Positions 1-64,000 of a DNA stretch of 64,000 bases are shown here, piece by piece. The notes under the pieces were generated by a model. The model searched no databases. It had not been told where the DNA came from and saw only the letters and a list, made by a program, of their open reading frames with translations. The stretch's first letter is position 1. The number at the start of each line of letters is the position of its first letter. Source of the DNA: Herbiconiux sp. SALV-R1 (GTDB lineage Bacteria > Actinomycetota > Actinomycetes > Actinomycetales > Microbacteriaceae); contig NZ_CP053344.1 of assembly GCF_013113715.1 (NCBI RefSeq), positions 3,596,001 through 3,660,000 on the forward strand, written 5' to 3'. A program made the translations under genes and the position numbers.

Positions 1-2504
1 ACGCTCGTCGCCCGCAGCGCGCCGCCGGTGGCCTCGAGCCCGCTGAGCCCGCCGAGATCGGTCCAGCCCTCGAGGTCGCCGTCGGTGCCGAAGTCCCACT
101 CGGTCGTGAAGTCGCCGACCTCGGGAGGCGGGGTGCCGAGCGCCGGCGAGAGCGCCCGGTCGTAGGGGTAGAGCTTCTGCAGGCGCTTCTGCTGGGCAGC
201 GGTGGGCCGCGTGCTCGCCACCGTCGACGAGGTGAAGGTGTCGCGGATGGCTTCGAGGAAGCCGAATCCGCTGTAGTCGCTCGGCTGGATGAAGTGCCCC
301 TCGCCCCACTCGTTCCAGTTCGCCAGCATCGTGAGCCGACGGCCGAGGTGCCCGGCGGGGAGCGAGGGGATGTAGTCGTCGCGCGCCCACTCGGCGATCT
401 GCTGGAACTCGCCGGGTGGCATGATGCGGCCCTGCGTGCGGATCCACGGCAGGTCGTCGCGCCCGACCGCCAGCGTGGAGAGCACCTGCAGCGGGCTCGT
501 CGCGTGGCGCGCGGTCATGAGCGCCTCCTGCAGGGCGGGGTAGCCGTCGTAGGAGTAGGCGTACTCCCCCGCGATGCCGAGCTGCGCGGCCTCGGGCGCG
601 ACGCCGATCGTGAGGTAGACGACATCCGGGAACCCGAGGGCCTGGATCGCCGTGCGCAGGTAGTCGAGCTCGGCCTTCGCCGCGGTCGCCGAGCCGAAGT
701 TGCTGATGAGTGTGCGTGAGTTGTAGATGCAGAACACGGGCTTGCCGTCGATGCAGAAGTACCGGGGGTCGCGGAAGTAATACTCGATGAGGTAGGGCAC
801 GATGTTCTGGCGGAAGTCGGTGGAGTTGGTCTGTCCACTCGCGACGTTCTCCCACATGATGGCGAACTTGAGCGCGTCGCCGTACTCCGACGGGAAGTAG
901 CCGTCGTGGAGCGCGTGGTGCAGGTCGGGCAGTTTGATCGGTTGCCCGACTCCGGCCAGGGGCCTGAACCAGCACTGCATCCGGAACGCGACGCCGGCCT
1001 CGGCCATCCAGGTGTTCTCCCAGTCGGCGACCTCGGGGATGCCGTCGTCGTACCAGCCGAGGTAGGGCTTGCGTTCGGGGAACCGGGTGATGAGGTCCCA
1101 GCCGAGGTGGTGACCGGTGCGCCAGCCGCCGAACTCCGACATGCCGATGGCGTGGTCGCCGGCCGGCGCGACGGCCTGCGGTGCGGGCGCGTAGTCGAGC
1201 GGCAGCGGCCCCTCCCAGTACGCCTTAACGTCGTCGAGCAGGATGCGCGTTCCGGCCGGCAGGTCGAAGCTCGCCGATGCGGGGGTGTTGCTCGCGCTCG
1301 CCGCGCCGCCGAACACCGAGGTGCCGCTCAGGATGCTCGCACCGTTCACCGCGACGTCGAGCAACGACCCGGTGACGTCGATGCGTACAGTGAGGTGGTT
1401 CCAGAAGTCGCGCCGGTAGCCGTAGCTCACCAGCACGTCGTTGTCGTGGTCGATGACGTCGATGGTCGTGGCGCCAAAGCGCAGCAGCATCCGCTTGCCG
1501 TCGGCGAGCGTCACGCGGTAGAGCACGGTGCCCGCGGTCTCGATCTTGATGCGGAACTCCGTCACGCAGTGCGGGTCGGTGGCCGTGAAGCCCGCGAGGG
1601 CCGCCGGGAACGCCAGCCCGCCGCCGGAGGAGCCGCCGACCGCCTGCAGGCAGAACCTGTCGACCCAGGTGGAGTGCATCCGTTCGACCACCGTCAGGGC
1701 GGTTCCGCTCGCTGCCGCCGTCCAGGCCGTCGGCACGGTGCCCGGCATCACGTCGAGGAACTGCTCGTTGATGACCGTGTCGCGGTACAGCCGCACCGGC
1801 CCGAAGAAGAAGTCCGACCGCGCGCCCTCCGAGCTGGCCACGAGCAGGTTGTCGGCTCCTCCGTCGGCGAGCAGAACCACCCCGGTCGCCTTCTGCACGC
1901 CGTTGACGAAGACACTCGCCACGGAGCCGTCGAGGTCGACGACAGCCCGCACGGCCATCTCAGTGTCTGCGACCACGGAGCTGAGCGCGACGTCGGGCCC
2001 GCTCGCCTGCCGGAGCCCGAGGGTGGAACCGGTCACCCGCAGCTCGAGCACCGTCGTCGTGCCGTCGCGGAGCAGGAACGAGACGCCGTCGAGGGAGGCG
2101 CTGTTCGGCTCGAAGCGGAACTCCAGGCGCAGCACCCCGGCGCTCTGCGGCTGGAACGGGCGCATGAGCAGCACCGGCAGCTGCGCGCTCGAGTCGGCGA
2201 CACGGAACCACCGCCCGTACTGCTGGGTGATGACCGCACCCGCCTGATCGGTGTCCCACGCGTCGGGAAGCGGGTAGCGGGTCTTCTCCATGAAGAAGAA
2301 GTCCTCCTCGATGAGGTACCGGGCCGAGGTGCCTCGAGGGAGCGTGCCGGCCGGGAGCACCAGGTCGAGCGGCGCGATCGCCGCGCCGCCGAGGGCTGTC
2401 GCCGAGGCGGGCGCCGCGTAGCCCACTCCGCCGATGACGGTCAGCGAGGCAGCCACCTGGAGGAAGGATCGTCGGGTGAGGCCGGTGTTCTCGGAATTCA
2501 TCAT
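1..2504 (-). CDS. Tat-exported GH99-like/WbsX-type glycan-active protein (C-terminus cut by window edge)
   Basis: About 834 residues are visible without a stop; the C-terminus lies outside the window. The start is ATG-ATG behind an AGGAG ribosome site. Residues 10-16 read TRRSFLQ, a twin-arginine signal, followed by a hydrophobic stretch, so export is expected. Residues ~50-420 look like laminin-G/concanavalin-type beta-sandwich repeats. Residues ~430-760 resemble the GH99-like WbsX domain, including WNEWGEGHF near residue 730; this motif is typical of that family. Another beta-sandwich appears to begin near 790. Family members act on mannose-type or other glycans, but the substrate here is not readable. 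The gene is downstream of the sugar transporter genes yet has its own promoter with the locus operator 29 bp before the start. Confidence 0.8.
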   Translation of the reverse strand, partial: MMNSENTGLTRRSFLQVAASLTVIGGVGYAAPASATALGGAAIAPLDLVLPAGTLPRGTSARYLIEEDFFFMEKTRYPLPDAWDTDQAGAVITQQYGRWFRVADSSAQLPVLLMRPFQPQSAGVLRLEFRFEPNSASLDGVSFLLRDGTTTVLELRVTGSTLGLRQASGPDVALSSVVADTEMAVRAVVDLDGSVASVFVNGVQKATGVVLLADGGADNLLVASSEGARSDFFFGPVRLYRDTVINEQFLDVMPGTVPTAWTAAASGTALTVVERMHSTWVDRFCLQAVGGSSGGGLAFPAALAGFTATDPHCVTEFRIKIETAGTVLYRVTLADGKRMLLRFGATTIDVIDHDNDVLVSYGYRRDFWNHLTVRIDVTGSLLDVAVNGASILSGTSVFGGAASASNTPASASFDLPAGTRILLDDVKAYWEGPLPLDYAPAPQAVAPAGDHAIGMSEFGGWRTGHHLGWDLITRFPERKPYLGWYDDGIPEVADWENTWMAEAGVAFRMQCWFRPLAGVGQPIKLPDLHHALHDGYFPSEYGDALKFAIMWENVASGQTNSTDFRQNIVPYLIEYYFRDPRYFCIDGKPVFCIYNSRTLISNFGSATAAKAELDYLRTAIQALGFPDVVYLTIGVAPEAAQLGIAGEYAYSYDGYPALQEALMTARHATSPLQVLSTLAVGRDDLPWIRTQGRIMPPGEFQQIAEWARDDYIPSLPAGHLGRRLTMLANWNEWGEGHFIQPSDYSGFGFLEAIRDTFTSSTVASTRPTAAQQKRLQKLYPYDRALSPALGTPPPEVGDFTTEWDFGTDGDLEGWTDLGGLSGLEATGGALRATS

Positions 2505-2532
2505 GCTCCTAACGCGTCGTTGCGTGCGGCTT

Positions 2533-2561
2533 ATATTCACATGTTAAGTGCTCGGGCACAA
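2533..2561 (-). promoter_or_regulatory. Promoter with locus operator, upstream of the GH99-like gene
   Basis: On the minus strand a -35 TTGTGC (2556-2561) and a -10 GAATAT (2533-2538) are separated by exactly 17 bp. The spacer and -10 contain TTAACATGTGAA (2536-2547), the same near-palindrome found at 5208, 6392 and 12508. A repressor bound here would cover the RNA polymerase site. Binding by the GntR/LacI-type protein encoded at 5235-6356 is inference. Confidence 0.7.
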
Positions 2562-2581
2562 GAGCATGCGTGTGGACGGCC

Positions 2582-2596
2582 CCGCGCAGAGCGCGG
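2582..2596. terminator. Short GC hairpin after the isomerase gene
   Basis: CCGCGC-AGA-GCGCGG forms a six-pair stem with a three-base loop just past the minus-strand stop at 2613. There is no U tract, so a terminator role is only plausible. Confidence 0.3.
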
Positions 2597-2612
2597 CGCG
2601 GGTCGTGGACGC

Positions 2613-3359
2613 TCAGCGCCCGTCGTGCTGCTCGAGGAAGGCGCGGCCCGCGTCGACGGGCTCCCAGACATCGCCGTCGAAGAAGTCGAGCTCGAGCACC
2701 CGTCGCGGCCCGGGTGCTGCGCGGAGCGCCTCCACCACGGGAACCGACCCGGTGCCGAGCGCCGATTGGCCAGAACCGTCCTTGCCGAGCGACCCGTCTT
2801 TCACGTGCAGCGCGACCACGCGGTCGCCGAGCCGCTGCAGCAGGGCCACCGGGTCGACCCCGCCGACCAGCGCCCAGTAGATGTCGAGCTCGAGACCGAC
2901 GTCGGGAGCGAGGTGTGCGGCGAAGTACTCGAGCGCCACCTCGCCCTCGACGCGATACTCCGTCTCCCACCAGTGGTTGTGATAGGCCAGCGACAGCCCG
3001 CGGGCCGCCGCCTCGTCTACGAGCGTGTTGAGAGCATCCGCTGTTCGGCGCACCTCGTCGGCGGTGGCCCACCGCGAGGCATCGACGAGCGGCTCGACGA
3101 CCGTGGCGGGGCCGAACCCGGCGGCCGCATCGAGCACGCGCAGCGGGTCGACACCCTCCGTGAGCAGCCTCCCGTGCAGGGTCGGCGTCGAGAGCCCCGC
3201 CGCGGCGAGCGCCGGGCGCAACTCCCCGGCGCGTTCGGGGAAGCGGAACGGCTCGACCTCGGTGAAGCCGCGCGCGGCGAGCGCGTCGAGTGTGCCGGGG
3301 AGGTCGGCCTCGAGGTGCTCGCGGAGCGTGTAGAGCTGGATGGACGGGGCGCGGCTCAC
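2613..3359 (-). CDS. Sugar phosphate isomerase/epimerase family protein (xylose isomerase-like TIM barrel)
   Basis: The 248-residue product starts SRAPSIQLYTLREHLEADLP after a GTG that overlaps the upstream permease stop (GTGA), so translation is probably coupled. The N-terminal IQLYTLRE strand, central YHNHWWE (residues ~130) and ELDIYWAL segment are characteristic of the AP-endonuclease-2-like sugar isomerase/epimerase family, which binds a divalent metal with Glu, Asp and His side chains. Length is normal for the family. It is the third gene of the permease operon and probably isomerises or epimerises the imported sugar. A longer reading frame extends upstream into the permease gene but lacks family similarity there. 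Confidence 0.8.
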   Translation of the reverse strand: MSRAPSIQLYTLREHLEADLPGTLDALAARGFTEVEPFRFPERAGELRPALAAAGLSTPTLHGRLLTEGVDPLRVLDAAAGFGPATVVEPLVDASRWATADEVRRTADALNTLVDEAAARGLSLAYHNHWWETEYRVEGEVALEYFAAHLAPDVGLELDIYWALVGGVDPVALLQRLGDRVVALHVKDGSLGKDGSGQSALGTGSVPVVEALRAAPGPRRVLELDFFDGDVWEPVDAGRAFLEQHDGR

Positions 3360-4222
3360 TTCGACGTCCCGGCGATGCCGCCCTGGATGCCCGCGAGGAA
3401 CCACTTCGACAAGAAGGTGAACAGCAGCAGCAACGGGATGCTCGAGATGGCGTAGCCCGCGAACAGCGGGCCCCACTGCGTCGCGTTCTGCCCCTGGAAG
3501 AACGACAGCCCGACGGGGATGGTGCGCAGCGAGTTCTCGGTGATGGTGAGCAACGGCCAGAAGAACTCGTTCCACACCGAGATCACCGTCATCAGCGCCA
3601 CTGTGCCGATGATGGGGTACGACAGGGGCAGCATGATCGAGAAGAACAGTCGGGGACCGGAGGCGCCGTCGATGCGAGCCGCGTCGAAGAGCTCCTGCGG
3701 CACCCCTTCGAAGAAGGTCTTCATGAGGATGATGGCGAGCACCAGGCCGCCGGCGATCTGCGGGATGATGAGCACCCAGTAGGTGTTGAGGATGCCCATG
3801 TCGCGCACCAGCACGAACAACGGGATGATGCTCGCCACGTTCGGGATCATCATGAGCACGAGCACGAAGACGAACAGCAGGTTGCGCCCCAGGAAGCGGT
3901 AGCGGGCGATGACGTAGGCGCTCGTCGCCGCCAATGCGATGGTGCCCACGGTCGAGGCCGCGGCGACGATGAGCGAGGTGACGAGGTAGGGGTTCACCTG
4001 GTTCCAGGCGACGGCGTAGTTGTCGAACTGCAGCGGGAAGCTGATGCCCCAGAAGTTGTCGTAGAACTGCTCGTTCGACTTGAACGAGGTGCCGAGCATG
4101 AAGAGGTACGGGAACAGCCCGACCCCGGCGATGACGCTCAGCACGATGATGACGGCGGCCTGCGTGGCCGTGCGACGGCGCCGGGTGCGGCTCCCGACCC
4201 GGGCGAGGGCTTCAGTCGACAT
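3356..4222 (-). CDS. Carbohydrate ABC transporter permease (MalG family)
   Basis: A 288-residue integral membrane protein with about six hydrophobic segments, the first at residues ~22-42. The conserved inner-loop EAA region reads ELFDAARIDGASGPRLFFSI near residues 190-210, the contact site for the ABC ATPase. The C-terminus FLAGIQGGIAGTSK is typical of MalG-type subunits. It overlaps the partner permease by 11 bp and the isomerase by 4 bp, so the three genes form one translational unit. No ATPase is encoded nearby; actinobacteria often use a shared MsiK-type ATPase, and that is assumed here. Confidence 0.9.
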   Translation of the reverse strand: MSTEALARVGSRTRRRRTATQAAVIIVLSVIAGVGLFPYLFMLGTSFKSNEQFYDNFWGISFPLQFDNYAVAWNQVNPYLVTSLIVAAASTVGTIALAATSAYVIARYRFLGRNLLFVFVLVLMMIPNVASIIPLFVLVRDMGILNTYWVLIIPQIAGGLVLAIILMKTFFEGVPQELFDAARIDGASGPRLFFSIMLPLSYPIIGTVALMTVISVWNEFFWPLLTITENSLRTIPVGLSFFQGQNATQWGPLFAGYAISSIPLLLLFTFLSKWFLAGIQGGIAGTSK

Positions 4223-5198
4223 CGACGTTTCCTTTCTTGCCCCGTCCGACCAGCAGCGACGCGAGGCTGAGCAGGAGGATTAACACGAACAGGGTGGTCG
4301 ACAGCGCAGCGGCGTAGCCCCACTCGCTGGCGCCGAACGCCATGTCGAGGGCACGGATGACCGGCACCATCGTGGCGTTGTCGGGCCCGCCCCCGGTGAG
4401 CAGGTAGGCGGAGAAGCCGAACTGCAGCACCTGCACGATGGCCAGGAAGAACAGCACCCTCACCTGCCCGAACAGCAGCGGGAGGTCGAGGTGCACGAAA
4501 CGCTGCCAGCGGTTGGCACCGTCGATCGCCGCGGCCTCGAACACTTCGCCGGGGATGTTCTGGAGGCCCGTGAGGAAGATGAGGAACGGCAGCGACGCGA
4601 CCCAGGGGAACTGCACGAAGATGAGCGCGAGCAGCGCCGTCTGCGGGTTGCCGAGCCAGTTGCCGCGGAGGGCCTCGAGCCCCAGCGATGACAGCAGCTC
4701 GTTCAGCACGCCGGAGTTCGGGTCGTAGATGAAGCCCCAGAGCAGCACGGTGACGACACCCGGGAAGGCGAGCGGGACGATGAGCAGGGTGCGGAACAGG
4801 AATTGCAGGCGCGTGCTGCGCAGCGAGATGACGAGCTCGGCCGCGATGAGCGGGAAGATCCACATCAGGGTCACGGAGGCCAGGAAGATGGCCCCGAGGT
4901 TGGCGAACGACTGCAGCCACACCGGGTCGGTGAGCATGCGCTGGTAGTTCTCCAGGCCGATGAAGGTGGAGTCGAAGGCCGGCCGCCAGTCGAAGAACGA
5001 GTAGAACATGCCCGACAGGCCCGGGTAGTACCCGAAGACGGCGAGCAGCGCGATGGTGGGCGCGAGCACCAGATAGGCCCACCAGGCCACCCGGCGCCTC
5101 GGGCGGCGGCGCGGCGCCGGAGACGCGGGCGCTTTCGCCTCCCCGGCTGGTGCGGGCTCCGCGTCGCTCGTCTCGGTTCTCATCATCGTCGATGCCAT
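4212..5198 (-). CDS. Carbohydrate ABC transporter permease (MalF family)
   Basis: A 328-residue membrane subunit with a charged N-terminus followed by six hydrophobic segments. The EAA loop reads EVFEAAAIDGANRWQRFVHL near residues 220-240. It pairs with the MalG-type subunit encoded immediately after it. The start is ATG at 5198: the predicted -10 box ends six bases earlier, so the transcript probably begins at the A of this ATG (leaderless). An internal ATG-ATG four codons later is an alternative start. The divergent side carries the regulator gene, and the binding lipoprotein lies beyond it on the other strand. Confidence 0.88.
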   Translation of the reverse strand: MASTMMRTETSDAEPAPAGEAKAPASPAPRRRPRRRVAWWAYLVLAPTIALLAVFGYYPGLSGMFYSFFDWRPAFDSTFIGLENYQRMLTDPVWLQSFANLGAIFLASVTLMWIFPLIAAELVISLRSTRLQFLFRTLLIVPLAFPGVVTVLLWGFIYDPNSGVLNELLSSLGLEALRGNWLGNPQTALLALIFVQFPWVASLPFLIFLTGLQNIPGEVFEAAAIDGANRWQRFVHLDLPLLFGQVRVLFFLAIVQVLQFGFSAYLLTGGGPDNATMVPVIRALDMAFGASEWGYAAALSTTLFVLILLLSLASLLVGRGKKGNVDVD

Positions 5199-5204
5199 GG
5201 CCTC

Positions 5205-5233
5205 ATATTCACATGTTAATGTGCGGAGATCAA
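5205..5233 (-). promoter_or_regulatory. Promoter with locus operator, upstream of the permease operon
   Basis: Minus-strand -35 TTGATC (5228-5233), 17-bp spacer, -10 GAATAT (5205-5210). The operator TTAACATGTGAA (5208-5219) fills the -10 end of the spacer. The -10 lies six bases before the permease ATG, implying a leaderless mRNA. The box lies between the 3' end of the regulator gene and the permease start. Confidence 0.7.
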
Positions 5234-5234
5234 C

Positions 5235-6356
5235 TCACCCCTGGCCCGACCGCACCAGGCGCAGCCGCAACGACGAGCTCTCGCGCTCCTGGAACTCCGC
5301 ACTCAGGATGGTGTGCGACGACGGGGGAAGGCGCCCCTCGAGCGCCGCGTCGCAGGCGATGCGCGCCGCCGTGTCGCCCAGCAGCCCCTGCGGCAGGATG
5401 GCCGTCACGGCCGTGAGCGCCGGGATCGACGAGGCCGTCCCCACCTTGCGGTCGGTGCCCGCGAAGTCGATGTCTTCGGGGATGCGCAGCCCGAGCTCGA
5501 GGGCGTCGCTCATCGCCTGCTCGAGCACGAAGCCGTTGGCGCAGATGAACGCGGGCGGGGTGCTGCCGGCGGCGACCGCGGCGGTGAGGATCTCCTGACG
5601 CACGTCGGTGGACTGGCTCAGGTAGTCGAGCATGGCCATGCGGTCGAGGTCGATCTCGAGCTCGTGCTCCTTGAGCGCGCGGATGTGACCAGCCTGGCGA
5701 TCACGCACGCTGGTGCAGTCGGTCTCGACCCAGAGCGCGCCGATGCGCTCGAAGCCCCGGCCGATCATGCGCGAGGCCAGCTGATAGCCGATGTCGTGGT
5801 TGTCGATGACGACCGCGGCGCAGGGGAGCTCGTGCCAGTAGCGGTCGATGAACACCACGGGGATGCCGGCGCTCCGGAGGTTTTGCACCGACTCGACGTC
5901 ACCCGGCCCGTCGACGGGGTACAGGATGACCGCCGACGAGTTCGCCGCGCGCCGCAGCGCCTCGCGCTGCTTGTCCCACGACCCGTCGGTGCTGACGATC
6001 GTCGTGGTGAAACCCCGGGCGGCCGCCGTGCGCTCGATGCCGCGGACCACATCCATCACGTCGCCGCTGGTGAGGGCGGGGATGATGCAGGTCACGGTCG
6101 CCGGCCGGGCGCCCTCGCTGAGCGCCGGGTCGATCGGGCGGTGCGCCGCGACGAAGGTGCCGCGGCCGCGCGAGCTCGTCAGCACCCCGGCCTGCTGCAG
6201 CTCACTGAGGGCGCGAGCGGCGGTGAGCATGCTCACGCCGTAGCGGTCGCACAGCTCGCGCTGGGTGGTGAACGGAAGCTCCGGATCGTAGTCGCCCTGC
6301 GCGATGCGCTTCAGCAGATCCTTCTTGATCTGCTGGTACATGGGGAGCTTGGCCAC
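5235..6356 (-). CDS. GntR-type winged helix / LacI-type sensor transcriptional regulator
   Basis: A 373-residue regulator. Residues 1-72 form a GntR winged-helix domain (MYQQIKKDLLKRI, then TTQRELCDRYGVS and GRGTFV). The rest is a periplasmic-binding-protein-like sugar sensor of the LacI/GalR type (IIPALTSGD, VVFIDRYW, FAGTDR). This domain mix is like the AraR/GntR sugar repressors. The GTG start at 6356 was chosen because it sits at the GntR boundary and follows AAGGTGGCGGC; longer readings would run through the operator. The gene sits inside the transporter locus, with operator copies on both sides and 36 bp from its start, so autoregulation and local control are likely. The ligand is unknown. 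Confidence 0.88.
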   Translation of the reverse strand: MAKLPMYQQIKKDLLKRIAQGDYDPELPFTTQRELCDRYGVSMLTAARALSELQQAGVLTSSRGRGTFVAAHRPIDPALSEGARPATVTCIIPALTSGDVMDVVRGIERTAAARGFTTTIVSTDGSWDKQREALRRAANSSAVILYPVDGPGDVESVQNLRSAGIPVVFIDRYWHELPCAAVVIDNHDIGYQLASRMIGRGFERIGALWVETDCTSVRDRQAGHIRALKEHELEIDLDRMAMLDYLSQSTDVRQEILTAAVAAGSTPPAFICANGFVLEQAMSDALELGLRIPEDIDFAGTDRKVGTASSIPALTAVTAILPQGLLGDTAARIACDAALEGRLPPSSHTILSAEFQERESSSLRLRLVRSGQG

Positions 6357-6377
6357 GCCGCCACCTTCACCTTCGTC

Positions 6378-6406
6378 TTGACGGATTGAGTTTAACATGT
6401 GAATAC
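6378..6406 (+). promoter_or_regulatory. Promoter with locus operator, upstream of the binding lipoprotein; also faces the regulator gene
   Basis: Plus-strand -35 TTGACG (6378-6383), 17-bp spacer and -10 GAATAC (6401-6406). The operator TTAACATGTGAA occupies 6392-6403. The same box lies 36 bp before the divergent regulator start, so one bound repressor could control both directions. Confidence 0.72.
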
Positions 6407-6451
6407 TGTGTTCGACCACTGAGACGTCCTGCAGTCTCATTCACAGATTGG

Positions 6452-7909
6452 ATGGCAATGAAGCCTCGCACAGTCCGCCGTGTGGCGGCAGCCGCCACAG
6501 CGGCGATCCTGGGTGTCACCCTAGCCGCCTGCACGGGCAGCTCCGACTCCTCGGCCGACAAGGTCACGATCACCGTCGCCGGCCCCAACCAGTGGAACTC
6601 CGACCCCTCCTCGTTCGGGCCCGAATGGGAGGCCCAGGTCGCCCGCTTCGAGGAGCTCGAGCCCGACATCGACGTCGAGACCACGGTGCTCCCGCTCTCG
6701 TCGTTCAGCGACACGCTGGCCACCCAGCTGTCGGCGGGAACCGCCCCCGAGCTGGTCTTCAACCAGGCGCCCCACCAGCCCTACATGGTGCACTCGCTGA
6801 ACGACTACCTGGCGGCACCGAACCCCTACGTCGAGGGCAACGAGGCCTGGATCGACGTGTTCAACCCCGACCTGTTCGGCCCGAACAACCCCGTCACGTA
6901 CAACACCGAGGGCAACAACGAGTTCATCCCGTTCAACGTCTTCATCCCGGTGATCTACTACAACGCCGAGATCTTCGAGGAGGTGGGCGTCGAGGCGCCG
7001 ATCGAGACCTGGGCCGACCTGGTCTCGGCCTCCGAGAAGCTGAAGGCCGCCGGCTACACGCCGTTCGCCGCCGACAACGCTCCGCAGGGCCTCATGTGGA
7101 CACTCGAGGTGATCGCCGACCAGCTCGTGACCCATGCCGTCTACGACACCCTCAACGTCTTCGACGCCAAGGGCGAGCCCGGCACGAACAACGCCCTGAC
7201 CTCGAAGGACTGGGCCCGCGGCGTGCTCACCGGCGAGGTGAAGGCGACCGAGATCCCCCAACTGCGGGAGTCGCTCGAACTGCTCAAGCAGTTCTACACC
7301 GACTTCGCCACGCCGAACTGGTCGGGCGTCACCGGCACCGGCGCCGCGGTCATCAACCAGGCCGACTTCGTCAGCGGCAAGGCGGCGATGGCGTGGGGTT
7401 CGTCGTTCGGCTACTCCACGGTGCAGAGCGAGGCCGACTTCACCGTCTCGGCGATGCCCTTCCCGACCATCACGAGCGAGACGACCGAGTACGCCGACGG
7501 CATCAACGCCCGCTACGGCGCCTCGATCTACGGCACGGCCTACGTCATTCCGGCGAACATCGAGGGACCGAAGCTCGACGCCGCGGTGAAGTTCCTGCAG
7601 TACATGACCGCTCCCGACAAGGCCTCGGAGTGGCTCGCCGACACCGGCAGCCTCTCGGCGCTGAACGACGCCGCGGTGCCCGAGAACCTGCAGGCGTTCA
7701 CCGGCAGCGACTGGCTCCAGCCCCGTCAGCTCGGCGGCGCCGCCATCTACCCGCCGGAGGGCACCGACGGTCAAGACCTCTACGGGGGCTACCTGCTCGG
7801 CACGAAGGACACCGATCAGATGCTCGCCGACCTGCAGGCCTCGTGGGAGCAGGTCGCGGCCCAGAACGTGAAGAAGGGCGGCTGGACCGAGGACTGGGCG
7901 CAGGGCTGA
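6452..7909 (+). CDS. Extracellular solute-binding lipoprotein of a carbohydrate ABC transporter
   Basis: About 485 residues. The N-terminus MAMKPRTVRRVAAAATAAI with lipobox LAAC is a lipoprotein signal; the mature protein begins at the Cys of CTGSSDSS. The remainder matches the MalE/UgpB-type sugar-binding family (QVARFEELEPDIDVET, LSAGTAPELVFN, GKAAMAWGSS, and the C-terminal LADLQASWEQVAAQ). Two ATGs six bases apart (6452 and 6458) can start it; a good ribosome site is lacking for both. It supplies the substrate to the permease pair on the opposite strand. It begins a cotranscribed run with GH13 and GH113 enzymes, which suggests oligosaccharide uptake and intracellular cleavage. Confidence 0.92.
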   Translation: MAMKPRTVRRVAAAATAAILGVTLAACTGSSDSSADKVTITVAGPNQWNSDPSSFGPEWEAQVARFEELEPDIDVETTVLPLSSFSDTLATQLSAGTAPELVFNQAPHQPYMVHSLNDYLAAPNPYVEGNEAWIDVFNPDLFGPNNPVTYNTEGNNEFIPFNVFIPVIYYNAEIFEEVGVEAPIETWADLVSASEKLKAAGYTPFAADNAPQGLMWTLEVIADQLVTHAVYDTLNVFDAKGEPGTNNALTSKDWARGVLTGEVKATEIPQLRESLELLKQFYTDFATPNWSGVTGTGAAVINQADFVSGKAAMAWGSSFGYSTVQSEADFTVSAMPFPTITSETTEYADGINARYGASIYGTAYVIPANIEGPKLDAAVKFLQYMTAPDKASEWLADTGSLSALNDAAVPENLQAFTGSDWLQPRQLGGAAIYPPEGTDGQDLYGGYLLGTKDTDQMLADLQASWEQVAAQNVKKGGWTEDWAQG

Positions 7910-7916
7910 TGCTCCC

Positions 7917-7948
7917 CGGGTGGGTCGACGGCCGCGTCGGCCCACCCG
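7917..7948. terminator. 14-bp hairpin after the binding-protein gene
   Basis: A near-perfect 14-bp stem (7917-7930 with 7935-7948, one G-U pair) with a GCCG tetraloop lies eight bases after the stop codon and before the GH13 gene. Such hairpins commonly stabilise the 3' end of the binding-protein mRNA or attenuate downstream transcription. No U run follows. Confidence 0.55.
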
Positions 7949-7984
7949 CCAGCTCACGGCACCGCACACTCTGAAAGCAGGAAC

Positions 7985-9688
7985 ATGACCATCTCGGCCC
8001 CGACGACCGCCCGCACCGACGATCGCCTCGAGGAGTCCGCCTGGTGGCGCACCGCGGTCATCTACCAGGTCTACCCGCGCTCCTTCGCCGATTCGAACGG
8101 CGACGGCATCGGCGACCTGGCCGGCATCACGAGGCGACTCGAGCACCTCGCCGACCTCGGCGTCGACGCCGTGTGGCTGTCCCCCTTCTTCACCTCGCCG
8201 CAGAACGACGGCGGCTACGACGTGGCCGACTACTGCGACGTCGACCCGCTGTTCGGCACCCTCGACGATTTCGACGAGATGCTCGCCGAGGCGCACCGGC
8301 ACGGTCTCCGCGTCATCATCGACATCGTCCCGAACCACAGCTCCGACCAGCATCCGTGGTTCCAGCGGGCACTCGCCTCGCCGCCCGGGTCGGCAGCTCG
8401 CGACCGCTACCTGTTCCGCGCGGGCCGGGGCCCCGACGGGTCCCTCCCGCCGAGCAACTGGCAGTCGACCTTCGGCGGCCCGGCCTGGAGCAGGCTGCCC
8501 GACGGCGACTGGTACCTGCACATCTTCGACTCGACCCAGCCCGACCTCAACTGGCGGAACCCCGCCGTGCGCGCCGACTTCGTCGACATCCTGCGGTTCT
8601 GGCTCGACCGGGGGGTCGACGGCTTCCGCGTCGACGTGGCGCACGGCATGATCAAGGCCGAGGACTTCCCCGACTACCACCCGCAGGAGCTCCTCCCCCT
8701 GGTCGGCGTCGACCCGACGGTGGGCCTGACCAAGGAGGGCCCGAACCCGCCGTACATGCTGCAGGAGGGGCTGCACGAGATCTGGCGGGAGTGGCGCGCC
8801 GTGCTCGACGAGTACGACGGCGACCGCGTGCTCTGCGCCGAAGCGTGGGTGGAGCCGCTGCAGCGCCTCGCCGACTGGGTGCGTCCCGACGAGATGCACC
8901 AGGCCTTCAACTTCTCGTACCTCGAGACGCCGTGGGAGGCACCCGCACTCCGCACGGTGATCGACGACTCCATCACGTCGTTCGAGTCGGTCGGTGCGCC
9001 GAGCACCTGGGTGCTGTCGAACCACGACGTCATCCGCCATGCCAGCCGGCTCGGACTCGTCACCCCGGTGCCGCAGGGCGAGGGCCTCGGGCCGCGCACA
9101 GCTCCCCTGGTCGACCCGGAGCTCGGCGCCCGCCGGGCCCGTGCCGCCTCGCTCCTCATGCTCGCCCTCCCCGGCAGCGCCTACCTCTACCAAGGCGAGG
9201 AGCTCGGGTTGCCCGAAGCGGTCGACCTCCCCGACGAGGCGCGGCGTGATCCCTCCTGGTTCCGCACCGCGGGTGAGAAGTACGGACGAGACGGATGCCG
9301 CGTGCCCATCCCCTGGGAGGCCGAAGCGCCGGCCTTCGGCTTCAGCCCGAGCGGGGCGAGCTGGCTTCCGCAGCCCGTCGCCTGGGCACCCCTGGCCCGA
9401 GACCGTCAGCGCGGTCGTGCCGGCAGCACGCTCGAGCTGTATCGCGCCGCTCTGGCGCTGCGGCGGCGGCACCGGCTGGCGCAGGGCTCGATCCGGTGGC
9501 TCTCGGCACCCGGCGACGAGCTGCTGATGCTGCGCAACAATGGGGTGAGGGTCGTGGCGAACCTCGGTGGCGAGGCCGTCGCCCTGCCGCCACAGCGCGT
9601 GCTCGCGACATCCGCCGCACCCGGCGACGCCTCGGCGGGAGCGGTCATCCCGCCCGACACCACGGTCTGGCTCGAGGAGGACGCATGA
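7985..9688 (+). CDS. GH13 alpha-glucosidase / oligo-1,6-glucosidase-like enzyme
   Basis: A 567-residue cytoplasmic glycoside hydrolase without a signal peptide. The four GH13 regions are visible: DIVPNHSS (~113-120), GFRVDVAHG (nucleophile Asp217), CAEAWVE (acid/base Glu286) and VLSNHDVIRH (Asp348). The opening WWRTAVIYQVYPRSF and length match the oligo-1,6-glucosidase/alpha-glucosidase branch. It follows the binding lipoprotein and overlaps the GH113 gene by ATGA, so the three are likely cotranscribed. It would release glucose or a related hexose from imported alpha-linked oligosaccharides; exact linkage specificity is not readable. Confidence 0.9.
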   Translation: MTISAPTTARTDDRLEESAWWRTAVIYQVYPRSFADSNGDGIGDLAGITRRLEHLADLGVDAVWLSPFFTSPQNDGGYDVADYCDVDPLFGTLDDFDEMLAEAHRHGLRVIIDIVPNHSSDQHPWFQRALASPPGSAARDRYLFRAGRGPDGSLPPSNWQSTFGGPAWSRLPDGDWYLHIFDSTQPDLNWRNPAVRADFVDILRFWLDRGVDGFRVDVAHGMIKAEDFPDYHPQELLPLVGVDPTVGLTKEGPNPPYMLQEGLHEIWREWRAVLDEYDGDRVLCAEAWVEPLQRLADWVRPDEMHQAFNFSYLETPWEAPALRTVIDDSITSFESVGAPSTWVLSNHDVIRHASRLGLVTPVPQGEGLGPRTAPLVDPELGARRARAASLLMLALPGSAYLYQGEELGLPEAVDLPDEARRDPSWFRTAGEKYGRDGCRVPIPWEAEAPAFGFSPSGASWLPQPVAWAPLARDRQRGRAGSTLELYRAALALRRRHRLAQGSIRWLSAPGDELLMLRNNGVRVVANLGGEAVALPPQRVLATSAAPGDASAGAVIPPDTTVWLEEDA

Positions 9689-10692
9689 CGATCACGGTTC
9701 CGTTCCAGCGCGGCATGAGCTACGGCTACCGCGCATTGAGGGGCGACTACGCACCGGAGAAGGTCGCGCGCGACGCCGCCGAGATGGCGAGCTGGGGCAT
9801 CGACAGCGTCGCCCTCCACGTGCATGTGGCCCAGGAGACCTTCGCCTCCACCCGGGTGTTCGCCGACTTCACGGTGACGCCGTCGGACGAGGAGATCACC
9901 GGCGCCATCGAGGAGTTCCGCCGCAACGGCATCCGGGTGATGCTGAAGCCGATGATCGAGAGCCAGGACTCGGCCTGGCAGGGCTCCATCCGCTTTCCCG
10001 AAGACGGCAACGAGCAGATCGCGGGGGTGCGCACGGGGTACTGGCAGCGGTGGTTCGACAGCTTCACGAGCTGCCTCGCGCACTACGCGACCCTGGCCCA
10101 GCGCGCCGGCGCCGAGGTGTTCTGCGTGGGCTGCGAGCTGGTGGGCACGATGGATCAGTCGGAGCTGTGGACGCGGGCCATCGGGGCGGTGCGCGAACGC
10201 TTCGACGGCGTGATCACCTACAACACCGACCACTCGGCCCTCGACGCGCCCCGCGACTGGTTCATCCACCTCGACGCGCTGTCGATCAGCTACTACGTAT
10301 CGGTCGCCACCCGGCCGGGAGCGACCGTCGACGAGATGACGGCGCACCTCGCCCCGCACGCCGACGAGCTCGAGCGGCAGGCCGAACGGCTCGGGATGCC
10401 CGTCTTCTTCGGCGAGATCGGCGCACGGTCGCGGGCGGGCACGGCGACGCTGCCGTGGGACTACCAGACGCCCGCGCCCTACAGCGGCAGCGAGCAGGCC
10501 GACTACCTCACCGCGATCCTGCAGACCTTCTGGTCGCGACCGTGGTGGCGCGGCCTGTACTGGTGGAAGTGGGAGGAGCGGCAGCGTCGACCCCAGTACC
10601 TCGACGACCCGGCCGGCGACAAGGGCTTCACCCTCGCGGGGAAACCCGGCCAGCAGGTGATGACCACCTGGTACTCCCGCACCGACCGTTGA
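9685..10692 (+). CDS. GH113-like glycoside hydrolase
   Basis: A 335-residue TIM-barrel enzyme starting MTITVPFQRGMSYGY at an ATG that overlaps the GH13 stop; GAGGAGG precedes it. The GH113 signature is present: GCELVG with a likely acid/base Glu151 and FFGEIGARS with a likely nucleophile Glu244. The C-terminus WRGLYWWKWEE is also typical. Characterised GH113 members are beta-mannanases or beta-mannosidases, but related proteins have other specificities. There is no signal peptide, so action inside the cell on imported oligosaccharides is inferred. A reading frame in the same phase extends upstream through the GH13 gene but has no start near the family boundary. Confidence 0.82.
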   Translation: MTITVPFQRGMSYGYRALRGDYAPEKVARDAAEMASWGIDSVALHVHVAQETFASTRVFADFTVTPSDEEITGAIEEFRRNGIRVMLKPMIESQDSAWQGSIRFPEDGNEQIAGVRTGYWQRWFDSFTSCLAHYATLAQRAGAEVFCVGCELVGTMDQSELWTRAIGAVRERFDGVITYNTDHSALDAPRDWFIHLDALSISYYVSVATRPGATVDEMTAHLAPHADELERQAERLGMPVFFGEIGARSRAGTATLPWDYQTPAPYSGSEQADYLTAILQTFWSRPWWRGLYWWKWEERQRRPQYLDDPAGDKGFTLAGKPGQQVMTTWYSRTDR

Positions 10693-10694
10693 CG

Positions 10695-10722
10695 GTTGCA
10701 CAGGATGCAACTGCCGTAGGCT
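10695..10722 (+). promoter_or_regulatory. Promoter and palindrome before the IclR gene
   Basis: GTTGCA-CAGGA-TGCAAC (10695-10711) is a perfect inverted repeat. A -10 box TAGGCT (10717-10722) ends six bases before the GTG start. The palindrome covers the expected -35 region, as an autoregulatory IclR operator would. Confidence 0.6.
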
Positions 10723-10728
10723 GTGGGT

Positions 10729-11478
10729 GTGGAAGACGCACCGGCACCCTCGAGCCGCACCCTCACCCGCGGGCTCGCCGTGCTCGAGATCGTGGCGGCC
10801 TCCGAGGGCATCGGCGTCTCGGAGATCGCCTCCCGCGTCGACTTCGACAAGGGCACGGTCTCCCGGCTGCTCGCGACCCTGCGACGCCTGGGCTACGTGA
10901 ATCAGCGCGCAGACCGTCTGTTCGAGATCGGCAGCAAAGCCGCCTGGCTCGCGGGCAGCTACGACAGCCGGCTCGACCTCATCCGGCGTGCAGCGGCCCA
11001 GCATCTCGCCGAGCTGTGCGCGCGCACGCGCGAGACCGTGCACCTGGCCGTGCGGGAGGGCGTCTTCGTCGTCTACATCGCGCAGGAACAGCCCGATCGT
11101 GAGGTGCGGGTCGACTCCGCCATCGGGCGACGACTCCCGCTTCACCTCACGGCGATGGGCCGCGCCTTCCTCGCGGCGCTCGAGCCGGCCGAACGGGCCG
11201 CCCTGCTCGCGACACTGCGGGCCGAATCGCCGAGTCCGCTCGACGAGCGCGGCCTCGACGACGACGTCTCGGCGGCGGCCCGGCGCGGATGGGCGGCGAT
11301 CGACCGCGACGACGAGGTCACCCGGCTCGCCGCGGTGGTGACCCGCGGCGACGGCCCGGCCGTTGCCGCACTCGCACTGTCGGGACCGTCGTACCGGGTC
11401 GACCCGCACGTCGACGAGCTCGGGGACCTGGTCGTCGGGGCCGCCGAGCGGATCGGCGCAGCACTCGACGCTCCCTGA
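10729..11478 (+). CDS. IclR family transcriptional regulator
   Basis: A 249-residue protein with an N-terminal winged helix (LTRGLAVLEIVAASEGIGVSEIA, then DKGTVSRLLATL) and a C-terminal IclR ligand domain (ETVHLAVREG, GRRLPLHLTAMGRAFLA). GTG at 10729 is preferred because a TAGGCT -10 lies six bases upstream, the spacing of a leaderless transcript; GTG 10723 is in frame but directly abuts the -10. IclR proteins often control aromatic or sugar-acid catabolism. Palindromes with a related TTGCA half-site occur at 14009-14045 between the RraA-like and dehydratase genes, so it probably controls the sugar-acid genes. Confidence 0.9.
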   Translation: MEDAPAPSSRTLTRGLAVLEIVAASEGIGVSEIASRVDFDKGTVSRLLATLRRLGYVNQRADRLFEIGSKAAWLAGSYDSRLDLIRRAAAQHLAELCARTRETVHLAVREGVFVVYIAQEQPDREVRVDSAIGRRLPLHLTAMGRAFLAALEPAERAALLATLRAESPSPLDERGLDDDVSAAARRGWAAIDRDDEVTRLAAVVTRGDGPAVAALALSGPSYRVDPHVDELGDLVVGAAERIGAALDAP

Positions 11479-11500
11479 CTCCCCTCCCGGGAGAGGGCTC

Positions 11501-12478
11501 TCAGCCCACGAGGTCGGCGAGGAATCCGAGCTGCTCGCCCTGGTGGTGGGTGCTCCCGCCCTCGTGGGCGTTGAAGGGGTAGACCGCGATCTGCTTGGGC
11601 CCGGCGTAGGTGTTGTAGGAGGCGAAGACCGTCGAGGGCGGGCAGACGTCGTCCATCAGTCCCACCGACCACAGGGCCGGCACCGTGGCACGGGCGGCGA
11701 AGCCGAGCCCGTCGACGTGATCGAGGGTCTCCATCGCCACCCGCTCCGCCCCACGGTGCACGCTGAGGTAGCGCACGATCTCGCCGTACCCGGTCGCCGA
11801 TGCGGTGATGCGCACCGCACGGCGGATGTGCTGGAGGAACGGCACGTCGATCATCGCCCCGATCGGGGCGTACTGCAGGTCGGCCGTCAGCACGGATGCT
11901 GCCAGCGCGAGCGCACCGCCCTGGCTTGCGCCCGAGGCGACCACGCGCGCCGGGTCGACTCCCGGGAGGATGGCCGCCGCTTCGATCGCGCGCGCCGCAT
12001 CGGTGTAGAGGCGTCGGTAGTAGTACCCGTGAGGGGATTCGATCCCGCTGGTCACGAGGCCGGCTGCATGGGGGCCTGAGCCGGCGGGGTCGGGAGTCAC
12101 ACCGACCCGGTGCCCCGACCCCTGCCCGCGCGAGTCCATCACGAAGTGCGCGTACCCGGCGGAGGGGAACATGGTCCATTCGTGGGCATGACCGCGCCCA
12201 CCGCCATACCCCTGGAACGTCACGACGACCGGGAGACGCTCCGCCCCCCTTGGGCGGAGGTACCAGCCGCGGACAGGGTGGCCGCCGAAGCCCGGGAACG
12301 TCACGTCGCTGACCTCGAGGAGCGGCAGACCGGCGTCGACCTCGACGAGCCGCGGCCGCATCGGCACCCGCCGCGCCTCCCGGAGGGTCGACGCCCAGAA
12401 GTCGTCGAAGCCGGGAACCTCGGGAGGCTCGGGGCGATACTGTCGCAGCTCGTCGAGCGGGAGATCGGTGTGAGGCAT
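11501..12478 (-). CDS. Acetylxylan esterase / cephalosporin-C deacetylase family hydrolase
   Basis: A 325-residue alpha/beta hydrolase of the AXE1 type. Visible features are PEVPGFDDFWASTL at the N-terminus, the oxyanion region VVTFQGYGGG, DSRGQG, the nucleophile elbow GASQGG (Ser near residue 190) and the C-terminal HEGGSTHHQGE bearing the catalytic His. The family removes acetyl groups from oligosaccharides; no signal peptide is present. The promoter region 27-42 bp before the start holds the fourth copy of the locus operator, so it belongs to the same regulon as the glycosidases. This implies that the imported glycan is acetylated. Confidence 0.88.
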   Translation of the reverse strand: MPHTDLPLDELRQYRPEPPEVPGFDDFWASTLREARRVPMRPRLVEVDAGLPLLEVSDVTFPGFGGHPVRGWYLRPRGAERLPVVVTFQGYGGGRGHAHEWTMFPSAGYAHFVMDSRGQGSGHRVGVTPDPAGSGPHAAGLVTSGIESPHGYYYRRLYTDAARAIEAAAILPGVDPARVVASGASQGGALALAASVLTADLQYAPIGAMIDVPFLQHIRRAVRITASATGYGEIVRYLSVHRGAERVAMETLDHVDGLGFAARATVPALWSVGLMDDVCPPSTVFASYNTYAGPKQIAVYPFNAHEGGSTHHQGEQLGFLADLVG

Positions 12479-12504
12479 GGACGTCAGGCCCTTCGTCGGG
12501 TTAG

Positions 12505-12519
12505 ATAATCACATGTTAA
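12505..12519 (-). promoter_or_regulatory. Locus operator upstream of the acetyl esterase
   Basis: Minus-strand TTAACATGTGAT (12508-12519) with a -10-like GATTAT (12505-12510) in the same register as the other three sites. No good -35 is visible here. It lies 30 bp before the esterase ATG. Confidence 0.6.
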
Positions 12520-12557
12520 TAGTGACGGCGGTGTCGCGCATCCGTGCCGCCGAGCCG

Positions 12558-13268
12558 TCAGAGGGTGAGCCCTCCGTCGACGACGAGGTCTTGTCCGGTG
12601 ACGTAGCCGGAACGACGAGAGCACAGCAGCAGTGCGGCGGCGGCGCAATCGCCCGGCTCCCCCAAGCGGCCCGCAGGGATGGAATCGAGGAGGCTGCGGC
12701 GATAGTGGGCATCGGCGAGCGCCTCGCGGTTGCGATCGGTCTCGACGACCCCCGGCGAGAGGCTGTTCACCGTGACGCCCCGGCCGGCGACCTGCGACGC
12801 GAGATTGCGCACGATCGAGAATTGTGCGGCCTTGCTCGCGGCATAGCCGATCATGCGCGGATGCGGACGGGACTGCTGCACGCTGCCGATGGCCAGGATG
12901 CGCCCCCAGCCGCGGTCGATCATCCCGGGCAGGAGACTGCGCACGAGCCCGAAGGGCTCACTGACGTTGACGCGATACTGCAGCTCGAGTTCGGCGGGCG
13001 ACGTCGCCCGCCACTCGGCCGGCAGCTGCACGGATGCGCTGTGCACGAGGATGTCGACCGGGCCGGCGGCCAGTGCCCGGAGCCCGAGCGCCTCACCCGA
13101 GCCCGCCTGGGACAGGTCGGCGACGAGGTCGCCGTCGGCGAGGCCGTGGCGCAGAACGCGGCACCCCTCCGCCTCGAGGGCGTCGGCGATGGCGGCGCCG
13201 ATGCCCGCCGTGCCCCCGGCGACGAGGGCGGCGAGCCCTTCGAACTCACTCGCCCGTCGACGCGGCAT
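12558..13268 (-). CDS. SDR family oxidoreductase
   Basis: A 236-residue classical short-chain dehydrogenase. It has the cofactor motif GGTAGIG (~19-25), the catalytic Tyr-Lys motif YAASK (~150), a serine in the preceding GSVQQS strand, and the C-terminal SGYVTGQDLVVDGG. NAD(P)-linked oxidation or reduction of a sugar-derived hydroxyl is the expected chemistry. It is followed by the acetyl esterase and preceded by the RraA-like gene, 27 bp apart on the same strand. In known non-phosphorylative deoxysugar routes an SDR oxidises the 2-keto-3-deoxy acid; that role is inferred only from neighbours. Confidence 0.85.
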   Translation of the reverse strand: MPRRRASEFEGLAALVAGGTAGIGAAIADALEAEGCRVLRHGLADGDLVADLSQAGSGEALGLRALAAGPVDILVHSASVQLPAEWRATSPAELELQYRVNVSEPFGLVRSLLPGMIDRGWGRILAIGSVQQSRPHPRMIGYAASKAAQFSIVRNLASQVAGRGVTVNSLSPGVVETDRNREALADAHYRRSLLDSIPAGRLGEPGDCAAAALLLCSRRSGYVTGQDLVVDGGLTL

Positions 13269-13295
13269 CCGCTCTGCTCCCTTGCTGCCACGCCA

Positions 13296-13997
13296 TCAGA
13301 GGCGACCGTGCTTGCGGTACACCTGCACCGGGTCGGCCCCCGACTCGAACTCCCCGCGGGTCTCGTTCTCCTCCGTGATGAGCGCCTCGGTGCGCTCGAG
13401 CACCTCGACCACGACGTCACGCGGAACGATGACCACGCCGTCGATGTCGCCGAACACGAAGTCGCCCGGGGAGACGGTGACCGTCGCCGTGAGCGCTCCC
13501 CGCAGGGCGACCGTGGTCTGCCAGTCGTAGTAGCTCCAGCGCCGCAGCGCCTCGACCGGGGTGAGGTAGCGGCAGAAGATGGGGAAGTCGCGTTCGATCA
13601 GGAAGCGCGTGTCGCGCGACCCGCCGTCGACGACGGCGCCGATCACCCCGCACGAGGCACCCACCGTGGCGTTCATCTCGCCGTAGTGGGCCGCCTGCTC
13701 GTCGAAGCTGCAGTCGCGCACGTCGACGAGCGGCACGCCGGTCTCCTTCATGGCGGCGAAGAGCTCGATGCGACGCGCCCTCAGCTTCTCGTCTCCGGTG
13801 GGGTCGGGGATGCCCTTGATGGTGAAGGCGGGCCCGGCCAGCACCCAGGACGGGACGACCGGCTTCACGTCGACGGCGAGTGCCTGATGAGGGAAGCCCA
13901 GCCCTTCGAGCACGTCATAGACCGCGCCGGAGTAGAGCTGCCGATAGCGATCGATGAGCTCCTGCACGGGCAGGGCGTAGTCGTAGGGGTTGTTCAT
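13296..13997 (-). CDS. RraA family protein (aldolase/decarboxylase-like)
   Basis: A 233-residue member of the RraA/4-hydroxy-4-methyl-2-oxoglutarate aldolase family. Typical elements are YSGAVYDVLEGLG, AGPAFTIKG, CGVIGAVVDGGSRD (metal-binding Asp region near residue 120) and GDFVFGDIDGVVIVPRD. ATG 13997 is chosen because GAGGAGGATCC precedes it; a longer frame would run through a palindrome. Family members cleave or decarboxylate keto acids using a divalent metal, whereas the E. coli name-giver inhibits RNase E. Together with the divergent dehydratase this suggests a final retro-aldol step on a keto-deoxy sugar acid. Confidence 0.85.
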   Translation of the reverse strand: MNNPYDYALPVQELIDRYRQLYSGAVYDVLEGLGFPHQALAVDVKPVVPSWVLAGPAFTIKGIPDPTGDEKLRARRIELFAAMKETGVPLVDVRDCSFDEQAAHYGEMNATVGASCGVIGAVVDGGSRDTRFLIERDFPIFCRYLTPVEALRRWSYYDWQTTVALRGALTATVTVSPGDFVFGDIDGVVIVPRDVVVEVLERTEALITEENETRGEFESGADPVQVYRKHGRL

Positions 13998-14008
13998 GGA
14001 TCCTCCTC

Positions 14009-14045
14009 GTTGATGCATTCAACGCTACAACAGTTGCATCTGTTG
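14009..14045. promoter_or_regulatory. Two palindromes in the divergent RraA-like / dehydratase control region
   Basis: GTTGA-TGCAT-TCAAC (14009-14023) and CAACAG-TTGCAT-CTGTTG (14028-14045) sit between the two start codons. Both contain TTGCA/TGCAT cores related to the palindrome before the IclR gene. They are the likely operators for divergent control. Confidence 0.55.
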
Positions 14046-14089
14046 CGACAAGACTCCAGAATGGTGACGAATCAACGAAGGAGTCGCTC

Positions 14090-15280
14090 GTGAAGATCGT
14101 CGATCTCAGAGCCCGCACGGTGGCCATCCCCACCGACGCGAAGCTGCGCCACAGCAGCGGGGTGCACCCCGGATACTTCCTGCGCACCGTGCTCGAGCTC
14201 ATCACCGACGAGGGTGTCGTGGGCCTCGGCGAGGTCGGCGGCGGCGATCAGCGCGGCGCGCTGGAGAAGCTGCGCCCACGCATCATCGGCGCCGACCCGT
14301 TCCACCTCGAGGCGATCAAGACGGCGGTGCTCCGTTCGATCTACTACGTGTCGAACGCCCGGCTCTACGCGGCGATCGAAATCGCCTGCCTCGACATCCA
14401 AGGCAAGGTGCTCGGCCGACCGATGAGCGACCTGCTCGGCGGGCGGGTGCGCGACGAGATCCCGTTCATCGCCTACCTGTTCTGGCGCTACGACCGGCCG
14501 GGTGGCGGCGACGACACACGCGCCGAGGACATGGCCGACCTCTGCGAGGAACTCACCGAGCGGCTCGGGGTGTCGGCCATGAAGCTCAAGGCCGGCGTGT
14601 TCGCCCCCGAGGAGGAGGTGCGCGTGCTGGAGCTCTGCCGCGAGCGCCTCGGCCCCGACTACCGGCTGCGCATCGACCCCAACGGCGTCTGGTCGGTGCC
14701 GACGGCGGTGCGCATGGGGCAGCGCCTCGAGGCCGTGCGACCGGAGTGGTACGAAGATCCGGCCTGGGGGCTCACCGGCAACGCCGCCGTGCGCGAGCAG
14801 GTGCGGGTGCCCCTCGCCACCAACATGTACCCGGCGCGCTTCGACGACCTCGCCCCGGGCATCCGTCTGGGCGTCGCCGACGTCATCCTCACCGACCTGC
14901 ACTATTGGGAAGGGCCTCGGGGGGTCAAAGACCTCGCGGCGGTATGCCGCACCTTCGGGCTGGGCGTCGCCATGCACTCGGGCGTGGAGTTCGGCGTCGA
15001 GCTCGCGGCGATGCTGCACACGGCCAGCACGATTCCCGAGATGATCACCGCCGGAGACGCGCACTACCACTACCTCACCGACGACATCATCGTCGGAGGG
15101 AAGATGGCCTACCGCGACGGCGCCATCGCCGTGCCGACGGGCCCCGGGCTCGGCGTCGAGCTCGACCCGGAGCGCATGGAGAAGTACGAGCGCCTCTACG
15201 GCGAGGTCGGCGACTACTACGCACGGTTCCACGTCGACGAGAGACGCCCCGAGTGGGTGCCCGTCGTGGGCGGGATGTGA
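14090..15280 (+). CDS. Enolase superfamily dehydratase, glucarate dehydratase-like
   Basis: A 396-residue enzyme starting at GTG. It has the superfamily barrel with KLK (165-167) as the base motif, metal ligands Asp196 (RIDPNG), Glu222 (YEDP) and Asn245 (ATNM), and His296 (MHSGVE). An Asn as third metal ligand and the KxK/His pairing point to the glucarate dehydratase subgroup, which removes water from aldonic or aldaric acids to give 2-keto-3-deoxy acids. The substrate need not be glucarate. It is followed by a Gfo/Idh/MocA oxidoreductase and a lactonase, the enzymes that would make its acid substrate. Confidence 0.87.
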   Translation: MKIVDLRARTVAIPTDAKLRHSSGVHPGYFLRTVLELITDEGVVGLGEVGGGDQRGALEKLRPRIIGADPFHLEAIKTAVLRSIYYVSNARLYAAIEIACLDIQGKVLGRPMSDLLGGRVRDEIPFIAYLFWRYDRPGGGDDTRAEDMADLCEELTERLGVSAMKLKAGVFAPEEEVRVLELCRERLGPDYRLRIDPNGVWSVPTAVRMGQRLEAVRPEWYEDPAWGLTGNAAVREQVRVPLATNMYPARFDDLAPGIRLGVADVILTDLHYWEGPRGVKDLAAVCRTFGLGVAMHSGVEFGVELAAMLHTASTIPEMITAGDAHYHYLTDDIIVGGKMAYRDGAIAVPTGPGLGVELDPERMEKYERLYGEVGDYYARFHVDERRPEWVPVVGGM

Positions 15281-15290
15281 GGGGAGAGTC

Positions 15291-16400
15291 ATGAGACAGG
15301 GACCCATGGGCGTCGCCCTGGTCGGCGCCGGGGCCATCTCGGCGCAGTACCTCGAGAACCTCACCCGCATGCCCGACCTCGAGGTGCTGGCCGTCGCCGA
15401 CCTCGATCGCGAGCGGGCGGCGGCACGGGCGGCGGAGTACGGCGTGCCCACCGGAGCAGCGGTCGAGGAGGTACTGGCCGACCCCGACGTCGAACTGGTG
15501 GTGAACCTCACCATCCCCGCGGCGCACATGGAGGTCGCCCTCGCCGCGCTCCGCGCCGGCAAGCACGTCTGGAGCGAGAAGCCGTTCGCGGTCGACCGGG
15601 CCGGCAGCCGGGCGGTGCTGGCCGAGGCGGAGTCGCTCGGCCTCCGCGCCGCCGGCGCTCCCGACACGTTTCTCGGCGACGCCGTGCAGACCGCGCGGCG
15701 GCTCGTCGAGGAGGGTCGCATCGGCGAACCGCTCACCGCGCTGACACTGTTCCAGGCGGCCGGGCCGGAGGCCTGGCATCCGAACCCCGAGTTCTTCTAC
15801 GCGCCCGGGGGCGGCCCCCTGTTCGACATCGGCCCCTACTACCTCACCTCGCTCGTGCAGCTGCTCGGCCCCGTCGCCCGGGTCGCCGCGAGCGCGAGCA
15901 CGGCGCGGCCCACGCGCGTCATCGCCTCGGGGCCGCGGGCGGGCACCGAGTTCCCCGTGCACGTCGCGACGCACCTCGGTGCGCTGATCGAGTTCGAGAA
16001 CGGAACGAGCGCGCAGTCGACCTTCAGCTTCCAGTCCCCTCAGCGGCGGGTGGGCTTCTTCGAGGTCGGCGGCAGTGATGCGACCCTCGTGCTCGCCGAC
16101 CCGAACGGATTCGACGGCGAGCTCGCCATCATCACCCGGGAAGGGCGTGAGGTCGTCGAGACCCACGCGGCGGTGGGGCGCGGGCACGGTGTGCTCGAGC
16201 TCGCGCGAGCGATCCGCGCCGGTCGGCCCGAGCGCGCCTCCGGGGAGCTCGCCGCCCACGTCGTCGACATCATGGCGTCCATCGACGAGGCAGCCGTGGG
16301 CGGCGGGTTCGTCGACGTCGCGAGCTCGGCGAGTCCCGGGCCGGTGCTCCCGCCCGGGTGGAACCCGCTCGCCGCGACGCTCCTCGACTCCCCCTCGTGA
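15291..16400 (+). CDS. Gfo/Idh/MocA family oxidoreductase
   Basis: A 369-residue NAD(P)-dependent sugar dehydrogenase-like protein. The N-terminal Rossmann motif is GAGAIS (residues ~11-16), followed by VADLDRERA; the family motif EKPFAV is at ~97-102. The C-terminal domain includes GGGPLFDIGPYYLTSL with the expected Asp/Tyr pair. GGGAGA precedes the ATG. It lies 10 bp after the dehydratase and overlaps the lactonase by GTGA. Oxidation of a sugar at C1 to a lactone is the most economical role in this context, but many family members reduce or epimerise other positions. Confidence 0.88.
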   Translation: MRQGPMGVALVGAGAISAQYLENLTRMPDLEVLAVADLDRERAAARAAEYGVPTGAAVEEVLADPDVELVVNLTIPAAHMEVALAALRAGKHVWSEKPFAVDRAGSRAVLAEAESLGLRAAGAPDTFLGDAVQTARRLVEEGRIGEPLTALTLFQAAGPEAWHPNPEFFYAPGGGPLFDIGPYYLTSLVQLLGPVARVAASASTARPTRVIASGPRAGTEFPVHVATHLGALIEFENGTSAQSTFSFQSPQRRVGFFEVGGSDATLVLADPNGFDGELAIITREGREVVETHAAVGRGHGVLELARAIRAGRPERASGELAAHVVDIMASIDEAAVGGGFVDVASSASPGPVLPPGWNPLAATLLDSPS

Positions 16401-17554
16401 GCGCCCACCTCGGCGACCACCGCCCCGCGACCGCTGCCGATGCCGATGCCGCTGCCGATGCCGATGCCGATGCCGCTGCCATCGGGCGCGGTCTCGTCGG
16501 CACCCGCTACCTCATCGGCGGCTACGGCACCGACCGCGGCGGAACGGCAGCGGGCATCGGGTTGGGCGCCGTCGACGCCGACGGACGGATGCGCGTCACC
16601 GGCCCCCTCGCGGAGGTGCCGTCTCCCTCGTGGCTGTCGCTCGCCGGCGACCGGGTGTACGCCCTCCTCGAAGAGACCGCCGAGATCGCGTCGTTCCGTA
16701 TCGTCGGCGACCGGCTCGATCTGCTGTCGCGCCACCCCACCGCGGGCGGGGCGCCCTGCCATGCCGCGGTGGTGGGGGGCGCGGGCGGGGGCGCACCCGG
16801 CGCGGCTTCGAGCAGCACCGCGGTGGGCGACGCCGCGGGCGAGGCGGTCGTGGTGGCGAGCTATCGCACGGGAATGCTCGCGGTGCACCCCGTCGGAGTC
16901 GACGGGAGCGCCGGCCCTGTCGCACAGGTCGTCACCGCTCACGGGTCGGGCCCGCACCCCGCCCAGGGCGGCCCGCACGCTCACCACGTTCTCGCCCTGC
17001 CCGACGGGCGCGTGCTCTCGGCCGACCTCGGCGCCGACCGGGTGTTCGTGCACGATTGGAACGGCACGCGCCTCGAACGCACGGCCGCGGTCGAGGTGCC
17101 GCCTGGCACCGGCCCGCGCGACCTCTGCGCGCTCCCCGACGGGTGCGTCGCCGTGCTCGGAGAGTGGAGCAGCTCCGTGCTGCTGCTGCAGCCCCGGGGT
17201 GCGACCTTCGACGTCGTCGCCGAGGTCGCGCTGTGGAGCGGCGACGACTCCTGCCAGGCCGCGGCCCTCGCCGCCTCGCACGACGGGCGCTACCTCTACG
17301 CCGGGCTGCGCGGCCCCGACCAGGTCGCCGTGGTCGAGCGACGCGCCGACACGCTTGTGCTCCGCACGACGGTGCCCTCGGGTGGAGCGTGGCCGCGCCA
17401 CCTCGTCGTCGACGGGCAGCGTCTCCACGTCGCGAACCAGAACTCGAACTCGATCGCGAGCTTCCGGCTCGACGACGGCGTGCCCCGTCAGCTCGGCGAC
17501 GCGGTGGCCGCCCCTTCGCCCACGTGCCTGGTGCGCCTCAGCTCCGGCCGGTGA
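16397..17554 (+). CDS. Lactonase family protein (seven-bladed beta-propeller, 6-phosphogluconolactonase-like)
   Basis: A 385-residue protein of the Lactonase family (YLIGGYGTD at ~38, GGAPCHAAVV, GPHPAQGGPHAHHVL, SADLGADRVFVHDW, GPRDLCALPDG, NQNSNSIASF). The GTG start overlaps the preceding stop as GTGA; no other start lies closer to the propeller. The first ~36 residues are an unusual Ala/Asp run encoded by a hexanucleotide repeat. The enzyme would hydrolyse the sugar lactone made by the upstream dehydrogenase, giving the acid used by the dehydratase. Homologues are cytoplasmic; no signal peptide is present. Confidence 0.86.
   Translation: MSAHLGDHRPATAADADAAADADADAAAIGRGLVGTRYLIGGYGTDRGGTAAGIGLGAVDADGRMRVTGPLAEVPSPSWLSLAGDRVYALLEETAEIASFRIVGDRLDLLSRHPTAGGAPCHAAVVGGAGGGAPGAASSSTAVGDAAGEAVVVASYRTGMLAVHPVGVDGSAGPVAQVVTAHGSGPHPAQGGPHAHHVLALPDGRVLSADLGADRVFVHDWNGTRLERTAAVEVPPGTGPRDLCALPDGCVAVLGEWSSSVLLLQPRGATFDVVAEVALWSGDDSCQAAALAASHDGRYLYAGLRGPDQVAVVERRADTLVLRTTVPSGGAWPRHLVVDGQRLHVANQNSNSIASFRLDDGVPRQLGDAVAAPSPTCLVRLSSGR
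16433..16480 (+). repeat. Hexanucleotide (GCCGAT/GCCGCT) microsatellite inside the lactonase gene
   Basis: Sixteen codons alternate GCC with GAT or GCT, encoding an Ala/Asp run (AADADAAADADADAAA) just before the conserved domain. The unit length is a multiple of three, so changes in copy number would stay in frame. Confidence 0.85.
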
Positions 17555-17987
17555 CCCCGCCGGCTCCGGCCGTCCCGCCGGCCCTGCCGGCCCCCGCCGT
17601 CTCGCGCCGAGACCGGCGACGACTGATGCGCGTCACCAGCAGCGCGACCGCGCGCCAGCCCAGGAGGAAGGCGGCGAGCACGAGGGCCGTGACGATGACG
17701 AAGCTGAGTTGAACGCCCTGTCCCGACAGCATCCGGAACAGCATGCCGAGCACGACGGCTCCCGCCCAGACGACGAGGCCGGTGGGGGCGACGGCGAGTG
17801 GGCGGCGCCAGCCGAGGGAGGCGAGCCAGCCCACGGCGGCGCCGGCGACGAAGGGCCAGGCGGTGGTGAGGAAGCCGAGCAGCGCACCGTCTTCGTCGTG
17901 CGAGCGTCGGCCGATGGCGACGAACAGCAGCACCAGAGCCACGTCGGCGGCGGCGGCGAGCGCGATCGTTCCTGATTTCGGCAGCAC
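17538..17987 (-). CDS. DUF3054 family membrane protein
   Basis: A 149-residue protein with about four hydrophobic segments (IALAAAADVALVLLFVAIG, AWPFVAGAAVGWL, TGLVVWAGAVVLGMLF, SFVIVTALVLAAFLLGW). The N-terminal DVALVLLFVAIGRRSHDE is typical of actinobacterial DUF3054 proteins. The function is unknown. The C-terminus is Arg-rich then Gly/Ala-rich. It converges with and overlaps the lactonase gene by 17 bp, so it marks the end of the sugar-acid operon. Confidence 0.78.
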   Translation of the reverse strand: MLPKSGTIALAAAADVALVLLFVAIGRRSHDEDGALLGFLTTAWPFVAGAAVGWLASLGWRRPLAVAPTGLVVWAGAVVLGMLFRMLSGQGVQLSFVIVTALVLAAFLLGWRAVALLVTRISRRRSRRETAGAGRAGGTAGAGGVTGRS

Positions 17988-18028
17988 CCGGCCAGCGTAG
18001 CCGCGCCGGCCGGTGGCAGGATGTGAGC

Positions 18029-18292
18029 ATGACCCACACCGAGATCACCGTGCTGAACTACACCGTGAACGCCGACGTCTACGCTCGCTACGGGGCCGAC
18101 TTCGACGCGGAGGCGGTCAACGACGAGATCCTCCGCATCGTGAACGCGGAGGCGCCGGCCGGGGTGACGGTCGAGCGCAACGGCAAGGTGCTCGCCGAAG
18201 ACCACGCCATCGACACGGCGCGCAGCTTCGACTGGGCGGGGCTGCTGAAGCGCATCGATCTCGACACGATCCTCGCCGAGCACGGCAAGTAG
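18029..18292 (+). CDS. Small hypothetical protein, 87 residues
   Basis: The product begins MTHTEITVLNYTVNADVYAR and ends LDTILAEHGK; it is acidic, soluble, with no membrane segment or recognisable catalytic motif. ATG 18029 is preferred over GTG 18023 because GCAGGATGTGAGC gives a ribosome site at proper distance. Codon third positions are strongly G/C, which supports a real gene. It is not recognised and stands alone between a DUF3054 gene and a repeat array. Confidence 0.65.
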   Translation: MTHTEITVLNYTVNADVYARYGADFDAEAVNDEILRIVNAEAPAGVTVERNGKVLAEDHAIDTARSFDWAGLLKRIDLDTILAEHGK

Positions 18293-18406
18293 CGCATCCG
18301 TCGCCCTTCGTCGGCACACTGCGCATCCGTCGCTCTTCGTCGGCACGCTGCGCATCCGTCGCCCTTCGTCGGCACGCTGCGCATCCGTCGCCTCCATCGG
18401 CAAGCT
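18292..18406. repeat. Four tandem copies of a 29-bp unit
   Basis: Units at 18292-18320, 18321-18349, 18350-18378 and a degenerate 28-bp copy at 18379-18406. Each starts GCGCATCCGTCG and contains TTCGTCGGCA; units 1-3 differ at single positions. The array begins at the last base of the preceding stop codon and fills most of the intergenic region. No spacer structure is present, so it is not a CRISPR. Confidence 0.9.
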
Positions 18407-18471
18407 GCGCCACAAGGTGGGTGTAGCGACGCTCGCTTGTGCCCGAGCGGATGCGCCGCGAGGCTGAAGCG

Positions 18472-19398
18472 GTGACCACCCGAGACCGTCTCCTCGCCGT
18501 GCTGGTCGCGGTGCTCTGGGGTGTGAACTTCGTGGCGCTGCACCTCTCGCTCGAGCACTTCCCCCCGTTCTTCCTCGTCGCGCTGCGGTTCGCGGTGATC
18601 GCGCTGCCCACCGTGCTGTTCGTGAAACGGCCCGGCGTGCCCCTGAAGTGGTTGCTCGGCTACGGGCTGGGGTTCGGCATCCTGCAGTTCGCGTTCCTGT
18701 TCGCGGCGATGGATGCGGGGATGCCGCCCGGTCTCGCATCCCTCGTGCTGCAGGCATCGGCGCCGTTCACGGTGGTGCTCGCGGCGGTCTGGCTGCGGGA
18801 GCGGCTCACCGCTGTGCAGGGCGTCGGGATCGCCGTGGCGGTGGCGGGGCTCGGCATCATCGCCGCCGAACGCGCGGGGGTCTCGGCGCTGCTTCCGGTC
18901 GTGCTCACGCTGTGCGGGGCGCTCGGGTGGGCGTTCGGCAACATCTGCAGCCGGCAGGCCAAACCCGAGAACCCGCTGCGGCTCACGCTCTGGATGTCGG
19001 TCGTGCCACCCCTGCCGATGCTCGCCCTGTCGCTCCTCGTCGAGGGGCCCGACCGCATCGGCGAGTCGCTCGCCACCGCCTTCACCCCTGAGGCGGTGCC
19101 CGCGCTGATCGGACTCGCCTACACGGCGCTGCTCGCCACCGTCGTCGGCACCGGCATCTGGACGGCCCTCATGAAGCGCAACCCGTCGAGCCGCGTCGCC
19201 CCCTTCTCCATGCTCGTGCCGGTGGCGGGCTTCACGAGCGCCTGGCTCATCCTCGGCGACGTGCCCGCGCTCGGCGACCTGCTCGGCGGGGCGGTCGTGG
19301 TGGCGGGCGTCTTCATCGCGACGGTCGCCTGGCGTCCGCGCCGCCGCATCCCCTCGTCCCTCGACCCCGAGGAGTCGCCGACCGCGACCGCGGCGTGA
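18472..19398 (+). CDS. EamA family DMT transporter (metabolite exporter)
   Basis: A 308-residue protein with about ten hydrophobic segments in two EamA repeats. The N-terminus LAVLVAVLWGVNFVALHLSL and the helix SLVLQASAPFTVVLAAVWLRERLT are family hallmarks. GTG 18472 follows CGAGGCTGAAGC and removes an otherwise charged extension; GTG 18439 and ATG 18451 are alternatives. Relatives export amino acids or nucleoside-like metabolites. Transport specificity cannot be read. It is monocistronic and ends before a bidirectional hairpin. Confidence 0.85.
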   Translation: MTTRDRLLAVLVAVLWGVNFVALHLSLEHFPPFFLVALRFAVIALPTVLFVKRPGVPLKWLLGYGLGFGILQFAFLFAAMDAGMPPGLASLVLQASAPFTVVLAAVWLRERLTAVQGVGIAVAVAGLGIIAAERAGVSALLPVVLTLCGALGWAFGNICSRQAKPENPLRLTLWMSVVPPLPMLALSLLVEGPDRIGESLATAFTPEAVPALIGLAYTALLATVVGTGIWTALMKRNPSSRVAPFSMLVPVAGFTSAWLILGDVPALGDLLGGAVVVAGVFIATVAWRPRRRIPSSLDPEESPTATAA

Positions 19399-19430
19399 GG
19401 CCCCGCGCCGTCGCGCGCGTCCGCGCTCAT

Positions 19431-19487
19431 CGAGTGGGCGCGAAACGCCGTCTCGGGCCAGGTGAGGGGGCGTTTTGCGCCCTCTCG
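19431..19487. terminator. 57-nt hairpin element between convergent genes
   Basis: CGAG-t-GGGCGCGAAACGCC (19431-19449) pairs with GGCGTTTTGCGCCC-t-CTCG (19469-19487) around a 19-base loop. It lies between the EamA and GGT stop codons, a position suiting a two-way terminator. A homologous 57-nt element occurs at 29396-29452. Confidence 0.7.
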
Positions 19488-19506
19488 ACGGACTCTCGGC
19501 CAACGA

Positions 19507-21135
19507 CTATGCGAGGTTCCCGGGCGGCCGCGCGGGCACCGCGGGCACCGCGGCGCGCGCGACGACCGCGGCCCCGTCGCTGCGCGGGTCGGCGCCCGCG
19601 GAGAGGGCGCCCGAGGGGTCGCGGCGGGCGATCATCGCGTGACCCGCGTCGGAGTGAAGGGTGGGTGACGGCACGAGGCGCAGGGGGCTGCGATCGAGCC
19701 CGCGGAGGGTCTCGTCGTCGAAGCCGGGCTCGACGAAGACGTAGTCGTTGTCGGTGCCCATGTCGAGGCCACCCACGATGAAGCGGGGGGCGGCGACGGC
19801 CTCCTGCGGCGTGGCCCCGGCCCGGATGCGCTCCACCAGCTGCACGTGGATCTGCGACTGCGCCTTGCCCCCCATGGTGCCGTGCGCGGCGACGAGCCCG
19901 GCATCCGACTCCACCAGCACCGGCACCAGCGTGTGCGCCGGACGCTTGCCCGCCGCGACCACGTTGGGCGACCCCGCCTCGAGGGTGAAGAACGCCGCAC
20001 GGTTGTGCAGCACGAGCCCCGTGGTCGGCTCGAGCAGGAGCGACCCGAAGGAGTGGAACACCGACTGGATGAGCGACACCGCCACCCCGTCACCCGACAC
20101 CGCCGTCACCGCGATCGTGTCGCCGGCCGGCCGCGGCGTCACCCGGGCCTCGACCCGCACCCCCGTGCGCGCGCTCTCGGCCGCGGCGGCCAGTGCCGCC
20201 GAGAGTGCCTCCGCCGAGAGCGCCCCTTCCACGTCGACCTCCGCCACGAGCGGGTCGGCGAGCTCGTCGTCGCGCAGCACGTCTCCGCTGTAGAGCAGCT
20301 CGGCGACGACCGCCGCGTCGACCTCGGCGCCCACCGCCCGCGCCGTCTCCACCGCCCCGAGCGTGCGCAGCAGCGTGTACCCCTGCGAGTTGGGCGCCGC
20401 CGTCGACACCGTGAGCTCTCCGACCCTCGCCGAGAGCGGCGGCTCGAGCCGTGCCGTGTGCGCCCGCAGATCGGATGCGCTCACCGGCACCCCGAGCGCC
20501 GCGAGTCCCGAGGCGAGTTGCGTGGCGGCCTCGCCGTCGTAGAACGACCGCAGTCCGTCTCGGGCGAGGGCCGACAGCGTCGCCGCGAGGGCGGGCTGGC
20601 GGATCACGTCACCCACCTGCGCCGGATGCCCGTCGGGGAAGAAGACTCCCCGCATCCCGGGGTCGGCCGAGAGGGCCTGCTCGTCGTCGCGGATCGCCTG
20701 AGCCAGCCCGGCGCTCACCGCCACGCCGTCGCGCGCCAGCACGATCGCATCCCGCAGCACCCGCTCGAGCGGCAGCGAGCCCCAGCGCTCGAGCAGGGCC
20801 GCCCATCCCGAGGGCGTTCCCGGCACCGACACCGTCAGCGGGCCCGAGACCGGCATAGCCGCGACTCCGTCGAACAGCGTCTCGACCGGCACCCCCGAGC
20901 CGTAGGCGCCGGAGGCGTTCACGCACTCGACCCCGCCGTCGGCGGAGCGCACCAGCGCGATGAGGTCCCCGCCCACGCTGCACATGTGCGGGTAGACCAC
21001 CGTGAGCACCGCCGCCGCCGCGACCGCCGCATCCACGGCGTTTCCGCCGTCTTCGACGATGCGCCGGCCGGCCTCGACGGCTGCGGTGTGGGGAGCGGCG
21101 AGCGCCACGGAAGGCGCGCTGGAGGAAGGGTTCAT
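19507..21135 (-). CDS. Gamma-glutamyltransferase family protein (Ntn hydrolase)
   Basis: A 542-residue protein beginning at ATG after TAGGAAA. Family blocks seen are GGNAVDAAVAAAAVLTVVYP, SVPGTPSGWAALLERWG, APNSQGYTLL, and ESDAGLVAAHGTMGGKAQSQ near the C-terminus. The autocatalytic cleavage site is probably before the Thr of GDTIAV (residue ~365), followed by VSLIQSVFHSFGS; this arrangement resembles YwrD-type GGTs rather than the classical TTHFSVVD form. No signal peptide is visible, so a cytosolic amidase or acylase role is possible. It closes the RidA-Liv operon, suggesting that it cleaves a gamma-glutamyl or acyl amide of the imported compound. Confidence 0.85.
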   Translation of the reverse strand: MNPSSSAPSVALAAPHTAAVEAGRRIVEDGGNAVDAAVAAAAVLTVVYPHMCSVGGDLIALVRSADGGVECVNASGAYGSGVPVETLFDGVAAMPVSGPLTVSVPGTPSGWAALLERWGSLPLERVLRDAIVLARDGVAVSAGLAQAIRDDEQALSADPGMRGVFFPDGHPAQVGDVIRQPALAATLSALARDGLRSFYDGEAATQLASGLAALGVPVSASDLRAHTARLEPPLSARVGELTVSTAAPNSQGYTLLRTLGAVETARAVGAEVDAAVVAELLYSGDVLRDDELADPLVAEVDVEGALSAEALSAALAAAAESARTGVRVEARVTPRPAGDTIAVTAVSGDGVAVSLIQSVFHSFGSLLLEPTTGLVLHNRAAFFTLEAGSPNVVAAGKRPAHTLVPVLVESDAGLVAAHGTMGGKAQSQIHVQLVERIRAGATPQEAVAAPRFIVGGLDMGTDNDYVFVEPGFDDETLRGLDRSPLRLVPSPTLHSDAGHAMIARRDPSGALSAGADPRSDGAAVVARAAVPAVPARPPGNLA

Positions 21136-21188
21136 GGTGCGTTTCCTAAGACGGAGGAGAAGAGAGGGGAGACCGGAAGCAGCCCCGG

Positions 21189-21902
21189 TCAGGGCGACGA
21201 TCGGCCGAAGTACGCGGCGTGCAGGCTCTCGTCGTCGGCCATGTCGGCGGCGCTGCCGCCGCCCGAGAGCGAGCCGGTCTCCATCAGGTAGCCGCGGTGA
21301 GCGATGGAGAGCGCCATGCGGGCGTTCTGCTCGACCAGCAGCACGCTGGTTCCTTGCGCGTTCACCTCGGCGATGAGCTCGAACATCTGCTTCACCACGA
21401 GCGGTGCGAGCCCCATCGAGGGTTCGTCGAGCACGAGCAGTCTCGGATGCCGCACCAGCGCCCGCGAGATGGCGAGCATCTGCTGCTCCCCGCCCGAGAG
21501 CGTCGCCGCCACCTGACCCGCGCGCTCCGCGAGCACGGGGAACAGCCCGTAGATGCGGTCGAGCTCGCCGCGAAGCTTGTGCGGGCTGCCCCAGGTGGCG
21601 ATCTGCAGGTTCTCGAGCACGGTCATGCGCCCGAAGATGTGCCGGCCCTCGGGCACCAGACACAAGCCCGCCCGAACCCGCTTCTCGGCTGGAGCCGTGG
21701 TGACGGTGCGCCCGGCGAACGCGACCGAGCCGCCCGCCGACTTCACGAGCCCCGACACCGCGCGCAGCAGGCTCGACTTGCCGGCACCGTTCGCGCCCAC
21801 GATCACGACGAGCTCGGCCTCGTCGACGTGCAGCGACGCCTCCGTCACCGCGCGCACCGCGCCGTACCGCACCGAGAGGTTCTCCACAGTCAGGATGCTC
21901 AT
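21189..21902 (-). CDS. Branched-chain-type ABC transporter ATP-binding protein (LivF family)
   Basis: A 237-residue ATPase: Walker A GANGAGKSS (~38), Q-loop region MTVLENLQIA, signature LSGGEQQ (~140), Walker B LLVLDEPSMGLAP and the switch His replaced by Q in LLVEQN, which is normal for LivF. The ATG overlaps the LivM-LivG stop as ATGA. It powers the HAAT-type transporter encoded by the three preceding genes. Substrates of this family include branched-chain amino acids, amides, urea and aromatic acids. Confidence 0.93.
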   Translation of the reverse strand: MSILTVENLSVRYGAVRAVTEASLHVDEAELVVIVGANGAGKSSLLRAVSGLVKSAGGSVAFAGRTVTTAPAEKRVRAGLCLVPEGRHIFGRMTVLENLQIATWGSPHKLRGELDRIYGLFPVLAERAGQVAATLSGGEQQMLAISRALVRHPRLLVLDEPSMGLAPLVVKQMFELIAEVNAQGTSVLLVEQNARMALSIAHRGYLMETGSLSGGGSAADMADDESLHAAYFGRSSP

Positions 21903-23833
21903 GCCCCGCTCCCCAGGTAGGCCTCGAGCACGGCGGGGTCGCGCCGCACCTCGTCGGGCGTGCCGGTGGCGATGACCTCGCCGTGGTCGAGCACGACGAT
22001 GCGGTCGGAGACGCTCATCAGCAGGTCCATGTCGTGCTCGATGAGCACCACGTCGGTGCCGGCGTCGCGGATCGCGGTGATGAGCGCCGCGAGGGCCCTG
22101 GTCTCGCTCTCGTTCATCCCCGCCGCGGGTTCGTCGAGCAGCAGCAGGCGCGGCTTCGTCATGAGCGCCCGGGCGATCTCGACCCGGCGCTGCGAGTCGT
22201 AGCTGAGAGCGGATGCTCGGCGTGACCGTTCGCCCGCGACGCCCGTGAAGCGCAGCAGCTCGTCGGCGTCGGCCAGAGCAACCGCCTCGTCGTGACGGTG
22301 CTTCGGCAGGCGCAGGGCGAAGGCGGGAACCCAGCCGCGCAACCGTTCGTGGGCGCCGACGAGGAGGTTCTCGAGCACGGTCATGTCCCAGAACAGCCGC
22401 ACCGTCTGGAAGGTGCGGGCCACGCCCTTCACGCTCACCCTGTCCGACTCGAGACCGTCGATGCGGTCGCCGTAGAAGGTGATGGAGCCGCGCGAGGGTT
22501 TCGTGACGCCCGAGAGCACGTTGAGCAGCGTCGACTTGCCGGCCCCGTTCGGGCCCATCAGGCCGAGGATCTCGCCGCGCCGCACCTCGAAGCCCACCGA
22601 GCCGAGGGCGGTGAGTCCGCCGAAGGTGCGGCCGACTCCGTCGACGACGAGCACGGGGGTGCCCGCTGCGGGCCCGGCCTCCCGGGCAGGCGGGGTGGCG
22701 GTCTGGGTGGGTGGCGCATCCGGCGTCACGGGCGAAGCGGCGCCGCCCCGCGCATCCGGAACCACGGCCGGAGCCGCAGTCCCAGCACCCGCACCCGCCC
22801 CCGCCCCCGCCGACCGCGTGAGCTTCAGCCGCCGCGACACGATGCCGCCCGGGCGGAGGATCATGAGCACCACGACGATGAGCGCGAGGAGCCCGGTGCG
22901 GAACTCCGGGTGCTCCTGCACGATCGTCCAGTCGCGGGCGATCGCCTGGAAGAAGATCCACAGCGTGGCGCCCACCACGGGCCCCCAGTAGGTTCCCGCT
23001 CCGCCCAGGATGACCAGCGACAGCACGATGAAGTTGTCTTCGAGCGTGAAGCTGTCGGGGTTGATGAACTGCTGCATGTGCGCGAAGAACACGCCGGTCA
23101 CGCCCGCGATCGAGGCTCCGCAGACGTAGGCGAGCAACTTGTAGCGGCGGGTGCGGATGCCCATCGACGACGCGACCAGCTCGTCTTCCCGGATGGCCAC
23201 CCAGGCGCGCCCGATCGGCGACGCGATCACTCCGGCGAGCGCCGCCAGAACCACCACCACCATCGCCAGCACGACGTAGTAGTTCGCGGCGGGGCTCACC
23301 AGCTCGATGCCGCCCATGCCGAACGGCGGGATGTTGCGGATGCCCACCGAGCCGCCGGTGAGGTCGATCCAGTTGATCGAGACGATGCGCACGATCTCGC
23401 CGAACGCGAGCGTCATGATGGCGAGGTAGTCGCCGCGCGCCCGCAGCGTCGGGTAGCCGATGATCGCCCCCGCGAGGCCGGCGAGCAGCAGCGCGGCGAC
23501 GAGGCTCACGGGGAACAGCCACCACAGGCTCTCGGGCTCGAACCCGAGCTGATCGATGAACAGGCGCACCGTGAGGATGGCCGTGGTGTAGGCGCCCACG
23601 ATGAAGAAGGCGATGAAGCCGAGGTCGAGCAGCCCGGTGAGCCCGACGAGGATGTTGAGGCCCGAGGCGAGCGCGATGTAGATGAGCGCCAGCGCGGCGA
23701 CCCGCACCCAGCGGTCGCCCGGAAGGAGATACGGGAGCAGCAGCGCCACGAGGGCGAGCAGCGCCGGCGGGAGGAGCCGCACCAGGCGGGGCAGCGGGCG
23801 GCGGAGGCCGGATGCGGGGGTCGTCGTGGTCAT
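21899..23833 (-). CDS. LivM-LivG fusion: ABC transporter permease/ATP-binding protein
   Basis: A 644-residue fusion. Residues 1-~335 are a LivM-type permease (ASGLNILVGLTGLLDLG, GDYLAIMTLAFGEIVRI, SPIGRAWVAIREDE). Residues ~340-392 are a Gly/Ala/Pro linker. Residues ~393-644 are a LivG-type ATPase with Walker A GPNGAGKST at 427-435, FQTVRLFWDMTVLENL and Walker B LLLLDEPAAGMN. The signature reads LSYDSQ rather than the usual LSYG(Q/E)Q. It starts two bases after the LivH stop. Such fusions occur in actinobacterial Liv operons; the altered signature is the odd point. Confidence 0.92.
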   Translation of the reverse strand: MTTTTPASGLRRPLPRLVRLLPPALLALVALLLPYLLPGDRWVRVAALALIYIALASGLNILVGLTGLLDLGFIAFFIVGAYTTAILTVRLFIDQLGFEPESLWWLFPVSLVAALLLAGLAGAIIGYPTLRARGDYLAIMTLAFGEIVRIVSINWIDLTGGSVGIRNIPPFGMGGIELVSPAANYYVVLAMVVVVLAALAGVIASPIGRAWVAIREDELVASSMGIRTRRYKLLAYVCGASIAGVTGVFFAHMQQFINPDSFTLEDNFIVLSLVILGGAGTYWGPVVGATLWIFFQAIARDWTIVQEHPEFRTGLLALIVVVLMILRPGGIVSRRLKLTRSAGAGAGAGAGTAAPAVVPDARGGAASPVTPDAPPTQTATPPAREAGPAAGTPVLVVDGVGRTFGGLTALGSVGFEVRRGEILGLMGPNGAGKSTLLNVLSGVTKPSRGSITFYGDRIDGLESDRVSVKGVARTFQTVRLFWDMTVLENLLVGAHERLRGWVPAFALRLPKHRHDEAVALADADELLRFTGVAGERSRRASALSYDSQRRVEIARALMTKPRLLLLDEPAAGMNESETRALAALITAIRDAGTDVVLIEHDMDLLMSVSDRIVVLDHGEVIATGTPDEVRRDPAVLEAYLGSGA

Positions 23834-23835
23834 CG

Positions 23836-24744
23836 TCACACCTTCTGCACTTCCCGGCGACCGAGCAGACCCTGCGGCCGCAGCCACAGGATGAGCACGA
23901 GCACCCCGAACGCGATCACGTCGCGGTAGGCCGAACCCTGCGGCACGTAGGCCGCGGCGAGCTCCTCGACGAGGCCGATGACGACGCCGCCGACGAAGGC
24001 GCCGGGGATGCTCCCGATGCCTCCGAGCACCGCCGCCACCAATGCCTTGAGACCGGGGATGAACCCCATCGTCGCGGCGGCGAAACCGTACTTCTGCGAG
24101 TACAGGATGCCCGCGAGCGCCGCCATGATCGAGCCGAGCACGAAGGTGGTGGAGACCACCCGATCGACGCCGATTCCCATCAGCCTCGCCGCATCCTTGT
24201 CCTGCGCCGTCGCCCGGATGGCCCGCCCGATGGGCGAGAACCGCACCAGGGCCCAGAAGCCCGCAGCGGCGACGAGGGCGACGCCGAAGATGACGAGGTC
24301 GATGGGCTGGATGCGCGCGTCGAGGAAGGTGATGGCGCCGCCGAGGTCGGGGGCGGGCACCGGGGTGCGCGCCGCGCCGAAGAGGAAGGTGCCGACAGCC
24401 CGCAGGAGCATCGACACGGCTATCGCCGTGATGAGCATCGACAGGATGGGGGCGTTGCGCAGGGGCTTGTAGGCGATGCGCTCGATGAGCAGGCCCACGA
24501 TCGCGCCGACCAGGAGGCCGATGCCGATCGCCGCCCACTGCGGGAGGGCGGGCCCGGCGAAGTCGGCGCCGGCGATCTGCGTGTTCGCGGCAGCGGCGAC
24601 GAGGGCGCCGAACGCGCCGAACATGAACACCTCGCCGAAGGCGAAGTTCACCATGCCGAGCACGCCGTAGACGACGCTGAAGGAGACGGCCAACAGGCCG
24701 TAGATCCCTCCGACGGCGAGGCCGTTGATGAGCGTTTGAGTCAT
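23836..24744 (-). CDS. Branched-chain-type ABC transporter permease (LivH family)
   Basis: A 302-residue membrane protein with about eight hydrophobic segments. MTQTLINGLAVGGIYGLLAV, GMVNFAFGEVFMFGAF, IERIAYKPLRNAPILSMLI and IGRAIRATAQDKDAARLMGI are LivH hallmarks. GGAGA precedes the ATG. It forms the translocation pore with the LivM half of the following fusion. A 178-bp gap with a strong hairpin separates it from the upstream binding-protein gene. Confidence 0.93.
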   Translation of the reverse strand: MTQTLINGLAVGGIYGLLAVSFSVVYGVLGMVNFAFGEVFMFGAFGALVAAAANTQIAGADFAGPALPQWAAIGIGLLVGAIVGLLIERIAYKPLRNAPILSMLITAIAVSMLLRAVGTFLFGAARTPVPAPDLGGAITFLDARIQPIDLVIFGVALVAAAGFWALVRFSPIGRAIRATAQDKDAARLMGIGVDRVVSTTFVLGSIMAALAGILYSQKYGFAAATMGFIPGLKALVAAVLGGIGSIPGAFVGGVVIGLVEELAAAYVPQGSAYRDVIAFGVLVLILWLRPQGLLGRREVQKV

Positions 24745-24866
24745 GATCTCCGGGTTCGGGTCGGGGCCGGGCGGGGAGGTGGCGAGTGCGGGGTTCGGGG
24801 GGGCCGGATGCTGTTGTTGGCCGGGTGCGGTTGCGGGCCGGATGCAGGCGGGGCCGCAATGCCGGT

Positions 24867-24901
24867 CAGCCGGGCGGGCGGGTGTGGTGCCCGCCCGGCT
24901 G
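24867..24901. terminator. 13-bp hairpin between the binding-protein and permease genes
   Basis: CAGCCGGGCGGGC (24867-24879) and GCCCGCCCGGCTG (24889-24901) form a perfect stem with a nine-base loop, 23 bp after the LivK-type stop in the minus direction. It probably attenuates read-through so that binding protein exceeds permease. No U run is seen. The rest of the gap is G-rich with no supported gene. Confidence 0.6.
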
Positions 24902-24923
24902 TCTCCGGGGAGGAGGCCGGAGC

Positions 24924-26081
24924 CTATTCGGCGACGAACTCGCCGTCTTCGACCTTGAGGAAGATCAGCTCGCCGAGACGGTCGCCGCCGTCGTCGAAGC
25001 TGATGTCGCCCGTCACACCGTCGAAGCCTTCCGTGGCAGCCAGCGCCTCGGTGACGGCCGCGCGGTCGGTGCTTCCCGCATCCGTGATCGCCTGGGCCAC
25101 GACGTTGGTGGCGTCGTAGGCGAGCGCCGCCCACGACGACGGGGCCTTGCCGTACTTCTCGGTGAAGGCCTCGACGAAGTCGGCCGAGGCGGGGGTGCCG
25201 GCGGCCGCCGTGAAGGCGGAGTAGACGGTCATGCCCTCGACGGCGTCACCGCCGAGGGAGGTGAGGTCGGGGCTCACGGCGCCATCGGTGCCGAAGATGG
25301 GCAGCTCCGAGCCGCTCGTGCGCAGCTGCTGAGCGATGGCCGCCGCCTCGGTGTAGAAACCACCGATGAAGATGCCGTCGGGCGAGTCGGCGAGCGCGGT
25401 GTTGATGGCGGTGGCGAAGTCGACGGCGCCGAGCTGGTAGGCCTGCGAGCTGGTGACCTCACCCCCGGCCTCCTCGAAGGCGCTGGTGAAGCTGTCGGCG
25501 ACACCCTGACCGTAGTCGTCCTGCTGGTACAGCACGGCGATCTTCTCGACACCGCCGTCGTGCACGTGCGTTCCCATCTCCGCGCCCTGATAGGCGTCGG
25601 TGAAGACGTCGCGGAAGAACACGTCGCTCGCACCGCTGAGCTCGGGCGAGGTGACCGCCGAGGCGACGACCGGCAGGCCGCACTGGTCGTAGACCGGCAG
25701 GGCCGCCAGTGCGACGCTCGAGAAGCTGTAGCCGAGCACCGCCGCGGTGGAGGTGTCGTCGCAGAACTGCTGGGCGACCACCGGACCGTTGGCGGGCGAG
25801 CCCTCGTCGTCGGCCGAGACGATGCTCACCTCCTTGCCGTCGATGCCGCCCGCCTCGTTGAGCTGCTCGACGGCGAGGTCGACGCCCTCGCGCATCTCGA
25901 GCCCGTAGCTGGCGAAGTCGCCGGTGAGTGTCGCGGTGTAGCCGAGGGCGATGCCGCCCGAGCCCGAGTCGGAACCGGAGTCGGCACCCGAGCTGCTGGA
26001 GCAGGCGGCGAGGGCGAGCGAGAGCGCGGCGACCGCGGCCCCGGCGCCGGCGAGGCGCGAGAAGGTGGTGCGTCGGATCAT
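24924..26081 (-). CDS. Amino-acid/amide-type ABC transporter substrate-binding lipoprotein (LivK family)
   Basis: A 385-residue protein. MIRRTTFSRLAGAGAAVAA with lipobox LAAC gives a lipoprotein signal; a Ser/Gly-rich linker follows. The mature part shows IALGYTATLTGDFASYGLEM, VDLAVEQLNEAGGIDGKEV and ALAYDATNVVAQAI, typical of type I periplasmic binding proteins of the Liv/HAAT class. The ATG at 26081 is preferred over an in-frame TTG three codons earlier. It lies one base after the RidA stop. The ligand is unknown; the neighbouring oxygenase, RidA and GGT suggest a nitrogenous compound. Confidence 0.92.
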   Translation of the reverse strand: MIRRTTFSRLAGAGAAVAALSLALAACSSSSGADSGSDSGSGGIALGYTATLTGDFASYGLEMREGVDLAVEQLNEAGGIDGKEVSIVSADDEGSPANGPVVAQQFCDDTSTAAVLGYSFSSVALAALPVYDQCGLPVVASAVTSPELSGASDVFFRDVFTDAYQGAEMGTHVHDGGVEKIAVLYQQDDYGQGVADSFTSAFEEAGGEVTSSQAYQLGAVDFATAINTALADSPDGIFIGGFYTEAAAIAQQLRTSGSELPIFGTDGAVSPDLTSLGGDAVEGMTVYSAFTAAAGTPASADFVEAFTEKYGKAPSSWAALAYDATNVVAQAITDAGSTDRAAVTEALAATEGFDGVTGDISFDDGGDRLGELIFLKVEDGEFVAE

Positions 26082-26082
26082 G

Positions 26083-26580
26083 TCAATCAACCGTTTCTAT
26101 CGTGAGGACGTTCTCGAAGCAGTGGTTGCCGGCCAGGGCGCTGACGCCGAGGGTGGCGCGGCCGCCGAGGCCGTTCTCCGGCCCGAAGAGGTCGCGGAAG
26201 AGGTCTGTGGCACCGCTCGAGATGAGGTGGACATCGGTGAAGCCCGGGGCGACGGCGACGTAGTTCAGCGAACCGACGAGGCCCTTGACCCGGTCGAGGG
26301 TTCCCAGCGCGAGCCTGATGGTCGCGAGGCAGTTGAGCGCGGTGAGGCGTGCCGCCTCGTAGCCCTGCTCGACCGTCACCTCGGCGCCGAGACGGCCCGC
26401 GTGCAGCGGGTCGCCCTCATGGCCGGGTGCGTCCTCGACGTGACCGGAGAGGAAGAGCAGGTTCCCGGTCTTGTGGAACGCCTTCATCGATCCGTACGAG
26501 AGGCCGTGGTAGGGCACGCTGGCGTAGTCCGGGATGACGAGGCCGAGTTCGGCTGCTCGTTCTTCGTGGGACAAGGTCAC
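26083..26580 (-). CDS. RidA family protein (reactive intermediate/imine deaminase fold)
   Basis: A 165-residue YjgF/RidA protein: NLLFLSGHVED, AARLTALNCLATIRLALGTLDRVKGLVG, LNYVAVAPGFTDVHLISSGATDL and RATLGVSALAGN. The GTG start follows GAGGAG eight bases upstream. Classic RidA hydrolyses imines and enamines made by amino-acid enzymes; RutC-like members act in pyrimidine ring breakdown. It begins an operon with a HAAT transporter and faces an LLM monooxygenase gene. The catalytic Arg of archetypal RidA (in a NVR or similar segment) is replaced here by AVAP context, so its activity may be non-canonical. Confidence 0.85.
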   Translation of the reverse strand: MTLSHEERAAELGLVIPDYASVPYHGLSYGSMKAFHKTGNLLFLSGHVEDAPGHEGDPLHAGRLGAEVTVEQGYEAARLTALNCLATIRLALGTLDRVKGLVGSLNYVAVAPGFTDVHLISSGATDLFRDLFGPENGLGGRATLGVSALAGNHCFENVLTIETVD

Positions 26581-26619
26581 GGTACGACTCCTCGGGACGG
26601 ATGCGGTGCGGGTTGCTAA

Positions 26620-26648
26620 ATCGTGACAGCACACGGTCGAGCTGTCAA
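26620..26648 (-). promoter_or_regulatory. Promoter of the RidA-Liv-GGT operon
   Basis: Minus-strand -35 TTGACA (26643-26648), 17-bp spacer and a weak -10 CACGAT (26620-26625), about 40 bp before the RidA GTG. Confidence 0.55.
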
Positions 26649-26757
26649 CCGCGTTTCTTCTGTTTACCTGGCTGTAACATGCGGTAATCTTCGGAATCGG
26701 TTGTCGAAGGCAGGTTTGACCGCCTGAATGCTCCGCGCATCCGCCTGTTCTCGGGGA

Positions 26758-26771
26758 TCGTGGCGCCACGA
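26758..26771. promoter_or_regulatory. 14-bp perfect palindrome in the divergent control region
   Basis: TCGTGGCGCCACGA lies midway between the RidA and LLM monooxygenase genes. The 350-bp region holds promoters in both directions, this palindrome and no supported gene. It is a candidate operator; the regulator is unknown. Confidence 0.4.
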
Positions 26772-26860
26772 GATCCGCACACCGGGAGCCTGACTGGCCG
26801 AGACGGTGTTTCGCCCGTGTGCCGGGCGTGTTAATTCCTTCGCGACCTGCCCCGATCGGT

Positions 26861-26890
26861 TTGACAGCGGTTCGAGCGGGTTCCCATCAT
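26861..26890 (+). promoter_or_regulatory. Promoter of the LLM monooxygenase gene
   Basis: TTGACA (26861-26866), 18-bp spacer, weak -10 CATCAT (26885-26890); start codon 41 bp downstream with GGAGA as ribosome site. Confidence 0.45.
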
Positions 26891-26930
26891 CGGAGTCGTC
26901 CCTCCCCCGGCAAGCGATACGGAGACCCGC

Positions 26931-28241
26931 ATGTTTCACCTCGGATGGTTCGTCGGCAACGGCTACAGCGTGCAGTCGTGGGGCCGCGACTGGGCGGGCA
27001 CCGACAACGACGACTGGTGGTCGCCGAGCCTCTACGCCGACGCCGCGCGAGCCCTCGAGCGCGCCTGCTTCGACTTCATGGTCTTCCAAGACGGGCTGAT
27101 GGTGCCCGACGTGTTCGGCGGCAGCATGGAGGCCGACCTCAAGTTCGCCCAGGAGATCCCGCGTTCCGACCCCACGGCGATGGTGGCCGTGCTCACGCAG
27201 GTGACGAAGAACCTCGGCTACATCCCCACCATCTCCACCTCGTTCTACCCGCCCTTCATGGCGGCACGGATGCTCGCCACCCTCGACCAGCTGTCAGGCG
27301 GTCACGCTGGTGGCAACCTGGTCACCTCCGCCAGCGATCGCGCCGCGCAGAACTTCGGGCTCGAGGGTCACCACGACCACGACCTCCGCTACGGCATGGC
27401 CGAGGAGTGGACCGACCTCGTCACGCAGCTCTGGGACTCCTGGGAGCCCGGCGCCGTGATCATGGACACCGAGCGGCACGTCTTCGCCGACCACACCAAG
27501 GTGCACCCCATCCACTTCACCGGGCAGCACTACTCCTCGCGCGGGCCGCTCAACACGCCGCCCGGTCCGCAGGGCCGGCCCGTCATCTCACAGGCCGGCG
27601 GCTCGCCCGCGGGCCGCGAGTTCGGCGCGAGGTTCGCCGACGTCATCTTCTGCGTGCCGAACGGCATCGAGTCGATGAAGGCGTACCGCCGCGACATCCA
27701 CGAGCGCATGGCGAAGTACGGTCGCTCACCGGAGGAGTGCAAGATCCTGTTCATGGTCGACCCGATCATCGGCGAGACCGACCAGGTGGCGCGCGACATC
27801 GCCGCCGCCCGCGCCGAGGCGAAGACCACCGACGCCTACGTCGAGGAGCACCTCTCGGTGATGTCGTACTTCTCGGGCATCGACTTCGCCCAGTTCGACC
27901 TCGACCAGCCGATGCCCGACCTCGACGGCAAGGTCAACGCCCAGCAGAGCACCATGGCGCGCTACCAGAAGGATGCGGCGGGCAAGACCCTGCGCGAGCT
28001 CGTCATCGCCCACAACATGGTGGCGACGATCGACCTCGTCGGCAGCCCCGACACCGTGGCGGCGAAGATGGGCGAGGTGATCGACGAGGTCGGCGGCGAC
28101 GGGTTCCTGCTCTCGGGGCCGCTCAACCGCAAGAACATCGCCGAGATCACCGACGGGCTCGTGCCCGCGCTGAAGCGCCGCGGACTCACGCGGTCGTCGT
28201 ACGCGGGTGCGACGCTGCGCGAGAACCTGCGGGAGTTCTAG
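26931..28241 (+). CDS. LLM class flavin-dependent monooxygenase (NtaA/SnaA/DszA-like)
   Basis: A 436-residue TIM-barrel flavoenzyme of the NtaA/SnaA/DszA/SoxA group. MFHLGWFVGNGYSVQSWG at the N-terminus, ARMLATLDQLSGGHAGGNLVTS near residue 125 (usual form SGGRxGWNxVTS) and GRPVISQAGGSPAGREF near 220 are family signatures. Members use FMNH2 from a partner reductase to oxidise chelators, sulfur heterocycles or, as in RutA, pyrimidine amide bonds. It is divergent from a RidA-led transport operon, resembling the pairing of RutA and RutC. The stop overlaps the convergent LacI gene stop by 4 bp. No flavin reductase is adjacent. Confidence 0.9.
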   Translation: MFHLGWFVGNGYSVQSWGRDWAGTDNDDWWSPSLYADAARALERACFDFMVFQDGLMVPDVFGGSMEADLKFAQEIPRSDPTAMVAVLTQVTKNLGYIPTISTSFYPPFMAARMLATLDQLSGGHAGGNLVTSASDRAAQNFGLEGHHDHDLRYGMAEEWTDLVTQLWDSWEPGAVIMDTERHVFADHTKVHPIHFTGQHYSSRGPLNTPPGPQGRPVISQAGGSPAGREFGARFADVIFCVPNGIESMKAYRRDIHERMAKYGRSPEECKILFMVDPIIGETDQVARDIAAARAEAKTTDAYVEEHLSVMSYFSGIDFAQFDLDQPMPDLDGKVNAQQSTMARYQKDAAGKTLRELVIAHNMVATIDLVGSPDTVAAKMGEVIDEVGGDGFLLSGPLNRKNIAEITDGLVPALKRRGLTRSSYAGATLRENLREF

Positions 28242-29338
28242 GGGGTCGTCGGGGCGGGCGGGGCGGGCGGGGGCGGTGCGCCAGTCGACGCGCGTACACG
28301 GAGGTCGATGGTGAACACCTCGGCCTCGACGTCGCTGTGGCCGCCGGTCTCAGCCTCGACGTCGTCGCCGGCGTTGCCCGAACCGCCGCCGTCGCCCACG
28401 CCCTCGCCGTCGCCGTCGAGCGCCGAGAGCAGCATCGCCGCGCAGTGACGCCCGAAGTCGCGGGCGCGGAGGTCGATCGCCGTGATGGGCGGGTCGGCCA
28501 TCTGCATGGCGAGACTGTCGGCGTAGGCGGTGATGAGAACATCCGTTCCCACCTCGAGGCCCAGGGCGCGTGCTGCCGACACGGCACCCACGGCCGAGCC
28601 GTCGGGAGCGGAGATGATGGCATCGGGGCGGTCGCCGCCGCCGAGCAGCTCGGTGGCCACGCGGCGCACGTCGTCGGGCATGAAGCGCTCGGGCGACTCG
28701 CGCACGATCGGCTGCACCCCGTTGTCGGCGCACCAGGCGAGATAGGCGTGGCGCACCTCGCTGCCCCAGACGGTGTTGGCCGGCGGCGCGATGAGCGCCG
28801 GGCGGGCGGCCCCGCGCTCGGCGACATGGTTCATGAGTGCGGTCATTCCCCTGCGGTGGTCGGAGTAGACGACACCCCACGGCGCCGGGAGGCCCGACGG
28901 CACGCGTTCACCCGACACCACCGGCAGCCGGCCCCCGAGGATGCGGCGCACCACGGGGTCGTCGTCGGGCGGGTCGATGAGGATGTAGCCGTCGACGTGC
29001 GCTCTGGCCCGCTCACCGGCGGCGGCGCCGGCGACGATGGTCACCGACTGCCCGCTGGCGGCGGCGGTCTCGACGGCTCCGAACACGAAGTCCATGTAGT
29101 AGGCCAGGCCGTTCGTGCTCTCGGGGAGGTACACGCCGAGGGCGCCCGCGCGGGCGCGGCGGAGGTTGCTCGCCCCCACGTTCACCGTGTAGTCGAGCTC
29201 GGCGGCCACGGCGCGCACCCGCGCCCGCGTCTCGTCCGAGAGCCGCCCCGTGCCGGCGAGCGCCAGCGACACCGTCGCCCGTGACACCCCCGCCGCCCGG
29301 GCGACATCCTCGAGGGTCGTCGCCCGCACACGATTCAC
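28238..29338 (-). CDS. LacI family transcriptional regulator
   Basis: A 366-residue repressor. TTLEDVARAAGVSRATVSLALAG and the hinge-helix region LRRARAGALGVYLPE give a LacI-type DNA-binding head; the sugar-binding-like core follows (PPITAIDLRARDFGRHCA). A ~40-residue Gly/Asp/Glu-rich insertion near residue 310 and a Pro-rich tail are unusual. The GTG start has a TAGCCT -10 six bases upstream, so the message is probably leaderless. Its targets are unknown; no sugar genes flank it directly. Confidence 0.88.
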   Translation of the reverse strand: MNRVRATTLEDVARAAGVSRATVSLALAGTGRLSDETRARVRAVAAELDYTVNVGASNLRRARAGALGVYLPESTNGLAYYMDFVFGAVETAAASGQSVTIVAGAAAGERARAHVDGYILIDPPDDDPVVRRILGGRLPVVSGERVPSGLPAPWGVVYSDHRRGMTALMNHVAERGAARPALIAPPANTVWGSEVRHAYLAWCADNGVQPIVRESPERFMPDDVRRVATELLGGGDRPDAIISAPDGSAVGAVSAARALGLEVGTDVLITAYADSLAMQMADPPITAIDLRARDFGRHCAAMLLSALDGDGEGVGDGGGSGNAGDDVEAETGGHSDVEAEVFTIDLRVRASTGAPPPPAPPAPTTP

Positions 29339-29344
29339 GCTGAG

Positions 29345-29350
29345 AGGCTA
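29345..29350 (-). promoter_or_regulatory. -10 box of the LacI gene (leaderless)
   Basis: TAGCCT on the minus strand, six bases before the GTG start. Confidence 0.5.
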
Positions 29351-29395
29351 CCAGCCGCCCGCGACAGGGCGCCTCGCGCGGGTGCGCCCGCCCCT

Positions 29396-29484
29396 CGAGC
29401 GGGCGCGAAGTGCCGCCTCAGGCCTCTCGAAGGGGCACTTCGCGCCCACTCGGGCACCTCGAGCGGGCACTTCGCGCCCACTCG
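29396..29484. repeat. 57-nt hairpin repeat plus an extra half copy
   Basis: CGAG-c-GGGCGCGAAGTGCC (29396-29414) pairs perfectly with GGCACTTCGCGCCC-a-CTCG (29434-29452) around a 19-base loop. The last 20 bases (29433-29452) are repeated at 29465-29484. The element is homologous in layout and loop to 19431-19487. It lies after argG on the minus strand and upstream of the LacI gene, so it can act as the argG terminator. Confidence 0.75.
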
Positions 29485-29524
29485 ATCGCGGGGAGGCGGG
29501 GCGAGTGAGCGCGCGACCCGCGGG

Positions 29525-31030
<1,506 letters not shown>

Positions 31031-31031
31031 C

Positions 31032-31037
31032 TAGGCT
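31032..31037 (+). promoter_or_regulatory. -10 box of the exported hydrolase gene
   Basis: TAGGCT, with a start codon 35 bp downstream and GAGGAG as ribosome site. Confidence 0.45.
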
Positions 31038-31072
31038 TCGGGCACCGACCCCCACGACGACCGAGGAGCTTC

Positions 31073-32812
31073 ATGACGCCCGAACTCACCCGCCGCTCCC
31101 TGCTCGGACTCGCCGCCGCCGGCGGAGCGGGAGTCGCCTTCGGGGTCGCGGGAGCCGCTCCTGCGTCGGCCGCCACCCCCGCTGTCGGCACCGCAGCGGG
31201 TGTCGCGGGAGCAGCCGCCCGCGCCGCCTCGGTGCCCCGCGCCGCCGCGGCTCGCACCACTACGCTCGCCGCCGCCCCCGACCCGGGCCTCACCCCCTTC
31301 CCGCAGCAAGACGACCTCAACTTCCAGACCCTCACCGCCTACGGCGAGGCCGCCTACCAGTCCGGCGAGGTCGGCGAGGTGGCGAGCGCGGTGGCCGCCG
31401 TGCAGGCCGCCATCACCGCGGGAGGCGCCGAGGCCATCCCCGCCTACCAGCCCTACGCCGCCTCCTTCGAGGCGCTCGCCGCGCGCCTCGCCGCCGAGGC
31501 CGACGCCGAGCTCGCGGCGGGCCGCTACGTCACGGCGCGCTCCCGCTACCTGCGCGCGGCCTCCTACTACAACTGCGTGCTCTTCTTCGTTCTCGGCACG
31601 GATGCGCCGGGTCGCGAAGCCGAGATCTACGGCGCGATGCAGCGGTGCTGGGCTGCGGCGGCCGCGCTGCTCGAGCCGGTGCTGCAGCGGGTCGAGATCC
31701 CGGCGACGGTGCGCTTCCGCGAGCTCGACGGCTCGGTGACGACCCGCACCGTGACGATTCCGGCGTACTGGGGGCGTGCATCCGGAACCGGGGCGAAGCC
31801 CACCGTCATCATCAACAACGGCAGCGACGCCCAGTTCGTCGACATCTGGGCCTACGGCGGAGCGGCCGGCCTCGAGCGCGGCTACAACGTTCTGCTGTTC
31901 GAGGGGCCGGGGCAGGGTTCGCTGCTGTTCGAGCAGAACATCCCGTTCACGCCGTACTGGGAAGACGTCGTCACCCCGCTCGTCGACTTCGCGATCGCCC
32001 AGCCCGAGACGGATGCGCAGAAGGTCGCCCTCACCGGCTGGAGCTTCGGCGGCGTGCTGGTGATGCGTGCCGCGGCGGCCGAGCACCGGCTCGCCGCGGT
32101 GGTCGCCGACCCCGGCTTCTGGGACAACTCGGCACCCTGGCAGCCGCTCGTCACCGCCATGAACGACTACTTCGGCTCGGTCTCGAACGCGAATTGGAAG
32201 GAGCTGTTCGACGGCACCTCCCCCGCCTACGGGCCCGACGGGCAGGATGCGCTGAAGTTCCTGGTGAACAAGCGCGGCGAGATCTACGGCTCGGCGCTGC
32301 ACGATCAGGCGTCGAGCGGTGGGGTGATCACCGACATCGTGGGGCTGCTGGATGCGATCGATTCGTTCAGCGGCGACGCCGCACTGTTCGGGGAGGTCAC
32401 CTCGCACGTGCTGCTCAACGAGTACGCCTCCGACGTGTTCTTCACCGGCCAGGGCGACCAGGTCGAGGCGTGGCTGACCAAGGCCGCCTCGGTCTCGACC
32501 CACCTCTTCGACTACCCCACCGGCACCGAGTTCCACTGCGCGCCCATGGCGCCGCAGGTGCGCAACGAGGTGGTGTTCGGGTGGCTCGACGAGGTCTTGG
32601 CCAACGCGCCCACCCCGCCTGCCCCTCCCGCACCCCCGGTGCCCCCGGCGCCTCCCGCCCCGCCCGCGCGCCCCGCCCTCGCCGACACGGGCGCCCCCGG
32701 TGCCGCCGCGGGCGTCACGGCAGCCATCGCCACGGGCGTCGCCGCCGCCGGCGCGGGTGCCGCGACCCTCGCCGCGCGCTCGCACCCCCGCTCAACCCGC
32801 TCCCCCGAGTAG
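31073..32812 (+). CDS. Tat-exported alpha/beta hydrolase with C-terminal LADTG sortase signal
   Basis: A 579-residue protein. Residues 6-13 (TRRSLLGL) plus a hydrophobic Ala/Gly stretch form a Tat signal. The core resembles the FrsA/2,6-dihydropseudooxynicotine hydrolase group: TVIINNGSDAQFVD, LLFEGPGQG, nucleophile elbow GWSFGG (~325) and a late His in EFHCAP. A Pro-rich linker (PAPPAPPVPPAPPAPP) leads to LADTG at 536-540, a hydrophobic Ala/Gly segment and a basic tail. LAXTG is the signal known for class E sortases, so wall anchoring is predicted. The enzyme's substrate is unknown. An in-phase upstream extension runs antisense through argG and is not coding. Confidence 0.85.
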   Translation: MTPELTRRSLLGLAAAGGAGVAFGVAGAAPASAATPAVGTAAGVAGAAARAASVPRAAAARTTTLAAAPDPGLTPFPQQDDLNFQTLTAYGEAAYQSGEVGEVASAVAAVQAAITAGGAEAIPAYQPYAASFEALAARLAAEADAELAAGRYVTARSRYLRAASYYNCVLFFVLGTDAPGREAEIYGAMQRCWAAAAALLEPVLQRVEIPATVRFRELDGSVTTRTVTIPAYWGRASGTGAKPTVIINNGSDAQFVDIWAYGGAAGLERGYNVLLFEGPGQGSLLFEQNIPFTPYWEDVVTPLVDFAIAQPETDAQKVALTGWSFGGVLVMRAAAAEHRLAAVVADPGFWDNSAPWQPLVTAMNDYFGSVSNANWKELFDGTSPAYGPDGQDALKFLVNKRGEIYGSALHDQASSGGVITDIVGLLDAIDSFSGDAALFGEVTSHVLLNEYASDVFFTGQGDQVEAWLTKAASVSTHLFDYPTGTEFHCAPMAPQVRNEVVFGWLDEVLANAPTPPAPPAPPVPPAPPAPPARPALADTGAPGAAAGVTAAIATGVAAAGAGAATLAARSHPRSTRSPE

Positions 32813-32819
32813 CGCGGCA

Positions 32820-32878
32820 TCGACCCGTCACGATCCGCCCTCTCAGGCACCGGGAGAGGGCGGTTTGTGACGGGTCGA
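32820..32878. terminator. 59-nt bidirectional terminator hairpin
   Basis: Outer arms TCGACCCGTCAC (32820-32831) and GTGACGGGTCGA (32867-32878), inner arms CCGCCCTCTC (32835-32844) and GAGAGGGCGG (32854-32863), nine-base loop. It lies between convergent stops at 32812 and 32896. Confidence 0.85.
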
Positions 32879-32895
32879 TTGTGCGCGGGGGCGCG

Positions 32896-33474
32896 TCAGC
32901 GCACCAGGGGCAGCCAGATGTCGTCGACGATCTCGAGGATGCGGGGGTCGGGAAGGGGCTTCAGTGTCATGACGAGGTCGTGGCGCACCAGGTCGGAGGG
33001 GAGCGTCGTGACGCCCTGCGGCCAGTCGCGCAGCGGGATCTCGCCGCGCGCGGCGGCGCGTTCGAGCATCCGTCTGCCCACCTCGGTGCGGCCCTCGAGC
33101 AGGCGGCGGCGCAGGTCGGCGGGTGACAGGCCGGTGTCGGCGTGGATGCTCGCCATGTACACGCTGATCACCGCCATGAACCCCGACCGGGTCGCGTTGA
33201 AGTCACGGAGTGCGGCGAGCATGTCGCCCCGGAGGGAGCCGGTGTCGGGCACCTCCCGGCGCGTGAACAGCCCGCCGTGCTGCAGCGCCGCCACGACGAG
33301 GTCGACCTTCGAGGGCCACCGGCGGTAGAGCACCGGTTTCGACGTGCCGGCGCGAGCGGCGACGCCGTCGTAGCCGAAGGCGGGGTAGCCCACCTCCTCG
33401 AGCTCGGCCCAGGCCGCATCGAGCAGCGCGTGCTCGAGCTCGGCACCGCGGCGGCGCGTCTTCACAAGATCCAT
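32896..33474 (-). CDS. TetR family transcriptional regulator
   Basis: A 192-residue repressor. The HTH reads FGYDGVAARAGTSKPVLYRRWPSKVDLV (spread over residues ~33-62), followed by a TetR_C_33-like ligand domain. It is divergent from an EmrB/QacA-type efflux gene 66 bp away, with an inverted repeat between them. Control of the efflux pump is the usual arrangement. Confidence 0.9.
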   Translation of the reverse strand: MDLVKTRRRGAELEHALLDAAWAELEEVGYPAFGYDGVAARAGTSKPVLYRRWPSKVDLVVAALQHGGLFTRREVPDTGSLRGDMLAALRDFNATRSGFMAVISVYMASIHADTGLSPADLRRRLLEGRTEVGRRMLERAAARGEIPLRDWPQGVTTLPSDLVRHDLVMTLKPLPDPRILEIVDDIWLPLVR

Positions 33475-33482
33475 TTGCGTAT

Positions 33483-33515
33483 CTTATCGCAGCGGCGTAC
33501 AGTTCTGCCGATAAG
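33483..33515. promoter_or_regulatory. Inverted repeat between the TetR and MFS genes
   Basis: CTTATCG (33483-33489) and CGATAAG (33509-33515) are perfect arms; flanking CAG/CTG extend the symmetry imperfectly. A -10-like element overlaps the right arm. Likely operator of the TetR protein. Confidence 0.6.
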
Positions 33516-33540
33516 ACACAACCGAGTATCTAAGGTCATC

Positions 33541-34980
33541 ATGGACAAGAACCTCCGCCGCCTCGCCGTCGCCCTCGTCGTCGGCGCGATGGCGCCCCTG
33601 TTCGACGCGACCATCGTGAGCGTCGCGCTGCACACGCTGGCCGGCGACCTGAACGCGAGCATCGAGACCATCCAGTGGGTGAGCACGGGCTATCTGCTCG
33701 CCATGGGCGTCACCGTGCCGCTCGTCGGCTGGCTGCAGAACCGCCTCGGCGGCAGGCGTCTGTGGATGGCGGCGCTCGTCGTGTTCCTCGTCGGCAGCAT
33801 CCTGTGCTCGCTCGCCTGGGACGCCGGGAGCCTCATCGCGTTCCGCGTCGTGCAGGGCGTGGGCGCCGGCGCCATGATGCCGCTGCTCACCACGCTTCTC
33901 ATGCAGGCCGCCCGCGGCCAGGCGCTCGGCCGCACGATGGCGGTGGTCTCACTGCCGACCGCGCTCGGCCCCATCCTCGGCCCGGTGATCGGCGGCCTCC
34001 TCCTCGGCGCCGGCGCCTGGCCGTGGCTGTTCTGGGTTAACGTGCCGTTCGCGGCGGTCGCGCTCGTGCTGGCGTGGCGCTTCATCCCCGCCGACGGGCC
34101 GACCGGCACCGCGAAGCTCGACGTGGTCGGGCTCACGCTGCTCTCCCCCGCGGTCGTCGGGCTGCTCTACGGCCTCAGCAACGCCGGCAGCGCGGGCGGC
34201 TTCGCGCGGTTCGACGTGTGGGCGCCGCTCGCGGCGGGCGTCGCGCTGCTCGTCGCGTTCACGCTCTGGGCGACCCGCACGACGCGCCCGGCGCTCGTCG
34301 ACCTCCGCCTCCTGCGGCACCGCCCGCTCGCCGCCGCGTCGGGCGCGATGTTCCTCATGGGAGCCGCCCTCTACGGCGGCATGCTCCTGCTCCCGCTGTC
34401 GTTCCAGGAGCTCCGCGGCACCGACGCGCTCGGCGCCGGACTCCTCCTCATCCCGCAGGGCGTCGGCTCGCTGCTCAGCCGCTCGCTCGCCGGGCGCCTC
34501 ACCGATCGCATCGGAGCGCGCACCGTGGCCATCCTCGGCTTCGCCGTGGTGCTCGTGGCGACCATCCCGTTCGCCTTCGCCGACGCGAGCACGAACCTGT
34601 GGTGGATCAGCGCCGTGCTCGTGGTGCGGGGCATGGGGCTCGGGGCGGTGATGATCCCGATCATGGCGGTGGGCTTCGTCGGGCTCGAGCAGCACGAGAT
34701 CCCCCACGCCAGCACCATCACCCGCCTCTCACAGCAGCTCGGCGGCGCCTTCGGCACTGCAGTGCTCGCCGTGGTGCTGGCCGGCGCCGCTGCGGGCGGC
34801 GGTGCGGCCGGCGGCGGGGCGGATGCGGTGGCCGCGTTCCAGCAATCGTTCTGGTGGGCGATCGCCATCACAGGCGTCGCCCTCCTCCTCTCGTTCCTCC
34901 TCCCCGGCCGCACCGCGGTCGCCGACGCGGAGGAGAAGCCGGAGACCGCCACCGCAGGCGCTGTCTCCTCCCGCGCCTGA
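33541..34980 (+). CDS. MFS efflux transporter (DHA2 / EmrB-QacA family)
   Basis: A 479-residue membrane protein with about 14 hydrophobic segments. MAPLFDATIVSVALHTLAGDL contains the motif D1 Asp; VSTGYLLAMGVTVPLVGWLQNRLGGRRLW is motif A; GPILGPVIGGLLLG is motif C of proton-driven exporters. ATG 33541 follows TAAGG; the longer in-phase reading covers the TetR gene antisense. Drug or metabolite export is expected, controlled by the divergent TetR. Confidence 0.92.
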   Translation: MDKNLRRLAVALVVGAMAPLFDATIVSVALHTLAGDLNASIETIQWVSTGYLLAMGVTVPLVGWLQNRLGGRRLWMAALVVFLVGSILCSLAWDAGSLIAFRVVQGVGAGAMMPLLTTLLMQAARGQALGRTMAVVSLPTALGPILGPVIGGLLLGAGAWPWLFWVNVPFAAVALVLAWRFIPADGPTGTAKLDVVGLTLLSPAVVGLLYGLSNAGSAGGFARFDVWAPLAAGVALLVAFTLWATRTTRPALVDLRLLRHRPLAAASGAMFLMGAALYGGMLLLPLSFQELRGTDALGAGLLLIPQGVGSLLSRSLAGRLTDRIGARTVAILGFAVVLVATIPFAFADASTNLWWISAVLVVRGMGLGAVMIPIMAVGFVGLEQHEIPHASTITRLSQQLGGAFGTAVLAVVLAGAAAGGGAAGGGADAVAAFQQSFWWAIAITGVALLLSFLLPGRTAVADAEEKPETATAGAVSSRA

Positions 34981-34991
34981 CGAGCGGGGCA

Positions 34992-35384
34992 TCAATCCCC
35001 GATAGTCACCTCGATCACTTCCAGCGCAGGGATCCCCTGGAAGTCTCTGGGGTTGGCCGTGACGATGGGCAGCCCGTTCGCCAGAGCGACGGCGGCGATG
35101 AGGGCGTCGTAGGCTCGCGCGGCAGGTTTACGCCCACCCTGGCGCAGCGCCGCCGCGACCTGACCGAACGCCCGCGCCGCCGCAGCGTCGAGAGGCAGCG
35201 GTTCGAAGTCGGCCTCGGCCTGCTGCAGGTGGGCCAGGCGCGCCGCCCGAGTGATGTCGTCTGTCGCGACGAGCGGGCCGACACTCAACTCCGCGAGGGT
35301 GACGGTGCCAATCTGCAGTTCTTCGAGCAGCGCCTCGGGTTCGGCGACGCGGGCGAGCAGAATCACGGTCGAGGTGTCGACCAG
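34992..35384 (-). CDS. PIN-domain toxin (VapC family), unusual start
   Basis: Family blocks are VDTSTVILLARV, TVTLAELSVGP, AYDALIAAVA and GLPIVTANPRDF, giving the acidic RNase site (first Asp, Glu of LAEL, Asp of AYDA). The first Asp is only included if translation starts at CTG 35384 (Leu-Val-Asp-Thr-Ser, after GAGAG). The first ordinary start, GTG 35366, would drop that Asp. The frame overlaps the end of the antitoxin gene by 22 bp. VapC toxins cut tRNA or rRNA when released from the antitoxin. A start by CTG, or a relic with lost activity, are both possible. Confidence 0.75.
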   Translation of the reverse strand: MVDTSTVILLARVAEPEALLEELQIGTVTLAELSVGPLVATDDITRAARLAHLQQAEADFEPLPLDAAAARAFGQVAAALRQGGRKPAARAYDALIAAVALANGLPIVTANPRDFQGIPALEVIEVTIGD

Positions 35385-35638
35385 CTCTCGAGGGTGCGCG
35401 CTCGCAGGGTCGGGTCGATGAGCTCGTCGATCTCGGACCGTATCAGATCGGTGTCGACAGCCGGAAGCATCCGTCGACGCTCGATCAACTCGCTCGTCGA
35501 CAGGGTGCGGCGCGGCAAGGGACGAAGCTCGGCGACCTCGGCGCCGTCGCTCGTGACCGTGAGCGTCTCGCCGCGGGCCACCCGTGCAAGCACATCACCG
35601 CCATGATTGCGGAGTTGTCGCACACTCACCAGAGACAT
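35363..35638 (-). CDS. Phd/YefM-type antitoxin of the VapC pair
   Basis: A 91-residue protein. MSLVSVRQLRNHGGDVLARV and GETLTVTSDGAEVAELRPLPRR form a Phd/YefM DNA-binding domain; the C-terminal part (ELIERRRMLPAVDTDLIRSEIDELIDP) should clamp the toxin. GGAG precedes the ATG. The C-terminus is about 15 residues longer than the common ending after IDPTL and overlaps the toxin frame. The pair is expected to repress its own promoter. Confidence 0.85.
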   Translation of the reverse strand: MSLVSVRQLRNHGGDVLARVARGETLTVTSDGAEVAELRPLPRRTLSTSELIERRRMLPAVDTDLIRSEIDELIDPTLRARTLESWSTPRP

Positions 35639-35681
35639 GGCTCCAGTGTGTCACGCGTGGGACACCCAAATCGAGAATAAT

Positions 35682-36329
35682 TCAGCCAAAAGCGACGTGC
35701 TGGGTGACCCAGGCGTGCATGGCGACGGCGGCGGCGGCGGAGGCGTTGATGGAGCGGGTGGAGCCGAACTGGGAGATCTCGACCACCGCATCCGCTGCGG
35801 CGATGGCCTCGGCCGAGAGGCCGGGGCCCTCCTGCCCGAACAGCAGCACGCAGCGCTCGGGGAACGCGAAGGTCTCGATGATGACGCTGCCCGGCACGTT
35901 GTCGATCGCGATGATAGGCAATTCGGCCGCGCGGGCGACCTCGACGAAGGTGGCGACATCGGGGTGGTTCTGCACGTGCTGGTAGCGGTCGGTCACCATG
36001 GCCCCGCGCTTGTTCCAGCGCTTGCGGCCGATGATGTGCACGGTGTCGGCGGCGAACGCGTTGGCGCTGCGCACGATCGACCCGATGTTGAGGTCGTGCT
36101 GCCAGTTCTCGATGGCGACGTGGAACGGATGCCGGTGCTGGTCGAGGTCGGCGACGATCGCGTCCATGCGCCAGTAGCGGTAGCGGTCGATGACGTTGCG
36201 GGTGTCGCCGCGTTCGAGCAGCTCCGGGTCGTACTGCTCGCCCTCGGGCCACTCCCCCGCCCACGGGCCGACGCCCCCGGCGCTCAGTTCGACGCTCGCG
36301 GTGGGGCCGGATGCGCGGGGCTCGTTCAC
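35682..36329 (-). CDS. TrmH/SpoU family RNA 2'-O-methyltransferase
   Basis: A 215-residue SPOUT enzyme. Motif 1 is NIGSIVRSANAFAAD (~80-95), motif 2 VLLFGQEGPGLS (~155) and motif 3 FGSTRSINASAAAAVA (~185). These form the trefoil knot that binds SAM; target is tRNA or rRNA ribose. GTG 36329 is preferred: TAGCCT ends six bases before it, giving a leaderless message; GTG 36335 directly abuts the -10. Upstream lies the divergent CoA-lyase gene. Confidence 0.88.
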   Translation of the reverse strand: MNEPRASGPTASVELSAGGVGPWAGEWPEGEQYDPELLERGDTRNVIDRYRYWRMDAIVADLDQHRHPFHVAIENWQHDLNIGSIVRSANAFAADTVHIIGRKRWNKRGAMVTDRYQHVQNHPDVATFVEVARAAELPIIAIDNVPGSVIIETFAFPERCVLLFGQEGPGLSAEAIAAADAVVEISQFGSTRSINASAAAAVAMHAWVTQHVAFG

Positions 36330-36335
36330 CCGCAC

Positions 36336-36341
36336 AGGCTA
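36336..36341 (-). promoter_or_regulatory. -10 box of the RNA methyltransferase gene (leaderless)
   Basis: TAGCCT on the minus strand, six bases before GTG 36329. Confidence 0.5.
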
Positions 36342-36385
36342 TCGCCCGCGGGGTGCGCGGCGCCCACAACAGTGCCCTCCGTGAA

Positions 36386-36405
36386 CTGTATGAACTCGTA
36401 TACAG
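36386..36405. promoter_or_regulatory. Inverted repeat upstream of the CoA-lyase gene
   Basis: CTGTAT (36386-36391) and ATACAG (36400-36405) flank eight bases. The right arm overlaps the expected -35 of the CoA-lyase promoter. It resembles GntR-type operators; no such regulator is adjacent. Confidence 0.35.
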
Positions 36406-36423
36406 CGCAATGGCGCGCATCCG

Positions 36424-36429
36424 TAGACT
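36424..36429 (+). promoter_or_regulatory. -10 box of the CoA-lyase gene (leaderless)
   Basis: TAGACT, seven bases before GTG 36437. Confidence 0.55.
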
Positions 36430-36436
36430 TGAGCGT

Positions 36437-37291
36437 GTGACTGAGACCCACCCATCCACCGAGATCCCCGGAGAGATCGCCCGCTCGTGGCTGCTCGTCT
36501 CCGCCCGCCGAACAGAGCAGTTCGACTCCGCCGCCAAGTCGCGTGCCGACCAGATCGTGCTCGACATCGAGGACGCCGTCGACCCGAAGCACAAGCCGGA
36601 GGCGCGCGGCGACGTCGTGGACTGGCTGTCGAACGGCGGCAGCGGCTGGGTGCGCATCAACGACCGCGCCAGCGACTTCTGGAGCGACGATGTCGACGAG
36701 CTGAAGGGCGTTCCCGGCCTCCGCGGCGTCATGCTCGCGAAGACCGAGTCGGCTGCCGACGTCACCGAGACCTTCGACCGCCTCGGCGGCACGACCCCCG
36801 TGCTCGTGCTCATCGAGTCGGCCCTCGGCATCGAGGAGGCCGTGTCCATCGCCCGGGCCCGCGGCGCCTACCGCCTCGCCTTCGGCTCCGGCGACTACCG
36901 GCGCGACACCGGCACCAGCGCCGAAGACATCGCGATGGCGTACCCGCGCTCCCGCCTCGTCATCGCGAGCCGGGTCGGCAAGCTCCCCGGCCCCATCGAC
37001 GGACCCACCGTCTCGTCGAGCCACCCGGTGCTGCGCGAGCAGTCGGCCGTGGCCGTCGCGCTCGGGCTCACCGGCAAGCTCTGCCTCGACGTCGAGCAGC
37101 TGCCCGTCATCAACGAGGTCATCAGCCCCACCCAGTCGGATGTGACCTGGGCTCGCGACTTCCTCGACGACTTCGAGGCCCGCGGCCGCGTCATCCGCGA
37201 CGGCAGCGACCTGCCCCGCCTCGGCCGCGCCGAGAAGATCGACAAGCTGGCCCGCGCCTTCGGCGTCGAGCCGCTGCCGAACGGCCGGTAG
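36437..37291 (+). CDS. HpcH/HpaI-type CoA ester lyase (CitE-like)
   Basis: A 284-residue CitE-like protein. RSWLLVSARRTEQF, ADQIVLDIEDAVDPKHK (metal-binding Glu-Asp), GWVRINDRAS, GVMLAKTESAADV, PVLVLIESALGIEEA and RLAFGSGDYRRDTG are family blocks. Relatives cleave citramalyl-, malyl- or similar CoA esters. The GTG start is fixed by the TAGACT box seven bases upstream. The gene is single, ended by a strong terminator. The exact CoA ester cannot be told. Confidence 0.88.
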   Translation: MTETHPSTEIPGEIARSWLLVSARRTEQFDSAAKSRADQIVLDIEDAVDPKHKPEARGDVVDWLSNGGSGWVRINDRASDFWSDDVDELKGVPGLRGVMLAKTESAADVTETFDRLGGTTPVLVLIESALGIEEAVSIARARGAYRLAFGSGDYRRDTGTSAEDIAMAYPRSRLVIASRVGKLPGPIDGPTVSSSHPVLREQSAVAVALGLTGKLCLDVEQLPVINEVISPTQSDVTWARDFLDDFEARGRVIRDGSDLPRLGRAEKIDKLARAFGVEPLPNGR

Positions 37292-37310
37292 AGCCGCCTC
37301 TCACGACACG

Positions 37311-37345
37311 ACGAAGGCCCCGGGTGTGCGACCCGGGGCCTTCGT
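37311..37345. terminator. Strong 15-bp terminator hairpin
   Basis: ACGAAGGCCCCGGGT (37311-37325), loop GTGCG, then its exact complement (37331-37345). It lies 20 bp after the CoA-lyase stop and before the convergent CsbD gene. Confidence 0.85.
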
Positions 37346-37401
37346 GGTGGTGACGGATGCGGGCGAGACCGCCGAGCATCCGTCGGCTGTTCGCGAGACG
37401 G

Positions 37402-37575
37402 TCAGTGCTTGAACGCGTCTTTCACGTTCTCGCCGGCCTTCTTGGCGTCGGCCTTGGTCTGGTCGGCCTTGCCCTCGGCCTCGAGCTTCTCGTTGCCGGT
37501 GGCCTTGCCGAAGCCCTCCTTCGCCTTGCCGGCGATGTCTTCAGCGGCGTTGCGGATCTTGTCGTCGAGTCCCAT
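37402..37575 (-). CDS. CsbD family stress protein, 57 residues
   Basis: The product reads MGLDDKIRNAAEDIAGKAKE then repeats of KAxGN/KAD (GFGKATGNEKLEAEGKADQT), ending AFKH. Lys/Ala/Glu-rich CsbD proteins are induced by general stress in Gram-positive bacteria; biochemical role is unknown. AAGGAGAAAG precedes the ATG. It is the last gene after the Asp23/AmaP-like operon, 48 bp downstream on the same strand, which fits an envelope or general stress unit. Confidence 0.9.
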   Translation of the reverse strand: MGLDDKIRNAAEDIAGKAKEGFGKATGNEKLEAEGKADQTKADAKKAGENVKDAFKH

Positions 37576-37623
37576 GGTCTTTCTCCTTCTTCATAGTGGG
37601 TGGGGTGGTGGAGTCGGCGGCGC

Positions 37624-38241
37624 TCAGTTCAAGCGCCGCACGTCTCCGGCGAGGCGCGCCCTCAGCCCGCTGTGGATCGACACGAAGGTCGGCACGGCGT
37701 GCCCGGTGAGCGTCGCCAGGTTGGTGGTGAGCCGCGCCACGAGGGTCGCGACCTCCTGGGGCGAGGTGTTCTGACGGGGGGTGACCGAGACGTGCAGCAC
37801 AGGACTGCCCTTCACCCGGTTGGCCGAGACGCTGCTCGAGAGGATCTCGTCGTGCGAGGCTAGGCTGCCCCGGATCGCATCGGCGGCGAACGACTCCTGC
37901 ACCGTGATGGGGCCGATCGGGCTCTCGGAACCCGCGGTCTTCAGCACCGTGCGGGTGCGTCGGCCGCCGAGGTTCGCGACGATGACGATCGCCACGATGA
38001 CGACGAGGGCCATCGCGCCGAGCACACCGATCGCGACCCAGCTGACGGTGGTGCCGTCGGCGACCCGGCTGGCCTGGTGGGCCGACTGGAGGCCGTTCAC
38101 CGCACCGCCCACGGTCGTCTTCCAGGCGTCGCCGAAGGCGGGCCACAGCACGGCGGTACCGACGGCCGCGCCGATAGCGAGGAGCACCAGTCCGACGACG
38201 AGCAGCACGGCGCGGTTCAGACCACGGTTCGTCGAGTTCAT
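37624..38241 (-). CDS. AmaP-like alkaline shock response membrane anchor protein
   Basis: A 205-residue protein with two hydrophobic hairpin helices (AVLLVVGLVLLAIGAAVGTAV and SWVAIGVLGAMALVVIVAIV) and a cytosolic C-terminal domain (VLHVSVTPRQNTSPQEVATLV). The layout matches AmaP, which tethers Asp23 to the membrane in firmicutes. It overlaps the preceding gene by ATGA. Position in an Asp23 operon supports the call more than sequence. Confidence 0.72.
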   Translation of the reverse strand: MNSTNRGLNRAVLLVVGLVLLAIGAAVGTAVLWPAFGDAWKTTVGGAVNGLQSAHQASRVADGTTVSWVAIGVLGAMALVVIVAIVIVANLGGRRTRTVLKTAGSESPIGPITVQESFAADAIRGSLASHDEILSSSVSANRVKGSPVLHVSVTPRQNTSPQEVATLVARLTTNLATLTGHAVPTFVSIHSGLRARLAGDVRRLN

Positions 38242-38816
38242 GCCGCCGGCTCCTTCTCCTGTCGGTACTGCACGCGGGCCCGCACCCGAACCGTCGGGTC
38301 GAGTTCGTAGCGGTCGAGCTCGTCGGTCGCCGTACGGATGACGGCGAACCGGTCGATCTCGGTGCCCGCCTCGGGGTGCACGGTCACGTCGGCCGTGCGG
38401 TGGGCGATGCCCACGGTCACCTCGTCGCGCCGGAGCCCGAGCTCGTCGGCGACGTGCTGGGCAAGGGCGGAGGCGATCACGCCGTTGTCGACGACGACCG
38501 CATCCTGACCCATCCGGTGCTTGGGCAGCCGCCCCGCGCCGAGGGCGAGCACGATGAGCACCACGCCGAGCACGGCGATCACCACCGCTCCCGCCACGAT
38601 CGCCGCGGCGGGCTGCGCCGAGGGCAGCGCGACCAGCCAGGCGAGCCCGGCGGCCGGGGCCACGAGCAGCGGCCTCGCGCCGGCGAGTCGCAGAACGACC
38701 TCGGTGCCCAGATAGGCGAGGGCGAGCGCGATGAGCACCAGCACGACGACCGTCGCCACCGTGCGGGGCGAGTGCGTCTCGCGCCGCACCACGCGGCGGA
38801 GTGCGGGATCGGTCAT
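38238..38816 (-). CDS. DUF6286-type membrane protein of the Asp23 operon
   Basis: A 192-residue protein. Two membrane segments (TVATVVVLVLIALALAYLG and AAAIVAGAVVIAVLGVVLIVL) precede a soluble domain with DNGVIASALAQHVADELGL and VRARVQY. Actinobacterial Asp23 clusters often carry this family. Overlaps with both neighbours by ATGA indicate translational coupling. The role is unknown; it may form the membrane patch with AmaP and Asp23. Confidence 0.72.
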   Translation of the reverse strand: MTDPALRRVVRRETHSPRTVATVVVLVLIALALAYLGTEVVLRLAGARPLLVAPAAGLAWLVALPSAQPAAAIVAGAVVIAVLGVVLIVLALGAGRLPKHRMGQDAVVVDNGVIASALAQHVADELGLRRDEVTVGIAHRTADVTVHPEAGTEIDRFAVIRTATDELDRYELDPTVRVRARVQYRQEKEPAA

Positions 38817-39181
38817 CTCACTCTCCTTCTCGGGGGAACGACCGCGCCGGTGACGACGACGGCCAGTCGGGTGATGTCACGACCGGTGACGTGGGCCAGG
38901 TGACTCTGCAGCTGCTGCTGCACGGCGGTCACCCGGTCGATCACCGACGAACCCGCGGCGATGGCCTCGGTGTCGTCGAGATCGGGGATGGGCAGGGGGG
39001 TGCGCACGCGCACGGCGTATCCGCCGCGCCATTCGGAGACCTCGACCTTCACCTCGCCCGACTCGACGCCGATGGCGTCGGCCGAGGCGCGGTGAACGAT
39101 CTTCTCGATGACGCGATCGCGAACGCTGATCCGGCCTGCGGGTGCGCTCGTCGGGGCGGCCACGAGGAGTGAGGTGCTCAT
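38813..39181 (-). CDS. Small Asp23-like envelope stress protein
   Basis: A 122-residue soluble protein: GRISVRDRVIEKIVHRASADAI then EVKVEVSEWRGGYAVRVRTPLPIP and VTAVQQQLQSHLAHVTG. The pattern resembles Asp23/Gls24 domains (a short strand-rich unit with an IADxVVEKIA-like opening). ATG overlaps the preceding stop (TGATG). A second Asp23-like protein with another in the same operon is common in actinobacteria. Confidence 0.7.
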   Translation of the reverse strand: MSTSLLVAAPTSAPAGRISVRDRVIEKIVHRASADAIGVESGEVKVEVSEWRGGYAVRVRTPLPIPDLDDTEAIAAGSSVIDRVTAVQQQLQSHLAHVTGRDITRLAVVVTGAVVPPRRRVR

Positions 39182-39369
39182 CAGGAGGTGCGCCTCCCCG
39201 AGAACACTCCCGCCAGGGCCCGGAGATCGAGCTGGCCGCTCATCACCCGGGCGACGACCGCCCCGATGACCATGAACAGCGCGACCAGCAGGAAGCCCCA
39301 GAAGCCGAACAGGAGCGCGGCGGCTGCGAGCACGGCGCCGATCAGGGCGCCGGAGACCGTGGCACTCAT
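39181..39369 (-). CDS. DUF2273-like small membrane protein, 62 residues
   Basis: Two hydrophobic helices (ATVSGALIGAVLAAAALLFG and FWGFLLVALFMVIGAVVARV) followed by SGQLDLRALAGVFSGRRTS. DUF2273 proteins of this size accompany Asp23 and AmaP genes. It overlaps Asp23 by ATGA. Confidence 0.8.
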   Translation of the reverse strand: MSATVSGALIGAVLAAAALLFGFWGFLLVALFMVIGAVVARVMSGQLDLRALAGVFSGRRTS

Positions 39370-39872
39370 GCGACGCGCGACTCGGTCTGGTCGTCGCTGT
39401 CGTCACCGGGGATGTGCACGTCGTTCACGTCGACGTTCACCTCGACGACCTCGAGGCCCACCAGGCGGGTGATGGCGCTCGCCACGGCGGTGCGCACCTG
39501 GGAGGCGACCTGCTGGATGGGGGCCGGGTACTCCACGACGATGGTGATGTCGGCAGCGGCCTGGGTCTCGCCGACCTCGACCTTCACGCCCTGACCGAGG
39601 TCGGTGGCGTTGATGGCGTCACGGATGGCGCCGAAGGCGCGGGCTCCGCCGCCGCCGAGCGCGTACACGCCCTGCACCTCGCGGGCTGCGATGCCGGCGA
39701 CCTTCGCCACGACGCCGTCGGCGATCGTGGTGCGGCCGGCAGCGGTGTCGTCGGTGGTGACGCGGCTGGTGGTCGTGGAGGAGCGGTCGACACGCGACGC
39801 GGAGGCCGGGGTGGTCGGCTTCGCGGGGGTGGTGGCCGCAGCGGTGGTGGGGGTGGTGTCTTCGGTGGCCAT
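39366..39872 (-). CDS. Asp23/Gls24 family envelope stress response protein
   Basis: A 168-residue protein. Residues 1-~50 are a Thr/Ala/Pro-rich low-complexity tail; the Asp23 domain is TTIADGVVAKVAGIAAREVQGVYAL, VKVEVGETQAAADITIVVEYP, TAVASAITRLVGLEVVEVNV. ATG follows AAAGGA. It leads a six-gene stress operon (Asp23, DUF2273, Asp23-like, DUF6286, AmaP-like, CsbD). Homologues polymerise at the inner membrane face. Confidence 0.88.
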   Translation of the reverse strand: MATEDTTPTTAAATTPAKPTTPASASRVDRSSTTTSRVTTDDTAAGRTTIADGVVAKVAGIAAREVQGVYALGGGGARAFGAIRDAINATDLGQGVKVEVGETQAAADITIVVEYPAPIQQVASQVRTAVASAITRLVGLEVVEVNVDVNDVHIPGDDSDDQTESRVA

Positions 39873-39990
39873 GACGGGTGTCCTTTCGCTCAGTACGTCA
39901 GTGCGTCTACCGGAGGGTGCATCGGGTCTGCCCCTCCGCGAGCATCGAATGCGTTGCTCACAGATGAGACGCGTCCCGCGCACGATTCGT

Positions 39991-40017
39991 CACAAAAAAG
40001 TTCGGAGAATTTTTGTG
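39991..40017. promoter_or_regulatory. A/T-rich inverted repeat upstream of the Asp23 operon and the ECF41 promoter
   Basis: CACAAAAA (39991-39998) and TTTTTGTG (40010-40017) flank 11 bases. It stands out in a GC-rich background in the divergent control region and is 13 bp from the ECF41-type -35. The binder is unknown. Confidence 0.4.
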
Positions 40018-40029
40018 AGGGCGTCCGAC

Positions 40030-40055
40030 GTCACATTCCGGACGCCTGCGTCGTC
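40030..40055 (+). promoter_or_regulatory. ECF41-type promoter of the NDH-2/sigma operon
   Basis: GTCACA (40030-40035), 16 bp, CGTC (40052-40055). This fits the TGTCACA-N16-CGTC consensus known for ECF41 sigma factors. The same motif with the same spacing stands before the NmrA-like gene. Confidence 0.8.
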
Positions 40056-40082
40056 ATCCAGGTGAGAGCACAGGAGGACGAG

Positions 40083-41435
40083 ATGACGAAGATCCTGATC
40101 ATCGGCGGAGGGTACGCGGGCTTCTACACGGCGTGGGGTCTCGAGCGGCGGCTGCGGCCCGGGGAGGCGGAGGTGACCGTCGTCGACCCGCGCCCGTACA
40201 TGACCTACCAGCCGTTCCTGCCCGAGGTCGCCGCGGGGTCGGTGGAGCCGAGGCACACAGTGGTGTCGCTGCGGCGGCACCTCGCGCGCACCCGCGTGCT
40301 CGCCGGCAGCGTCGTGGAGCTGCGGCATGCCGAGCGCATCGCCGTGGTGCGACCCGCCGTGGGGCCCGATCGTGCGCTCGCCTACGACGTGGTGGTCGTG
40401 ACGGCGGGAGCGGTCACCCGCACCTTCCCGGTGGCGGGGGTGCAGGAGGAGGCGATCGGACTCAAGACCGTCGAGGAGGGGGTCGCCGTGCGCGACGCCC
40501 TCCTCGGGGCCTTCGATCGGGCGTCGGTGCTGGAGCCCGGGCCGGAGCGGCGGCGCACACTGTCGGTCACCGTCGTCGGGGGCGGGTTCACCGGTGTCGA
40601 GCTGTTCGGCGAGCTCCTCTCGCTCGCCACCGCGCAGCTGAAGAAGTACCCGATGCTCGGCCCCGACGATCTCGACTTCCACCTCGTCGAGGCGGCAGGG
40701 CGCATCCTGCCCGAGGTGAGCGACGAGCCGGGGCGGTGGGTCGTGCGGCAGTTCGAGGAGCGGGGCGGGCGGGTGCACCTCGGCACGCAGCTGCGCTCGG
40801 CAGTCGACCGGCACATCGTGCTGTCGACCGGCGAGGAGTACGACACCGGCCTGCTCGTCTGGGCGGCGGGCAACGCCTCGAACCCGGTGGCCGCCCGGCA
40901 CACCGACCTGCCGACGGATGCGCGCGGCCTCATCACCGTGAAGGCCGACCTGAGGGTGGTCGACACCGAGAGCGGGCACGTGGTCGAGGACGCGTGGGCG
41001 GCGGGTGACGACGCCGCCGTGCCCGACCTGGTGCTGCAGGCGGAGCGACCGGATGCGCGCACGGTTCCCAACGCGCAGCATGCGGTGAGGCAGGGCAGGC
41101 TGCTCGCCGAGAACCTCGTGCGGGCGTTGCGCGGCGAGCGGCCGCGGCCGTACCGGCACCGGAGCCTCGGGGTGGTGGCGACGCTCGGGCTCGGAACGGG
41201 GGTGTTCCAGTACCGTGGAATCGTGGTGAAGGGGCTGCTGGGGTGGGTGATGCATCGCGGGTACCACGTGCTCGCGGTGCCGACCTGGGAGCGTAAGGTG
41301 CGGGTGCTGCTGGTGTGGCTCTCGGCGCTGCTGTTCGGGCGTGACGTGGTGTCGTTGCCGGAGCTGCAGCATCCGCGGCGGGCGTTCGCGACCGGGGGTG
41401 CGCCGCGGGAGGAGACGCGGGAGGGGGTGTCGTGA
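40083..41435 (+). CDS. NAD(P)/FAD-dependent oxidoreductase, type II NADH dehydrogenase-like
   Basis: A 450-residue two-dinucleotide-fold enzyme. IIGGGYAGFYTA (~5-16) binds FAD and VVGGGFTGVELFGEL (~160-174) binds NAD(P)H; VWAAGNASNPVAA and AWAAGDDAAVPD are the second FAD contacts. A C-terminal hydrophobic stretch (VRVLLVWLSALLFGR) could anchor it to the membrane, as in NDH-2. AGGAGG precedes the ATG. It overlaps the sigma factor gene by GTGA and has an ECF41-type promoter, so it is a likely target and regulator partner of the sigma factor. Confidence 0.88.
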   Translation: MTKILIIGGGYAGFYTAWGLERRLRPGEAEVTVVDPRPYMTYQPFLPEVAAGSVEPRHTVVSLRRHLARTRVLAGSVVELRHAERIAVVRPAVGPDRALAYDVVVVTAGAVTRTFPVAGVQEEAIGLKTVEEGVAVRDALLGAFDRASVLEPGPERRRTLSVTVVGGGFTGVELFGELLSLATAQLKKYPMLGPDDLDFHLVEAAGRILPEVSDEPGRWVVRQFEERGGRVHLGTQLRSAVDRHIVLSTGEEYDTGLLVWAAGNASNPVAARHTDLPTDARGLITVKADLRVVDTESGHVVEDAWAAGDDAAVPDLVLQAERPDARTVPNAQHAVRQGRLLAENLVRALRGERPRPYRHRSLGVVATLGLGTGVFQYRGIVVKGLLGWVMHRGYHVLAVPTWERKVRVLLVWLSALLFGRDVVSLPELQHPRRAFATGGAPREETREGVS

Positions 41436-42397
41436 TGGGTTCCCCGGACTCGTCCGGCGCATCCGACCCGGCCGGCGCATCCGATTCGCCCGACTCGGCC
41501 GGCTCGGCCGACGACTCGCTCGCTCAGGTGCTCGGCGAGCGCCGGCACCTCTTGGCGGTGGCGTTCCGCATGCTCGGAACCTCCGCCGATGCGGAAGACG
41601 CGGTGCAGGAGGCGTACGCCCGCTGGTTCAGGCTGAGCGACGACGAGCGTGCCGGCATTCGGTCGCCCGAGGCCTGGCTCACGCGGGTGACGGCGAACGT
41701 GTGCCTCGACGTGCTCGGGTCGGCCCGTCACCGGCGCGAGCAGTACGTGGGCGAGTGGCTGCCCGAGCCGCTGTCGGGAACGGCGGTGGGCGGCGGATCG
41801 ACCGCCGTCGACCCGCTCGACCGGGTGACGCTCGACGACTCGGTCACCATGGCGCTGCTCGTCATGCTCGAATCGCTCACCCCCGCCGAGCGGGTGGCGT
41901 TCGTGCTGCACGACGTGTTCGCGATGCCCTTCGACGAGATCGCCGAGGTCGTCGGCCGCACCCCGCAGGCGACGCGCAAGCTCGCCTCGACCGCCCGGCG
42001 CCACATCGCCGAGCGGCGCCGTCGGGAGGCGACGGTGGAGCGGCACGACGCCGTGGTGCGCGAGTTCTGGGCGGCGTGCGAGAGCGGCGACCTCACCGCG
42101 CTGCTGCAGGTGCTCGACCCCGCCGCGGTCACCCGCGTCGACGGTGGCGGCCAGGTGCGTGCCGCGCTCAAGCCCATCTTCGGCGCCGACAAGGTGGCAC
42201 GCTTCCTGCTCGGCGGGCTCGCCAAACAGGGCGACCTCGTGCCCTCGCTCGAGACGGTGCACGGCCTCGCCGGCATCGTCTTCCGCCTCGACGGCATCGT
42301 CGCCGGCGTCGTCAGCCTCGGCGTCGAAGACGACCTCGTCACCGACATCTGGTTCACCATGAACCCCGCCAAACTCACCACCTGGAACCACCCCTGA
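41432..42397 (+). CDS. ECF41 (SigJ-type) RNA polymerase sigma factor
   Basis: A 321-residue sigma factor. A low-complexity Ser/Ala/Asp N-tail (~30 residues) is followed by sigma region 2 (RHLLAVAFRMLGTSADAEDA) and region 4 (ESLTPAERVAFVLHDVFAMP, ATRKLASTARRHI). The C-terminal SnoaL-like extension carries VDGGGQ and NPAKL, variants of the DGGGK and NPDKL motifs that define ECF41. This extension tunes activity in place of a classical anti-sigma factor. GTG 41432 overlaps the upstream stop; ATG 41435 is an alternative. Matching promoters before its operon and the next gene indicate autoregulation. Confidence 0.92.
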   Translation: MMGSPDSSGASDPAGASDSPDSAGSADDSLAQVLGERRHLLAVAFRMLGTSADAEDAVQEAYARWFRLSDDERAGIRSPEAWLTRVTANVCLDVLGSARHRREQYVGEWLPEPLSGTAVGGGSTAVDPLDRVTLDDSVTMALLVMLESLTPAERVAFVLHDVFAMPFDEIAEVVGRTPQATRKLASTARRHIAERRRREATVERHDAVVREFWAACESGDLTALLQVLDPAAVTRVDGGGQVRAALKPIFGADKVARFLLGGLAKQGDLVPSLETVHGLAGIVFRLDGIVAGVVSLGVEDDLVTDIWFTMNPAKLTTWNHP

Positions 42398-42415
42398 ATC
42401 CGAACCGCCAATCGC

Positions 42416-42441
42416 GTCACATTCGTGGGGGGTGTGCCGTC
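42416..42441 (+). promoter_or_regulatory. ECF41-type promoter of the NmrA-like gene
   Basis: GTCACA (42416-42421), 16 bp, CGTC (42438-42441), 46 bp before the start codon. Same motif and spacing as 40030-40055. Confidence 0.8.
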
Positions 42442-42487
42442 GGTGGGGTAGGGCGCGCAGTGGGTGGGCTCGGGAGGAGAGGGTGAG

Positions 42488-43225
42488 ATGAAGGTCGTGG
42501 TGCTCGGGGGAACCGGGTTGGTCGGGGCTCAGGTGGTCGAGCGGATGCGCGGGGCCGGGCATGAGGTGGTGGCGGCGTCGCCGGGGAGCGGGGTCGACAC
42601 GATCGCCGGCACCGGGTTGGCGGAGGCGTTCGCGGGAGCGGACGTGGTGGTCGACGTCGTGAACTCGCGGTCGTTCGACGGGGTGCTCGAGTTCTTCGAG
42701 ACGTCGACGCGGAACGCGCTCGGTGCCGCGAGCGCCCAGGGGGTGGGCCACTACGTGCTGCTCTCGATCGTCGGCACCGAGCAGATCGCCGGGGCCGACT
42801 ACACGATCGGCAAGACGCGGCAGGAGGAGCTGGTGCGCGCATCCGGTCTGGGCTTCTCGATCGTGCGGGCCACGCAGTTCTTCGAGTTCATCGGCACCCT
42901 GGCCGACGCGGCGACCGTCGACGGGGCCGTGCACGCAACAGCCGCATCCTTCCAGCCCGTGGCGGCCTCCGAGGTCGCCGAGGCGCTCGCCGACGTGGCG
43001 GCGGCGGAGCCGCTCGGCGGCACCCTCGACGTCGCCGGGCCCGAGCGGTCGACGCTCGACGAGACCTTCCGCACCGCTCTCGCCGCCACCGGCGACCCCC
43101 GCCAAGTCGTCACCGACGACGGCTTCAGCTACTTCGGCTCCCCGATCGCCCGCGACACCCTGGTGCCGGTGGGTGCGCATCCGCTCCGCCTCGGCACCAC
43201 CACGTACGCCGCGTGGTCGGCATGA
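42488..43225 (+). CDS. NAD(P)H-binding SDR, NmrA-like
   Basis: A 245-residue Rossmann protein: MKVVVLGGTGLVGAQVVERM with the GGTGLVG motif, VDVVNSRSFDGVLEF, and VLLSIVGTEQIAGADYTIGK carrying a possible Tyr/Lys pair. Relatives bind NAD(P)H and act as atypical reductases or redox sensors; ECF41 operons often control such oxidoreductases. GGAGGAG precedes the ATG. It overlaps a small membrane protein by ATGA. Confidence 0.86.
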   Translation: MKVVVLGGTGLVGAQVVERMRGAGHEVVAASPGSGVDTIAGTGLAEAFAGADVVVDVVNSRSFDGVLEFFETSTRNALGAASAQGVGHYVLLSIVGTEQIAGADYTIGKTRQEELVRASGLGFSIVRATQFFEFIGTLADAATVDGAVHATAASFQPVAASEVAEALADVAAAEPLGGTLDVAGPERSTLDETFRTALAATGDPRQVVTDDGFSYFGSPIARDTLVPVGAHPLRLGTTTYAAWSA

Positions 43226-43683
43226 GCCTCACCGGGCGCCGGGTGGTGCTGTGGTTCCTGTCGGCGCTCGCGGCGGTCATCGGCGTGTGGTCGATGGTGT
43301 TCCCGCTCGAGTGGTACGAGACGTTCCCCGACGGGTCGGCGACGTGGGGGTTCGGGCCGTGGATCAGGCTCGACGGCCCGTTCAATGAGCACCTCATCCG
43401 CGATGTGGGCGCGATGTACCTGGCTCTCGCCGGCGCAGGCACGGTAGCCGCGCTCTCGCGCAGCCTCACCGCGGCGCGGGCGGTGGCCGTGGCGTGGATC
43501 GTGTTCTCCGCGCCCCACCTGGTCTACCACCTGGGCCACCTGCACGGGCTCGCGACCCTCGACGCGGTCGCCGAGCCGATCTCGCTCGCCCTCACGCTGG
43601 TGCTGCCGATACCGCTGCTGTTCGGAGCGTGGGCGAAGGCGGATGCGCAGGCGGCGCCACCTACAACCAGTGGTTGCGCTTGA
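43222..43683 (+). CDS. Small four-helix membrane protein
   Basis: A 153-residue protein with four hydrophobic segments (VVLWFLSALAAVIGVWSMVF, DVGAMYLALAGAGTVAAL, AVAVAWIVFSAPHLVYHL, ISLALTLVLPIPLLFG). The polar loop WYETFPDGSATWGFGPWIRLDGPFNEH is similar to uncharacterised actinobacterial integral membrane proteins found near ECF41 oxidoreductases. No function is assigned. It is coupled to the NmrA-like gene (ATGA) and overlaps the convergent corA by 23 bp. Confidence 0.72.
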   Translation: MSLTGRRVVLWFLSALAAVIGVWSMVFPLEWYETFPDGSATWGFGPWIRLDGPFNEHLIRDVGAMYLALAGAGTVAALSRSLTAARAVAVAWIVFSAPHLVYHLGHLHGLATLDAVAEPISLALTLVLPIPLLFGAWAKADAQAAPPTTSGCA

Positions 43684-44719
43684 AGACGGAGTAGAGGAGG
43701 ACCATGAGCAGGATCATCCCCCCGATCGCCATCGGGTACCCGAACACCCAGTGCAGCTCGGGCATGTGCACGAAGTTCATGCCGTAGATGCCCGCGATGA
43801 GGCTCGGGGCGAAGAGGATGGCCGCCCAGGCGGAGATCTTCTTTACCTCGTCGCCCTGCTTGATGCTCGCCTCGGCGAGCTTGCGGGTGTCTTCAGCGAG
43901 GGTGAGGTTGTTCTCGCTGATGCGCTGCATCTCCTCGTTCTGCCGCTGCGTGGTCAGCGTGGAATGCACCGTCAGGGCGTTCTGCAGGGTGGCACGGAAC
44001 GCATCCGCATGCCCCACCACCGCCAGCACGTGGTCGAGCACGTCGCGCAGACCCCGCTGCACCTCGATGTCGACCTTGTACTTCTCGGCGCCCTTCAGCA
44101 GCGCCTCGAGCATGACGGTGAGCGGATGCACGGCCCGCTGGAAATCCATCACCTCACCCAGCAGGTCGTAGATGCGCCGCGACACGTCGGGATCGCCGCC
44201 GAACAGCTGGCCCTCGATCTCGTCGATGTCGTTCTGCAGGCCCGCGATCACCGGCTCGTACTCGTCGACCACCTCGTCGAGGATGGCGTACAGCACCGCC
44301 TCGGGGCCGAGCGCGAGCAGCTCGGGGTTGCCCTCGAGCCGGTGCCGCACCGCCCCGAGGTTCGGCGATTCGGCGTGCCGCACCGTCACCACGAAGCCCG
44401 GCCCGATGAACACGTGGACCTCGCCGAACTCCACCCGCTCCTCGGCGTCGAGGTAGCGGGCGGGGCGCAGCACCACGAACAGCGTGTCGCCGTAGCGCTC
44501 GAGCTTCGAGCGCTGGTGACCGGTGAGCGCGTCTTCGACCGCCAGCTGGTGCAGCCCGAACTCGTTCTCGACCGAGCGGATCTCCTCGGCGTTCGGCCGG
44601 TACAGCCCGATCCAGGCCATGCCGCCCTTCTCACCCATCAGGGCGTAGGTCTCATCGAGACTGTGCGGGTCGGGCAGCCGCACGCCGTCGACGTACACGG
44701 CGTTGTCGATGAGGGTCAT
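43661..44719 (-). CDS. corA: Magnesium/cobalt transporter CorA
   Basis: A 352-residue protein with a large cytosolic N-domain and two C-terminal helices. The pore signature IAGIYGMNFVHMPEL contains GMN; the second helix reads MAIGGMILLMVLLYSVF. EDALTGHQRSKLERYGD and long charged helices before the pore are typical. It transports Mg2+ or Co2+ as a pentamer. Confidence 0.95.
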   Translation of the reverse strand: MTLIDNAVYVDGVRLPDPHSLDETYALMGEKGGMAWIGLYRPNAEEIRSVENEFGLHQLAVEDALTGHQRSKLERYGDTLFVVLRPARYLDAEERVEFGEVHVFIGPGFVVTVRHAESPNLGAVRHRLEGNPELLALGPEAVLYAILDEVVDEYEPVIAGLQNDIDEIEGQLFGGDPDVSRRIYDLLGEVMDFQRAVHPLTVMLEALLKGAEKYKVDIEVQRGLRDVLDHVLAVVGHADAFRATLQNALTVHSTLTTQRQNEEMQRISENNLTLAEDTRKLAEASIKQGDEVKKISAWAAILFAPSLIAGIYGMNFVHMPELHWVFGYPMAIGGMILLMVLLYSVFKRNHWL

Positions 44720-44766
44720 GTGCCGAGAGTACGACCAGCAGGTGAACGGAGGGCGACCGCCGTCAC

Positions 44767-45702
44767 TCAGCCCCGGGCTTCGGCCCTCGCGCGCTCGAAA
44801 GCCGCCTTCAGCTCGCCCCCGACGAAGCGGCGGGCCGAGTGCGCGCCGTCGATCACGCCGCCCATGTAGAAGAACGGATGCACGAGGCCGGAGAACGTCA
44901 CGCTCGTCACCGGCACCCCGGCCTCGGCGAGCGCCCGGGCGTAGGCGAGCCCCTCGTCGCGCAGCGGGTCGAGCTCGGCGACGATCACCGTGGCCGGCGG
45001 GAGCCCCGAGAGGTCGCCGGCCGCGGCCGGCGCGAGCCGCGCATCCGTCGTGTCGACACCCTTCGCGTAGCTGTCGTAGAAGTACTGCATGTCGCGCGCG
45101 GTGAGGAAGTGCCCCTCGGCGAACTCGACGTAGCTGCCCTCGACGCCGACACGGCCGGTTGTCGCGGGGTAGACGAGCGCCTGGTGCACGAGCCCGGCGT
45201 GGTCGCGCCCGAGCTGCTGCGCGGTGACCGCGGCGAGGTTGCCGCCCGCGCTGTCGCCGGCCACCGCGACCCGGCTCGCGTCGAGCTCGACCCCGGCCGA
45301 GCCCTCCAGGAGCGCGCGGGTGACGGCGAGCGCGTCGTCGACCGCGGCGGGGAACACGTGCTCGGGCGCCTTGCGGTAGTCGACGCTGACGACCGCCGCG
45401 TCTGAGGCGACGGCGAGCTCGCGCGCGGTGGTGTCGGCGATCTCGAGGTCGCCCAGCACCCAGCCGCCGCCGTGGAAGTACACGGTCACCGGCAGGTCTG
45501 GAGCGAGCGGCTTCGGGCTGTAGAGCCGCACCCCCACGCCGGCGACGGTCAGATCGCGCACGAGGTGCAGCGGCAGCGCGTCGCCCGTGAGCGGCACGGC
45601 GTTCTCGAGATCGGCACGGTTCTGCTCCACGCTCAGCGTGTCGAGGGGCGGCGCCCCGGCCACGATGTCGAGGAAGGCCTTGGCCTGCGGGTGAAGCGTC
45701 AT
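44767..45702 (-). CDS. Alpha/beta hydrolase, HSL (hormone-sensitive lipase-like) family
   Basis: A 311-residue esterase. HGGGW (~75-79) is the oxyanion motif, GDSAGG (~148-153) the nucleophile elbow, AELDPLRDEG carries the Asp and GLVHPFFYM the His. It lies seven bases after the XRE-cupin regulator stop and both are probably cotranscribed. Hydrolysis of small acyl esters is expected; context suggests a role with the divergent monooxygenase. Confidence 0.9.
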   Translation of the reverse strand: MTLHPQAKAFLDIVAGAPPLDTLSVEQNRADLENAVPLTGDALPLHLVRDLTVAGVGVRLYSPKPLAPDLPVTVYFHGGGWVLGDLEIADTTARELAVASDAAVVSVDYRKAPEHVFPAAVDDALAVTRALLEGSAGVELDASRVAVAGDSAGGNLAAVTAQQLGRDHAGLVHQALVYPATTGRVGVEGSYVEFAEGHFLTARDMQYFYDSYAKGVDTTDARLAPAAAGDLSGLPPATVIVAELDPLRDEGLAYARALAEAGVPVTSVTFSGLVHPFFYMGGVIDGAHSARRFVGGELKAAFERARAEARG

Positions 45703-45709
45703 GATGGGC

Positions 45710-46414
45710 TCAACTCCAGTCGTCTTGGTTGTGCAGCGCGTTCAGCACGTCGCTCAGCGTGCTCGAGCGGCGCACCGGGGTGGACCCCTTGCGCCGCCAC
45801 AGCTCGGTGTCGGCCCCCGCGTCGTCGGCCTCTGGGAGCCGCAGTGCGAACCACACCCCGCGGGCGGGCCGATCGGTCTCGTTGACGTACACGTGGGGCC
45901 GGGTGGTGTCGAAGTGCACCGAGTCGCCCGCGCGCATCGGATGCTCGTCGAAGTCGATGCGCAGCACCAGTTCGCCCTCCACCAGCACGCCGAAGTCGTA
46001 CCCCTGGTGCCGGCTGAAACGGGCCCCCGGGGTGGTGGAGGAGTGCGGCTCGAAGGTGACCATGAGGGGTTCGGCGATACCGCTCGCTCCCCCGGCCAGC
46101 AGCTCCAGGCGCACGCCGGAGCTGAGGTCGACGACCGGGTTGTCTTCGAAGCGCTGCACGGGCGCCACCAGGCGCCGCCGGCGCATGCGGCCCGAGGTGT
46201 CGGCCGCCTCGATGTCGAGCAGTTCGTCGATCGAGACCCCCAGGCGGGTGGCCAGCTGGTAGAGCGTGTTGAGCGAGGGCTGCACCTTGTCGGTCTCGAT
46301 CTGCGAGAGCAGGCTCGGCGTCACGCCCATCGAATCGGCGAGCGACTTGAGGGTCAGCCCCTGGTCTTCGCGCGCGGCTCGGAGGCGCGCGCCGATCGCG
46401 GAGAGCGCGGTCAC
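45710..46414 (-). CDS. XRE-family HTH regulator with C-terminal cupin
   Basis: A 234-residue protein. Residues ~5-60 form the helix-turn-helix (RLRAAREDQGLTLKSLADSMGVTPSLLSQIE spread over the domain); the cupin is at ~125-195 (GYDFGVLVEGELVLRIDF, GDSVHFDTTRPHVYVNE). Such regulators often bind a small metabolite and control adjacent catabolic genes. The GTG start follows GAGGGGC. It is divergent from a two-component monooxygenase operon with shared half-sites between, so it is the likely regulator. Confidence 0.9.
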   Translation of the reverse strand: MTALSAIGARLRAAREDQGLTLKSLADSMGVTPSLLSQIETDKVQPSLNTLYQLATRLGVSIDELLDIEAADTSGRMRRRRLVAPVQRFEDNPVVDLSSGVRLELLAGGASGIAEPLMVTFEPHSSTTPGARFSRHQGYDFGVLVEGELVLRIDFDEHPMRAGDSVHFDTTRPHVYVNETDRPARGVWFALRLPEADDAGADTELWRRKGSTPVRRSSTLSDVLNALHNQDDWS

Positions 46415-46464
46415 CGGCGCCCCTCACCGAAAGCTGCACTTAACTCGGACGTCGTCATCACAGT

Positions 46465-46544
46465 GCGACTTTAGCGGATTTCTGGGACTCTGCCCAGCAT
46501 CCGTTTCAGTGGGGCTTGACAAAAGTCGCGGGTCTTGTAAATCT
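46465..46544 (+). promoter_or_regulatory. Promoter and candidate operator of the two-component monooxygenase operon
   Basis: TTGACA (46516-46521), 17 bp, AAATCT (46539-46544). The inverted half-sites GCGACTTT (46465-46472) and AAAGTCGC (46522-46529) and the IR CTGGG-N6-CCCAG (46482-46497) lie in the divergent region. These are candidate XRE-cupin operators. Confidence 0.5.
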
Positions 46545-46588
46545 CTGTTCACGCGATGTCGCGTACCGCCGAAGCCGAGGAGACCCGC

Positions 46589-47791
46589 ATGCCCACGACA
46601 GCCATCCGTCCGGAGATCGAGCAGATCGTCGCGAAGATCGACGAGCTGCGACCGCAGTTGGTCGCGGGCGGGCGCGAGGGCGATCAGAACCGGCGCATTC
46701 CGGCCGAGGTCTTCGACGCGGTCGCCGCGACGGGGGCGTTCAGCATCTCGGCCCCCACCAAGTTCGGCGGGCTCGCGGCGAACACCCGCGAGGCGCACGC
46801 CGTCGCCCGCGCGATCGGTCGCGGCGACGGGAGCCTGGCCTGGGTCGACGGCATCCTCGACTCGGGCGCGTGGGTGCTGAGCCTCATGGACGAGCGGGCG
46901 CAGCAGGACGTCTGGGGCGGCGAGGGCGGGCTCGACAACTTCATCTCGATCGTGCTCGCCACCACCTCCGACGCGACCCCGGTCGAAGGCGGCTACCGGG
47001 TCACCGGCAAGTGGGGCTACGGCACGGGCAGCATGCACGCGACCTGGTCGCTGCTCGGCATCCCGCTGAAGAACGAGCGCGGCGACATCGTCGACGCCGG
47101 CCTCGCGCTCATCCCCACCGCCGACCTCAGCTACGAGGACAACTGGTTCGTGGCCGGCATGAAGTCGACCGCCAGCGTGATGCAGATCGCCGACGACGTC
47201 TTCGTGCCCGAGCACCGCATCTTCCCGCTCACCGCGGCGGTCGAGGGCGGCTACCTGAGCGACAACCCCGAGGCGTCGTACGACACCATCTTCGTGCCGT
47301 CGCTGTTCATGAAGCTCGTGGGGCCGCACCTCGGCATGGGCCGCGCCGCACTCGACTTCGTCATCTCGAAGGCGGAGTCGAAGGCGATCGCCTACACCGG
47401 GTATGAGAAGCAGGCCGACTCGGCAATCTTCCAGTCGGCGGTGGCGAAGGCCGCCGTGCAGCTGAACGCCGCCGAGGCCGTCGCCGCGCAGGTCGCCGAC
47501 CAGATCTTCGAGGCCACCGAGCGCGGGTACTACGCTCCCTACGCCGAGCGCATCGAGATGCGGGCCAAGGCGGGCTGGGTGGTCGAGAGCGTCACGAACC
47601 TCATCAACGAGCTCATCACCGCGCACGGTTCGGCCGGCTTCGCGGAGTCGTCGGTGCTGCAGCGCATCTGGCGCGACCAGGCCACCGCCGCGCGGCACGG
47701 CCACACGCTGTCGGCGAGCGGGTACGAGGCCTACGGCAAGGTGCTGTTCGGCCGGGAGGACGACGCCCGCTTCGTGCTCCCGATCGTCTGA
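46589..47791 (+). CDS. Acyl-CoA dehydrogenase-fold flavin monooxygenase (HsaA/DszC-like)
   Basis: A 400-residue protein of the acyl-CoA dehydrogenase fold with a type-2 C-terminal domain. EVFDAVAATGAFSISAPTKFGG, YRVTGKWGYGTGS, VFVPEHRIFPL and SSVLQRIWRDQATAARHGH are family elements; the catalytic Glu of true acyl-CoA dehydrogenases is not evident. ATG 46589 follows GAGGAGACCCGC; ATG 46556 is in frame but lacks a ribosome site. A flavin reductase gene follows directly, as in two-component oxygenases. It likely hydroxylates a small organic molecule. Confidence 0.88.
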   Translation: MPTTAIRPEIEQIVAKIDELRPQLVAGGREGDQNRRIPAEVFDAVAATGAFSISAPTKFGGLAANTREAHAVARAIGRGDGSLAWVDGILDSGAWVLSLMDERAQQDVWGGEGGLDNFISIVLATTSDATPVEGGYRVTGKWGYGTGSMHATWSLLGIPLKNERGDIVDAGLALIPTADLSYEDNWFVAGMKSTASVMQIADDVFVPEHRIFPLTAAVEGGYLSDNPEASYDTIFVPSLFMKLVGPHLGMGRAALDFVISKAESKAIAYTGYEKQADSAIFQSAVAKAAVQLNAAEAVAAQVADQIFEATERGYYAPYAERIEMRAKAGWVVESVTNLINELITAHGSAGFAESSVLQRIWRDQATAARHGHTLSASGYEAYGKVLFGREDDARFVLPIV

Positions 47792-47800
47792 GGCCGAGCG

Positions 47801-48370
47801 ATGTCCAGCACCACGACAGAAGCACCGGTCTCGGCCGACGACTTCCGGTTCGCGTTCCGCGCGCATCCGGCCGGCGTGGCGATCGTCACAGCGGATGCGG
47901 GCGACGGCCCGGTCGCCATGACGGTGAGCTCGGTCGCCTCGGTGGCGATCGACCCGCCCACCCTCATGTTCTCGGCGTCGGCGCTGTCGTCGAGCACCCC
48001 CACCATCCGGCGGGCCGAGACGGTGGTCGTGCACATGCTCGCCTCCGACCAGATCGACCTGGCCAAGCTCGGCGCCCGCAGCGGTGCCGCCCGCTTCGGC
48101 GACGACGTCGAGTGGGGGCGCCTGCCCACCGGCGAGCCCTACTACCCGGGCGCGAACTGGCTGCGCGGCCGCATCACGCAGCGGGTGGAGGTGAACGGGT
48201 CGACGCTCGTCATCGTCGAGGCCATCGAGGCCAAGCCGCGCACCGAGCACGCCGCCGTCGACCCGACGCCGTTGGTGTATCACAACCGGTCGTGGCACGT
48301 GCTGACCGAGAAGTCCACCCTGCCCGAGTCGGTCGTGCCCTTCTATAAGGTTTTCGGACGAGACGAATGA
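47801..48370 (+). CDS. Flavin reductase family protein
   Basis: A 189-residue flavin reductase-like protein: FRFAFRAHPAGVAIVTADAG, AMTVSSVASVAIDPPTLMFS, SSTPTIRRAETVVVHMLAS. It resembles HpaC/DszD-type NAD(P)H:flavin reductases that supply reduced FMN or FAD. It starts ten bases after the monooxygenase, so it is the reductase component. Confidence 0.9.
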   Translation: MSSTTTEAPVSADDFRFAFRAHPAGVAIVTADAGDGPVAMTVSSVASVAIDPPTLMFSASALSSSTPTIRRAETVVVHMLASDQIDLAKLGARSGAARFGDDVEWGRLPTGEPYYPGANWLRGRITQRVEVNGSTLVIVEAIEAKPRTEHAAVDPTPLVYHNRSWHVLTEKSTLPESVVPFYKVFGRDE

Positions 48371-48445
48371 CCCCCTGACTTCCGACCCCTCCACCCCTCC
48401 ACCCCTACCCCTCGGCGCCGACGCGCCGGAACGAGAGAGAGCACC

Positions 48446-48832
48446 ATGACCAACGACCGCATCAGCCGCATCCCCGCCCCCGTCGTGCCCGGCATCTCCG
48501 ACAGCACCCGCGTCACCGCGGGCGACCTCGTGTTCATCTCGGGGCAGGTCGGGTTCGAGGCCGACGGATCGGTGCCGAGCGACTTCGCGCGCGCCATCGA
48601 GCTCACCTACGGCGAGCTCGAGCGCGCCCTCACCGCCGCCGGCGCGGGCTGGGAAGACCTCGTGCGCGTGAACGTCTACATCACCGAGCTCGACCAGGAG
48701 AAGCTCACCATCTGGCGCGAGACCCGCAATAAGATCGTGCAGACACCCGAGCCCTCGGCCAGCACCGTCATCGGCGTGCACTCCCTCTACAACGGCGCCA
48801 CCATCGAGATCGACGCCATCGCCGCGGTCTGA
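48446..48832 (+). CDS. RidA family protein
   Basis: A 128-residue RidA/YjgF protein: TRVTAGDLVFISGQVGF, ELTYGELERALTAAGAGWEDLVRVNVYIT, PSASTVIGVHSLYNGATIEIDAIAAV. The VRVNVYIT segment provides the region around the archetypal catalytic Arg. GAGAGAGAGC precedes the ATG. It is third in the monooxygenase operon; RidA proteins detoxify imines or hydrolyse enamine-like products. Confidence 0.88.
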   Translation: MTNDRISRIPAPVVPGISDSTRVTAGDLVFISGQVGFEADGSVPSDFARAIELTYGELERALTAAGAGWEDLVRVNVYITELDQEKLTIWRETRNKIVQTPEPSASTVIGVHSLYNGATIEIDAIAAV

Positions 48833-48893
48833 GCACGGGGCTCCGTCGCGTCGGGGCGGCGGCGCTCGGGGCGGCGGCGCTCGGGCGCGCCCC

Positions 48894-50261
48894 TTAGGCG
48901 CCCGTCACGGTGAGGGCGATGAGCACCACGTTCAGGGCGACGATGAGGAGGGCGACCGTCCAGGCGACGACCCTCACGAGCATCCGGTCGGTGAATTCGC
49001 CCATGAGGGTGCGGTTGCCGGTGAGGCGGATGAGCGGGATGAGCGCGAACGGGATGCCGATGCTGAGGAACACCTGGCTGAGCACGAGCGCCCAGGTCGG
49101 GTCGATGCCCGCGCCCAGCACGAGGAGCGCCGGGATGAGGGTCACCACGCGCCGCACCAGGATGGGCACCCGCACCTTGAGCAGGCCCTTCATGATGACC
49201 GACCCCGCGTAGGCCCCGACCGAGGTCGACGCGAGGCCCGAGGCGAGGAGTCCGACGGCGAAGATCGTCGCGATCACCGGGCCGAGGGCCGCCGCGATGG
49301 CGTCGTAGGCGCCGGGGATGGTGTCGGTGCCCTCGACGCCGCGCAGGCTCGAGGCGGCGAGCAGCAGCATCGCGATGTTCACGGCGCCGGCCAGCACCAG
49401 GGCGATCACCACGTCGAAGCGGGTGACCTTGAGGAGCGAACGGATGCGCCCGGTCGCCTCCTCGAAGCGCGGCACGGGAGCCGTCTCGACGCGTGCCGAC
49501 TCGCTGCCCGTGAAGTCGCTCTTCTCGGCGACGGCGGCGAAGGCGGCGTGGTGGCGGTCGCGGGCGAGGGCGGAGTGCAGGTAGATGGCGTGCGGCATGA
49601 CGGTGGCGCCGAGCATGCTGGCGGCGAGCAGCACGGTGGGTGCGCCCTCGAAGCGGGGCACGAGGCCGCCGGCGGCCTCGGGCCAGTCGATGCCCGAGAC
49701 GAAGGTGCCGGCGAGGAAGCCGAAGGCGATCACCGCGAGCAGGCCGATGATGATGAACTCGAAGCTGCGCTGCCGCCTCGACGACTGCACGAGCAGCAGC
49801 ACGATCGACACCACGCCCACGATGGCGCCGCCGACGACGAGCGGCACGCCGAACAGCAGGTTGAGGGCGAGTGCGCCGCCGATGACCTCGGCGACGTCGG
49901 TGGCGGCGGCGACGAGCTCGGCCTGCAGCCAGTAGGCGCGGCGCGTCCAGGGTTGGGTGCGGGCGCCGACGTGCTCGGGGAGGGTGCGACCGGTGACGAG
50001 CCCGAGCTTCGCCGACTGGTACTGGATGAGCATGGCCATGAGGTTGGCGAGCACCAGCACCCAGACCAGCAGGTAGCCGTACTGGGCACCGGAGGTGAGG
50101 TTCGCGGCGACGTTGCCCGGGTCGACGTAGGCGATCGAGGCGACGAACGCGGGGCCGAGCAGCACGATGCCGTGCCACCAGCGCGGACGCACGGGTGCGG
50201 GAGTCGGCCCCGGTGCGGGAACGGATGCGGCCGGCGTCGTCGGCGCCGCAGATTTAGGCAT
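48894..50261 (-). CDS. mntH: Nramp family manganese/divalent metal transporter MntH
   Basis: A 455-residue protein with eleven or so helices. GPAFVASIAYVDPGNVAANL holds the DPGN metal site in helix 1; MLGATVMPHAIYLHSAL holds the MPH motif in helix 6. ATG 50261 is set by MPKSAAP and lies six bases after the -10; a perfect 16-bp palindrome covers it. It imports Mn2+ (or Fe2+) with protons. Regulation by a Mn-dependent MntR/DtxR protein is inferred from that palindrome. Confidence 0.94.
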   Translation of the reverse strand: MPKSAAPTTPAASVPAPGPTPAPVRPRWWHGIVLLGPAFVASIAYVDPGNVAANLTSGAQYGYLLVWVLVLANLMAMLIQYQSAKLGLVTGRTLPEHVGARTQPWTRRAYWLQAELVAAATDVAEVIGGALALNLLFGVPLVVGGAIVGVVSIVLLLVQSSRRQRSFEFIIIGLLAVIAFGFLAGTFVSGIDWPEAAGGLVPRFEGAPTVLLAASMLGATVMPHAIYLHSALARDRHHAAFAAVAEKSDFTGSESARVETAPVPRFEEATGRIRSLLKVTRFDVVIALVLAGAVNIAMLLLAASSLRGVEGTDTIPGAYDAIAAALGPVIATIFAVGLLASGLASTSVGAYAGSVIMKGLLKVRVPILVRRVVTLIPALLVLGAGIDPTWALVLSQVFLSIGIPFALIPLIRLTGNRTLMGEFTDRMLVRVVAWTVALLIVALNVVLIALTVTGA

Positions 50262-50297
50262 GCCTAAAAATAGCAGGAGGTGAACGGATGTCGTCAA
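50253..50297 (-). promoter_or_regulatory. mntH promoter with DtxR/MntR-type palindrome over the start codon
   Basis: TTTAGGCATGCCTAAA (50253-50268) is a perfect palindrome and includes the ATG (50259-50261). On the minus strand -35 TTGACG (50292-50297), 18-bp spacer and -10 CTATTT (50268-50273) precede it, so the transcript is probably leaderless. TTAGGC-type repeats resemble boxes of DtxR-family metal repressors. Confidence 0.75.
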
Positions 50298-50360
50298 GGG
50301 GGTGCGCGCATCCGTCGACCCGTGACGGGGCCGCGCATGCCCGCGCTTCCCGCGCGGCAG

Positions 50361-50366
50361 TAGGCT
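50361..50366 (+). promoter_or_regulatory. -10 box of the F420-dependent oxidoreductase gene (leaderless)
   Basis: TAGGCT, seven bases before GTG 50374. Confidence 0.55.
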
Positions 50367-50373
50367 CGAGCCC

Positions 50374-50778
50374 GTGACCGAACAGGGCGGCCTTCTCACG
50401 GCGGATGGGCTCGCCTTCGTGACCGAGCGCCACCTCGCGACCCTCTCGACGCTGCGCCGAGACGGCTCACCCCACGTCGTCGCGGTCGGCTTCACCTTCG
50501 ACGCCGAGACCGGCACCGTGCGCATCATCACGAACGGCCCCAGCCAGAAGGTGCTCAACGTGCGCCGCGACGGCCGCGCGGCGGTCTCCCAGGTCGACGG
50601 GGGTCGCTGGCTCACCCTCGAGGGCCACGCCACCGTGCTCGACGACCCCGCCTCCGTGCAGGATGCGGTGGACCGCTACGCCCTCCGCTACCGCCAGCCC
50701 CAGCCCAACCCCCAGCGCGTCGTCATCGCCCTCACCGTCACCCGCGCCCTGGGCTCCGCCCCCCTCCTCGCCCGCTGA
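50374..50778 (+). CDS. PPOX class F420-dependent oxidoreductase
   Basis: A 134-residue split-barrel flavin/F420 protein: [66 protein letters not shown] (spread). This is the actinobacterial PPOX/F420 family; members reduce small substrates with F420H2. The GTG start is fixed by the -10 seven bases before. It is monocistronic. Confidence 0.9.
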
Positions 50779-50801
50779 CATCCGTCGGTAGCCACCAGCC
50801 T

Positions 50802-50831
50802 TACCGACACATCCGGCAAGAAGTGTCGGTA
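50802..50831. terminator. Bidirectional hairpin between convergent genes
   Basis: TACCGACAC (50802-50810) pairs with GTGTCGGTA (50823-50831). CATCCGT (50779-50785) and ACGGATG (50831-50837) give an outer partial arm. It separates the F420 oxidoreductase and HxlR genes. Confidence 0.65.
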
Positions 50832-50841
50832 CGGATGCGGT

Positions 50842-51180
50842 TCAGCGGGTGAGCGGGGGTTCCCAGCGGCGGGCGTAGTGGGCCATGGGTTGGAGGGAGC
50901 GGAGGAGTTCGGCGCCTCGGTCGGTGAGGCGGTAGTAGATGCTGACGGGGGTGGTGGGTTCGACGGTGCGTGCGACGAGGCCGGCGGCTTCGAGTTCGCG
51001 CAGGCGCACGCTGAGCATGCGGGCGGAGAGGCCCTCGACGCGCTGTTCGATCTCGGTGAAGCGTTCGGCGCCCCTGCCGATGGCGAGGAAGATGCCGCTC
51101 GACCAGCGCTTCCCGATGATCTCCATCACCCCGGCGAGGCGCCGGCATTCCTCGTCGTCGATGCGGAGGGGATGAGTCAC
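50842..51180 (-). CDS. HxlR family transcriptional regulator
   Basis: A 112-residue winged-helix protein: CRRLAGVMEIIGKRWSSGIFLAI, RFTEIEQRVEGLSARMLSVRL, ELEAAGLVARTVEPTTPVSIYYRLTDRG. Cys11 sits where redox-sensing HxlR proteins keep their cysteine. The GTG start follows a TACTTT -10 by six bases. It is divergent from the LLM/FAD oxidase fusion and probably controls it. Confidence 0.9.
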   Translation of the reverse strand: MTHPLRIDDEECRRLAGVMEIIGKRWSSGIFLAIGRGAERFTEIEQRVEGLSARMLSVRLRELEAAGLVARTVEPTTPVSIYYRLTDRGAELLRSLQPMAHYARRWEPPLTR

Positions 51181-51186
51181 ATACGA

Positions 51187-51202
51187 AAAGTAAGCGGGTT
51201 AC
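51187..51202 (-). promoter_or_regulatory. -10 box and small palindrome of the HxlR gene
   Basis: Minus-strand TACTTT (51187-51192) ends six bases before the GTG. GTAA-GCGGG-TTAC (51190-51202) overlaps it and is a candidate HxlR operator. Confidence 0.45.
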
Positions 51203-51244
51203 GGGGTGTTTGTCAAGGAGGTACCGCATCCGGAGGCTGGTGGC

Positions 51245-53494
51245 ATGCCCGATTACCTCCACCCCCTCCGCTTCGGCAGCTTCATCACCCCGATCGCGGC
51301 GGCCCCGCAGCATCCGGTCGACCTCGCCCTGCTCAGCGAGGAGCTGGGACTGGATCTCGTCACCTTCCAAGACCACCCGTACCAGGCCGCGTTCCAGGAC
51401 ACCTGGACCCTCCTCGCGTGGGTCGCCGCGAAGACCTCGCGCATCCACGTCTCCGGGAACGTGCTCAACCTCCCGCTGCGTCAGCCCGCCGTGCTGGCGC
51501 GCGCCCTGGCGAGCCTGGACAGGTTGAGTGGCGGCCGGGTGGAGCTCGGCATCGGCACGGGCGGGTACTTCGACGCGATGGCGACGATGGGCGCGCCGTT
51601 GCTGACCCCGCCGGAGGCGGTCAGCGCGCTCGATGAGGCGCTCGACATCATCCGGGGCATCTGGGACACGACCGACCCGACGCCGCTGCACGTGGACGGG
51701 AGGTACCACCGCGTGGCGGGTGCCGCGCGAGGGCCGGCTCCGGCACACGACATCCCCATCTGGGTGGGTGCGTACAAGCCGCGCATGCAGCGCATCCTGG
51801 GTCGCAAGGGCGACGGGTGGCTGCCGAGTCTGCCGTGGCTGAAGCCGGGCGACATCGAGCGGGGCAACCAGATCATCGACGACTCCGCCCGCAGCGCCGG
51901 CCGGTCGCCGAGCGACGTGACCCGGCTGATGAACATCACGCCGCAGTACGACGCCGACGACCTCGCCGAGCTCGCCGTCGAGCACGGGGTCAGCGTCTTC
52001 ATCCTGGGCTCCGACGACCCGCGCGAGCTCGAGAGGTTCGCCATCCAGACCGCCCCGCGCATCCGCAGCCGGGTCGAGACCGCCCGCCGCTCGCTCACGA
52101 GGCCGGCCGCGGCATCCGGCCCCCGGTCGTTCCAGGGCGAGCCGCTCCCCGGCACGCTCGCGCACCGGATGCTGATGCCCGGTGACCGGGGCTACGAACG
52201 GTACACCTCGGGGTACTTCCGCGGAGCCCGCCCCGGCCTGGTCATCCGCCCGGAGTCACCGGCGGAGGTTCAGGATGCGGTGCGGTTCGCCTCACGCCAC
52301 CGCGACCTTCCCTTGGGCCTGCTGAGCGGGGGCCACGGCCTCTCCGGGCGGTCGCTCAACGACGGCGGCATCGTGATCGCGCTCGACGCCCTGAACGGGA
52401 TCGACGTCAGCAAGGCCACCGGCGCCCGCGACGGCTCGGGTGCCCGCGAGGGCAGCGCCGCCACCACCGTGCGAGTCGGCCCGGGCGCCCGCTGGGGCGA
52501 GGTCGCGAAGGCGCTCTCCCCGTACGGCCTCGCGATCACGGCCGGCGACTTCGGCGGCGTCGGGGTCGGCGGCCTCGCCACCACCGCGGGCATCGGGTGG
52601 TTCGTCCGCGAGCGGGGCCTCACGATCGACCACCTGCGGGCCGTTGAGCTCGTCACCGCCGACGGCGAACTCGTGCGCGCGAGCGCCACCGAGAACCCCG
52701 ACCTGTTCTGGGCGGTGCGGGGCGCGGGCGCGAACTTCGGCGTCGTGGTGTCGTTCGAGTTCGAGCCCCACCCCGTCTCGCAGCAGGTGGGCTTCGCCGT
52801 GCTCGTCTACACACCCGACGACGTCGCCGCCTTCCTCGAAGACTGGGGAGCGGCGATCGAGAACGCCGACCCGACGGTGACCGGCACGCTCATGATCGGC
52901 CCCACCGGGCCCGGCGCGCAGACCGTGGTGCAGGCCCTCATCGTGGTCGACGAGCACGACCCCGACACGGTGGTCGAGCGGCTGCAGCCTTTCGCCCGCC
53001 TCGCGCCAATGACCGACCAGTCGGTGCAGCTGGTGCCGTACGCTGCCCTGCTCGACCTCCCCGGCGGCGAGCAGCACGGGCGGGGCGAGCCTCACGGGCA
53101 CTCCGGCCTCGTGCGCCACCTCGACCACGATGTAGCCGTCAAGCTCACCGCGCTGCTGTCGTCGAGGTCGTCGTTCATCGTGTCGATCCGCTCCGCCGGC
53201 GGTGCGGTCGCGCATCAGTCGACGGATGCTGCGGCCTACGCGTGGCGCGACGCGAACTTCCTCATCGCCATGCTCGGCAGCGGAACCGGCGAGGTCGAGC
53301 AGCGCTGGGCCGAGCTGGTTCCGGCACTGGAAGGCATGTACCTCAGCTTCGAGACCGACACCGGCCCCGAGGTGCTCGCCCGCGCCTTCCCGCCCGCCCA
53401 CCTGGAACGCCTGCGCCACCTCAAGGCCGCCTGGGACCCGACCGGCCTCTTCCGCGACAACTTCTTCATAGAGCCGGCCCCGCTCGGCGCGTAG
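51245..53494 (+). CDS. Fusion of LLM class flavin oxidoreductase and FAD-linked (BBE-like) oxidase
   Basis: A 749-residue protein in one continuous frame. Residues 1-~300 are an LLM/luciferase-like domain (LRFGSFITPIAAAPQHPVDL, LGLDLVTFQDHPYQ, LSGGRVELGIGTGG). Residues ~325-749 are an FAD-binding PCMH/BBE-type oxidase: GLVIRPESPAEVQDAVRFA, LLSGGHGLSG with a His likely bonded to FAD, AGDFGGVGVGGLATTAGIGW and the C-terminal WDPTGLFRDNFFI. The Cys needed for a second FAD bond is absent. ATG 51245 follows GGAGG by eight bases. HxlR lies divergent. Fusing the two flavoenzymes suggests coupled steps on one substrate. Confidence 0.87.
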   Translation: MPDYLHPLRFGSFITPIAAAPQHPVDLALLSEELGLDLVTFQDHPYQAAFQDTWTLLAWVAAKTSRIHVSGNVLNLPLRQPAVLARALASLDRLSGGRVELGIGTGGYFDAMATMGAPLLTPPEAVSALDEALDIIRGIWDTTDPTPLHVDGRYHRVAGAARGPAPAHDIPIWVGAYKPRMQRILGRKGDGWLPSLPWLKPGDIERGNQIIDDSARSAGRSPSDVTRLMNITPQYDADDLAELAVEHGVSVFILGSDDPRELERFAIQTAPRIRSRVETARRSLTRPAAASGPRSFQGEPLPGTLAHRMLMPGDRGYERYTSGYFRGARPGLVIRPESPAEVQDAVRFASRHRDLPLGLLSGGHGLSGRSLNDGGIVIALDALNGIDVSKATGARDGSGAREGSAATTVRVGPGARWGEVAKALSPYGLAITAGDFGGVGVGGLATTAGIGWFVRERGLTIDHLRAVELVTADGELVRASATENPDLFWAVRGAGANFGVVVSFEFEPHPVSQQVGFAVLVYTPDDVAAFLEDWGAAIENADPTVTGTLMIGPTGPGAQTVVQALIVVDEHDPDTVVERLQPFARLAPMTDQSVQLVPYAALLDLPGGEQHGRGEPHGHSGLVRHLDHDVAVKLTALLSSRSSFIVSIRSAGGAVAHQSTDAAAYAWRDANFLIAMLGSGTGEVEQRWAELVPALEGMYLSFETDTGPEVLARAFPPAHLERLRHLKAAWDPTGLFRDNFFIEPAPLGA

Positions 53495-54059
53495 CGCCGG
53501 GCTGGCGGAGGGCGGGGCGAGCGCGAGAGCCGGGGGTGGCGGGGAGGAGGAAGGCGGTGGTGGGGAGGTCGTCGTAGGGCGGGGGGCGGCGGAACATGGT
53601 GAGGGTGCCGTAGAGCTCGGCGTAGGGCGCCCAGGCACGCTCGACCGGCAGGGAGGCGAGGTCGGGGTGCCGGGCCAGGGGGCCCAGCACGAGCATCCGG
53701 CGGCGGAGGGATCGGCGTACGAGGGTCGCACCGTCGCTCACGAGCGCCGCGACCATCACGCCGAGCTGGTTCGAGGGGTCGAGGCCCGGCACCGACGAGG
53801 TGGCGGGGATGCCGAAGCACCGGAGTTCGGCGACGTCGCCGAACGTCACCAGGGGAACCTCGTTGCCTCCGGCCACCACCGTGAAGGCCAGCGCGGAGTC
53901 GCGGCGCGGGGTGACGACGACCTCGGCGCGCGTGTCGGCGGCCGGGTCGTCGTCTTGGTCGTAGTCGGGTCGCGGGGTGTAGGCGACCTCGGCGCATCCG
54001 TCGAGTTCGTCGGCGAGGAAGCCGGCCCACCACGACACCGCGTCACCCTGCGCCCCCAT
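53466..54059 (-). CDS. Hypothetical protein, ~197 residues
   Basis: Not recognised. Visible segments are WWAGFLADELDGCAEVAYTPRPDYD, ALAFTVVAGGNEVPLVTFG, SNQLGVMVAALVSDGATLVRR and YAELYGTLTMFRRPP; no membrane helix or signal is evident. The exact start is uncertain (ATG 54059 or GTG 54041). Codon bias fits a real gene. It converges with the fusion gene and overlaps it by 29 bp. The next gene in the same direction, a VOC protein, starts 44 bp upstream of it. Confidence 0.55.
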   Translation of the reverse strand: MGAQGDAVSWWAGFLADELDGCAEVAYTPRPDYDQDDDPAADTRAEVVVTPRRDSALAFTVVAGGNEVPLVTFGDVAELRCFGIPATSSVPGLDPSNQLGVMVAALVSDGATLVRRSLRRRMLVLGPLARHPDLASLPVERAWAPYAELYGTLTMFRRPPPYDDLPTTAFLLPATPGSRARPALRQPGATRRAGPAL

Positions 54060-54103
54060 GCTCCTCGAGCCTGGCACCGCGCGGCGAGAACCGCTCGTCG
54101 GGC

Positions 54104-54508
54104 TCAGGCCTGCTGGATGCGCACGAGGTTGCCGGCGGGGTCGCGCACGGCGGCGTCGCGGGCGCCCCAGAACTGGTCGGCGGGCTCCTGCAGCACCTCG
54201 ACGCCCGGGGTGGCGGCGACCTTCTCGAAGGTGGCATCGAGATCGGCGGTGCTGAACTGCACCTGGCCGAGCTCGCCCTTGGCGAGGAGTGCGGCGAGCG
54301 CCGCCCCGTCTTCGGCGGAGCGGCCCGCCTGGGGCTGCGACAGCACGATCTGGATCTCGGGCTGCGACTCGGAGGTGAGGGTGATCCAGCGGAAGCCCTC
54401 GTGGGCGACCTCGTTCTGCACCGAGAGCCCGAGGGTGTCGCGGTAGAACAGCAGGGCGGCGTCGGGGTCGTCGACGGAGATGTGCACGTGGCTGATCGAA
54501 ACTGTCAT
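54104..54508 (-). CDS. VOC family (glyoxalase/bleomycin-resistance-type) protein
   Basis: A 134-residue vicinal-oxygen-chelate protein with two beta-alpha-beta-beta-beta repeats. MTVSISHVHISVDDPDAALLFYRDTLGL is the first; DLDATFEKVAATPGVEVLQEP and AAVRDPAGNLVRIQQ the second. A metal-ligand pattern (His, Glu) is partly visible. Family members are glyoxalases, dioxygenases or resistance proteins; the role here is unknown. Confidence 0.88.
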   Translation of the reverse strand: MTVSISHVHISVDDPDAALLFYRDTLGLSVQNEVAHEGFRWITLTSESQPEIQIVLSQPQAGRSAEDGAALAALLAKGELGQVQFSTADLDATFEKVAATPGVEVLQEPADQFWGARDAAVRDPAGNLVRIQQA

Positions 54509-54518
54509 GGCTGCGACG

Positions 54519-55187
54519 TTACCGAGCGGCGCGCTCCTGCGTTTCTCGGAAACTGCTCGATGCGAGGGTCTCGAGCCCGGTCACCAGGAGGTCGACGCCG
54601 AAGGCGAAGCCTGCAGCCTGCTCACCGGGGCGCGCGGTGGACTCCGCCGCGTTCGGCTCGAGCGCCGCGGAGGGGGCGACGATGCCGAACGCGTCGTACT
54701 GCATCCGCTGCTGCTCGTGCGACACGTGCCCGAGGACGAAGTGCAGCAGGGCCGTGGCGGCCTGCGTGGTCGTCGCATCGTCGAAGCCGCCGAGGGCGAC
54801 GGATGCTCGCAACCGTTCGAGGGCGCGCCCGGCACCGAGACCAAGGGCGTAGGTGCTCGAGACCACTTCGGCCCCGTCGCGATAGGCGAGGAGGGCGTCG
54901 CGGAGGGCGTGCGCCTCGGCTCTCACGATGCGCGCCCAGTCGGCCGGCGCGGGCTGCTCGCTGGTCGCAGCATCCGCACTCCTTTCCCCCACGATGCGGT
55001 CGGAGAGCTCGGCGATGAGCGTCTGCTTGTTCTCGAAGTGCCAGTACAGGGCGCTCGGCTGCACGTCGAGGGCGGCGGCGAGGCGCCTCATGGTGAGCTC
55101 GGCCAGGCCGTGGTCGTCGAGGATGCGCAGGGCGGTCTGGGCGACGTCGTCACGCCGGTGCCGACGCGGAGTTTCGAATCGTGCCAC
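54519..55187 (-). CDS. bioQ: TetR family biotin regulator BioQ
   Basis: A 222-residue TetR repressor. TMRRLAAALDVQPSALYWHFENKQTLIAELSDRIV gives the HTH across residues ~33-67; TetR_C-type ligand domain follows. Two TGAACNNNGTTCA boxes lie between it and bioY; this is the known BioQ operator of corynebacteria and mycobacteria. The GTG start has a TATAGT -10 six bases upstream. BioQ represses biotin genes according to biotin status. Confidence 0.88.
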   Translation of the reverse strand: MARFETPRRHRRDDVAQTALRILDDHGLAELTMRRLAAALDVQPSALYWHFENKQTLIAELSDRIVGERSADAATSEQPAPADWARIVRAEAHALRDALLAYRDGAEVVSSTYALGLGAGRALERLRASVALGGFDDATTTQAATALLHFVLGHVSHEQQRMQYDAFGIVAPSAALEPNAAESTARPGEQAAGFAFGVDLLVTGLETLASSSFRETQERAAR

Positions 55188-55193
55188 AGCCCC

Positions 55194-55228
55194 ACTATAG
55201 TGAACGGCGTTCAGGTGAACACCGTTCA
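55194..55228. promoter_or_regulatory. Shared bioQ-bioY promoter with two BioQ boxes
   Basis: ACTATAGT (55194-55201) is its own reverse complement and gives a TATAGT -10 in both directions. TGAAC-GGC-GTTCA (55201-55213) and TGAAC-ACC-GTTCA (55216-55228) are BioQ-type palindromes. Confidence 0.85.
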
Positions 55229-55241
55229 GGAGGACGAGGAC

Positions 55242-55853
55242 ATGAGCAGGTTCCGCATCGACGCGACCGACATCGCCCGCATCGCCGTGCTGGCGGCGGT
55301 GATCGCGGCCCTCGGCCTGCCCGGGGCCTTCTCGGTGTTCGGCGCGGTGCCCATCACCGCGCAGACGCTCGGGGTGATGCTGGCGGGCACGATCCTCGGT
55401 GCCTGGCGCGGCTTCCTCTCCCTGCTCGTCTTCCTCGCGCTCGTGGCGATCGGGCTGCCGCTGCTCTCGGGCGGCCACGGCGGCCTCGCCGTGTTCGTCG
55501 GCCCCACCGCCGGTTACCTCGTGGGGTGGCTGCTCGGCGCCGCCGTGGTCGGCTGGATCGTGCACTACCGCGGTCGCACGCTCACGTGGCTGCGGACGGT
55601 CGCGGGTCTCGTCGTCGGGGGCATCGTCGTGATCTACGCCGTCGGCATCCCGGTGCAGTCGCTCGTGACACGCCTGCCGCTGCCCGAGACGCTGCTGCAG
55701 AGCACTGTCTTCCTGCCCGGCGACACGGTGAAGGTGGTGCTGGCGGCGATCATCACGATGACGCTCGTGCGGGCCTACCCGCGGGCGTTCCGGCACGCCT
55801 CGGGAGCGCCGGTGGAGGCGGCCCCGGCGAGCGAGGGCGCTCGGGTGTCGTGA
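55242..55853 (+). CDS. bioY: Biotin transporter S component BioY
   Basis: A 203-residue membrane protein with six helices. IARIAVLAAVIAALGLPGAF, VPITAQTLGVMLAGTILG and GPTAGYLVGWLLGAAVVGW are BioY hallmarks. GAGGACGAGGAC precedes the ATG. It binds biotin and works with the BioM ATPase and BioN membrane coupler encoded next. It overlaps bioM by GTGA. Confidence 0.95.
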   Translation: MSRFRIDATDIARIAVLAAVIAALGLPGAFSVFGAVPITAQTLGVMLAGTILGAWRGFLSLLVFLALVAIGLPLLSGGHGGLAVFVGPTAGYLVGWLLGAAVVGWIVHYRGRTLTWLRTVAGLVVGGIVVIYAVGIPVQSLVTRLPLPETLLQSTVFLPGDTVKVVLAAIITMTLVRAYPRAFRHASGAPVEAAPASEGARVS

Positions 55854-56581
55854 CGGCTCCGTCTCAGGAGGCGGGCGGCGAGGCGGCCCCCGTCGTCGAG
55901 CTCTCCCACGTCTCCGTGCGGCTCGGCGAGACCCTCGCCCTCGACGACGTCTCGGTGCGCCTCGACGCCCGCCGCATCGCGGTGATCGGCTCGAACGGGT
56001 CGGGCAAGAGCACCTTCGCGCGCCTCGTCGGCGGCCTCACCCGCGCCACCTCGGGCAGCGTCGCGGTGCACGGCATCGACCCCGTGCGCCAGACGGCGGA
56101 ACTCCGGCGGGCTGTCGGCTTCGTGTTCAGCAACCCCGACGCGCAGATCGTCATGCCCACCGTCGCCGAAGACGCGGCGTTCTCCCTGCGCGGTTCGGGC
56201 CGCTCCAAGGCCGAGATCGCCGCGCTCGTCGACGAGGCCCTCGCCGAGTTCGGCCTCAGCGAGCTCGCCGACCGCCCGGCGCACGAGCTCTCGGGCGGGC
56301 AGAAGCAGCTGCTCGCTCTGTGCGGAGCATTCATCCGCCGGCCGGGCCTGCTCATCGCCGACGAACCCACCGCCTACCTCGACGCGCGCAACAGCCGCGC
56401 CGTGGCGCGCCACCTGCTGAACACGGATGCGCGCCACCAGCTCCTGCTCGTCACCCACGACCTCGAGCTGGCCGCCCGCTGCGACGCGGCGGTGCTCTTC
56501 GACGACGGCCGGGTGGCGGCGCAGGGCGAGCCGGCCGTCGTGATCGCGGCGTACCTCGACAGTCTCGAGAGCATCCTGTGA
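55850..56581 (+). CDS. bioM: Biotin ECF transporter ATPase BioM
   Basis: A 243-residue ABC ATPase. Walker A GSNGSGKST (~45), FVFSNPDAQIVMPTVAED Q-loop region, signature LSGGQKQ (~140), Walker B LLIADEPTAYLD and His in VTHDLEL. GTG overlaps the bioY stop; bioN overlaps its end. It drives biotin import through BioN and BioY. Confidence 0.94.
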   Translation: MTAPSQEAGGEAAPVVELSHVSVRLGETLALDDVSVRLDARRIAVIGSNGSGKSTFARLVGGLTRATSGSVAVHGIDPVRQTAELRRAVGFVFSNPDAQIVMPTVAEDAAFSLRGSGRSKAEIAALVDEALAEFGLSELADRPAHELSGGQKQLLALCGAFIRRPGLLIADEPTAYLDARNSRAVARHLLNTDARHQLLLVTHDLELAARCDAAVLFDDGRVAAQGEPAVVIAAYLDSLESIL

Positions 56582-57174
56582 TCACCCTCTACAAGCCCGG
56601 CACCGGGTGGCTGCACCGGATGCCCGCCGGCCCGAAGGCCGCCGGGATCCTCGTCGTGGTGCTCGCCATCTCGCTGCTGCCCACGAGCTGGTGGTCGGCC
56701 GGAGTCGCGGCGGTCGTCGTCGTGCTCGCGTACCTCCTGTCGGGCCTCGGCCTGCGGGAGCTCGGCCGGCAGACGATCGCCGTGCGGTGGATCATCGTGA
56801 TCACCCTCGCCGCCCAGCTCCTGTTCCTCCCCACGGAGGCGGCGGTGGCGAACTCCATCCGCGTGGTGGCCGCACTCCTGCTGGCGTCGCTGCTCGTGCT
56901 GAGCACGCGCGTGGCCGATCTGCTCGACGCCTTCGAGCGCGCGCTCGGGCCGTTCCGGCGGCTCGGCCTCGACCCGTCGCGGGTGGCGCTGATGCTCGCG
57001 GTGGCGGTGAACACCATCCCGGTGCTCGCGCGGCTGGCGACGACGGTGCGCGAGGCCCAGCGGGCCCGCGGTGTGCGCACGGGGCCTGTCGCCTTCGTGG
57101 TGCCGTTCCTCGTGGTCGCCCTGAAGCACGCCGACGAGCTCGGCGAGGCCCTCACCGCCCGCGGCGTGCGGTGA
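56578..57174 (+). CDS. bioN: Biotin ECF transporter transmembrane component BioN
   Basis: A 198-residue EcfT-type protein. LYKPGTGWLHRMPAGPKAAGI at the start, several helices, and the coupling motif AQRARGVRTG near residue 160 (Ala-Arg-Gly box) that contacts the ATPase. A GTG start overlaps bioM by GTGA. It is the last gene of the bioYMN operon. Confidence 0.93.
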   Translation: MITLYKPGTGWLHRMPAGPKAAGILVVVLAISLLPTSWWSAGVAAVVVVLAYLLSGLGLRELGRQTIAVRWIIVITLAAQLLFLPTEAAVANSIRVVAALLLASLLVLSTRVADLLDAFERALGPFRRLGLDPSRVALMLAVAVNTIPVLARLATTVREAQRARGVRTGPVAFVVPFLVVALKHADELGEALTARGVR

Positions 57175-57181
57175 GCAGCGC

Positions 57182-57187
57182 TAGGGT
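57182..57187 (+). promoter_or_regulatory. -10 box of the PNPOx-like gene (leaderless)
   Basis: TAGGGT, six bases before ATG 57194. Confidence 0.5.
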
Positions 57188-57193
57188 CGGGTG

Positions 57194-57733
57194 ATGGGCA
57201 AGCTCTTCGACGAGATCGACGACACACTGGCGACGTGGATCGAGGCACAACCCCTCTGGTTCGTCGCCACCGCACCGCTCGCGCAGGACGGGCACGTCAA
57301 CGTCTCACCGCGCGGGCACGACACGCTCTCGGTGCTCGGGCCGCGGCGAGTGGCCTGGGTCGACTACACCGGCAGCGGGGTCGAGACCATCGCGCACCTG
57401 CGCGAGAACGGGCGCATCTGCTTGATGTTCGTGTCGTACGACGGTCGTCCCCGCATCGTGCGGCTGCACGGCACGGGTTCCGTGCTCCTTCCCGGCGAGA
57501 CCGGGTTCGACGAGGTCGTGGCCAGGCACCCGGCCAATCCGAGCACGCGTGCCGTCATCGCCGTCGACGTCACCCGCATCAGTGATTCCTGCGGGTGGGG
57601 CGTGCCGGTGATGGACGTGCGCGAGGAACGGGAGCTCATCCGTCTGCAGGCCGAGAAGAAGGGGCCCGACGGGATGGCGGACTACCGCCGCCAGAAGAAC
57701 GCGGTCAGCATCGACGGCCTGCCCGGGCTCTAG
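57194..57733 (+). CDS. Pyridoxamine 5'-phosphate oxidase family protein
   Basis: A 179-residue split-barrel protein: PLWFVATAPLAQDGHVNVSPRGHDT, VAWVDYTGSGVETIAHLRENGRICLMF, CGWGVPVMDVREEREL. It resembles FMN-dependent PNPOx-like proteins of unknown substrate. ATG 57194 has a -10 six bases upstream; GTG 57191 is in frame. It is separate from the biotin operon by 19 bp. Confidence 0.86.
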   Translation: MGKLFDEIDDTLATWIEAQPLWFVATAPLAQDGHVNVSPRGHDTLSVLGPRRVAWVDYTGSGVETIAHLRENGRICLMFVSYDGRPRIVRLHGTGSVLLPGETGFDEVVARHPANPSTRAVIAVDVTRISDSCGWGVPVMDVREERELIRLQAEKKGPDGMADYRRQKNAVSIDGLPGL

Positions 57734-57757
57734 GCGCCCGGGGCCTTCACGACTGGC

Positions 57758-57763
57758 TAGGGT
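57758..57763 (+). promoter_or_regulatory. -10 box of the alpha/beta hydrolase gene (leaderless)
   Basis: TAGGGT, six bases before ATG 57770. Confidence 0.5.
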
Positions 57764-57769
57764 GTGCTC

Positions 57770-58510
57770 ATGGCGACGACGGTTCTCGTGCACGGGGCGA
57801 TGCACGGCGGATGGGCGTGGTCGGCGGTCGCGACGAGGCTGCGGGCCGAAGGGCACACGGTCTTCACGCCCACGCTCACCGGGCAGGGCGATCGGCGCGG
57901 AAGCCTTACACCCGAGGTCGGCGTGGGCACGCACGTCACCGATCTCACCGAGCTGCTCTGGTTCGAAGACCTGCGCGACATCGTGCTGGTGCTGCACTCC
58001 TATGCCGGAGTGCTCGCCGGTCCGGTGGTGGAGGCGTGCGCCGACCGCATCCGCTCGGTCGTGTTCGCGGGCGCCTTCGTCGTGCACCCCGGCCAGAGCC
58101 TCGCCGACGTGGAGCCGCCCGCGGTCGCGGAGCGCTACCGCGAGACCGCGCAGCAGCACGGCGACGGCTGGCGCCTCCCCGCCACCAGCGCGTTCCTCGC
58201 CCAGTGGGCCGTCACCGACCCCGCGCTGCAGGCCTTCGTGGGGCCGCGCCTCACCGATTTCCCGCTGAAGTCGGTGACCGACGCCGTCGTCTTCGACCCC
58301 GCATCCCTCGCCGCCGTGCCCCGCATCTACATCGAGCACACGGCGCCGCCCCTGCCCTCCCTCGAGCACTCCCGCACCACGGCGGTCGCCGACGGCGCGA
58401 CCCTCCGCACCCTCGCTACCGGCCACGACATGATGCTCGCCGACCCCGACGGCACCGCCGCCCTGCTCTCCGAGCTCCTGGCCGTCACTCCCCCGACGGG
58501 GCGAGGCTGA
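57770..58510 (+). CDS. Alpha/beta hydrolase (EstC/salicylate esterase-like)
   Basis: A 246-residue hydrolase. TTVLVHGAMHGGWAWSAVA is the oxyanion region, LHSYAGV (~80) carries the nucleophile Ser, and ATGHDMMLADP the catalytic His. The HSYAG elbow and the large C-terminal cap resemble plant-type methylesterases and the bacterial EstC group. The -10 box fixes the ATG. It overlaps the convergent esterase gene by 26 bp. Confidence 0.88.
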   Translation: MATTVLVHGAMHGGWAWSAVATRLRAEGHTVFTPTLTGQGDRRGSLTPEVGVGTHVTDLTELLWFEDLRDIVLVLHSYAGVLAGPVVEACADRIRSVVFAGAFVVHPGQSLADVEPPAVAERYRETAQQHGDGWRLPATSAFLAQWAVTDPALQAFVGPRLTDFPLKSVTDAVVFDPASLAAVPRIYIEHTAPPLPSLEHSRTTAVADGATLRTLATGHDMMLADPDGTAALLSELLAVTPPTGRG

Positions 58511-59384
58511 GAATGCGGCGCGTGAGCTCGGAGTCGGCGTGCTCGAGGTCGTCGAGCTCGTCGAAGTGATTGAGGCCGGCACGTTCCCAGCACTCCGCCG
58601 TGAGACCGGCCCCCGTCCAGGCCCGGTGGAAGTCGAGTGACTGCCGGCGGTACTCCCGCGGCTGACGCTCTCCGAACGTCAGCAGCAACGGCGGGGCGCT
58701 GACCGGCAGGTTCAGGATGGGGCTCTCCCGCAGCACCTGGTCGGCCGTGAGCTTCAGGTACGGCTGGTCGCTCGTGAACGGGATCGGCCGCAGGTCGAAG
58801 ATACCGGTGATCGCGCATCCGCCGCTGATGACGGATGCGGGCAACCCGTAGTCGCCCTCCCAGTCGGTGGCGAGGAGCCGCCCCACCAGGTGACCGCCGG
58901 CCGAGTGGCCGACGACGACGAGACGCTCGACGTCGGCCCCGTACGAGCCCCCGTTGCGATAGGCCCAGGCCACGGAGGCCCTGACCTGGCGGGTGATCTC
59001 GTCGATCGTCACGGCGGGGCACAGGGCGTAGGTGGGAACGACGACGGTGGCGCCCGCGGCGACGAGCCCGGTGGCGACGAAGCTGAACTCCGTGCTGGTG
59101 AGCTCGATCCACGACCCCCCGTGTACGAACACGACGAGGGGCCCGCCCGGGCGACCGGGGAAGACGTCGAGGGTCTCGGCCCTGGTCGGACCGTACGGGA
59201 TGCTCAGCTCGCAGTCGAGGTCGTGACGGGCCTTCTCCGACCGGGCGTTGTAGGAGGCGAGGTAGGAGTCGTAGTCGCGGCCCTCGGAGTGCTGCGGCAG
59301 CGACGCCAGGAGGTCGTACTGCTCGTCGAGGGCCTCCGTGGTCTCGAATGCGGTGCCGTCGGGAGCGCGGTAGAGGATCGTCAT
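58485..59384 (-). CDS. Alpha/beta hydrolase, kynurenine formamidase-like
   Basis: A 299-residue esterase. VVFVHGGSWIEL gives the HGGxW oxyanion motif, VVGHSAGGHLVGRLL (~158) the nucleophile elbow, and LNHFDELDDL the catalytic His. The N-terminal DEQYDLLASLPQHSE segment is like the arylformamidase branch. It would hydrolyse N-formyl or ester bonds. It is divergent from the DszC-like monooxygenase gene. Confidence 0.87.
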   Translation of the reverse strand: MTILYRAPDGTAFETTEALDEQYDLLASLPQHSEGRDYDSYLASYNARSEKARHDLDCELSIPYGPTRAETLDVFPGRPGGPLVVFVHGGSWIELTSTEFSFVATGLVAAGATVVVPTYALCPAVTIDEITRQVRASVAWAYRNGGSYGADVERLVVVGHSAGGHLVGRLLATDWEGDYGLPASVISGGCAITGIFDLRPIPFTSDQPYLKLTADQVLRESPILNLPVSAPPLLLTFGERQPREYRRQSLDFHRAWTGAGLTAECWERAGLNHFDELDDLEHADSELTRRILSLAPSGE

Positions 59385-59442
59385 AGCGCTGGTCTAGCAC
59401 CCCGTCGGCGGGGCTCTCAAGGCGCCACACACCCGCGGCGGC

Positions 59443-59499
59443 GCGAACTGGCTTCGAGCACAGAACCTCGCCCGCGCTCCTGGCTCGCCACCAGTTCGC
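59443..59499. repeat. Inverted repeat in the divergent region before the DszC-like gene
   Basis: GCGAACTGG (59443-59451) and CCAGTTCGC (59491-59499) are perfect nine-base arms separated by 39 bases. The 211-bp region between the esterase and monooxygenase starts holds no supported gene. It may be an operator pair or an RNA hairpin. Confidence 0.5.
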
Positions 59500-59595
59500 C
59501 CGCCGGAACCCGGCGGTTACGGTACAGGAACTGTCGAAAGAAACCGTCGATGCGCGATCCGATCCGGGTGGTGGCGCCGGCGAGAGGAGGACCCG

Positions 59596-60828
59596 ATGCC
59601 CGAGACCACAGCAACGATCGCACCGACGGAGTCGCCGCGAGGGACGGGCCGGTCGCGCCGGCTCCACGTGAGCGACGAGTTCGACGGCGTCATGGCCCGG
59701 ATCGCCGAGATCGCCCCCATGATCCGCGAAGACGGTCCGGCGGGCGAAGACCTCGGGCGGCCGACGCCCCGTGTGCTCGAGGCCCTGAAGGAGATCGGGG
59801 TGTTCCGCGCGATGCTGCCGCGCGAGGTCGGCGGGTTCGAGTTCAGCCCGCGGCAGCAGTTGCAGCTCATGGAGGCACTCTCCTGGCACGAGGCGTCGAC
59901 GGGCTGGACGGTTCTGGGTGTCATCGACCAGACCGCCCTGGTCGCCGCCTACGTCGACGACATCGCCGTCGACGAGTACTTCGGCGACGGCTTCGCCATC
60001 TTCTCGGGCCAGGGCACACGACCGGGGCGGGGCCGGCGCGTCGAGGGCGGGTACGTGATCTCGGGCGAGTGGCAGTTCAACTCGGGGTCGTCGGTCTCCA
60101 CCCACCTCGAGACCGCCGTGGTCGGCGACGACGGGCGGTTCGTCATGGCGACGCTGCCGCGGGAGAAGTCGACCGACGTCGACAACTGGGACGTGCTGGG
60201 CCTCCGCGCGAGCTCCTCTCACGACTACCGGGTCGACGAGGTCTTCGTCGCCGACACACACACCTACGACCCCGTCGACGGGGTCGCCCGCCGCGGGGGC
60301 GCGATGTTCGACGTCGGTCTCGCCTATCTCGCCACCCTGCAGCACGCCGGCTGGGCGCTCGGGGTCTGCAAGCGCCTGCTCGAGGAGATCAGGCTCCTCG
60401 CCCGCCAGAAGGCCTCACGCCGGGGCGCCTCCACGTCGACCGACCAGTTCTACGCCGCCTACGCCTCGATGGAGGCCCAGTACCGCAGCGCCCGGGCGTT
60501 CCTGCTCGAGCTCTGGGGAGACGTCGAGCGCACCGTCGACGCGGCCGAGGCCCCGAGCGCCGAGCAGATCTCGCTCATGCAGCTCGGAACGGTGACGGCG
60601 AACCGCACGGCCCAGTCGATCGCCACCGAGGTGGCGACCTGGGCGGGCACCACCCTCATCAGGAAGGGCGCGATCCAGCGCTACTTCCGCGACGCCTACA
60701 CGGGTGTCGAGCACCTGGTGTGCAGCCCGCCGGTGCAGCAGGCGGTCGGCAAGCAGCTCTCCGGCAGCGCGGCGGAGGGGGCGCGCTGGGTGTTCTACGA
60801 CCTCGTCGAGTCGGCCGGCCAGAGCTGA
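59596..60828 (+). CDS. Acyl-CoA dehydrogenase-fold flavin monooxygenase (DszC/HsaA-like)
   Basis: A 410-residue protein. VLEALKEIGVFRAMLPREVGGFEFSP, EALSWHEASTGWTVL, GEWQFNSGSSVSTHLE, HDYRVDEVFVADTHTY and HAGWALGVCKRLLEEI match the flavin-dependent monooxygenase branch of the family. GAGGAGG precedes the ATG. No reductase is adjacent; the one at 47801 might serve. It is followed by a PucR-type regulator and an APC permease, a likely catabolic and uptake unit. Confidence 0.86.
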   Translation: MPETTATIAPTESPRGTGRSRRLHVSDEFDGVMARIAEIAPMIREDGPAGEDLGRPTPRVLEALKEIGVFRAMLPREVGGFEFSPRQQLQLMEALSWHEASTGWTVLGVIDQTALVAAYVDDIAVDEYFGDGFAIFSGQGTRPGRGRRVEGGYVISGEWQFNSGSSVSTHLETAVVGDDGRFVMATLPREKSTDVDNWDVLGLRASSSHDYRVDEVFVADTHTYDPVDGVARRGGAMFDVGLAYLATLQHAGWALGVCKRLLEEIRLLARQKASRRGASTSTDQFYAAYASMEAQYRSARAFLLELWGDVERTVDAAEAPSAEQISLMQLGTVTANRTAQSIATEVATWAGTTLIRKGAIQRYFRDAYTGVEHLVCSPPVQQAVGKQLSGSAAEGARWVFYDLVESAGQS

Positions 60829-60886
60829 CGTGACCCTCACCGGGGTTCGCAGTATCCTCGGAGACCCGGGACGGAGGAGGCCTCAC

Positions 60887-62191
60887 ATGCCGCGAGGCAG
60901 GGATGCGGGCGGTGCCGCGCCCTGGATGGGGAGGTTGAGCCCGAGCCAGCCCGTCGTCGCCGACACCGACGCGATGTCGGAGGACGGCCTCATCATCTGC
61001 GACAGGTTCGGCCTCGAGGCCTTCGCGTGGAGCTTCGAGAACGCCGAGCTGACGGTGGCGGCCATCTTCGAGGCGACCCCGTCGATCGCGGCGGAGGCCG
61101 GTCTGCACAGCATCTTCATGCGGGGTCTTCGCGCCTCCGTGCTCCGCGAGATGCGGATGGCCGACGGCGAAGACCTCGACCCCATGACCGACGAGTGCGC
61201 CGACGTCGCACGCGACTTCGCACGCCGCGGCCTCGACCTCACGACGATGCTCGAGACCATCCGCATCGGCAGCCGCGTGTCGTCGGCCGAGTACATCCGG
61301 GCAGCGAGCGTGCTGATCGAAGACCCTGAAGAGCGAGCGGATGCGATCGCCCGGCTCATGGACGTCTTCTTCGGTTCTCTGGTGCGGTTCTCGGCGGAGA
61401 TGTCGGAGATCTACGAGAGCGAGCGGTCCCGGTGGGACACCTCCCGATCGGCCGAGCGTCTGGCGATGGTCAACTCGCTGCTGGCCGGGCGCACGCTCGA
61501 CCGGCGACGGATGAGCGACGTCTTGAACTACGACCTCGACGGGCGGCACGTCGCCCTCGTGGCCTGGACGGCGGGAGCCGACGGCTCGGCGAGGCTCGGG
61601 AGCGTCGTGACCGCGGAGCTGGAGGCGCTCGGGGCGAGCGATCCGCTCGTCGTCGACGTCGGGCTGGGTGCGGCCTGGGGCTGGGGCATCGTGACCGACC
61701 GGGGGCTCACGGTGCCGGCGGCCGATCCGCCTCACGGCGTCTCCGTCGCCGTCAGTCAGGTCAGACCGGGCAGGGCCGGGTTCGCACGGGCCCACCGGGA
61801 GGCGATGAAGGTCGAGCAGCTGCTCAAGTTCGCCGTGCCGACGGTGCCGCGACGCGTCTGGCACGCCGACGTGGAGCTCGCCACACTGCTGGCCTCCGAC
61901 CTCGAGAGTGCCCGCTACTTCGTGCGCGGCCAGCTCGGGCAGCTCGCCCTCGACGACGAGCGCATGGAACGCCTGCGCACCACGCTGTGGCTGTACCTGG
62001 AGAACGAGCGCAGTGTGGCGACCGTGGCGAACCTCCAGTTCATCGCGCGCAACACCGTCACCTACCGCGTGAAGCAGGCGGAGACCCTCATCGGCAGACG
62101 CGTCGAAGACGCACGCCTCAACCTCCAGCCGGCCCTCCTGCTCGCCAGGATCCTCGGTCGCCGGGTGCTGACCGAGGCGCCGCCCGACTAG
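60887..62191 (+). CDS. PucR/CdaR-type helix-turn-helix regulator
   Basis: A 434-residue protein. The C-terminal segment ENERSVATVANLQFIARNTVTYRVKQAETLIGRRVED is a PucR HTH (residues ~370-410). The upstream part is a GGDEF-like fold domain seen in these regulators (VALVAWTAGADGSARL). ATG 60887 follows GGAGGAGG; a TATCCT -10 lies at 60853-60858. PucR-type proteins usually activate nitrogen or purine catabolism. Neighbours suggest control of the monooxygenase and permease. Confidence 0.85.
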   Translation: MPRGRDAGGAAPWMGRLSPSQPVVADTDAMSEDGLIICDRFGLEAFAWSFENAELTVAAIFEATPSIAAEAGLHSIFMRGLRASVLREMRMADGEDLDPMTDECADVARDFARRGLDLTTMLETIRIGSRVSSAEYIRAASVLIEDPEERADAIARLMDVFFGSLVRFSAEMSEIYESERSRWDTSRSAERLAMVNSLLAGRTLDRRRMSDVLNYDLDGRHVALVAWTAGADGSARLGSVVTAELEALGASDPLVVDVGLGAAWGWGIVTDRGLTVPAADPPHGVSVAVSQVRPGRAGFARAHREAMKVEQLLKFAVPTVPRRVWHADVELATLLASDLESARYFVRGQLGQLALDDERMERLRTTLWLYLENERSVATVANLQFIARNTVTYRVKQAETLIGRRVEDARLNLQPALLLARILGRRVLTEAPPD

Positions 62192-62275
62192 GCACCCGCC
62201 ACGACTGGGCTCGCGCCCAACTCCGGGCCGCCTCGCCTGTGGCGTGACCAGTGGGAGTCGCCGCGCGAAACCCGT

Positions 62276-62369
62276 TAGCCTCCTGACCACCCTTCCTAGC
62301 TGGCCTCGGCGACATGCGATCGGGAGGACAGTCCGGCATCCCGGCCGGTCGCGTTGCTAAGGAGCAGCC
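62276..62369 (+). promoter_or_regulatory. Promoter and structured 5' leader of the APC permease
   Basis: A TAGCCT -10 (62276-62281) begins a leader of about 82 bases. TTCCTAGC (62293-62300) can pair with GCTA-a-GGAG (62356-62364), hiding the AAGGAG ribosome site, and encloses GC-rich inner hairpins. This layout fits translational control. It matches no riboswitch consensus that I recognise. Confidence 0.45.
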
Positions 62370-63836
62370 ATGGTACTGAAATCCGGCGAGACGTCCGTCT
62401 CGACCTCGGGATCCACCGAGGCGGGGGCTCCGGGCCAGCGGCTCCGACACGGCAAGCTCGGTGTGTTCGCGATCGTCTTCTTCGTCATCGCGGCGGTCGC
62501 CCCGCTCGGCAGCATCGTCGGAGGCGCACCCGTCGTCTTCGCCGCGATCGGGGTGACGGCCCCGATGGCCTATCTCGCCGTGGGAGTGCTGTTCGCCGTG
62601 TTCGCCGCGGGCTTCGTGGTGATGAGCCGGCACGTCACGAACGCGGCCGGTTTCGTGGCCTTCATCGCGAAGGGGCTCGGCGCCCGATTCGGCGGAGCGC
62701 TCGCCGCGGTCGCCGTGCTCGGCTACGTGGCGCTGGTCTGCGGGCTGTGGGCGATCACCGCCGGCATCGCGGAGTCGACCATGCTCGGCTTCGGGCTCGC
62801 GGTGCCCGGGTGGGTGTGGTGGATCGTCGGCCTCGTGATCGTCACGACGCTCTGCGCGGTCGGCATCGACGTGAGCCTCCGGGTGCTGGGCGTGCTCGTC
62901 GTGCTCGAGATCTGCACGCTCCTCTTCCTCGCCATCGTGGTGATCGCGGGTGGCGGCGCCACGGGCTCGTTCGACCTGGCGTCGTTCAACCCCACGAACG
63001 TCGTGCCCTCGGGCGTGGGCATCGCCATCCTCTTCGCGGCGACCTGCTACGCCGGCTTCGAAGCCACCGTGGTGTTCTCGGAGGAGGCGAAGAACCCGAG
63101 GCGCACCATCCCTCGGGCCGCCTACCTCGCCATCGCGGTCATCGGCATCTTCTACGCCTTCATCACCTGGGTGCTCGCCAACGCGTGGGGCGCGGGCGAG
63201 GTGCAGGCCGCCGCGCAGGCCGACCCGGTGGGCTTCGTCTTCGCGGTCGCCGCCACCTACGGGCCGTCGTGGCTCCCGGGCGCCCTCGGCGTCATCATGC
63301 TCGTGAGCTCGATGGCCATGTTCATCGGCTTCCACAATCTGCTCTCGCGCTACCTGTTCTCACTGGGCCGCTCCGGGATGCTGCCCGCCGCCCTCGCCCG
63401 CACCAGCAAGAGCGGCACCCCGCGGGTTGCCGTGCTCGGGTTCTCCGCCGTCGTGTTCGTGGTGGTCGGCGGGTTCATCGTCTTCGGCGCCGACCTGATG
63501 ACCGTCATCTACCCCTGGCTGACCTCGCTCGGCACGGTCGCCCTCGTGCTCGTGCTGCTGTTCACCTGCGTGGCCATCGTGGCGTACTTCGCCGGCAAGG
63601 GGGCGGCCGACGCCACGGTCTGGCACACCAGGATCGCTCCCGTGCTGGCGGGGATCGGCTTCCTCGTCATCCTCCTGCTCGCGGTCGTCAACTACGACGC
63701 CCTCCTCGGCGGCTCGGGCGGGGTCGCGCGATGGCTGATCCTGCTCATCCCGGTGGCCTTCGTCGCCGGTCTGTGGCGGGCGGGTCAGCAGCGCCGGGCC
63801 GGCCGCGAGCTGGTCTTCGACGACAGCCCGGTCTAG
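62370..63836 (+). CDS. APC family amino acid/amine permease
   Basis: A 488-residue protein with about twelve hydrophobic helices. GKLGVFAIVFFVIAAVAPLGSIVGGAP is the helix 1 motif; AILFAATCYAGFEATVVFSEEAKNPRRTIPRA is the helix 6 and loop motif of the superfamily. It should import an amino acid, amine or similar compound by proton symport. AAGGAG precedes the ATG. Upstream lie the monooxygenase and PucR regulator. The C-terminus (RAGRELVFDDSPV) is short. Confidence 0.93.
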   Translation: MVLKSGETSVSTSGSTEAGAPGQRLRHGKLGVFAIVFFVIAAVAPLGSIVGGAPVVFAAIGVTAPMAYLAVGVLFAVFAAGFVVMSRHVTNAAGFVAFIAKGLGARFGGALAAVAVLGYVALVCGLWAITAGIAESTMLGFGLAVPGWVWWIVGLVIVTTLCAVGIDVSLRVLGVLVVLEICTLLFLAIVVIAGGGATGSFDLASFNPTNVVPSGVGIAILFAATCYAGFEATVVFSEEAKNPRRTIPRAAYLAIAVIGIFYAFITWVLANAWGAGEVQAAAQADPVGFVFAVAATYGPSWLPGALGVIMLVSSMAMFIGFHNLLSRYLFSLGRSGMLPAALARTSKSGTPRVAVLGFSAVVFVVVGGFIVFGADLMTVIYPWLTSLGTVALVLVLLFTCVAIVAYFAGKGAADATVWHTRIAPVLAGIGFLVILLLAVVNYDALLGGSGGVARWLILLIPVAFVAGLWRAGQQRRAGRELVFDDSPV

Positions 63837-63862
63837 CTGTACCGACCGGGCGGGCGGAGGAA

Positions 63863-64000
63863 TCACGACCGTGGTCCCTGCGGCGACGAGCCCCGATGCC
63901 ACGAAGTCGCGGCGGCGGCCGCGAGCAGTCCAGCCGCGAGGGTAAACCCGACACCGGGGCCGAGCACCGAGATCCCGATCACCGCCACCGTGCCGGCTCC
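63863..64000 (-). CDS. C-terminal fragment of a membrane protein, cut by the right window edge
   Basis: An open frame of 45 codons enters from the right edge and ends in TGA at 63863-63865. The translation has GAGTVAVIGISVLGPGVGF and LAAGLLAAAAATSW, two hydrophobic segments joined by a short loop, then a basic-polar tail HRGSSPQGPRS. This looks like the last helices of a transporter (MFS-like), but the evidence is thin. Confidence 0.4.
   Translation of the reverse strand, partial: GAGTVAVIGISVLGPGVGFTLAAGLLAAAAATSWHRGSSPQGPRS

Follow-up and report, generated by a model that had tools for sequence, protein, structure and literature searches.

LacI-family sugar repressors act by blocking promoters, at sites with a central CG, and GntR repressors of the HutC type (YvoA/NagR) carry a UTRA sensor. 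The operator consensus of the HutC type is GTMTAKAC (PMC4494728, partial text), and ManR of Thermotoga maritima, a ROK-family protein, controls mannoside hydrolases together with an ABC transporter (PMC3750489, partial text). AraR of Bacillus subtilis, which belongs to the AraR subfamily of the GntR family, uses several palindromic operators, which lie at promoters of sugar import and hydrolase genes and at its own gene, with the AraR box At(T/A)tGTaCGTAcaa(A/T)T (both from the available part of PMC4218819).

We analysed a stretch of 64,000 nucleotides from Herbiconiux sp. SALV-R1 (the window), which carries a sugar-uptake cluster with a GntR/LacI-type regulator. It is highly probable, in our assessment, that the palindrome wTTNACRYGTNAAw is the operator of this regulator, which would act by promoter occlusion and be released by a sugar from the glycan. 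The features are as follows, with the promoter geometry read by eye from the sequence.

1..2504, minus strand: GH99-like/WbsX-domain secreted protein (Pfam PF14307), running past the window edge; 1584 aa in all (full frame from locus L039)
2533..2561, minus strand: putative promoter 1, by consensus match only; -35 TTGTGC (2556-2561), 17-bp spacer, extended -10 TGT-GAATAT (hexamer 2533-2538)
2536..2547, minus strand: operator copy 1, reading TTAACATGTGAA on this strand, in the promoter of the GH99-like gene
2613..3359, minus strand: xylose-isomerase-like TIM barrel (AP_endonuc_2, Pfam), end of the permease operon
3356..4222, minus strand: ABC sugar permease, MalG/UgpE type
4212..5198, minus strand: ABC sugar permease, MalF/UgpA type
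5205..5233, minus strand: putative promoter 2; -35 TTGATC (5228-5233), 17 bp, TGT-GAATAT (5205-5210)
5208..5219, minus strand: operator copy 2, inside the 36-bp gap from the regulator stop to the permease ATG
5235..6356, minus strand: regulator, GntR winged helix plus Peripla_BP_3/LacI-type sensor, 373 aa, GTG start
6378..6406, plus strand: putative promoter 3; -35 TTGACG (6378-6383), 17 bp, TGT-GAATAC (6401-6406)
6392..6403, plus strand: operator copy 3, between the divergent regulator and binding-protein genes
6452..7909, plus strand: ABC solute-binding protein (domain scan on the frame from 6458)
7985..9688, plus strand: GH13 glycosidase
9685..10692, plus strand: GH113 glycosidase
10723..11478, plus strand: IclR-family regulator, not a likely binder of this operator
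11501..12478, minus strand: AXE1-family acetyl esterase
12508..12519, minus strand: operator copy 4, reading TTAACATGTGAT on this strand with one mismatch; TGT-GATTAT, no -35 seen

The regulator has the same two-part architecture as AraR, with a GntR winged helix at the N-terminus (PF00392 at residues 7-69, E 2.7e-13) and a GalR/LacI-type sugar-binding domain at the C-terminus (PF13377 at 196-361, E 2.4e-14). The AraR sensor domain 3tb6 is its best PDB match by sequence (E 7.9e-15), and its DNA-binding domain aligns with AraR 4egy (E 2e-9). A further shared feature, described for AraR in the available part of PMC4218819, is that palindromic operators lie in multiple copies at promoters of sugar import and hydrolase genes and at the regulator gene. 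In contrast to AraR, no arabinose genes are seen in the window cluster, and no arabinose catabolic domain came up in Pfam scans of 15 genes of the cluster. The best winged-helix match is to the HutC type (4u0y, E 7.3e-13), from which the regulator differs by its LacI-type sensor and by an operator that is not GTMTAKAC. With LacI-family repressors it shares the sensor domain, whereas its DNA-binding domain is of the GntR type and the operator centre is RY between AC and GT. ManR, as far as the partial text goes, has a similar regulon content but belongs to an unrelated family.

The string TTMACATGTKAA occurs in three exact copies in the 4.52-Mb genome, all at this one cluster (2536-2547, 5208-5219 and 6392-6403), and its reversed control does not occur at all. 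The first-pass annotation had proposed four copies of one operator; all four places exist, but the one before the acetyl esterase gene (12508-12519) reads ATCACATGTTAA, with one mismatch to TTMACATGTKAA, and is not strictly covered by the consensus of that annotation. Shuffles of the window gave on average 0.36 matches at up to two mismatches, and none of the 100 reached four. Genome-wide, the same tolerance yields 26 matches against 10 for the control, and weak matches elsewhere therefore mean little.

The copies overlap promoter-like hexamers. The first three had been placed at the end of a promoter spacer, and TTGnnn, 17 bp and GAATA(T/C) are indeed found at all three, but the location is not purely spacer: 9 bp of the operator fall in the spacer, and its final 3 bp (GAA) open the -10 hexamer. 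For the esterase, put forward as a fourth target, the site is present, but with its mismatch and a GATTAT hexamer that has no TTG at 17 bp. The regulator start, correctly described as close to one copy, is a GTG at 6356, with 35 bp between start and operator. At the permease gene, the A of the start codon ATG (5198) is the seventh base after the hexamer GAATAT, which makes it plausible that the permease transcript starts at its ATG and is leaderless. Both GAATAT and GAATAC are poor matches to TAnnnT.

No close regulator orthologue was found in 15 genus relatives (best E 2.9e-17), and among 349 family genomes only 1, that of the strain itself, gave a GH113 homologue at E<=1e-60. Genus and family were thus unsuited to a conservation test, which was made in other families. 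Drawing at most a few hundred genomes at a time, in overlapping draws, we found 12 further regulator orthologues in 11 genomes, with 33-67% identity; a peptide-pattern scan of the genome collection gave five loci of 24-27% identity only, which were left out of the results. We then sought TTNACNNGTNAA within 180 bp of the 13 regulator genes, the window regulator included. Upstream, it was exact at nine and had one mismatch at four (one of these looks like chance); downstream, it was exact at five, had one mismatch at two and was absent from six (three f16 orthologues, G506, G576 and G1168). Over all 26 flanks this amounts to 14 with no arm mismatch and 6 with one. Control flanks at the ends of 28 LacI-like genes gave 0/56 exact and 1/56 one-mismatch sites, those at the ends of matched blocks 0/56 and 2/56, and shuffled flanks 2/5200 and 137/5200. 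The block-end controls often fall inside LacI-like genes, and the repeat at estimated gene ends gave the same outcome. Upstream GC content is 0.67 in control and 0.59 in orthologue flanks; composition accounts for a little of the contrast, and the shuffles correct for it. In G576, the upstream site TACACTCGTAAA is of chance grade only.

The first-pass annotation had staked its proposal on the motif recurring near orthologous genes in relatives, and the palindrome, exact or with one mismatch, does stand beside orthologues in other families and beyond the order, with exact arms absent from the control flanks. The four f14 genomes hold TTRACRYGTYAA 2, 3, 2 and 2 times, and 8 of the 9 lie beside the regulator gene; an esterase 48-50% identical to that of the window lies near the regulator at all four f14 loci. 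Altogether, 21 sites give TTNAC-NN-GTNAA, with AC before GT and a degenerate third position, an arm invariance that is partly by construction because the sites were chosen by their arms. Since distant relatives of the repressor have a similar palindrome beside their genes, the GntR/LacI-type repressor of the cluster itself (5235-6356) very probably docks on this palindrome.

One genome, G1018, has two regulator orthologues, each with flanking sites, in a syntenic cluster that retains both operators around the regulator. Copy 3 is identical there and copy 2 is kept with one mismatch, while the GH99 and esterase copies were not found in the G1018 cluster, copy 1 being absent before the orthologous GH99-like gene; the copy 4 variant recurs beside the second G1018 regulator. 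The binding-protein promoter, TTGACG-17-GAATAC in the window, has the same geometry in G1018, the start region ATGGCAATGAAGCC of this gene is conserved, and the permease ATG lies 2 nt further away. The site extends over the end of the spacer and the first three bases of the -10 hexamer in both the window and G1018. In the distant orthologues, the TTGACR arm is instead placed as a -35 hexamer; among 13 such readings, TAnnnT follows at 17 or 18 bp in six and weaker hexamers in seven. Both registers fit a promoter-occluding repression.

Several matches were set aside. A second regulon cluster, consisting of TTCACATGTGAT (G000:C1:673537) and TTGACATGTCAA (676886), 3.3 kb apart, was rejected. Four of the 15 genus relatives also have the TTCACATGTGAT site (its context was read in G001 alone), although none of the 15 has a close regulator orthologue, and the site is therefore probably another regulator's; the TTGACATGTCAA site is at the start of a frame, presumably MarR-like. 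The four exact copies found in G135 belong to a single repeated sequence, probably 23S rRNA, as their surroundings are identical over 132 bp; they were set aside as unrelated, and so was an isolated site in G016, which has no close regulator orthologue (best E 1.5e-22, 29%).

The palindrome could be bound by the neighbouring IclR-family regulator (10723-11478), with the GntR/LacI protein acting elsewhere, given that the IclR gene is one of the cluster genes and that the cluster of G1018 contains a 64% identical match. This is very unlikely, because at E<=1e-10 the window IclR had no tblastn match in any of the ten remaining orthologue loci (4.6 to 20 kb each), and nine of these ten have a site with 0-1 arm mismatches upstream of the GntR/LacI gene. 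We give equally little credence to the string being a promoter element for an alternative sigma factor. The window match does extend beyond the palindrome into TA(T/C) downstream, as in a -10 box, but the string is palindromic, tracks the regulator gene and occurs in two registers: in distant orthologues it is a possible -35, and in the window and G1018 it lies over the -10 side. A chance or compositional coincidence of an AT-rich palindrome, suggested by the 26 two-mismatch matches and by unrelated conserved or repeated copies elsewhere, is hardly credible when exact sites occur only in this cluster and similar ones stand beside orthologues only 33-38% identical to the window regulator and beside the close G1018 copies.

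A regulator that binds here as an activator, or one that only fine-tunes transcription, is improbable, if somewhat less so than the other readings. The sign of regulation is itself deduced, but the sites lie across the -10 or -35 hexamer, which is where repressors typically act. The architecture also matches that of the repressor AraR, as described in the available part of PMC4218819.

In the repressor reading, without inducer a regulator dimer would sit on each operator copy and hide a core promoter element (in the window, the spacer end and the extended -10), so that RNA polymerase could not start. This would silence the permease operon, the binding-protein/GH13/GH113 operon, the GH99-like gene and the acetyl esterase, and the regulator probably represses its own gene too. 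The LacI-type domain would bind a sugar derived from the imported glycan, a mannose-containing oligosaccharide being the most likely, and this would release the regulator. The inducer is probably mannose-containing because a GH38 alpha-mannosidase lies near the regulator at 6 of the 12 non-window orthologue loci.

By its sequence, the regulator appears AraR-like in architecture, but not in operator or recognition residues. What appears new here from the alignments is that all 13 orthologues lack E30, R41 and R45 of B. subtilis AraR, with Q/T, M/N/T/S and A/S/V/I instead, and that the operator, in which AC precedes GT, lacks the GT...AC order of GntR sites (GT-Nx-AC palindrome and AraR box, as given in the partial sources). 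In an assumed dyad alignment with the AraR box (partial source), G5 becomes N and T6 becomes A. This residue loss is not unique in the GntR family: among five PDB alignments, Lin1836 (3neu) has none of the three residues, and three YvoA rows and AraR have all three. We see about even chances that a clade of AraR architecture has rewired its DNA reading, having lost E30/R41/R45 in all 13 members found, with the base facing R41 (G5) degenerate, the neighbouring T6 replaced by an invariant A, and the operator about 14 bp apart on the promoter between branches (over the extended -10 in one branch, as a -35 in the other), with the control of glycan import retained. In the open-access literature, searched by title and with the operator in the one spelling TTGACATGTCAA, we found no paper dealing with this operator or with a GntR/LacI regulator linked to mannosidases, which is weak evidence of novelty.

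The locus thus offers a regulator and its proposed operator, each with a prediction of its own, as the protein residues differ from those of AraR and the operator bases differ along with them. For the GntR family, it raises a question of specificity, namely how a conserved winged helix would read a site without the usual Arg-G contact, which is testable with one protein and one 30-bp fragment. Being searchable in genomes, the operator may also help to find such glycan-uptake loci in high-GC bacteria.

The glycan cluster encodes, from left to right according to Pfam, a GH99-like/WbsX-domain protein, a TIM-barrel AP_endonuc_2 protein, two ABC permeases and the regulator, to the right of which lie an ABC binding protein, GH13 and GH113 enzymes, an IclR regulator and an AXE1 esterase.

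Operator copies and selected genes of the glycan cluster
Start 2504, minus strand: GH99-like/WbsX-domain protein, 1584 aa in all (L039:5750-10504 in the fetched locus)
2536-2547: operator copy, exact match to TTMACATGTKAA
5208-5219: operator copy, exact match to TTMACATGTKAA
5235-6356, minus strand: regulator, GTG start, GntR winged helix (residues 7-69) and LacI-type sensor (Pfam)
6392-6403: operator copy, exact match to TTMACATGTKAA
12508-12519: esterase operator copy ATCACATGTTAA, one mismatch to TTMACATGTKAA
12558-17554: SDR, RraA-like, mandelate-racemase-like, Gfo/Idh and lactonase genes, right of the esterase

The first-pass annotation described four copies of one operator, of which three match exactly and the fourth, before the esterase, deviates by one base. 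In its exact form the operator is particular to the cluster, as a motif scan of the 4.52-Mb genome (two contigs, with the window at G000:C1:3596001-3660000) finds exact TTMACATGTKAA in three places, every one in the cluster, and its reversed control in none. Allowing up to two mismatches brings the genome-wide number to 26, versus 10 for the control, and lone weak matches elsewhere therefore carry no weight. A perfect TTGACATGTCAA palindrome occurs elsewhere (L036:11886-11897), at the start of a gene frame that we take to be MarR-like.

Viewed in the direction of the target gene, copies one to three share TTGnnn, 14 bp, TGT and GAATA(T/C), with 17 bp between the hexamers and the TGn of an extended -10 supplied by the palindrome itself. 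The operator occupies the final 9 bases of the spacer and reaches 3 bases into the -10, so that the placement proposed earlier, at the end of a 17-bp spacer, is right for those 9 bases and has to be extended into the -10. The esterase copy shows TGT-GATTAT with no TTG at the right distance. In the permease promoter, GAGGCC alone separates the -10 hexamer from the ATG, which makes a transcript start at the ATG possible; the permease transcript could thus be leaderless. One study describes TA-like boxes about 12 bp before the start codon as marking leaderless genes, common in Actinobacteria (PMC3160421). Composition and gene content suggest that the own genome is actinobacterial.

Close orthologues of the regulator are rare. 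None occurs in the 15 genus relatives, and a draw of 149 genomes (own included) gave, besides the own gene, only that of G102, at 40% identity. Further draws of 396 (order), 396 (phylum), 394 (class), 13, 24 and 39 genomes, which overlap and mostly include the own genome, were searched with E cut-offs of 1e-35 or 1e-30; with the own gene counted, orthologues were found in 8/396, 3/396 and 4/394 genomes of the order, phylum and class draws, respectively. The total besides the own is 12 orthologues in 11 genomes, with 33-67% identity over aligned columns: G102, G152, G278 and G372 (group f14, one genus), G210, G224 and G266 (group f16, one genus), and G506, G576, G1168 and G1018, the last with two copies.

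The arm pattern TTNACNNGTNAA was sought in flanks of 180 bp on either side of the 13 regulator genes. Upstream, nine genes have an exact match and four a match with one mismatch, whereas no control flank (0/56) at 28 LacI-like genes has an exact match, which bears out the expected presence of the motif near orthologous genes in relatives. Downstream, five flanks match exactly, two with one mismatch and six not at all. One-mismatch matches in control flanks number 1/56 at estimated gene ends and 2/56 at matched-block ends (exact 0/56 at both), with a higher upstream GC in controls (0.67) than in orthologues (0.59); shuffled orthologue flanks give 2/5200 exact and 137/5200 one-mismatch matches. 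Over whole fetched loci, the 13 orthologue loci contain 14 exact matches and the loci of the 28 control genes, 109,266 bases in all, contain none. The one-mismatch site upstream in G576 (TACACTCGTAAA) looks like chance. The related TTRACRYGTYAA, from which the window sites differ at positions 3 and 10, occurs 2, 3, 2 and 2 times in the four f14 genomes, with eight of the nine sites on the two regulator flanks; among six other genomes it occurs once at the regulator (G224), once each in G576 and the own genome, away from the regulator, and not in G210, G266 or G506, and its reversed control 0-2 times per genome.

The cluster is syntenic in G1018, where 13 of the 15 window genes compared have a match at E<=1e-10 within 40 kb, namely the permeases (84-86% identity), MR/MLE (85%), GH113 and RraA (81%), binding protein and GH13 (74%), SDR (69%), regulator (68 and 65%), IclR (64%), the window part of the GH99-like protein (63%), Gfo/Idh (61%) and TIM barrel (58%); esterase and lactonase have none at this threshold. 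An esterase 48-50% identical lies near the regulator in all four f14 loci. In G1018 the gap from regulator to binding protein holds an identical operator, set in the same TTGACG-17-GAATAC, and the gap from regulator to permease holds TTCACATATTAA, with one mismatch and TTG-17-GAATA kept. The permease ATG lies 2 nt further from the -10 than in the window, and the exact leaderless start is therefore not conserved to the base. No operator is present in the G1018 gap before the GH99-like gene. On this comparison the two copies adjoining the regulator are probably ancestral, and the GH99 copy either arose in the lineage of the window or disappeared from that of G1018. The second G1018 regulator is flanked by TTCACATGTTAA and TTAACATGTGAT; the two paralogous regulators, separated by about 9 kb within a single glycan cluster (G1018:C8:69120-80417, L061/L062), have the same operator beside both.

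Among 42 chosen genomes, TTMACATGTKAW has a match in eight, namely the own genome (G000), G1018, G135, G016, G001, G005, G009 and G014. All three G1018 sites lie at its two regulators and the G016 site is isolated; no match occurs in G1168, where the regulator orthologue has TTGACGCGTCAA. The G135 matches are four identical copies of one repeat containing TTCACATGTTAA (L064-L067), presumably 23S rRNA genes, a trap for genome-wide scans with the operator pattern. In G001, G005, G009 and G014, of the own genus, the matching sequence is TTCACATGTGAT, which in the own genome (L036:8537-8548, G000:C1:673537) and G001 (L069:1602-1613) lies between divergent genes that we take to encode a dehydrogenase-like and a four-carbon-acid-sugar-kinase-like protein. 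It looks like a conserved operator of another regulator with a similar site.

In the distant orthologues, the TTGACR arm of the palindrome can be read as a -35 hexamer (13 readings). Six readings have TAnnnT at 17 bp (G210, G266, G224) or 18 bp (G102 and G372, divergent, and G506), four, the f14 downstream promoters, have CAGGAT at 17 bp, and the remaining three have weaker hexamers. In the window and G1018 the operator instead lies over the -10 side, a register shift of about 14 bp by arithmetic from these layouts. It hides a core element in both registers, as would be expected of a repressor site, and this speaks against the palindrome being no more than a promoter element.

The best PDB match of the regulator overall is the AraR sensor (3tb6), and that of its winged helix is YvoA, with AraR 4egy ranking behind. 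In AraR, one report describes a contact of R41 with G5 of the box, while E30 is linked to T6 and also interacts with both R41 and R45 (PMC4218819). None of the 13 orthologues has E30, R41 or R45, the aligned positions being Q or T, M, N, T or S, and A, S, V or I, respectively; this loss is not unique in the family, as the GntR protein Lin1836 likewise lacks them. Another report gives a GntR family consensus of NyGTNxACNy, with exceptions (PMC4494728). The consensus of 21 collected sites (G576 left out) is wTTNACRYGTNAAw, in which AC precedes GT and the third position is degenerate; the sites were picked by their arms, whose invariance is partly by construction. Aligned on the dyad, G5 of the AraR box faces the degenerate third position and T6 an invariant A. 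Assuming the same register, we infer that the missing AraR residues would agree with the changed operator bases.

As for the substrate, GH38 alpha-mannosidase genes adjoin the regulator or lie within about 4 kb in 6/12 non-window orthologue loci (G210, G266, G224, G576, G506, G1168; G1018 genes were left out of the Pfam run), and for f14, where Pfam covered five genes of G102 and one of G278, none was seen. Considered along with the window's own GH99-like and GH113 genes, this tentatively points to a mannose-containing glycan as substrate; other substrates are possible given the GH13 enzyme and the esterase. The GH99-like protein also has a Cu_amine_oxidN1 domain (PF07833, residues 953-1055), an odd partner for a glycosidase. 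The genes at 12558-17554 have no operator match at up to two mismatches; they resemble a non-phosphorylative pathway for sugar acids, adjacent to the import genes, and the IclR regulator may be the one that controls them. The lactonase frame begins with an Ala-Asp repeat (ADADAAADADADAAA, 16358-16500) followed by the lactonase domain, and its true start may lie further inside.

The observation and the core of its interpretation, a local regulon with a shared operator, stand. Judged from sequence, the device would be of an ordinary kind, a local repressor regulon, whose binding, sign and inducer are predictions; its operator and recognition helix are unusual for the architecture of the regulator.
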